IMG/VR virus record: IMGVR_UViG_3300022937_000195
Span: 1-20,079 of that record
From: a virus
Reading direction: 5' to 3' (one strand)
Length of the DNA stretch: 20,079 nucleotides
Both the position numbers and the translations under genes were made by a program. The notes below the pieces were generated by a model, which worked only from the letters and a program-made list of their open reading frames with translations, had not been told where the DNA came from and did not search any database. The first letter of the stretch is position 1. Each line of letters opens with the position of its first letter. Shown here piece after piece: positions 1-20,079 of this stretch.

Positions 1-531
1 AAATTCGTCCAAGAATATCATGTTGTAAGAACCACCACGAACAGCAGATGAAGATGTAGAAGATGCAACCACCCTACTACCATTCTCTAAGTCTACTGAA
101 CCTTTGTTCCAAGACACCACCCCTTGTTGTAACCACTTAGGAAGGTTTTCATACGCAAGTTGAAGTCTGCCAAGAATGTCTCTTGCAGTCGCAGCCTTGT
201 TGGCAAGGATTGCAACATTCATGTTAGGATTGAATAGAACGTAGTGAAGAATATAGGATACCATAGTCGTGGATTTACCAGACTGTCTTGGCATCTTACA
301 GATAGTAAAACGATTGTCGTGGATTGTATCTACAATGTCCTCTTGAAAATTATACATTTCAAAAGGAACAAGTCCTTCATCAAGCGATACGATTTTAATA
401 TAATTCTTGATAAAGTATATGGGATTTTCCATACACTTCTGGTATTCAAGAATTTGATTTTTCGTCCACTCTACAGGAACATTAGATTTTTTTAGTAGAG
501 GATTTCCAAGGTAGTGATCATAAGTTTTCAT
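1..531 (-). CDS. terL: Large terminase subunit gp17, N-terminal 177 residues (cut by window edge)
   Basis: This is the ATPase half of the T4-type DNA-packaging motor, which docks on the portal and pumps DNA into the prohead. Translating from the ATG at 531 gives an open frame to base 1. It carries a Walker A loop at residues 81-88 (PRQSGKST), a conserved segment around 138-148 (VVSWNKGSVDL) and a Walker B at 171-176 (MIFLDE), where the window ends. These match the order and spacing in T4 gp17 (SRQLGKT, VEWNKGS, MIYIDE). The nuclease domain lies outside the window. The start overlaps the end of the preceding 87-residue gene by 14 bases, so the two are probably translationally coupled. The match to known motifs is strong. 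Confidence 0.95.
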   Translation of the reverse strand, partial: MKTYDHYLGNPLLKKSNVPVEWTKNQILEYQKCMENPIYFIKNYIKIVSLDEGLVPFEMYNFQEDIVDTIHDNRFTICKMPRQSGKSTTMVSYILHYVLFNPNMNVAILANKAATARDILGRLQLAYENLPKWLQQGVVSWNKGSVDLENGSRVVASSTSSSAVRGGSYNMIFLDEF

Positions 532-781
532 TATCTGCGTTCAGTTGTTCTATTGTTTTAGCAATACCCAAATCATAAGCTTGTCTAATTTGATTATCAA
601 CACCAACTTGAATCGCAATATCGTTATTATTACAATGATCTACTAGAGATGCAACAATCGTATCTGTTGCCAGTCTTGATCTGTAGTCCAACCAGTTTTG
701 TAAATATTCTTGAACATCCAAACAAACAGAATCCATAGCTAATTTTTCTGTTTCTGAAATATTTAAATTAATTTGTGCCAT
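518..781 (-). CDS. Conserved small protein upstream of gp17, unknown function (87 aa)
   Basis: Function not recognised. The 87-residue protein is mostly helical, acidic at its C-terminus and has no signal peptide or membrane segment. It contains WLDYRSRLATD near residues 30-40 and a single CNNND stretch near residue 50. My recollection is that similar short proteins occur beside structural genes in marine T4-like phages, but no database was searched. It lies between a C1q-tipped fibre gene and the large terminase, and its last 14 bases overlap the gp17 start. A GGAAAC ribosome-site-like sequence precedes the ATG, and a late-promoter-like core ends 16 bases upstream of it. It could be a virion accessory protein or a fibre partner. 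Context favours late expression. Confidence 0.8.
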   Translation of the reverse strand: MAQINLNISETEKLAMDSVCLDVQEYLQNWLDYRSRLATDTIVASLVDHCNNNDIAIQVGVDNQIRQAYDLGIAKTIEQLNADNENL

Positions 782-796
782 AATTTGAGTTTCCTT

Positions 797-804
797 TATT
801 TAAG
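797..804 (-). promoter_or_regulatory. Weak late-promoter-like core CTTAAATA at a fibre stop codon
   Basis: Read on the minus strand the site is CTTAAATA, six of eight bases matching the T4 late promoter TATAAATA. Its TAA is also the stop codon (800-802) of the preceding fibre gene. It lies 16 bases before the ATG of the 87-residue gene and could drive that gene plus gp17. The match is imperfect, and the support comes from the same arrangement recurring at other junctions. Confidence 0.4.
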
Positions 805-2221
805 CTATCTTGTAGCCCATCCACCATGTGTTCCATTGATTGCCTCCAGAATTCATCGCCCAAGCAGAGCCACCATGTCCATAAATTCTTACATAATCAC
901 CTTGATCTAATTCTAGAACATTCATATAGGCCTGGGTGCTATTTGCATAATGTGGTAGATCTTCTACTACATCCAAAGTTCTGGTGTTGCCATTTACACC
1001 CCAACTACAATACCAACCAGTTGTTTGAGTACCACTAAAATCTGGTTTGAAAACCATCAAATAAAGTCCAGCAACTGGAGCGGTAAATTGATCACTTGCA
1101 AAAGAACTGTGATGCCTTCTTGTTTGCACCCCAAAGTAATTAGAGGCACCATAAAGTGTCCAACCTGTGACTCTGGTAGCGACATTAACGACATTTGTAA
1201 AGCTTGTATTTAGATATGCAGCAAATGCTACTTGATTTGGATGAGATACCCTACCAGAAGTATCAACAACTATACCAACATTATTATTATTTAATATATG
1301 AAGCCCACTTGCACCAGTTGCTCCTGTTTGATAACCAGCATAAGCTCCACCGCCAGCATCTGTTGATGTTTCAACACCAATTTCTGCCGTAGTCGCCGTA
1401 TTTTGCAATTGAAGAGCAGCAACAGATCCAGAATTTGTAGTTTTGATGAGTGCTCTGGCGTTGTTTGTATTTTCAATATGTAAGGGTAAGGACGGTGAAG
1501 TAGTGCCAATGCCGACATTATTACCATCAATAGCAACCCTAGTAACTCCAGCAGTCTGAAGATGAAGTGGTTTAGCACTACCAGATGCACCATTAACATG
1601 ACCAACACGAGCGACAGAGCCAGTGAAGTCCATTATAATTCTTTCGTCACCGGCACCAAAATTAGCAGATGCACCAGAAGAACCTATCGCACCAGCAACA
1701 TTTAATCTTTCATTACCAGTAGTTGTGTTAAGACTAGTAAATCCATTGGGATCTATAGTAAATCGTTCAGCACTTGAAAAATCTTGATTATAATTTATTG
1801 ATAATTTACCTGTTGATTGGACACTTCCGACAGCCCAACTTCTTGTTCCAGCATCGTGAAACCAGATATAACCGTCTGCATCATCGTTATATACTTCAAT
1901 ATTTCCCGCTACTCTTAGTTTTTCAAGAGAACTCGTAGAACCAATAGCTACTCTATTATTTGTACTGTCTAGATAAAGTGTTCCAGAATCGTAGTTTAGG
2001 TTATCTGCAAGTTTTGGGCCTGTGACAGCACCATCTGAAATCTCTGATACAGTAACAGAGTTTGCCGCCAAATCCTCGGCAGCAATAACATCAACACCAA
2101 TCTTTGCAGAGTTCACTGCATCATCAGCAACCTTAACAGTTGTTACAGCACCATCAGCGAGTTTTGCAGTTGAAATGCCACCGTCACCAATGGCTGTATT
2201 TTTAATTCTGGTTAATGGCAT
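800..2221 (-). CDS. Tail fibre-like protein with C1q-like C-terminal tip (473 aa)
   Basis: Likely a trimeric receptor-binding or fibre protein. Residues 1-75 are ten-residue repeats of the type ADGAVTxxKL, followed by a DSGTLYLDSTNNRV segment (78-91) shared with two other fibres here. Two copies of the fibre repeat around VGIGTTSP follow (near 91-110 and 240). The last ~140 residues look like a C1q/TNF-type jelly roll, with FTAPVAGLYLM, then a GDYVRIYGHGG strand and a terminal WWMGYKIA strand. C1q-like tips on phage fibres are typically the surface-binding end. The start at 2221 lies one base after the gp16 stop, so the gene is co-transcribed with the small terminase. An adhesin role is inferred from the domain layout. 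The exact receptor cannot be read from sequence. Confidence 0.85.
   Translation of the reverse strand: MPLTRIKNTAIGDGGISTAKLADGAVTTVKVADDAVNSAKIGVDVIAAEDLAANSVTVSEISDGAVTGPKLADNLNYDSGTLYLDSTNNRVAIGSTSSLEKLRVAGNIEVYNDDADGYIWFHDAGTRSWAVGSVQSTGKLSINYNQDFSSAERFTIDPNGFTSLNTTTGNERLNVAGAIGSSGASANFGAGDERIIMDFTGSVARVGHVNGASGSAKPLHLQTAGVTRVAIDGNNVGIGTTSPSLPLHIENTNNARALIKTTNSGSVAALQLQNTATTAEIGVETSTDAGGGAYAGYQTGATGASGLHILNNNNVGIVVDTSGRVSHPNQVAFAAYLNTSFTNVVNVATRVTGWTLYGASNYFGVQTRRHHSSFASDQFTAPVAGLYLMVFKPDFSGTQTTGWYCSWGVNGNTRTLDVVEDLPHYANSTQAYMNVLELDQGDYVRIYGHGGSAWAMNSGGNQWNTWWMGYKIA
1950..1990. repeat. 41-bp block identical to 11541-11581 in another fibre gene
   Basis: This stretch encodes DSGTLYLDSTNNRV in the C1q-tipped fibre. 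It is identical, base for base, to 11541-11581 in the S74 fibre about 9.6 kb away. After one mismatch a further 13 bases also match. The third fibre (near 4240-4290) keeps the same protein sequence with several silent changes. Confidence 0.93.
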
Positions 2222-2222
2222 A

Positions 2223-2639
2223 TTACTTTCCCTTTAACATCTTTTGTAGTTCAGCAGTGCTTCCAACAAATAATGCATTTGTTACGTTCTGAGGAGCAGA
2301 ATTAGGAACTTCTTTGAGTTTCTTCATCTTTGCTTGCAAATCACCCAATTTCTCCGTGACTTCTGCCACTTGTTTAATCAAGTTCCCAGCAACCTCATAG
2401 GTTCTTGGGTGTTCTGATTCTCTTGCAAGGTCTAGAATACCATCAATGGCATCCTGTCCTCTTTCGATAAGATTATAAAAGTTCTCTCGTTGATATTTAT
2501 AATCGTTATCTATATCTTCTTCATTTAGTTTTGTTTCTGGAACAAGAACAGGTTTTGGTGGAGTAACATCCTTTACTGCCAAAACCTCTGGTTCTGCTAT
2601 TCCTAAAACATTATCTAAAATGTCAGTCTGATTGCTCAT
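2223..2639 (-). CDS. terS: Small terminase subunit gp16
   Basis: This is the regulatory small subunit of the T4-type terminase, which forms rings, recognises the DNA to be packaged and stimulates gp17. The 138-residue protein has the gp16 pattern: an acidic N-terminal region ending in DNDYKYQREN (44-53), a central coiled-coil hairpin (about 53-108) containing SEHPRTYEVAGNLIKQ (75-90; T4 has ADSPRHMEVFATLMGQ), and a C-terminal NVTNALFVGSTAELQKML (118-135; T4 has NATVFMGSPTEL). It is a little shorter than T4 gp16 because the C-terminal tail is trimmed. The start overlaps the preceding 76-residue gene by 17 bases. A fibre gene separates it from gp17, unlike the adjacent arrangement in T4. Confidence 0.92.
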   Translation of the reverse strand: MSNQTDILDNVLGIAEPEVLAVKDVTPPKPVLVPETKLNEEDIDNDYKYQRENFYNLIERGQDAIDGILDLARESEHPRTYEVAGNLIKQVAEVTEKLGDLQAKMKKLKEVPNSAPQNVTNALFVGSTAELQKMLKGK

Positions 2640-2853
2640 CTACCGCTTCTTCTTGTTTTGGAAGTTCGGCTTTCAAATTGTCAAACATCAATTGTCTAGA
2701 TGCTTTGAGCATCTCAATTTCAAAAGTTTTGTCTGCTTCCAACTGATTTGACTTTTGAATATTATTAATTAGATTAATACAATTCTGGCTCAAATCTTCA
2801 ATTGCATACTCTACGTCATCAATTGTAATCATTTGTTTCTTTTCTTCAGTCAT
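2623..2853 (-). CDS. Small acidic coiled-coil protein upstream of gp16 (76 aa)
   Basis: A 76-residue protein with MITIDDVEYAIEDLSQN at residues 8-24, then a heptad-like helix (about 25-62) and an acidic tail (EEAVDEQSD). It resembles, from memory, short DUF6447-type proteins found beside structural genes in marine T4-like phages. The assignment was not checked against a database, and the function is unknown. The C-terminal 17 bases overlap the gp16 start, so translation of the two is probably coupled. Upstream, a GGAG ribosome site precedes the ATG and a CCTAAATA late-type core lies 36 bases away. It follows the S74 fibre gene, so it may be a fibre partner rather than part of the packaging machinery. 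Confidence 0.8.
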   Translation of the reverse strand: MTEEKKQMITIDDVEYAIEDLSQNCINLINNIQKSNQLEADKTFEIEMLKASRQLMFDNLKAELPKQEEAVDEQSD

Positions 2854-2888
2854 AATATTTTCACTCCGTTTATTATATGTCTGTCTTT

Positions 2889-2896
2889 TATTTAGG
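2889..2896 (-). promoter_or_regulatory. Late-promoter-like core CCTAAATA
   Basis: On the minus strand the 50-base spacer after the S74 fibre holds CCTAAATA, which shares TAAATA with the T4 late core TATAAATA. It lies 36 bases before the start of the small gene upstream of gp16 and could drive that gene, gp16 and the C1q-tipped fibre. Unlike most other sites here, it does not overlap a stop codon. Confidence 0.45.
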
Positions 2897-2903
2897 TAGA
2901 CTA

Positions 2904-4415
2904 TTAAAGTCCAGCATCGTCTAGTCTTGCCTTCAGACTATCAATTTCTGTTAGTGCTTCTTGTAAAGATTTAACAAGTAGTGGAACAAGCTTGGCTTGG
3001 TCGATTGCTTGGTAATCTGGATTACCATCATCATCTACTGCATCCTTTTCACCAGTAATTGCTTCTGGAACAATATCTTGAACCTCGTGTGCAAGGAAGC
3101 CATCGACTGTTGTATCTGCGTCAGCGATGAAGTTAAATCTAGCAGGTTTCAGTTGCTTTAATCTTGTTGAGGCATCAAAGTCGTATTCTACATTTTCTTT
3201 TAGGCGGTAGTCAGATGAGGTGTTGTAAGATACGGATGAGGTATTACCAGTAATATTTCCAACTTTATTTCCAGCACCTCTATAAAATTGAACTATTTCT
3301 CCATTTGCATTCATTCTGTTTAATTGTAAAGATGGATCATTGTTTCTTTCTATTCTAATTAACCCAGCTGCACCATTGACAGAAATACCAACGCTGTCAT
3401 TAAAACTATCACTAGTTTTATTAAGACAAAGATGACCACCAGTAGTAAGACGCATTTTTTCGTCAGCAGGACTAAGAACACTACCATCTGCTGCATTTCT
3501 AGTAGCAAATATAAGTTCCAGACCTGATGCATTATTAGTTGATATTGCACCAATCCCCGCTCTTCCCCTCTGTACAGCACTACTACTTGGATACCCTGTC
3601 CAAGAAATCCACGGCGCATATTGGTTTGATGACAATGAAGCACTAGGTATCATAAGAATACCTTCATTTGTTGTCGATGATCCAGAAGTTATTGTACTAT
3701 CACTTATAACCGATAGTTTTGCACCGGCGTCTGTTTGGACACCACCAATATTAACACGGCCCGAGCTGTCTATACGCATGGCTTCTGAGTTGCTAGTGCC
3801 AAAGTGTAAGTCACCTGTTCGTGTCCACAAGTCTATGCCTGCACCTGTCCATTGATACATCGCTGACCTATGTGCAGATTGAATAGCAGGAGAACTGCCA
3901 AAAGAGTACAGGTCTATACGACTTCCAGTACCCTCATTGTTTTGTACTTGTGCGCTAATAACATTGGTGCTTGAACCAGAAACGTGAAGATTAGCATTTG
4001 GCGAACTAGTGCCGATGCCAACATCACCATCATTGGCCACACGAATTTTTTCAGAACCAGCAACCATAAAGGCAAGTTGTGTGCTTCCAGCCTCAGTTCC
4101 AAAAGTGCCAACACTACTTCCATCTGTTTTAAATGTGAAGTTAGTTGCAACACCATCTGTAAAAGTAACTAAACTTCCAACACCACCACCATTTAATTCA
4201 AGTTTTCTACTGGGCGAAGTTGTTCCTATGCCTACACGATTGTTTGTGCTGTCGAGGTATAGTGTTCCAGAATCATAGTTTAGGTTATCTGCGAGTTTTG
4301 GGCCTGTAACAGCACCATTTTGAATTTCGGCAGTTTCAACTGAACCAGCTGCCAAATCCTCAGCAGCGATAACATCCACTCCGATACTTCTTGATATGAT
4401 TTTTCTAATTGCCAT
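2904..4415 (-). CDS. Tail fibre with C-terminal S74 self-cleaving chaperone domain (503 aa)
   Basis: A fibre or spike protein whose C-terminal domain (about 400-503) is an intramolecular chaperone of the peptidase S74 type. That domain promotes trimer assembly and then cuts itself off. The S74 signature SSDYRLKEN starts at 400, and Ser401 and Lys406 have the spacing of the catalytic Ser-Lys dyad of endosialidase fibres. GFLAHEVQ (40 residues on), the LVPLLVKSLQEAL helix and a terminal coiled coil follow. The N-terminus has a short form of the ADGAVTxxKL repeat region (10-45), the shared DSGTLYLDSTNNRV segment (48-61) and several VGIGTTSP-type repeats (near 61, 133 and 218). The gene sits between gp15 and the gp16 block, an insertion relative to T4. 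AAAGGAAG is its ribosome site. Confidence 0.9.
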   Translation of the reverse strand: MAIRKIISRSIGVDVIAAEDLAAGSVETAEIQNGAVTGPKLADNLNYDSGTLYLDSTNNRVGIGTTSPSRKLELNGGGVGSLVTFTDGVATNFTFKTDGSSVGTFGTEAGSTQLAFMVAGSEKIRVANDGDVGIGTSSPNANLHVSGSSTNVISAQVQNNEGTGSRIDLYSFGSSPAIQSAHRSAMYQWTGAGIDLWTRTGDLHFGTSNSEAMRIDSSGRVNIGGVQTDAGAKLSVISDSTITSGSSTTNEGILMIPSASLSSNQYAPWISWTGYPSSSAVQRGRAGIGAISTNNASGLELIFATRNAADGSVLSPADEKMRLTTGGHLCLNKTSDSFNDSVGISVNGAAGLIRIERNNDPSLQLNRMNANGEIVQFYRGAGNKVGNITGNTSSVSYNTSSDYRLKENVEYDFDASTRLKQLKPARFNFIADADTTVDGFLAHEVQDIVPEAITGEKDAVDDDGNPDYQAIDQAKLVPLLVKSLQEALTEIDSLKARLDDAGL

Positions 4416-4445
4416 GCGTTTCTTCCTTTAGGAATTCTTTTCTAT

Positions 4446-4453
4446 TATTTATT
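4446..4453 (-). promoter_or_regulatory. Late-promoter-like core AATAAATA overlapping the gp15 stop codon
   Basis: Minus-strand AATAAATA differs from the T4 late core at one base. The TAA of the gp15 stop (4449-4451) forms its centre. It lies 30 bases before the ATG of the S74 fibre and probably restarts late transcription after the neck block. Confidence 0.6.
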
Positions 4454-5270
4454 CATCTTGGTCAGTTACAGGATTATAAGTTTTCGCATCTTCAAAGAAA
4501 CTTGTTGTTTCATTAAATCCAAAGTTATCATCATCTGGATCAAATTCTTGTGCAGTTGCATTCGATGGATTCGGTGCGACTGTGTATCTTTGTTCCCTAG
4601 ATGGAGCATTAACTGGAGTATTTGCATACTGGTCAACTTGTACAGTACGAATAACATTTGTAGACGTTACTGGGCCGTACAAGTAATACTTTGCAGTAAA
4701 ACTTAGAGTATAAATGATACTCCTTCTACTTGTAAAGTCGCCTTCATAATCGTCCTCATAAGAGATACTATTCAGTACGATAGGAACATCACGAATGATA
4801 TCTAGTTCTGGAATCTCTCTCAAAGTTACTGTGTATTCTGGTTGAAAGTAAGGAAGGATTTGTTCTACAATTTGCAACGCATCATCTGAGTTCTTTGCAA
4901 GAATATACAACTCAAAGTCAACATTATATGGAACAGGCATAAAACCAGATTTTAATTGTGAGTTATCTGCACCATCTAGTACCTTCTTTGCCTTCATAAT
5001 TTTGTTTTGTTTTCTGGTTGCATCATATGTCAAACCAGAAATCTCAAACCCAATACGAGGAAGTGTAACCGCTACCTTTTTTGCAAGGTTAGGGTCTTCT
5101 GTCAATCTTGACAACCACTTTTGTTTTGGGCCATATGCAAGTGGAACTTTCATTGTCTGTGTGACATTTCCACTGCTATCTTTTTTAGTCAATTGAATTT
5201 GGTTAAAAAGTGTACCAAACGCAACTACGACATTTCTTGTCGATTCGTTATAAAAATAATTTCCAATCAT
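4449..5270 (-). CDS. gp15: Tail sheath stabilizer and completion protein gp15
   Basis: The T4 gp15 homologue caps the end of the finished tail as a hexameric ring, stabilises the sheath and provides the face that joins the head neck. The 273 residues align by eye along the whole T4 protein. MIGNYFYNESTR at the start corresponds to MFGYFYNSSFR, LPRIGFEISGLTYDA (70-84) to LPRINLHLVDFSYNA, and QIVEQILPYFQP (133-144) is identical. SRRSIIYTLSFT (181-192) and YLYGPV follow, matching SRRRIEWSLTFE and WMYPPV. The start lies two bases after the gp14 stop, in a compact gp13-membrane protein-gp14-gp15 operon. Length is normal and no key segment is missing. Confidence 0.95.
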   Translation of the reverse strand: MIGNYFYNESTRNVVVAFGTLFNQIQLTKKDSSGNVTQTMKVPLAYGPKQKWLSRLTEDPNLAKKVAVTLPRIGFEISGLTYDATRKQNKIMKAKKVLDGADNSQLKSGFMPVPYNVDFELYILAKNSDDALQIVEQILPYFQPEYTVTLREIPELDIIRDVPIVLNSISYEDDYEGDFTSRRSIIYTLSFTAKYYLYGPVTSTNVIRTVQVDQYANTPVNAPSREQRYTVAPNPSNATAQEFDPDDDNFGFNETTSFFEDAKTYNPVTDQDE

Positions 5271-5272
5271 AG

Positions 5273-6031
5273 TTAATTAACCCCAGCATCACCGAATGGA
5301 TTAGATTCAGTAAAGTCTAATATATTATCGTCTGCAAGTTCAAAGTCATCATTCTGTGAATTCTCATCAATAGTTGCGACATTATAAGTTTCTAGTATTA
5401 TATAGGACGCCGCAGCATTCTCTACTGAGTTCTCCAATATAAGAGAACCAGAACCAGTTGCAGTTTCCAAAGTGAGTTGATGTGACAACATATCCAAAGA
5501 GTTGTCAGTTTCAATAACATCAATCTCTGCAATACCTGTGTCAATGGCTTCTGAACCATACTCAAAGGTTTTGCATTTTAGTTTATATGTAGGTAGATTG
5601 TGGACTTGAAGAAATGGATCTTCATCTTCCACAAAAGTAATCTCAAAGAGTTTGCCACCCTTTGGGAAATAAACTAAATCGCCTTCATTTGGCCTTGAAG
5701 ATACAATCAAGTTGTTGTCGATAGAAATAAACTGTTCCCATCTTCTTCTTGCAACAACAAAGGTTGCATCATCTTGTATATCCAAACCAAACTTAGACAT
5801 GAGTTCTTTCTCGCCCTCATATCCATCAATATTTTCCATATACATTTCGATAAGGTATGCATCCTCAAATGAAGAACCGATATCTTCACCAAAGATATTA
5901 TCAGTACCAGCTAACTTACGAGGAATATAATAAACATCTTGCCCATAAATGCGAAGTTGTTCAATAATCAAATCCTCATAGAGCGCCTGCTCTGGTTTTG
6001 TTCCTGTATCGAAATATACATTAGTTGGCAT
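5273..6031 (-). CDS. gp14: Neck protein gp14
   Basis: The T4 gp14 homologue works with gp13 to form the neck ring that seals the portal after packaging and joins head to tail. The 252-residue protein carries the family's N-terminal motifs: VYYIPRK (33-39; T4 has FYYLPRE), DNIFGED (44-50; T4 has DKIFGED) and AYLIEMYMENIDGYEG (58-73; T4 has AYKIAVYLNTFEGYN), then KFGLDIQD (80-87). The C-terminal region from about 165 is acidic and low in complexity. The start overlaps the 94-residue membrane protein by 11 bases, and the stop is two bases from the gp15 start. The gene order matches T4 except for that extra membrane protein. Confidence 0.95.
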   Translation of the reverse strand: MPTNVYFDTGTKPEQALYEDLIIEQLRIYGQDVYYIPRKLAGTDNIFGEDIGSSFEDAYLIEMYMENIDGYEGEKELMSKFGLDIQDDATFVVARRRWEQFISIDNNLIVSSRPNEGDLVYFPKGGKLFEITFVEDEDPFLQVHNLPTYKLKCKTFEYGSEAIDTGIAEIDVIETDNSLDMLSHQLTLETATGSGSLILENSVENAAASYIILETYNVATIDENSQNDDFELADDNILDFTESNPFGDAGVN

Positions 6032-6305
6032 TTTGTAACCTTATCTCAAGTTCTTTTACTTTTAGTTCTAAGTTACGAACTCTTTTAATTGTGTCTTGAA
6101 CTTCTGGTGGTGGTTTGAAACCATTTATCCAATCATTATTCTTATCTACTTGCATATCCATCATTGTGTAGTTATGTTCTAAAAACGCAATTCTTTCTGT
6201 TAAACCAAAATAAGCCGTGACAGCAATAACTGTACCAATAATCAATCCTATTAAATTCTTTAATGGAATTGCAACTTGCGTATCTTCATTTAGTTTTGTT
6301 GGCAT
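6021..6305 (-). CDS. Single-pass membrane protein with coiled coil, between gp13 and gp14 (94 aa)
   Basis: Function unknown. Residues 16-34 (from LKNLIGLIIG through to AYFGL) form one clear hydrophobic transmembrane segment. The preceding stretch is short and polar. From about 40 to the end the chain is soluble and helical, with GFKPPPEVQ at 62-70 and a charged heptad coiled coil (72-92). I recall similar proteins in the same position in marine T4-like phages, with no counterpart at this place in T4. It starts three bases after the gp13 stop and overlaps gp14 by 11 bases, so it is made with the neck proteins. Options include a minor virion protein, an assembly factor at the inner membrane, or a lysis-related protein. 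The sequence does not decide between them. Confidence 0.85.
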   Translation of the reverse strand: MPTKLNEDTQVAIPLKNLIGLIIGTVIAVTAYFGLTERIAFLEHNYTMMDMQVDKNNDWINGFKPPPEVQDTIKRVRNLELKVKELEIRLQNAN

Positions 6306-6308
6306 AAC

Positions 6309-7124
6309 TTACCCTATCATATGCATAGGCGGCAGTTCGTATGCAAGTTGAATCTGTTCTTCCAACTTATCAATCTCTTCCTGTGCCTGTGTATAAATTT
6401 GATCACCGTTTAGTGCAACACCACCCAACATCTGAATACCTTGAAACTTAGAAAGGTTTGCACCCCATTGTTTCTTAATGAGTTGAGTTGCATACTTCTT
6501 CAAAAAGATATCATCCCAAACATCTGCATATGTTGTTGGATCAAGTTTGCGATAGCATTCAATAAGAATGTAATCGTTCTCAACAAAATCTGTCTGGAAA
6601 TCTGCATCCAAGTATAATCTGTTTTGATGTTGGTTGTGACGAATTGCTGTCTCACCAATAAGAATGTGATCTAGAAAATCTAGATGTTGCATTGTCATCT
6701 CATAGTGAATAACAGAAGTAGAACTAAAATCATACAAATCATTCAGTCTCAACTGATATCTAATATCAAACATATTCAGTGCGGCCTTATCTGTCAAAGG
6801 AAATACTTTAACGATAGACACCACCGAACTTGGAACTGGAATCCAGTTTTGTTGTTCATACCAAGTTGCAGTTGTTGAACCATCAACATCAGTTGCAACC
6901 GTTCCAGAATCATTACCTCTTGCACGAGTAATATCTGCCGCAGACAATTGATATTTTAGATACACCCTCTCAATACCATCGTAATGATATTGTGCGAAAT
7001 ATTGTAGAGCCTCATCAATTCTATCTTCAACTTGATCTGGATCAACATTAATTTCGATAACAGGTTTGCCTAAACTTCTTAAGCACCATTCTTTAAAATC
7101 TGTTCTTGTTGTTGGTATTGCCAT
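6309..7124 (-). CDS. gp13: Neck protein gp13
   Basis: The T4 gp13 homologue is the head-completion/neck protein that binds the portal with gp14 once DNA is inside. The 271-residue protein begins with RSLGKPVIEINVDPDQ (16-31; T4 has RRIGQPVININVTEDQ), followed by the helix EDRIDEALQYFAQYHYDG (33-50; T4 has NDRIDDAIQKFREYHMDG). ECYRKLDP near residue 188 and ALNGDQIYTQAQEEID near the C-terminus also match family positions. It is a little shorter than T4 gp13, mostly in loop regions. The stop is three bases before the small membrane-protein gene, and a 69-residue fibre-like gene lies six bases upstream. Confidence 0.95.
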   Translation of the reverse strand: MAIPTTRTDFKEWCLRSLGKPVIEINVDPDQVEDRIDEALQYFAQYHYDGIERVYLKYQLSAADITRARGNDSGTVATDVDGSTTATWYEQQNWIPVPSSVVSIVKVFPLTDKAALNMFDIRYQLRLNDLYDFSSTSVIHYEMTMQHLDFLDHILIGETAIRHNQHQNRLYLDADFQTDFVENDYILIECYRKLDPTTYADVWDDIFLKKYATQLIKKQWGANLSKFQGIQMLGGVALNGDQIYTQAQEEIDKLEEQIQLAYELPPMHMIG

Positions 7125-7130
7125 GTTTTC

Positions 7131-7340
7131 TTATCCTAATGCGACTGCTACTGCGATTGCGAAACCTTCTGAAGCACCAGCAGATGCGTTTGCAACTTCA
7201 ACTACTGTACCATCAGATTTTTTTGTATAAATCTTTTGGTCAGCAGAGTTGATTGCAACTTCTCCAACTTCCAAATCGCCTGAAGATGGAACTGAAGATG
7301 CAGTTTCAGAGCGTTTTGGTCTAATCGCAACAGTAGCCAT
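7131..7340 (-). CDS. Short Mtd-N-terminus-like protein (69 aa)
   Basis: A 69-residue protein built like the first domain of the neighbouring 658-residue fibre. It has an IRPKRSETASSVPSSG stretch (6-21), then DLEVGEVAINSADQKIYTK (22-40) and SDGTVVEVA. This is the pattern of the N-terminal beta-prism of major-tropism-determinant-type fibres (IKRSxxxxxxPxxLxxGELAxNxxxxKIYVGDxxG). Here it is followed only by a 20-residue Ala/Gly/Val tail, with no shaft or tip. It may be a minor structural cap, a fibre-attachment adaptor or the remnant of a longer fibre. Its ribosome site is AGGAG. The stop is six bases before gp13, so it is probably co-expressed with the neck genes. Confidence 0.8.
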   Translation of the reverse strand: MATVAIRPKRSETASSVPSSGDLEVGEVAINSADQKIYTKKSDGTVVEVANASAGASEGFAIAVAVALG

Positions 7341-7366
7341 AATGTGTTATCTCCTAAGACTACTTA

Positions 7367-9343
7367 TTAGAATGTTCCACCGTCAATACTTGTAGCCCAT
7401 GAGATTGTGTCTGTAGATGCACTGTAAGATAGGAAACCATCATTTGCACCACCACCATCAAGAGCACTGAAAGTATCAGCAGAGTTTGCAATAAGTACAG
7501 AACCCTTTGCGGCAGATGTAATTCCTGTTCCACCATATGCAACACCAATTGTGTCTGCGTTCCATGTTCCAGTTGTAATTGTTCCTAAAGTAGTAATAGT
7601 ATTTTGTCCAACATAAGTTGAAGCAATGTCAATCGCATTTGCAGAAACAGAGATACGGTTTGCAGTTCCTACTGCATCAATAGTGTTACCAGTTTTTGTT
7701 AAACCGTTACCAGCAGAAATCTGTCCAGCACCAGAGAACTGGTCAAAAGTAATGTCATCAGTTCCAAGTGTTGGTGTTCCATTGTGTGTTGCAACATAAC
7801 CATTGTCTGCGTTTGCAGTACCTTCTTCAACGAAAGTAAATGCACCACCAGTGATTTCAGAAGCTTCGTTTGCGTCTGGTGTTCTGGTAAGAACGAATGC
7901 AGCAGAACCAGAACCAACTGTTGTTACTTTATAGAAACCATTCTCGACTGCATCACTTTGGTCTTTAACAAGAACTCTGTCGTTCAATGAAAGTGAAACA
8001 CCATCAATTGAAATAGCACCGTTTGCATTTGCAGTCAATGTGCCTGCACCGTTAGCATATGTTGCAGACAAGTCAGCAGTAGTTGCAACTCTTACAGATG
8101 CCTTAACATCAAGTCCGTTTGCAACTTGGTCAACATATGTTTTATTAACAAGTGAATCTGAACCAAATCCTGCTCTTGCTTCATAACCAGAAGGAACTGT
8201 AACTGTTCCTGTTCCGTCTGGAGCAAGTGCCAAGTTACCATTTGAGTTTGTGGTTGAGATTGTGTTTGCGTCAACTGTAATGTTATCAACGTCAAGTGAA
8301 GTGATACCATTCAAGTCTGTCTGAGTTCCACCAAGTGAAACTGTGTCAGAACCGATTGTTACAGAACTGTTTACAAGTTTTGCATTTGTGATTGAACCAG
8401 CAAGTTGTGCGTTAGTTACTGTTCCTGTCAACTGTGTGGTTGCAATAGAAAGTGCAGCCTGGTGTTGTGTAACAGAACCTTGTGTGATATTTGCGTTTGG
8501 TACGTTTGCCCAAACAACAGCAGCAGACAAGTCGTTTGTTTCTGTTGTCAAAAATCCAGAATTTGAGTTATCATAGTTTGACAAGTCGTTGTCAACAACC
8601 AAATCAATCGCACCATCATTAGCATCATCATAAGTTGCAGTAATGAGAGTGTGTGAACCATTTGTTACTAATTGAGCTCCAACAATATCTTCTACTCTTT
8701 CTGCATTTACAGTAACGGCACCACTTGTTACAGTAAAGTCTGTAGAATCAAACGATGCGATACCTTTGTTGGATGAAGTTGCATCTTCACCAGCAATTGT
8801 AATTGTGTTGTTTGTTACTGTTGTATCAATACCTTCACCACCAGTGAACGTAATTGTTTCGCCAGTAGATACTGCATCATTAGAACCACTATCAGCAGCA
8901 ATCGAAAGTGATTGTGTGACTGTTCCAAATGAAAGTTCACCAGAACCATTCGTTGTAAGGAACTGTCCAGCAGAACCATCTGCACTTGGTAGTGTGAATG
9001 TTACACTTGCTGCCAAAGAGTTTGGAGCTTTCAATGCAACATGATCTGTTCCATTTGAAGTTCCTTCTTTAAGTTTGATTGAACCACCAGTTGCTGAGTT
9101 ATTCCCAACAATGAAGTCATCAATTGCTTTGTTACTATCAACAAGGATAGCAGAACTAGCAGTCAGAGTTCCAGCGGTATGATCAACTAAGTCATTATAA
9201 TATTTACCGCCGATTAGTTTTACTGTAGAACCATCACCGATATAGAATTTCTCGTTGCCGTGGGTATAGGCGAGTTCACCGTCTGCAAGGGATGATGGCG
9301 CAGTTGATCCAGTAGATCTTTTAATTTGTAGGGTTAATGCCAT
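7367..9343 (-). CDS. Long tail fibre with Mtd-like N-terminus and GLDVK-type domain (658 aa)
   Basis: Probably a long tail fibre or baseplate-attached fibre. Residues 1-45 form an Mtd-type N-terminal domain (IKRSTGSTAPSSLADGELAY, then EKFYIGDGST). A low-complexity shaft of beta-rich Ser/Thr/Asn/Gly repeats follows, with NAQLAGSITNAKLVN elements near 300. A domain at about 410-540 runs from GLDVKASVRVATTADL, through DRVLVKDQ and EITGGAFTFVEEGT, to DITFDQFSGAG; this layout is common in fibres of unrelated tailed phages. The end has GTWNADTIGVAYGGTG (592-607), another recurrent fibre element. No enzyme motif or S74 domain is seen, so a separate assembly partner may be needed. It is the longest gene in the window. 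The ribosome site is AGGAAG, and an 18-base spacer separates it from the preceding gene. Confidence 0.88.
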   Translation of the reverse strand: MALTLQIKRSTGSTAPSSLADGELAYTHGNEKFYIGDGSTVKLIGGKYYNDLVDHTAGTLTASSAILVDSNKAIDDFIVGNNSATGGSIKLKEGTSNGTDHVALKAPNSLAASVTFTLPSADGSAGQFLTTNGSGELSFGTVTQSLSIAADSGSNDAVSTGETITFTGGEGIDTTVTNNTITIAGEDATSSNKGIASFDSTDFTVTSGAVTVNAERVEDIVGAQLVTNGSHTLITATYDDANDGAIDLVVDNDLSNYDNSNSGFLTTETNDLSAAVVWANVPNANITQGSVTQHQAALSIATTQLTGTVTNAQLAGSITNAKLVNSSVTIGSDTVSLGGTQTDLNGITSLDVDNITVDANTISTTNSNGNLALAPDGTGTVTVPSGYEARAGFGSDSLVNKTYVDQVANGLDVKASVRVATTADLSATYANGAGTLTANANGAISIDGVSLSLNDRVLVKDQSDAVENGFYKVTTVGSGSAAFVLTRTPDANEASEITGGAFTFVEEGTANADNGYVATHNGTPTLGTDDITFDQFSGAGQISAGNGLTKTGNTIDAVGTANRISVSANAIDIASTYVGQNTITTLGTITTGTWNADTIGVAYGGTGITSAAKGSVLIANSADTFSALDGGGANDGFLSYSASTDTISWATSIDGGTF

Positions 9344-9361
9344 TTTTTTATCTTCCTATTG

Positions 9362-9652
9362 TTAAAAACTTCCACCACTCAATACGAGATTTCCAGTGGT
9401 TGTATCAAGTTCGTTTCGGGCAGTCCATTTTCCAGTAGATGAACGGTACTGCAACAAAGAACCATCTGATAATGGAAAAGATGTTGTATCAACATCTGAT
9501 AATCCAGAGAGTTGCAGAGATGCAGCTCCCACAACTGATCCAGAATCCCCCTTGGGGCCTGGAACTGTTACACGAGTTACTTGTGGTTGGTTTCCTTGTG
9601 ATACAGAACCAACTACTGTTCTTGGTGTATTTACTGTTGCTGTAATTGCCAT
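9362..9652 (-). CDS. Small structural protein with a GPKGDSG element (96 aa)
   Basis: A 96-residue protein, probably part of the virion surface. After a beta-type N-terminus (residues 1-27) it has VPGPKGDSG (29-37), a one-to-two-triplet collagen-like Gly-X-Y element, then LSGLSDVDTTSFPLSDGSLLQY and a SSTGKWTARNELDTTTG stretch. The latter resembles the 'W.A.' elements that phages place in fibre shafts. It ends in LVLSGGSF, similar to the DGGTF end of the following 658-residue fibre. It sits between a small beta-sandwich protein and that fibre, in the same transcript, with a four-base spacer upstream. A role as a short fibre or an adaptor is inferred, not shown. Confidence 0.78.
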   Translation of the reverse strand: MAITATVNTPRTVVGSVSQGNQPQVTRVTVPGPKGDSGSVVGAASLQLSGLSDVDTTSFPLSDGSLLQYRSSTGKWTARNELDTTTGNLVLSGGSF

Positions 9653-9656
9653 AGTT

Positions 9657-9992
9657 CTACCTTGATACGCTTGGGTTTACAGTTGCAATACCTTCTACCA
9701 CTCTTGTTTTAGAACCAGAAGAATCTGTTATGACTAAATCATAAACATATCTACCATCCTCAAGAGCAGCGGTTTGCGTGTCTGTTAGTGAAATTGTGAT
9801 TTGACCAGAAGTTCTTGGCGTTTCAAATGTCGAAGTAAATGTTGTTGCAGTTGTAGATGCATATGTCTTGCGAATCATCGCAAGTGCAGTATAACCTGTC
9901 AAATCAAGTGCAGAACCAGCGGAATCGTTGATTGTCACTGTAGTAGTGAAATCAGCACTTTGGTCTATGAATAAATTAGAAATAGTTGCCAT
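9657..9992 (-). CDS. Small beta-sandwich structural protein (111 aa)
   Basis: A 111-residue all-beta protein. It opens with LFIDQSADFTTTVTINDSAG (7-26), then LDLTGYTALAMIRKTYAS (28-45), ISLTDTQTAALEDGRYVYDL (70-90) and VVEGIATVNP at the end. The strand pattern (a 'D..G..Y' loop before YVYDLVIT) is like the immunoglobulin-like N-domain of baseplate upper/fibre-attachment proteins, a resemblance only. It begins the transcript preceding the 658-residue fibre. The only exact TATAAATA late core in the window lies 22 bases upstream, and AAAGGAG is a strong ribosome site. Likely a virion protein near the fibre base. Confidence 0.8.
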   Translation of the reverse strand: MATISNLFIDQSADFTTTVTINDSAGSALDLTGYTALAMIRKTYASTTATTFTSTFETPRTSGQITISLTDTQTAALEDGRYVYDLVITDSSGSKTRVVEGIATVNPSVSR

Positions 9993-10013
9993 CGAACACA
10001 GTCTCCTTTGTTC

Positions 10014-10021
10014 TATTTATA
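10014..10021 (-). promoter_or_regulatory. T4-type late promoter core TATAAATA
   Basis: The minus strand reads TATAAATA, an exact match to the T4 late promoter recognised by the gp55 sigma factor. It lies in the 56-base spacer after the 567-residue S74 fibre. Transcription would start about six bases downstream, giving a very short leader that still contains the AAAGGAG ribosome site before the ATG at 9992. It should drive the genes from 9992 through the neck block. Confidence 0.75.
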
Positions 10022-10048
10022 AGGATTGTGTGTTAGATATTTTGAAAA

Positions 10049-11752
10049 TTAGTTTGATTCTAGAGCAGTGATACGAGCTTCTAATTCTTGAATTGTCTTT
10101 ACGAGTAGAGGAACAAGCTTGCTTTGGTCGATTCCTTGATAAACAGGGTTGCCATCATCATCTACTTCATCGTGTGTGCCTGTGATTGCTTCTGGAACAA
10201 CTGACTGCACCTCATGTGCTAAGAAGCCATCTACTGTTGTATCTGCATCTGCTATGAAGTTAAATCTTTTTGGTTGTAGTTGCTTGAGCCTTGTTGTAGC
10301 ATCTGTCATCTCAACCACGTTATCCTTTAGGCGATAATCTGATGAGGTGTTATATGATGTTGATGAGCCACTAGTGCTAATAGTACCTACGACACTATTA
10401 ATATTTTTAAAACATATATGGTGCATTGTAGAGGAACTATCTTTATTTGTTACAATAGCATAAGCATTAGCATCAGTAGAACTTGCATTAAAATAAGCAC
10501 AACCAATAGAGCCAACATTTAAATATGGGTTTGTACTTGAATTAAATCTGTATATTTTAAAAGAGCCTGAAGTATGATGATTTATATCACCATTTGATGT
10601 TATACGCATACGTTCTGCTCTAGAGCCACTATCCCTAGACACAAACACAAAATCTGATGCATTGTTACTGCTGTTCTGAACTCCACCAATGTACCATTCA
10701 CCATTAGATTCCGTAGTAAACGACATAATCGAGTTATTTAAAGCACCAGAGGTGCTATTCTTTAGACCAAGTATATTGTTAAATGCCGCAGACAACGGGT
10801 TATAATCCGTATCAGAATCATTTTGAACTTGAACAGGGGTGTTTGGATTATCAGTACCAATGCCCACTCTGCCGTTGCTGTCGATACGCATACGTTCAAC
10901 ATCACCAGTACCAAAAGTTAATTCTGGAGCTGCACCGCCGGTAGCACCAATTCTTGCCTGAGCTTCTGTTGACCTCATTCCAAAAACAATTTGTCCACCA
11001 ACAGTAATATTAGAATTAGCAGGATTTTCTAAATAAATTGTGGGGCCAATACCAACTTGACCATCTGCATCAGTAGCATCATAAGTTGTAGCATCAGATT
11101 TTTTTAAGTGTAAGAAACTAGATGGGTTGGTCTCGCCGAGGCCCAATTTGCCATCGGACAAAATACTCATACGCACACCGCCGCCAGTCAGCAATTCCAT
11201 TGCATTTGAACTATTTGCTCTAATTGCAAGACTCTCTGCGCCGCCAGTATCTTGCATCGCAAAATAAGAGGCGTTAGGCAAAACCAACTTATTTGTCATA
11301 CTGCTTACGCCAATGCCCACGTTGCCGGCATTGTCGATACGCACCTTTTCAGCTACTGTTCCATTATTATTAGTTTTAAAAGCAAGGCCGCCGAAGTTAT
11401 TTCCAATATTGATACCCTCTACAGTACCGTGAATTTCTTCTGCTTTGAAACGCAAAACAGCAACTCCACCTGTACCTCCCTCAACATCAATATCACCTTT
11501 AACATGAAGTTCTTTAGAAGGCGAAGTTGTGCCGATGCCCACTCTATTATTTGTACTGTCTAGATAAAGTGTTCCAGAATCATAGTTTAGGTTATTGGCA
11601 AGTTTAGCACCAGTGACAGCACCATCAGTGAGTTCAGATACAGTTACAGAGTTCGCAGCAAGATCGTCAGCAACAATTACATCTACACCAATCTTGGCAG
11701 ATGTGATAGCGTCATCTTGAATACCGTCTGTTTTAATTCTTGAAATTGGCAT
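10049..11752 (-). CDS. Tail fibre with C-terminal S74 self-cleaving chaperone domain (567 aa)
   Basis: Paralogue of the fibre at 2904-4415. The N-terminus holds ten-residue repeats (DDAITSAKIG and TDGAVTGAKL types, residues 12-51) and the shared DSGTLYLDSTNNRV segment (58-71). Four or more fibre repeats of the VGIGTTSPxxxLHV type follow, each preceded by an R[IV]D..G[NR]VGIG turn. The last 98 residues form the S74 chaperone: SSDYRLKDN starts at 470 with Ser471 and Lys476 as the predicted dyad, then GFLAHEVQ, GIDQSKLVPLLVK and a C-terminal coiled coil. The released trimer would lack these ~97 residues. Its S74 domain is close to that of the 2904 gene, while the middle region is quite different. 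Host-surface binding is inferred. A late core at 11775 lies just upstream. Confidence 0.9.
   Translation of the reverse strand: MPISRIKTDGIQDDAITSAKIGVDVIVADDLAANSVTVSELTDGAVTGAKLANNLNYDSGTLYLDSTNNRVGIGTTSPSKELHVKGDIDVEGGTGGVAVLRFKAEEIHGTVEGINIGNNFGGLAFKTNNNGTVAEKVRIDNAGNVGIGVSSMTNKLVLPNASYFAMQDTGGAESLAIRANSSNAMELLTGGGVRMSILSDGKLGLGETNPSSFLHLKKSDATTYDATDADGQVGIGPTIYLENPANSNITVGGQIVFGMRSTEAQARIGATGGAAPELTFGTGDVERMRIDSNGRVGIGTDNPNTPVQVQNDSDTDYNPLSAAFNNILGLKNSTSGALNNSIMSFTTESNGEWYIGGVQNSSNNASDFVFVSRDSGSRAERMRITSNGDINHHTSGSFKIYRFNSSTNPYLNVGSIGCAYFNASSTDANAYAIVTNKDSSSTMHHICFKNINSVVGTISTSGSSTSYNTSSDYRLKDNVVEMTDATTRLKQLQPKRFNFIADADTTVDGFLAHEVQSVVPEAITGTHDEVDDDGNPVYQGIDQSKLVPLLVKTIQELEARITALESN
11541..11581. 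repeat. 41-bp block identical to 1950-1990
   Basis: Partner of the block at 1950-1990, in the N-terminal stalk of the 567-residue S74 fibre. It marks the join between the ADGAVTxxKL repeat region and the VGIGTTSP repeat region in both genes. Confidence 0.93.
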
Positions 11753-11774
11753 TTGCGTTCTCTCTGTTTCTCTT

Positions 11775-11782
11775 TATTTATT
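11775..11782 (-). promoter_or_regulatory. Late-promoter-like core AATAAATA overlapping a stop codon
   Basis: Minus-strand AATAAATA, one base off TATAAATA. The TAA of the 65-residue gene's stop (11778-11780) lies inside it. It is 22 bases before the ATG of the 567-residue S74 fibre and is the probable promoter for that gene. Confidence 0.6.
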
Positions 11783-11975
11783 CTGCATCTGGTAATGGGT
11801 CTGCGTCTGCAATTGTTAAGTCACCAGATTCTACTTGTCTGAGTATTTCTGCGTAGTGTCTGTTAGCAGGGTCTAGTGGTACAGACATTGGGATATCATC
11901 TATTATTGCTAAAATACCAGAATTAACTCCTTCAAACTGTAAATACTTAGCTGATAAAATGTTTAAATTTTCCAT
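11778..11975 (-). CDS. Small fibre-partner protein (65 aa), paralogue of 14611-14781
   Basis: A 65-residue acidic protein with no membrane segment. It matches the 56-residue protein at 14611-14781 in layout: an N-terminal NILSAKYLQ, a central acidic strand (IIDDIPMSVPLDPANRHY) and a conserved end EILRQVESGDLTIADAD. Both follow carbohydrate-binding-like fibres that share the same final codons. The ATG here directly abuts the fibre's TAA, and the ribosome site CGGAG lies inside the fibre's last codons. This placement is typical of tail-fibre assembly or chaperone proteins, which is the favoured reading, but no family was confirmed. A small structural subunit is the alternative. Confidence 0.8.
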   Translation of the reverse strand: MENLNILSAKYLQFEGVNSGILAIIDDIPMSVPLDPANRHYAEILRQVESGDLTIADADPLPDAE

Positions 11976-13133
11976 TTATAACTCCGAATCTGCTGTCCAC
12001 CCAGCAATATGAGACTTATCTGTTGTAAATCCACTAGCTTTGTACGCCAAAAAAATACCTTGCTTAGATGAACTATTAACTGTAACACCTGTTATATCAG
12101 GGCTACCAATCTGATGTACACCTCCTGCCGTTCCGGCATTATTATAAAGAACACAAGTAGGATTAGTTCTCATTTCTACTGGAAACCTGTTTCCACCCCA
12201 TGCTTCACTAGCGTTGTAAGAATAAAACCACATTGGACTAGATGTAGCATTAGCAATAGACGTACTTTGCTGATAATACCTCTTACAAAGATGGAGTTCA
12301 GCAGCATATGTGCTATGCTCGAATGTGGTAGCCTCAGTGCCTTCTTCAAGTTGTAATTGTGCAAATTGAATTTTATCAGCGGTGTTATGACAATTACCAA
12401 ATGCCCAATATATCTGCAATCCTTTGTCAAAGTTTGTCAAAGAAGTAGCAGAAGTTCTTGTAACCGTAAAATAATACCATGTATCTACTGAAGTAAGTGT
12501 GAGCGTTCCATTGTTAGCAGCTGTTCCATCACCAGAAATTGTTGCAGAAGTAAACGCAGCACCATGTGTAGTGTATCCAGCAAAGTTATCTGTTGCAGTA
12601 GGACAAATGATGTTAGTTGAAATTGCTTGGTTTACACTGCCACTTCTTTTAATATAACCACTGATAGTAAATGAATTTTTTGCTCTAATACCAGCAAGAG
12701 ATGAGGACTCTACTCTTTGTCCAAAGTAACCAGCACCATTTCCACTGTTTGCACTTGTTGGGCCTCTTACCTCTGCAAATTTATTGTTAGCACCGCTGGC
12801 AGTTGGGCCTCCATCAAATACATGATGTGTAGCACCAGTAGGAGTTTGATCAAAATGCCCGAACCACCTGTCTGGAGAAAGATATTGCCAAATACCACCA
12901 GTATACGTTACTGATGTGCCTCTTTGAGCTATTCTGAAATTGCCATTGATAAAGACATTTCTTCTACCAGTTTCAACACCAAGTTTACTTCCAGTAACAG
13001 CATCATCAGCAATTTTTGCAGAAGAAACAGAACCGTCAGAAATCTTTGCCTGTGTAACAGAACCATCAGCAATGTCAGTGTTTACAACTGTATTGTCTGG
13101 TATTGCTCTTGAATTTAGTTTAATGAGTGCCAT
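11976..13133 (-). CDS. Tail fibre with carbohydrate-binding-like module (385 aa)
   Basis: Residues 18-50 are three ten-residue repeats (IADGSVTQAK, ISDGSVSSAK, IADDAVTGSK). Then comes NVFINGNFRIAQRGTS (59-74) and PDRW, the opening found in many phage and bacterial tail proteins with a carbohydrate-binding-type jelly roll (NGxFxxxQRG...DRW). The jelly roll runs to about residue 262 and closes with AQLQLEEGTEATTFEHSTY (258-276) and ELHLCKRYY (279-287). A ~100-residue beta tip follows. The same frame of motifs is in the fibre at 14785-15804, so the two are paralogues. It probably binds a host surface glycan, by inference. It is followed without a gap by a 65-residue partner gene. Confidence 0.87.
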   Translation of the reverse strand: MALIKLNSRAIPDNTVVNTDIADGSVTQAKISDGSVSSAKIADDAVTGSKLGVETGRRNVFINGNFRIAQRGTSVTYTGGIWQYLSPDRWFGHFDQTPTGATHHVFDGGPTASGANNKFAEVRGPTSANSGNGAGYFGQRVESSSLAGIRAKNSFTISGYIKRSGSVNQAISTNIICPTATDNFAGYTTHGAAFTSATISGDGTAANNGTLTLTSVDTWYYFTVTRTSATSLTNFDKGLQIYWAFGNCHNTADKIQFAQLQLEEGTEATTFEHSTYAAELHLCKRYYQQSTSIANATSSPMWFYSYNASEAWGGNRFPVEMRTNPTCVLYNNAGTAGGVHQIGSPDITGVTVNSSSKQGIFLAYKASGFTTDKSHIAGWTADSEL

Positions 13134-13154
13134 TCTGTTCTTTTCCTATAATCT

Positions 13155-13162
13155 TATTTATT
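13155..13162 (-). promoter_or_regulatory. Late-promoter-like core AATAAATA overlapping a stop codon
   Basis: Minus-strand AATAAATA formed around the TAA stop (13158-13160) of the 83-residue gene. It lies 21 bases before the ATG of the 385-residue fibre and is one base off the T4 late core. Confidence 0.6.
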
Positions 13163-13409
13163 CTGCCGCAATGAGCTCATCATACTTTGCAACTGCGTCT
13201 GCATATGTTACAGTAAATGCAGAAACATCAGATGAAGTGATTGCACAATCGTTATCATCCGTTCCAGTGATTTCCATGTAACACGCATTGTATTCTTCTT
13301 CTGTAAGTCTATCATTGTGAGGCATACTCATCATAAACATTCCATCTGAATGCAGTGCTTGTACAGCAGTTAAAAAAGTAATTTCTGGGGTTCTTGTTGG
13401 TAATGACAT
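13158..13409 (-). CDS. Small protein after the 388-residue fibre, unknown function (83 aa)
   Basis: Not recognised. The 83-residue acidic protein has a basic/proline start (MSLPTRTPEIT), a Met-rich patch (DGMFMMSMPHNDRLT, residues 22-36), EEEYNACYMEITG, and an alpha-helical C-terminus (VTYADAVAKYDELIAAE). No signal peptide or membrane helix is visible. It lies four bases after the 388-residue fibre gene, the position occupied in neighbouring cassettes by small fibre-partner genes. A fibre-specific assembly factor is plausible, but this rests on position alone. The stop codon TAA is part of a late promoter core for the next fibre. Confidence 0.78.
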   Translation of the reverse strand: MSLPTRTPEITFLTAVQALHSDGMFMMSMPHNDRLTEEEYNACYMEITGTDDNDCAITSSDVSAFTVTYADAVAKYDELIAAE

Positions 13410-13413
13410 AATA

Positions 13414-14580
13414 TTATCCTATTCTATACCATGCATGATAATTGCGTCCATTACTATCTGATTGAACACTTGAACTTGTAGAGTTATTATCAGAGAACAT
13501 TTGATGATGAATATCTTGGTTATCAGCAGATGTGGTTACAATCCATGTTTGATGAATTTGAATGTTAAAAAGTTCAGCAGTACCACCACCTCTGTTCTCA
13601 AGATTCATTCTATACGTTGAATAATTATATTTGTCGTTTATAACAGCAGATGTGGTGTTGTTGTACAATCTTGATAAAATCATTCCATGCACACCCCACA
13701 TTCTAATTCTCATTGTGGCCTCAAGTCGATAGTCGCCCGCCTTTGGAAGAACCCAACGATAATATGTGTTATTTGGTGTACCCCATGAGTTGTAAGGAAC
13801 ATTACTATCACCAATAGAATCTGACCCCAAAGCGTTATATGCAGTTCCACTAGTTCCAGTAAATGCAGTTGCATCAATAATACCATCATGGTCTAGATTT
13901 ATAGAAGTTCCACCTGCTGTTCCAGCATCATTCAAAATTCTCCAATGTGCTTTATCGCCAGACATGAACCAGTTCATGGTTCTTCTATCGGCAGTCATGT
14001 CGGTGTTTGTTATAGATAATTCTGCACCGTTGGCATTATTACCATATACGACAAGTTTTCTATTTGGTGTTAATGTACCAATACCTAATGTTGGTGTTGC
14101 CCCACCAATGAATTTTAAGTCATCCGAAACATTAAAAGTTCCATTAACATCTAAGTTTCCAGCAACATCAATATTCGTATCTAGTTTTGCAGAAGTCACT
14201 GCACCACTAGCAAGTTCTGTTGTATCAACAGCCCCAGCAGCAATCTTTGCAGTTGTTACAGCATCATTTGCCAACTGACTTGTATTAACAGAACCAGCAC
14301 TAGGTACACCGATATCCAGTGTATCACCAAGTGCAATGATAAAGTCAATAACGTCAGCACTTGTCAATGCAGAGTCAAAGATAATCTGTGAACCACTGAC
14401 TGTGAATGAATCTTGAGGAGCCTGAATAACACCATTAAGTGAAACCAACAGGTGATTAGCACTTTGAGGATAGTATGCACCACTATCAAGTGTCAAGTTA
14501 TAGGTAGCAGTCGCAGAAGTTGTGATTGCATCTAACTTTGAATATGCACCAGCCTGTGGTTGTTTTCCGATAAATGGCAT
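13414..14580 (-). CDS. Tail fibre, MPFIGK-type N-terminus with jelly-roll-like tip (388 aa)
   Basis: Residues 1-85 form the module also found at the start of the 356-residue fibre (18187-19257). It begins MPFIGKQPQAG, then LLVSLNGVIQAPQDSFTVSG and a IIFDSAL strand. Ten-residue repeats (NDAVTTAKIA, AGAVDTTELA, SGAVTSAKLD) fill about 104-133. DTNIDVAGNLDVNG (134-147) and one LGIGTLTPNRKLVV repeat follow. From about 255 to the end a beta-rich domain, with TYYRWVLPKAGDYRLEA and a long final strand region, resembles a C1q-like or related jelly-roll tip. Binding to a host surface is inferred. The late-type core ACTAAATA lies 28 bases upstream of the ATG. A small 83-residue gene follows. Confidence 0.87.
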   Translation of the reverse strand: MPFIGKQPQAGAYSKLDAITTSATATYNLTLDSGAYYPQSANHLLVSLNGVIQAPQDSFTVSGSQIIFDSALTSADVIDFIIALGDTLDIGVPSAGSVNTSQLANDAVTTAKIAAGAVDTTELASGAVTSAKLDTNIDVAGNLDVNGTFNVSDDLKFIGGATPTLGIGTLTPNRKLVVYGNNANGAELSITNTDMTADRRTMNWFMSGDKAHWRILNDAGTAGGTSINLDHDGIIDATAFTGTSGTAYNALGSDSIGDSNVPYNSWGTPNNTYYRWVLPKAGDYRLEATMRIRMWGVHGMILSRLYNNTTSAVINDKYNYSTYRMNLENRGGGTAELFNIQIHQTWIVTTSADNQDIHHQMFSDNNSTSSSVQSDSNGRNYHAWYRIG

Positions 14581-14607
14581 ATTATTGTTTCCTAATCTCT
14601 TTCATAC

Positions 14608-14615
14608 TATTTAGT
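14608..14615 (-). promoter_or_regulatory. Weak late-promoter-like core ACTAAATA at a stop codon
   Basis: Minus-strand ACTAAATA keeps the TAAATA half of the late core and contains the TAA stop (14611-14613) of the 56-residue gene. It is 27 bases before the ATG of the 388-residue fibre. Two mismatches make it weaker than the AATAAATA sites, but the placement is the same. Confidence 0.45.
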
Positions 14616-14781
14616 CTGCTTCTGCAATAGTTAGTGTGCCTGCTTCTACTTGGCGCATGATTTCGTCATATTCGACATTCCCCACAACACAAGGAATTGC
14701 ATATTGTTTGCCTTCAATTGTTGCGATGATACTTATATTTCCTTCACTATATTGTGCAGATGTAATATTCATATTTTTCAT
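14611..14781 (-). CDS. Small fibre-partner protein (56 aa), paralogue of 11778-11975
   Basis: Found by reading the spacer after the fibre at 14785. ATG at 14781 opens 56 codons to TAA at 14611. The protein starts MKNMNITSAQYSEGN and ends EIMRQVEAGTLTIAEAD, matching the 65-residue protein at 11778 (NILSAKY ... EILRQVESGDLTIADAD). The ribosome site GGAG lies in the last codons of the preceding fibre, and the ATG is three bases after its stop. The fibre ends with GAGTTATAA, as the paired fibre at 11976 does. Two matching fibre/partner pairs make it very likely to be a real gene. It is probably a fibre assembly or attachment partner; no biochemical role was recognised. Confidence 0.88.
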   Translation of the reverse strand: MKNMNITSAQYSEGNISIIATIEGKQYAIPCVVGNVEYDEIMRQVEAGTLTIAEAD

Positions 14782-14784
14782 TTT

Positions 14785-15804
14785 TTATAACTCCGCCTTT
14801 GCTTCAAAGGGATGTGTAGAAAAATCAGTGTTCGTTCCACCCACACCCCAAATCTCGCCAGTAGAACCACCAGAAAACCCACTTAATTTGAAGTGTCCAC
14901 CATTTGCATTCATTGATGTGCTTGTTAGTGTTGGTGTAGCATCTCTATCTCCAACACCCCATTCATAAAGTCTAATAGTTCCTCCAGTAGGCAATCCAAT
15001 AGTTGGAGCAGTCCTCTTTTCAACTTTGAACTGTCCGTTTACAACAAGTCCAGAACCAGATTCAAATCTTGACCACCAACCTTGTCCAAACTTTTCATAA
15101 TACCTCTGACAGAGCGAAAGCTCTTCTCCGTATGAACGGTGTTCAAATGGAGTAGCAACCGAGCCAATCTCTAATTTCATTTGTGCAATATCAATATCAA
15201 CATTTGATGCAGGCAAACTTCTAATAAAAGCAATATAAAGATAACTACTTGTTCCTATTGTCTTACCAGAAATACTTGGAAGGACAATATTAAAAGTAAA
15301 TTTTTGCCATGAAGTGGTTAATGAATATGATTGTGCTGATGGAACAACTTGAGAACTACCACCACTTCCAAAATTCTGTCCTAGTTCTATTGTAGAACTG
15401 TGAGCAGTAGATGCCTTACCCCAAAAGGATAATGTTACGGTTTGTCCAGCACCAGTTCTCACATCTTCAATTCTATGATGAACAACTTTATTTGATGATG
15501 TAGAACCAGCAGTAAATCGAAAGTAGTAAGTTGGTTCGCCAGGAACATCTGTTTGTCCAGCAGTAAATGATTGTCGAGTTACATTATCACCAGTAGTTCC
15601 ACCACCAGCGACAACATACATCCTATCAGCAGTGTAAACATTATTGACATCACTGAATGATGTGCCTCTTTGCCAGACATTAAATCCGCCATTGATAATC
15701 AGATTTTTTCCAGCCATATTGGATGACTGTGGAGTAAATCCGTTAATGGTTGTAGTTAAACCAGAAGAAGAATCTGTAATTGTATCTACTTTTAATGTAC
15801 TCAT
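14785..15804 (-). CDS. Tail fibre with carbohydrate-binding-like module (339 aa)
   Basis: Start chosen at 15804. The ATG there overlaps the preceding gene's TGA as ATGA, and the protein then begins MSTLKVDTITDSSSG, a familiar start of phage tail proteins. An ATG six codons further upstream (15822) would create a 22-base overlap and is less likely. NLIINGGFNVWQRGTSF (34-50) and ADRMYV (59-64) open a carbohydrate-binding-type jelly roll. It closes with AQMKLEIGSVATPFEHRSY (207-225) and ELSLCQRYYEKFG (228-240). A ~100-residue beta tip follows. The sister gene is 11976-13133: same central module, different N-terminus and tip. A glycan-binding role is inferred. A 56-residue partner gene follows three bases later. 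Confidence 0.88.
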   Translation of the reverse strand: MSTLKVDTITDSSSGLTTTINGFTPQSSNMAGKNLIINGGFNVWQRGTSFSDVNNVYTADRMYVVAGGGTTGDNVTRQSFTAGQTDVPGEPTYYFRFTAGSTSSNKVVHHRIEDVRTGAGQTVTLSFWGKASTAHSSTIELGQNFGSGGSSQVVPSAQSYSLTTSWQKFTFNIVLPSISGKTIGTSSYLYIAFIRSLPASNVDIDIAQMKLEIGSVATPFEHRSYGEELSLCQRYYEKFGQGWWSRFESGSGLVVNGQFKVEKRTAPTIGLPTGGTIRLYEWGVGDRDATPTLTSTSMNANGGHFKLSGFSGGSTGEIWGVGGTNTDFSTHPFEAKAEL

Positions 15805-16118
15805 TCTGGTTTCTCCGGCCATACCACATCATCCAGTGATGTATATGTGTCTGTAATATCTCTTAGTGCCTGTCTGTATGTTTTCCATGCAGCAGGAATG
15901 TTTGTTCCTAGTTCCTTGTGCATAGTGACAACCCAATCTGTTTCTACGAGTTTGGCATTACGAATCATTCTTACTTCTTGAAGATTTAATTCTATCATAA
16001 CTGCATCATCATCATATGAAACTACATTATCATCCTTATCGTAAGGAACACCATCAATAACTTTAACAGCAGATGGATTCAATTTCATAATTGCAAAATC
16101 TTTACTACCTAGTCTCAT
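15801..16118 (-). CDS. Tail-assembly-chaperone-like protein (105 aa), paralogue of 16770-17027
   Basis: The C-terminal 55 residues have the pattern RNxxLxxTDWxxx...WxxYRQALRDIT (from about 53 to 89), then DTYTSLDDVVWPEKP. This is the layout of phage tail-assembly-chaperone-like proteins (Phage_tail_APC type) that sit behind tail-fibre genes. The N-terminal half (FAIMKLNPSAVKV, VPYDKDDNVVSYDDD) differs from that of its paralogue, and may fit this copy to its own fibre. Start and stop both overlap neighbours by ATGA: the start with the 207-residue fibre and the stop with the 339-residue fibre. The gene is therefore translationally coupled on both sides. A role in folding or attaching the preceding fibre is inferred from family and position. 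Confidence 0.87.
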   Translation of the reverse strand: MRLGSKDFAIMKLNPSAVKVIDGVPYDKDDNVVSYDDDAVMIELNLQEVRMIRNAKLVETDWVVTMHKELGTNIPAAWKTYRQALRDITDTYTSLDDVVWPEKPE

Positions 16119-16738
16119 TGTTTGATCTCCATCAATGTCATGTCATTATTATAATTATATCCACAACCTAGTTGTCCAGAACCAGACTGTAATGTAACCA
16201 CCAAAGTAAAAGTAATTGCACTTGTTGTATTATAACTAGAGAAAAGTTTCTGTCCACCATAATGCATTCTTGCGCCAGTAGTGTAAACTGAGTTAGGATA
16301 ACCAATCGCATCGGCAAGATAGTTACTTCCTAATGTAGCAGTTCCACTAGCACCACCAGCGATACTGTAATTATATTGGGCTCTCCAATATGCACCAGCA
16401 GCGTTATCCATATGATAAGCGGAATTTGTAATCATTAAAATTTTAGAACTTGCATATATTGGAGTGATTGTTGCAGTTTGAAGTGTTAGACTACCAGTGG
16501 ATATAGAAGCTGGGGCGCCATTAGTATGAACTGTTTGAACTACAGAACCAGCTGGTAACTCATCTCTAACTGCATTAGTAGCAAGTATTGCTGATGTAAC
16601 AGTTCCACTATCACCTGTTGTCACAACATTTCCAGTAACATCTGGAATGGTCAAAGTGCGATCAGTATTCGTGTTTGGAGCAACAATGTTTATTGTTCCA
16701 GTTCCACTCGCATTTGGTGTTATCGCAATTTTACTCAT
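16115..16738 (-). CDS. Short fibre-like protein (207 aa), paralogue of 17024-17614
   Basis: Residues 1-60 are a shaft-like start: ITPNASGTGTINIVAPNTN, then RTLTIPDVTGNVVTTGDSGTV, a fibre element also widespread in other phages. The rest is one beta-rich tip, with QTVHTNGAPASISTGS, TITPIYASSKILMI (around 91-104), YSIAGGASG and a closing LMEIKQ. The tip shares its order of elements with the 196-residue protein at 17024-17614 (VVNSASGTNYNTTA, VTITPVRTGSKFKV, YSIAGGT, LTITEIAQ). It is much shorter than the other fibres, so it may cap another protein or be a small side fibre. It is coupled to the chaperone-like gene by an ATGA overlap. Confidence 0.85.
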   Translation of the reverse strand: MSKIAITPNASGTGTINIVAPNTNTDRTLTIPDVTGNVVTTGDSGTVTSAILATNAVRDELPAGSVVQTVHTNGAPASISTGSLTLQTATITPIYASSKILMITNSAYHMDNAAGAYWRAQYNYSIAGGASGTATLGSNYLADAIGYPNSVYTTGARMHYGGQKLFSSYNTTSAITFTLVVTLQSGSGQLGCGYNYNNDMTLMEIKQ

Positions 16739-16763
16739 CTACTTTTCCTGTTTCTCATATTCT

Positions 16764-16771
16764 TATTTATT
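16764..16771 (-). promoter_or_regulatory. Late-promoter-like core AATAAATA overlapping a stop codon
   Basis: Minus-strand AATAAATA shares its TAA with the stop (16770-16772) of the first chaperone-like gene. It lies 25 bases before the ATG of the 207-residue fibre and separates the two related fibre/chaperone units. Confidence 0.6.
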
Positions 16772-17027
16772 ACGGTTTAGTAGGCCATACAACATCATCC
16801 AATGAAGAATATGTGTCTGTAATATCTCTGAGAGATTGTCTGTATGTTGCCCATGATGTTTTTTGTGAATCTGTCAAAGGACTATCTGCACCTTGTGTCC
16901 AATCTGTTTCTATCAACAAATGATTTCTCATTGCACGAAGGTCTGCCATGTTCTTTTGTGTAACTGCGGCATCACCAGTAACAGATGAAACTGTTCCATC
17001 AGAATTAAAATATACGACTTCACTCAT
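16770..17027 (-). CDS. Tail-assembly-chaperone-like protein (85 aa)
   Basis: Close relative of the 105-residue protein at 15801-16118. Residues 30-70 read LRAMRNHLLIETDWTQGADS, then PLTDSQKTSWATYRQSLRDIT, the usual core of phage tail-assembly-chaperone-like proteins, and the end is DTYSSLDDVVWPTKP. The N-terminal part (VVYFNSDGTVSSVTGD) is shorter and different. The start overlaps the 196-residue fibre as ATGA, so the two are coupled. Its likely job is to help the preceding fibre fold or assemble, inferred from family and position. The two chaperones share a run of 21 identical bases at 15843-15863 and 16809-16829, in the conserved C-terminal coding region. Confidence 0.88.
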   Translation of the reverse strand: MSEVVYFNSDGTVSSVTGDAAVTQKNMADLRAMRNHLLIETDWTQGADSPLTDSQKTSWATYRQSLRDITDTYSSLDDVVWPTKP

Positions 17028-17614
17028 TGTGCTATCTCCGTGATTGTTAGACCACTACCACCACCAACTCTATTCCATGCATATTCACCACCAGTACAAT
17101 ATTGTCCATAACCATAAATTGAGAATACAATTGATTGTCCTAAAGTGTAAGACAATGCACCAGTAAGACCACTAACCACATGGTTTACATATGTATTACT
17201 ACCACCGTAATGTCCAGTATCAATACCAGCAGCGGTAACAGTACCACCAGCAATAGAGTATTTTACTAACGAATAAATTGCACCAACACCAGTAGTGTTC
17301 GCAAAACCAACTGAAGACACCTTTCCATCAACTTTAAATTTACTACCAGTTCTTACTGGTGTTATTGTAACACTATAGTTGGTAAGTAGTGCGTGTCCAG
17401 TTGCAGCGCCACCAGCATCAGCAGTTGTATTGTAGTTTGTTCCACTTGCACTATTGACTACTTGAATTGCAGTGCCAGATGGCAAGTCAGAACTGGCCAA
17501 ACCATAAGTAACTGTCTTGCCACTCAAGTCTAGAGTAGATGCCAAATCAGCAGTCTGAACTACTCCGTCTTGGATTAAACTTACACCAGTTGTTCCGTCT
17601 ATTGTTACAGCCAT
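17024..17614 (-). CDS. Short fibre-like protein (196 aa)
   Basis: Opens with VTIDGTTGVSLIQDGVVQTADL (read in two parts: VTIDGTTGVSLIQDG, then VVQTADL) and DLSGKTVTYGLASSDLPSG, a typical phage shaft-to-tip start. A beta tip follows with VTITPVRTGSKFKVDGKVSS (about 83-102), then YSLVKYSIAGG and a LTITEIAQ end. It is the sister of the 207-residue protein at 16115-16738. The start shares a base with the preceding gene's TAA (TAATG), and the end overlaps the 85-residue chaperone by ATGA, so the small units are chained by translational coupling. A receptor-binding role is likely by analogy. No enzymatic motif is seen. Confidence 0.86.
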   Translation of the reverse strand: MAVTIDGTTGVSLIQDGVVQTADLASTLDLSGKTVTYGLASSDLPSGTAIQVVNSASGTNYNTTADAGGAATGHALLTNYSVTITPVRTGSKFKVDGKVSSVGFANTTGVGAIYSLVKYSIAGGTVTAAGIDTGHYGGSNTYVNHVVSGLTGALSYTLGQSIVFSIYGYGQYCTGGEYAWNRVGGGSGLTITEIAQ

Positions 17615-17817
17615 TATACTACCACCAATCTTGCACCAGAGGAAACTGTGAGGGTGACACCACTATTCACTGTGATAGGCCCAGCAGTTACGCCGTTCTT
17701 ATCAGCAGCAAGAGTATAGTCTACTGTCATAGTCTGATCATTGATAAAGAAAACAGCATCAGAACCGCCTCCGTCAATATTTTCTATAACTTGTGCCTGA
17801 ACTTTCGATAGTGGCAT
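17614..17817 (-). CDS. Small beta-rich fibre-associated protein (67 aa)
   Basis: A 67-residue protein starting MPLSKVQAQVIENIDGGGSD, then FFINDQTMTVDYTLAADKNG and ITVNSGVTLTVSSGARLVVV. The last ~25 residues form the 'xITVxSGxTLTVxxGAxLVV' ladder that also appears at the ends of phage shaft proteins, where it makes a beta-helical or beta-prism turn. Here it stands alone, without a tip. It overlaps the next fibre gene by one base (TAATG). The ribosome site AAAGGGG is strong and a late core lies 19 bases upstream. It may be a small structural connector for the following 196-residue fibre; this is inference. Confidence 0.82.
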   Translation of the reverse strand: MPLSKVQAQVIENIDGGGSDAVFFINDQTMTVDYTLAADKNGVTAGPITVNSGVTLTVSSGARLVVV

Positions 17818-17836
17818 AATTATCCCCTTTTAGATA

Positions 17837-17844
17837 TATTTATT
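17837..17844 (-). promoter_or_regulatory. Late-promoter-like core AATAAATA overlapping a stop codon
   Basis: Minus-strand AATAAATA, one base off TATAAATA, built on the TAA stop (17840-17842) of the 92-residue gene. It is 19 bases before the ATG of the 67-residue protein and would begin the fibre array transcript. Confidence 0.6.
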
Positions 17845-18118
17845 CTTCACCGTCAACAGCTGCGTTCTGAGCAGCAACGTGTGCTGCGTATGCAGTTTTC
17901 ACTGCGTCAGTATGAAACTGTGCAACCATTGCCTGAACGTCTGCACTTTCAGCGGCAACTGCGTCAGCAGATGCATCTGGTGCTACAACGTGTCTGTGAA
18001 ATGAACGAGAAATTTCTACACCATCACGCTCGATGATTGTAGCAGTTCTTACTTGAATATGCTTGAACTCGCCTACGACTTCAATCTTATCCTGTTCTGT
18101 TCTTTCTGTAAGTGCCAT
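17840..18118 (-). CDS. Small acidic protein after the 356-residue fibre (92 aa)
   Basis: Not firmly identified. The first 50 residues contain a beta-type stretch (IEVVGEFKHIQVRTATIIER, then DGVEISRSFHRHVV). The C-terminal ~45 residues are Ala-rich and helical (SADAVAAESADVQAMVAQFH, then TDAVKTAYAAHVAAQN), ending DGEE. From memory, similar proteins occur next to tail-fibre genes in marine phages and are annotated only as hypothetical. It follows the 356-residue fibre after a 67-base spacer, the longest in the window. The position parallels the partner genes of the other cassettes, so a fibre-assembly role is possible. AGGAG is its ribosome site. Confidence 0.82.
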   Translation of the reverse strand: MALTERTEQDKIEVVGEFKHIQVRTATIIERDGVEISRSFHRHVVAPDASADAVAAESADVQAMVAQFHTDAVKTAYAAHVAAQNAAVDGEE

Positions 18119-18141
18119 TTTATTTCTCCTATTTTAGTATC

Positions 18142-18183
18142 GTGACTTGACTTGTCACCTGTCCGACCCTATATCCAATAGGG
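18142..18183 (-). other. Two small inverted repeats in the spacer after the 356-residue fibre
   Basis: The 67-base spacer holds two perfect stems. Bases 18142-18158 pair GTGAC with GTCAC over a 7-base loop, and 18167-18183 pair CCCTAT with ATAGGG over a 5-base loop. Neither is followed by a run of T on the minus strand, so a standard intrinsic terminator is doubtful. They might be RNA-processing or pausing elements, or chance. Confidence 0.4.
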
Positions 18184-18186
18184 TTA

Positions 18187-19257
18187 TTACGATGTTTTAT
18201 AAACCAACATTGCCGTAAAAAACGACATTTGAGTAGTAACGTCTTGACCGCCCTTAAATACTCTGGGTGGATTAAAACCGTGAATATTTCCAACTTGGCT
18301 GCTGGGGTTTGAACCCCAAATCCCAATACCCATATTGCCTTGTGCTTGCGACACTGCAAACGGCAAACCACCAATAACTAGAAACGAACCCGCTGTGCCA
18401 CTTGTTCCACCATCAACTCTTATTTGACAAGTTACTGTGTTGCCAATCTTAGTATACTGTCCATTTGATAAACTGAATGTCGAATCATTAGTGCTAGTGT
18501 GATATAGGGTCGGCGTAAAAGTGCCTTCTTCATAATCGTCAAGGGCGTTAGCAGCTGTATAACCACTATTACCAAAGACAACTGTTCCGCCAGTTCCCAC
18601 ACACACATGGATACCAGCGTTATTTGCATTTTGAATATTTCCACGAAGAGTACCAGTTCCAGAACCAGAGTAGAAACCCAACATTCCACCTAAGTTACCA
18701 GAGTTAGTATCGTTAATTTGCATACCATTTGTAGATGCAGAACTAAAATTAACACCTAGTGGAGTTCCACCAGCACCAAGAGTTCTACCACCTAAATTTA
18801 TTGAGTTTGCAGTTGAATTACCAACTACAGCAAGTGTTGAATCAAGTGTAGTTGCACCAGTAACATCCAGTGTTCCTGCCACATCAATATTCGTATCTAG
18901 TTTTGCACTAGTGACAGCATTGTTTACTAGTTTTGCACTAGTGACAGCATTGTTTACTAGTTTTGCAGTTCCAATAGAAAGGTCTGCTGGAACGACTGAA
19001 CTTTCGATTGTTCCAGCAATATGAAGAACATAGAAATTAACACCAGTTGCTGGTGCAACACTCATCGTCAAAGTTGTTCCATTAACTGTATAAGCGTCTG
19101 TAGGTTCTTGGCGAACATTACCTACATAGACAGCAATATCAGTTACAGTTGCAACTTGTTTTGATAACGTAAATACTGTGGTTGTACCGTCTGCTGTAAA
19201 ATCATCCTTGACGATTGTAGCAAAACCAGCGGTTGGATTTTTTCCAATAAATGGCAT
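18187..19257 (-). CDS. Tail fibre, MPFIGK-type N-terminus with EEGTFTP tip (356 aa)
   Basis: Residues 1-80 form a beta module (DDFTADGTTTVFTLSKQV, then IAVYVGNVRQEPTDAYTVNG). A similar module opens the 388-residue fibre and fills most of the partial gene at 19620. Ten-residue repeats VNNAVTSAKL fill about 100-120, where two copies are identical even in DNA. DTNIDVAGTLDVTG (121-134) and a short shaft follow. The C-terminal domain (240-356) starts DDYEEGTFTPTLYHT and has YTKIGNTVTCQIRV and SFLVIGGLPFAV, a tip module I recall from many marine phage fibres. No S74 domain is present. It probably recognises a host surface, by inference. A 92-residue candidate partner follows. Confidence 0.88.
   Translation of the reverse strand: MPFIGKNPTAGFATIVKDDFTADGTTTVFTLSKQVATVTDIAVYVGNVRQEPTDAYTVNGTTLTMSVAPATGVNFYVLHIAGTIESSVVPADLSIGTAKLVNNAVTSAKLVNNAVTSAKLDTNIDVAGTLDVTGATTLDSTLAVVGNSTANSINLGGRTLGAGGTPLGVNFSSASTNGMQINDTNSGNLGGMLGFYSGSGTGTLRGNIQNANNAGIHVCVGTGGTVVFGNSGYTAANALDDYEEGTFTPTLYHTSTNDSTFSLSNGQYTKIGNTVTCQIRVDGGTSGTAGSFLVIGGLPFAVSQAQGNMGIGIWGSNPSSQVGNIHGFNPPRVFKGGQDVTTQMSFFTAMLVYKTS
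18901..18960. repeat. Perfect tandem 30-bp duplication inside a fibre gene
   Basis: Bases 18901-18930 and 18931-18960 are identical with no gap. They add exactly ten residues (two copies of LVNNAVTSAK, residues 100-119) to the repeat stalk of the 356-residue fibre. The next seven bases start a third, decayed copy. Identity in DNA as well as protein points to a recent duplication. Confidence 0.97.
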
Positions 19258-19271
19258 ATTACACTATCCTC

Positions 19272-19604
19272 TTAGGTTTTTTCCATAATACCCAAAACAA
19301 CATCAAGTGCAGAACCAGTGCCTGCCTGAACCTTGAGAATGTCTGCGGCCTCTAAAATATATTTTTGTCCAGCAAGAGTTTCCAATGTAGTATTTGCTGG
19401 AATACTTACATCCTCTAGTAATTGGTGTGTTGTACTCGCAGAACTATCTGTGAATTGAACCTTAACTGTCACCGCTGAAGTTGTTTTATTAGCGATGGCA
19501 AGTCCAAGAACAACAACTTGTGTAGCAGCAGGCGCAGTGTATAGAGTATCATATGAACCAGATGATACATCAGCAAGGGCCGCATTTTTGAATGTGTTCG
19601 CCAT
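19272..19604 (-). CDS. Small virion-type beta protein (110 aa)
   Basis: A 110-residue all-beta protein of a kind I recall from many marine phages as a structural or hypothetical protein. It starts MANTFKNAALADVSSGSYDT, then LYTAPAATQVVVLGLAIANK, VKVQFTDSSASTTHQLLEDV, SIPANTTLETLAGQKYILEA and ADILKVQAGTGSALDVVLGI. The 'LYTxPAxTxxVVxGLxxxN' opening and 'ADxLKVQA' end make a compact sandwich. It sits between two fibre-like genes with 14-15-base spacers and a good AGGAAAG ribosome site, so it belongs to the late structural transcript. It could decorate the tail or fibre base; the exact site is unknown. Confidence 0.82.
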   Translation of the reverse strand: MANTFKNAALADVSSGSYDTLYTAPAATQVVVLGLAIANKTTSAVTVKVQFTDSSASTTHQLLEDVSIPANTTLETLAGQKYILEAADILKVQAGTGSALDVVLGIMEKT

Positions 19605-19619
19605 GTTTCTTTCCTATTG

Positions 19620-20079
19620 TTATCCTAAAGCAATCGCAAGTGCAGTTGCATCATCTTCTGGATCAAATGCGAGATCAACTCGTGCAATCGAACCATCTTG
19701 AATTTTTGCAGAAGTGACTGTATTATCTGCAATAGTATTTAGTGTGTTAATGTTATTAAGTTGATAAACTTGAATATTATTTGTTCCACTTGCTGGAGCG
19801 CCTGTGAATGTAAGCGTCTGTCCAAGTACAGTAAATGCATATGAAGAACCTTCTCTTTGATAAACATTATCTACAAAGACAATGAAGTTTCTTGCATCAT
19901 TGGTTACTGGTGTTCTTGTAAGTGTAAACGCAACAGTAGAACCATCTCCATTGAATATATCAACGAAAGATTCGGACTGAGTAACAGATGCCTGTAGTAG
20001 TTGTCTACCCAAATATGTGATAAAGACTCTACCAGCCGCATCTGGTGCTTCAGAGAAATTAATAACTCCCTGTCCTGTA
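19620..20079 (-). CDS. Fibre-type structural protein, C-terminal part (N-terminus cut by window edge)
   Basis: The reading frame stays open from the stop at 19620 to the right edge, so the true start is outside. A TTG at 20012 could serve as a start but is unlikely: the upstream residues (GVINFSEAPDAAGRVFITY) continue in frame as normal protein. The visible ~150 residues contain the DGSTVAFTLTRTP, FVDNVYQREGSSYAFTVLG and LTFTGAPASGTNNIQVYQL elements also seen in the fibre starting at 19257. They continue with NTVTSAKIQDGSIARVDL, a stalk repeat, and end DATALAIALG. It is probably a fibre or a baseplate-linked adaptor upstream of the array. Confidence 0.82.
   Translation of the reverse strand, partial: TGQGVINFSEAPDAAGRVFITYLGRQLLQASVTQSESFVDIFNGDGSTVAFTLTRTPVTNDARNFIVFVDNVYQREGSSYAFTVLGQTLTFTGAPASGTNNIQVYQLNNINTLNTIADNTVTSAKIQDGSIARVDLAFDPEDDATALAIALG

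Follow-up and report, generated by a model that had tools for sequence, protein, structure and literature searches.

Six fibre genes in a stretch of marine phage DNA are each followed by a small partner gene, and the family of the partner goes with the class of the fibre's tip. This stretch is probably part of a host-recognition cluster, made up of fibre units that each have a conserved N-terminal anchor, then an exchangeable C-terminal tip, and then a matched small partner. The partner is most likely an assembly factor specific to a class of tips.

The window, meaning the whole stretch of DNA that was analysed, comprises 20,079 bases and comes from IMG/VR as a virus record. Across the loci compared, part of a 53-kb contig matches it with 100% identity. 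The phage is a T4-like marine myophage, and its nearest isolate is Melnitz, a phage of OM43 (Methylophilales). All window genes discussed here are on the - strand, in the same order as in Melnitz. Fibres and small genes run from 20078 to 7131, followed by a gp13-like gene at 6309, a gp14-like gene at 5273, a sheath stabiliser at 4449, a fibre at 2904 and the small (2223) and large (1) terminase subunits. The neck, sheath-stabiliser and terminase genes occupy 1-7124, and in the 53-kb relative a 2200-aa gene lies upstream.

The fibre genes are flanked on one side by the baseplate region and on the other by neck gene gp14, which is the place of the host-recognition cluster in T4-like marine myophages. 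In pelagimyophages this cluster is hypervariable and lies between VrlC and gp14 (PMC7029224). The position between the baseplate VrlC region and the neck genes, and the Melnitz gene order, are shared with the clusters of pelagimyophages, cyanomyophages and Melnitz (PMC7029224, PMC9004378). The available parts of these two sources do however describe variable fibre genes, and not a matched unit of tip and partner.

The preliminary description listed six fibre-like open reading frames, each followed by a small one, and all of these are present, with the positions and lengths that had been given. The partners are named here by family: KIEV (92 aa), APC (85 and 105 aa, PF16778), NITS (56 and 65 aa) and P83 (83 aa). 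That the small genes are real follows from homologues behind fibres in more than 200 contigs.

Fibre 1 (18187..19257, 356 aa) is a homologue of Melnitz-3 gene 175 and has a KIEV-class tip (tip profile 52 bits). Partner 1 (17840..18118, 92 aa, phrog_6228) is 78% identical to Melnitz-3 gene 176. Fibre 2 (17024..17614, 196 aa) has a weak EIA-class tip (24.5 bits), and fibre 3 (16115..16738, 207 aa) an EIA-class tip of 73.6 bits. Their partners 2 (16770..17027, 85 aa; E 1.9e-17, 63.3 bits) and 3 (15801..16118, 105 aa; E 1.2e-15, 57.5 bits) both belong to the tail assembly chaperone family PF16778 (Phage_tail_APC), for which the curated cut-off is 26.6 bits. The PF16778 profile does not match the remaining four partners.

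Fibre 4 (14785..15822, 345 aa) combines a CBM_4_9-like domain, whose match (E 5e-4) is below the curated cut-off, with a NITS-class tip ending in AEL (94 bits); behind it is partner 4 (14611..14781, 56 aa, NITS). Fibre 5 (13414..14580, 388 aa) has a P83-class tip, and partner 5 (13158..13409, 83 aa) is a P83 domain alone. Fibre 6 (11976..13133, 385 aa) again has a NITS-class tip (86 bits), and partner 6 (11778..11975, 65 aa) is again of the NITS family.

The strict alternation of fibres and small genes that had been described holds for the six pairs, but is broken by a 67-aa gene between units (17614..17817). This is no partner by any test applied, and it is conserved at the same place in locus L173, a close relative of the window. 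The same array also holds a fibre with its own intramolecular chaperone (10049..11752), recognised by Peptidase_S74 (PF13884, E 2.3e-8); a profile search found this domain at the C-terminus of none of the six fibres.

Several pairs are joined closely, as had been noted: 17024/16770 and 16115/15801 overlap by ATGA, and 11976/11778 abut. The other junctions have gaps of 3 nt (14785/14611), 4 nt (13414/13158) and 68 nt (18187/17840). The reported paralogy of the partners is borne out, with roughly 48% identity between the 85- and 105-aa proteins (E 8e-26) and 49% between those of 56 and 65 aa (E 4e-13). For the fibres this was found for 14785/11976 (25%, E 8e-13), but 17024 and 16115 have no BLAST match at E<0.01, and have in common only a tip profile. 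No fibre and partner fused in one open reading frame were found in the partner loci of viral contigs.

An extra pair, missed in the preliminary description, lies outside this stretch. It consists of a further fibre between the terminase genes (800..2221) and a small 87-aa gene of the promiscuous KVT family (518..781, 117 bits).

The match between tips and partners was studied in viral contigs from IMG/VR. Four scans with the partners gave 242 loci, and 243 pairs of a partner and its upstream gene after removal of near-duplicates at 90%. The upstream genes were clustered twice, once on the tip (the last 120 residues) and once on the N-terminus (the first 70). Tip-homologous pairs have a common partner family in 2703 of 2712 cases (99.7%, where chance gives 0.328), although such counts are descriptive, since the pairs are not independent even after near-duplicate removal. 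Normalised mutual information with partner family reaches 0.978 for tips, against 0.169 for N-termini.

Each tip cluster corresponds to nearly a single partner family: one cluster has 88 fibres with NITS partners, one has 58 with KIEV together with 1 with APC, three have 39, 8 and 5 with APC, and one has 2 with P83. One further cluster holds 3 fibres of a glycine-rich class, with a partner of their own. Where N-termini are at least 60% identical and the tip is the same, the partner family is the same in 142/142 pairs. With different tips behind such N-termini, the partner differs in 18 of 40 pairs; in the other 22 the partner family is the same though the tips are in different clusters. The partner family tracks the tip, and partners are not freely mixed with unrelated tips, in line with the co-occurrence that had been expected of fibre and partner families.

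It is very unlikely, in our estimate, that the partners hitch-hike as independent small genes beside the tip in an exchanged segment, with no functional match. Block exchange alone would generate linkage, but the match persists across podo- and myophages with unrelated anchors, and PF16778 and DUF4376 tie partners to chaperones. The KVT family works both ways. Its members stand behind tips of different classes in these same arrays, and even behind partner genes, which is how a hitch-hiker would look. It also means that adjacency in these arrays need not by itself yield a perfect match.

Sampling by partner could inflate the match, and therefore tips were used as a starting point as well. In loci fetched via another partner family, a NITS partner comes next in 35 of 37 cases for NITS-class tips and a KIEV partner in 18 of 24 for KIEV-class tips; for EIA-class tips, PF16778 comes next in only 17 of 46. 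Isolates found by their tip have a NITS-like partner next in 5/7 (HMO-2011, Venkman, S-SBP1, SNW-1 and, weakly at 11 bits, S-T4).

Whole-genome searches covered 22 isolates, which are not a random set, as many were chosen through tip or partner. Within this set the KIEV partner occurs in 13 of the 15 genomes that have a KIEV-class tip and in 0 of the 7 that lack one (Fisher p 0.0002); for the NITS partner and NITS-class tips the figures are 8 of 11 and 0 of 11 (p 0.001). That no genome of this set without the tip class has the partner is another point against hitch-hiking. The Synechococcus phage S-B05 combines four tips of the KIEV class with a single KIEV partner, in DSL-LC05 the KIEV partner is further downstream of the tip, and in S-B43 and MA01 the search found KIEV-class tips and no KIEV partner. 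These patterns could mean either that partners are shared in trans or that they are independent.

The KIEV partner is also at the centre of a mixed reading of the array, by which only the PF16778 partners are chaperones and the 92-aa protein has another role, such as regulation or decoration. Its gene is spaced 45-68 nt from the fibre in most cases, it is not adjacent to 18 of 81 KIEV-class tips, no fusion of it was found, and Pfam and PDB offer no family or fold match for it. Starting from the tip, on the other hand, a KIEV partner adjoins the KIEV-class tip in 5 of 6 isolates, and in the sixth it is nearby in the genome. This mixed reading is judged rather unlikely.

There are limits to how fine the match is. 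Inside families, partners and tips co-diverge weakly (Mantel r 0.14 for NITS, 0.08 for KIEV and 0.23 for APC), which hitch-hiking would also give. For KIEV and APC, two of the three families, the fibre N-terminus correlates as well as the tip or better, and clusters of the APC N-domain show no preference for tip over anchor. The match is thus to the tip class, and not to the individual tip. In the form in which it was put, the earlier idea that each fibre has its own factor is unsupported, given this, the lack of an adjacent PF16778 partner at half of the EIA-class tips (50 of 98), the four tips with one partner in S-B05, and a KVT family found behind several unrelated genes.

For two partners, the family to which they belong speaks for a chaperone function, and domain relationships suggest one for three more. 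The P83 domain is fused in front of PF16778 in gene 178 of Melnitz-3 and in many contigs; in Prochlorococcus phage P-SSP3, where the gene follows a P83-class tip, the domain is joined to a different C-terminal part. NITS stands in front of DUF4376 in Sulfurimonas phage SNW-1 (E 2.5e-9). The fibre before that gene combines an anchor of the P2 type (PF12571) with a NITS-class tip (21.9 bits). As they are elsewhere fused to DUF4376 (NITS) or PF16778 (P83), the simplest view of these two domains in the window is that they are tip-binding domains that stand alone. Partners 4, 5 and 6 (56, 83 and 65 residues) would then be the N-terminal domain of two-domain chaperones without the rest.

DUF4376 (PF14301) itself had no profile match in any small partner of the window. 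For KIEV no relative and no fusion were found, and profile searches of Pfam and the PDB assigned neither the 56/65-aa nor the 92-aa proteins to a family. AlphaFold models partner 1 as three strands plus helices (pLDDT 93.5) and partner 6 as beta-beta-beta-alpha (pLDDT 89.6); Foldseek of both models against the PDB gave nothing below E 0.001. A likeness of the 56/65-aa proteins to XkdW, suggested by a motif, was dropped when Pfam gave no support. V22 gp26/gp27 were also considered as direct relatives of the NITS pair, with no match; only DUF4376 is common to V22 and SNW-1.

The partners could instead be permanent subunits of the tip, caps or adhesins like gp38 of T2-type phages, which stay on the fibre and contact the receptor. 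Three of the six (14611, 11778 and 13158) have no C-terminal domain of the kind that trimerises Tfa chaperones. TfaMu remains bound to its fibre, according to work cited in PMC7289586, and for Alteromonas phages the existence of 'caps' has been suggested (PMC10579305). The same partner domains are nevertheless found fused to chaperone domains, and the Pam3 chaperone is absent from virions (PMC9608196). T-even gp38 adhesins moreover have glycine-rich loops, and the six partner sequences contain no glycine-rich stretches. Permanent tip subunits are therefore considered unlikely, and an assembly factor remains the preferred reading.

Fibre chaperones are not new. In the Tfa type, which includes TfaMu, V22 gp27 and the Campylobacter CJIE1 H-fibre chaperone, the gene immediately after the fibre gene is also a small one. 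Tfa binds to the C-terminus of the fibre through its variable N-terminal domain (PMC7882524). The C-terminal domain is DUF4376 both in V22 gp27, a protein that fibre function requires (PMC7289586), and in the Campylobacter chaperone, likewise required (PMC7882524). The SNW-1 fusion and the family-level match tie an N-terminal domain to the tip in the same way. That the gp27 N-domain and the gp26 tip of V22 differ from the NITS pair is what a tip-binding domain predicts. Window partners 4 and 6, at 56-65 aa and without DUF4376, are different, as is the presence of several units in series. From other Phage_tail_APC proteins, partners 2 and 3 do not differ notably, save that partner 2 is almost without an N-terminal domain.

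Pam3 gp24/gp25 (PDB 7YPX) is similar in that a non-conserved N-domain of the chaperone binds the tip, next to a conserved C-domain (PMC9608196); a breakpoint in L173 falls between such halves. Partner profiles have no sequence match to the 7YPX entry, and Pam3 has one fibre where the window has many. The Alteromonas phages A5 and V22 share a module of fibre and chaperone common to distant phages (PMC10579305), but this is one module, against several per genome here, of at least four partner families.

It had been suggested that the system may be little-described. For Tfa-type chaperones this is not so: the principle of a tip with a matched helper is known from model phages. It does apply to the single-domain partners and to the 92-aa family, neither of which has an assigned function. 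What is new relative to the known system is the single-domain partners, several of them tiny, stripped-down versions, and the several units in series.

Fibre tips decide which bacteria get infected, and marine phages of this type are abundant and poorly annotated. With a rule from partner to tip class, many 'hypothetical proteins' can be named as candidate fibre factors, and the rule points to the gene to co-express with a fibre. Single-domain partners would also reveal the minimum that a Tfa chaperone needs.

Tips and partners are also replaced jointly. Over 37 kb, Melnitz-2 and Melnitz-3 barely differ outside one 6-kb stretch. In this stretch the tip of 175 and partner 176, the pairs 177/178 and 181/182, and the tip of 183 are replaced, while 179/180 remains as a pair at 98-99%. 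Conservation of 175 extends over roughly its first 99 residues, which places the breakpoint inside that fibre gene. Glycine-rich tips occur at two places, in Melnitz-2 175 and Melnitz-3 181, with the same partner family after both. The Melnitz paper (PMC9004378) reports nine genes of altered length in the region, and no host-range difference on its panel. As natural recombinants, these two phages are suited to examining the role of the partner.

In L173, fibre 16115 keeps its N-terminus and has its tip replaced, and partner 15801 has its N-terminal half replaced and its PF16778 half kept. Fibre 14785 likewise keeps its N-terminus with a changed tip, and partner 14611 is exchanged except for its last part. 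Fibre 13414 is unchanged over about its first 113 aa and has a tip from a different class; L173 ends before the partner can be read. Fibre and partner had been thought to be exchanged together. Joint replacement is indeed seen, but as the breakpoints lie inside the conserved fibre N-terminus, and inside two partners, the unit is the C-terminal tip plus partner, with the fibre N-terminus usually staying behind.

The most likely mechanism is that the partner binds tips of one structural class during assembly of the fibre trimer, like the N-terminal domain of a Tfa chaperone. Partners 2 and 3 would do so with a conserved PF16778 domain attached, and partners 4, 5 and 6 as the tip-binding domain only. 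Partner 1, of an unrelated family, shows the same genetic behaviour. Recombination in the conserved 5' DNA of the fibre and at a point downstream, for partners 3 and 4 within conserved 3' DNA of the partner, would swap tip and tip-binding domain jointly, so that a new tip arrives with a factor able to handle it.

More tentatively, single-domain factors of 56-92 aa, each for one tip fold, might be a little-recognised class that serves several fibres per cell and, combined with exchangeable tips, gives abundant marine phages a mix-and-match kit. All fibres might also be present on one virion. As such factors have no trimerising domain of their own, their mechanism would be unlike that of TfaMu or Pam3 gp25.

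Smaller exchanges occur as well. In locus L247, only the CBM-like part of fibre 14785 is replaced, and tip and partner are kept at 99.9%.

The two window partner genes of 105 and 85 residues, both encoding the tail assembly chaperone domain PF16778, have a stretch of 73 bp in common close to their 3' ends (15817-15889 against 16783-16855), at 86% DNA identity. This stretch is a possible site of recombination between fibre-partner units.

Glycine-rich fibre tips in Melnitz, the nearest isolate, go with a separate partner family of their own (loci L005, 16027-17348, and L006, 12718-14326); the single member of that family that was examined had no match in Pfam. The genome of Synechococcus phage S-B05 (L255) has four tips of the class that goes with the 92-residue KIEV partners, but only one such partner. 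Puniceispirillum phage HMO-2011 (L251), a podophage, has small fibre genes in a long series, which includes two PF16778 genes and one pair with a partner of the NITS family (56 and 65 residues in the window).

In the window, fibre genes are also found between the two terminase genes (800-2221) and between the sheath stabiliser and the terminase small subunit (2904-4415), and Melnitz likewise has fibre-like genes at the equivalent positions. A 69-residue gene on the minus strand (7131-7340) matches Melnitz fibre 187, which is 517 residues long. Because the match is limited to residues 1-67 of that fibre, the gene looks like the leftover N-terminus of a lost one.

A small gene of the window (518-781, minus strand) belongs to the widespread KVT family, whose members lie 3' of several fibre classes and also 3' of partner genes. 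A 67-residue gene (17614-17817, minus strand) is similar to part of Melnitz gene 193, and is kept at the equivalent position in L173, a close relative of the window.
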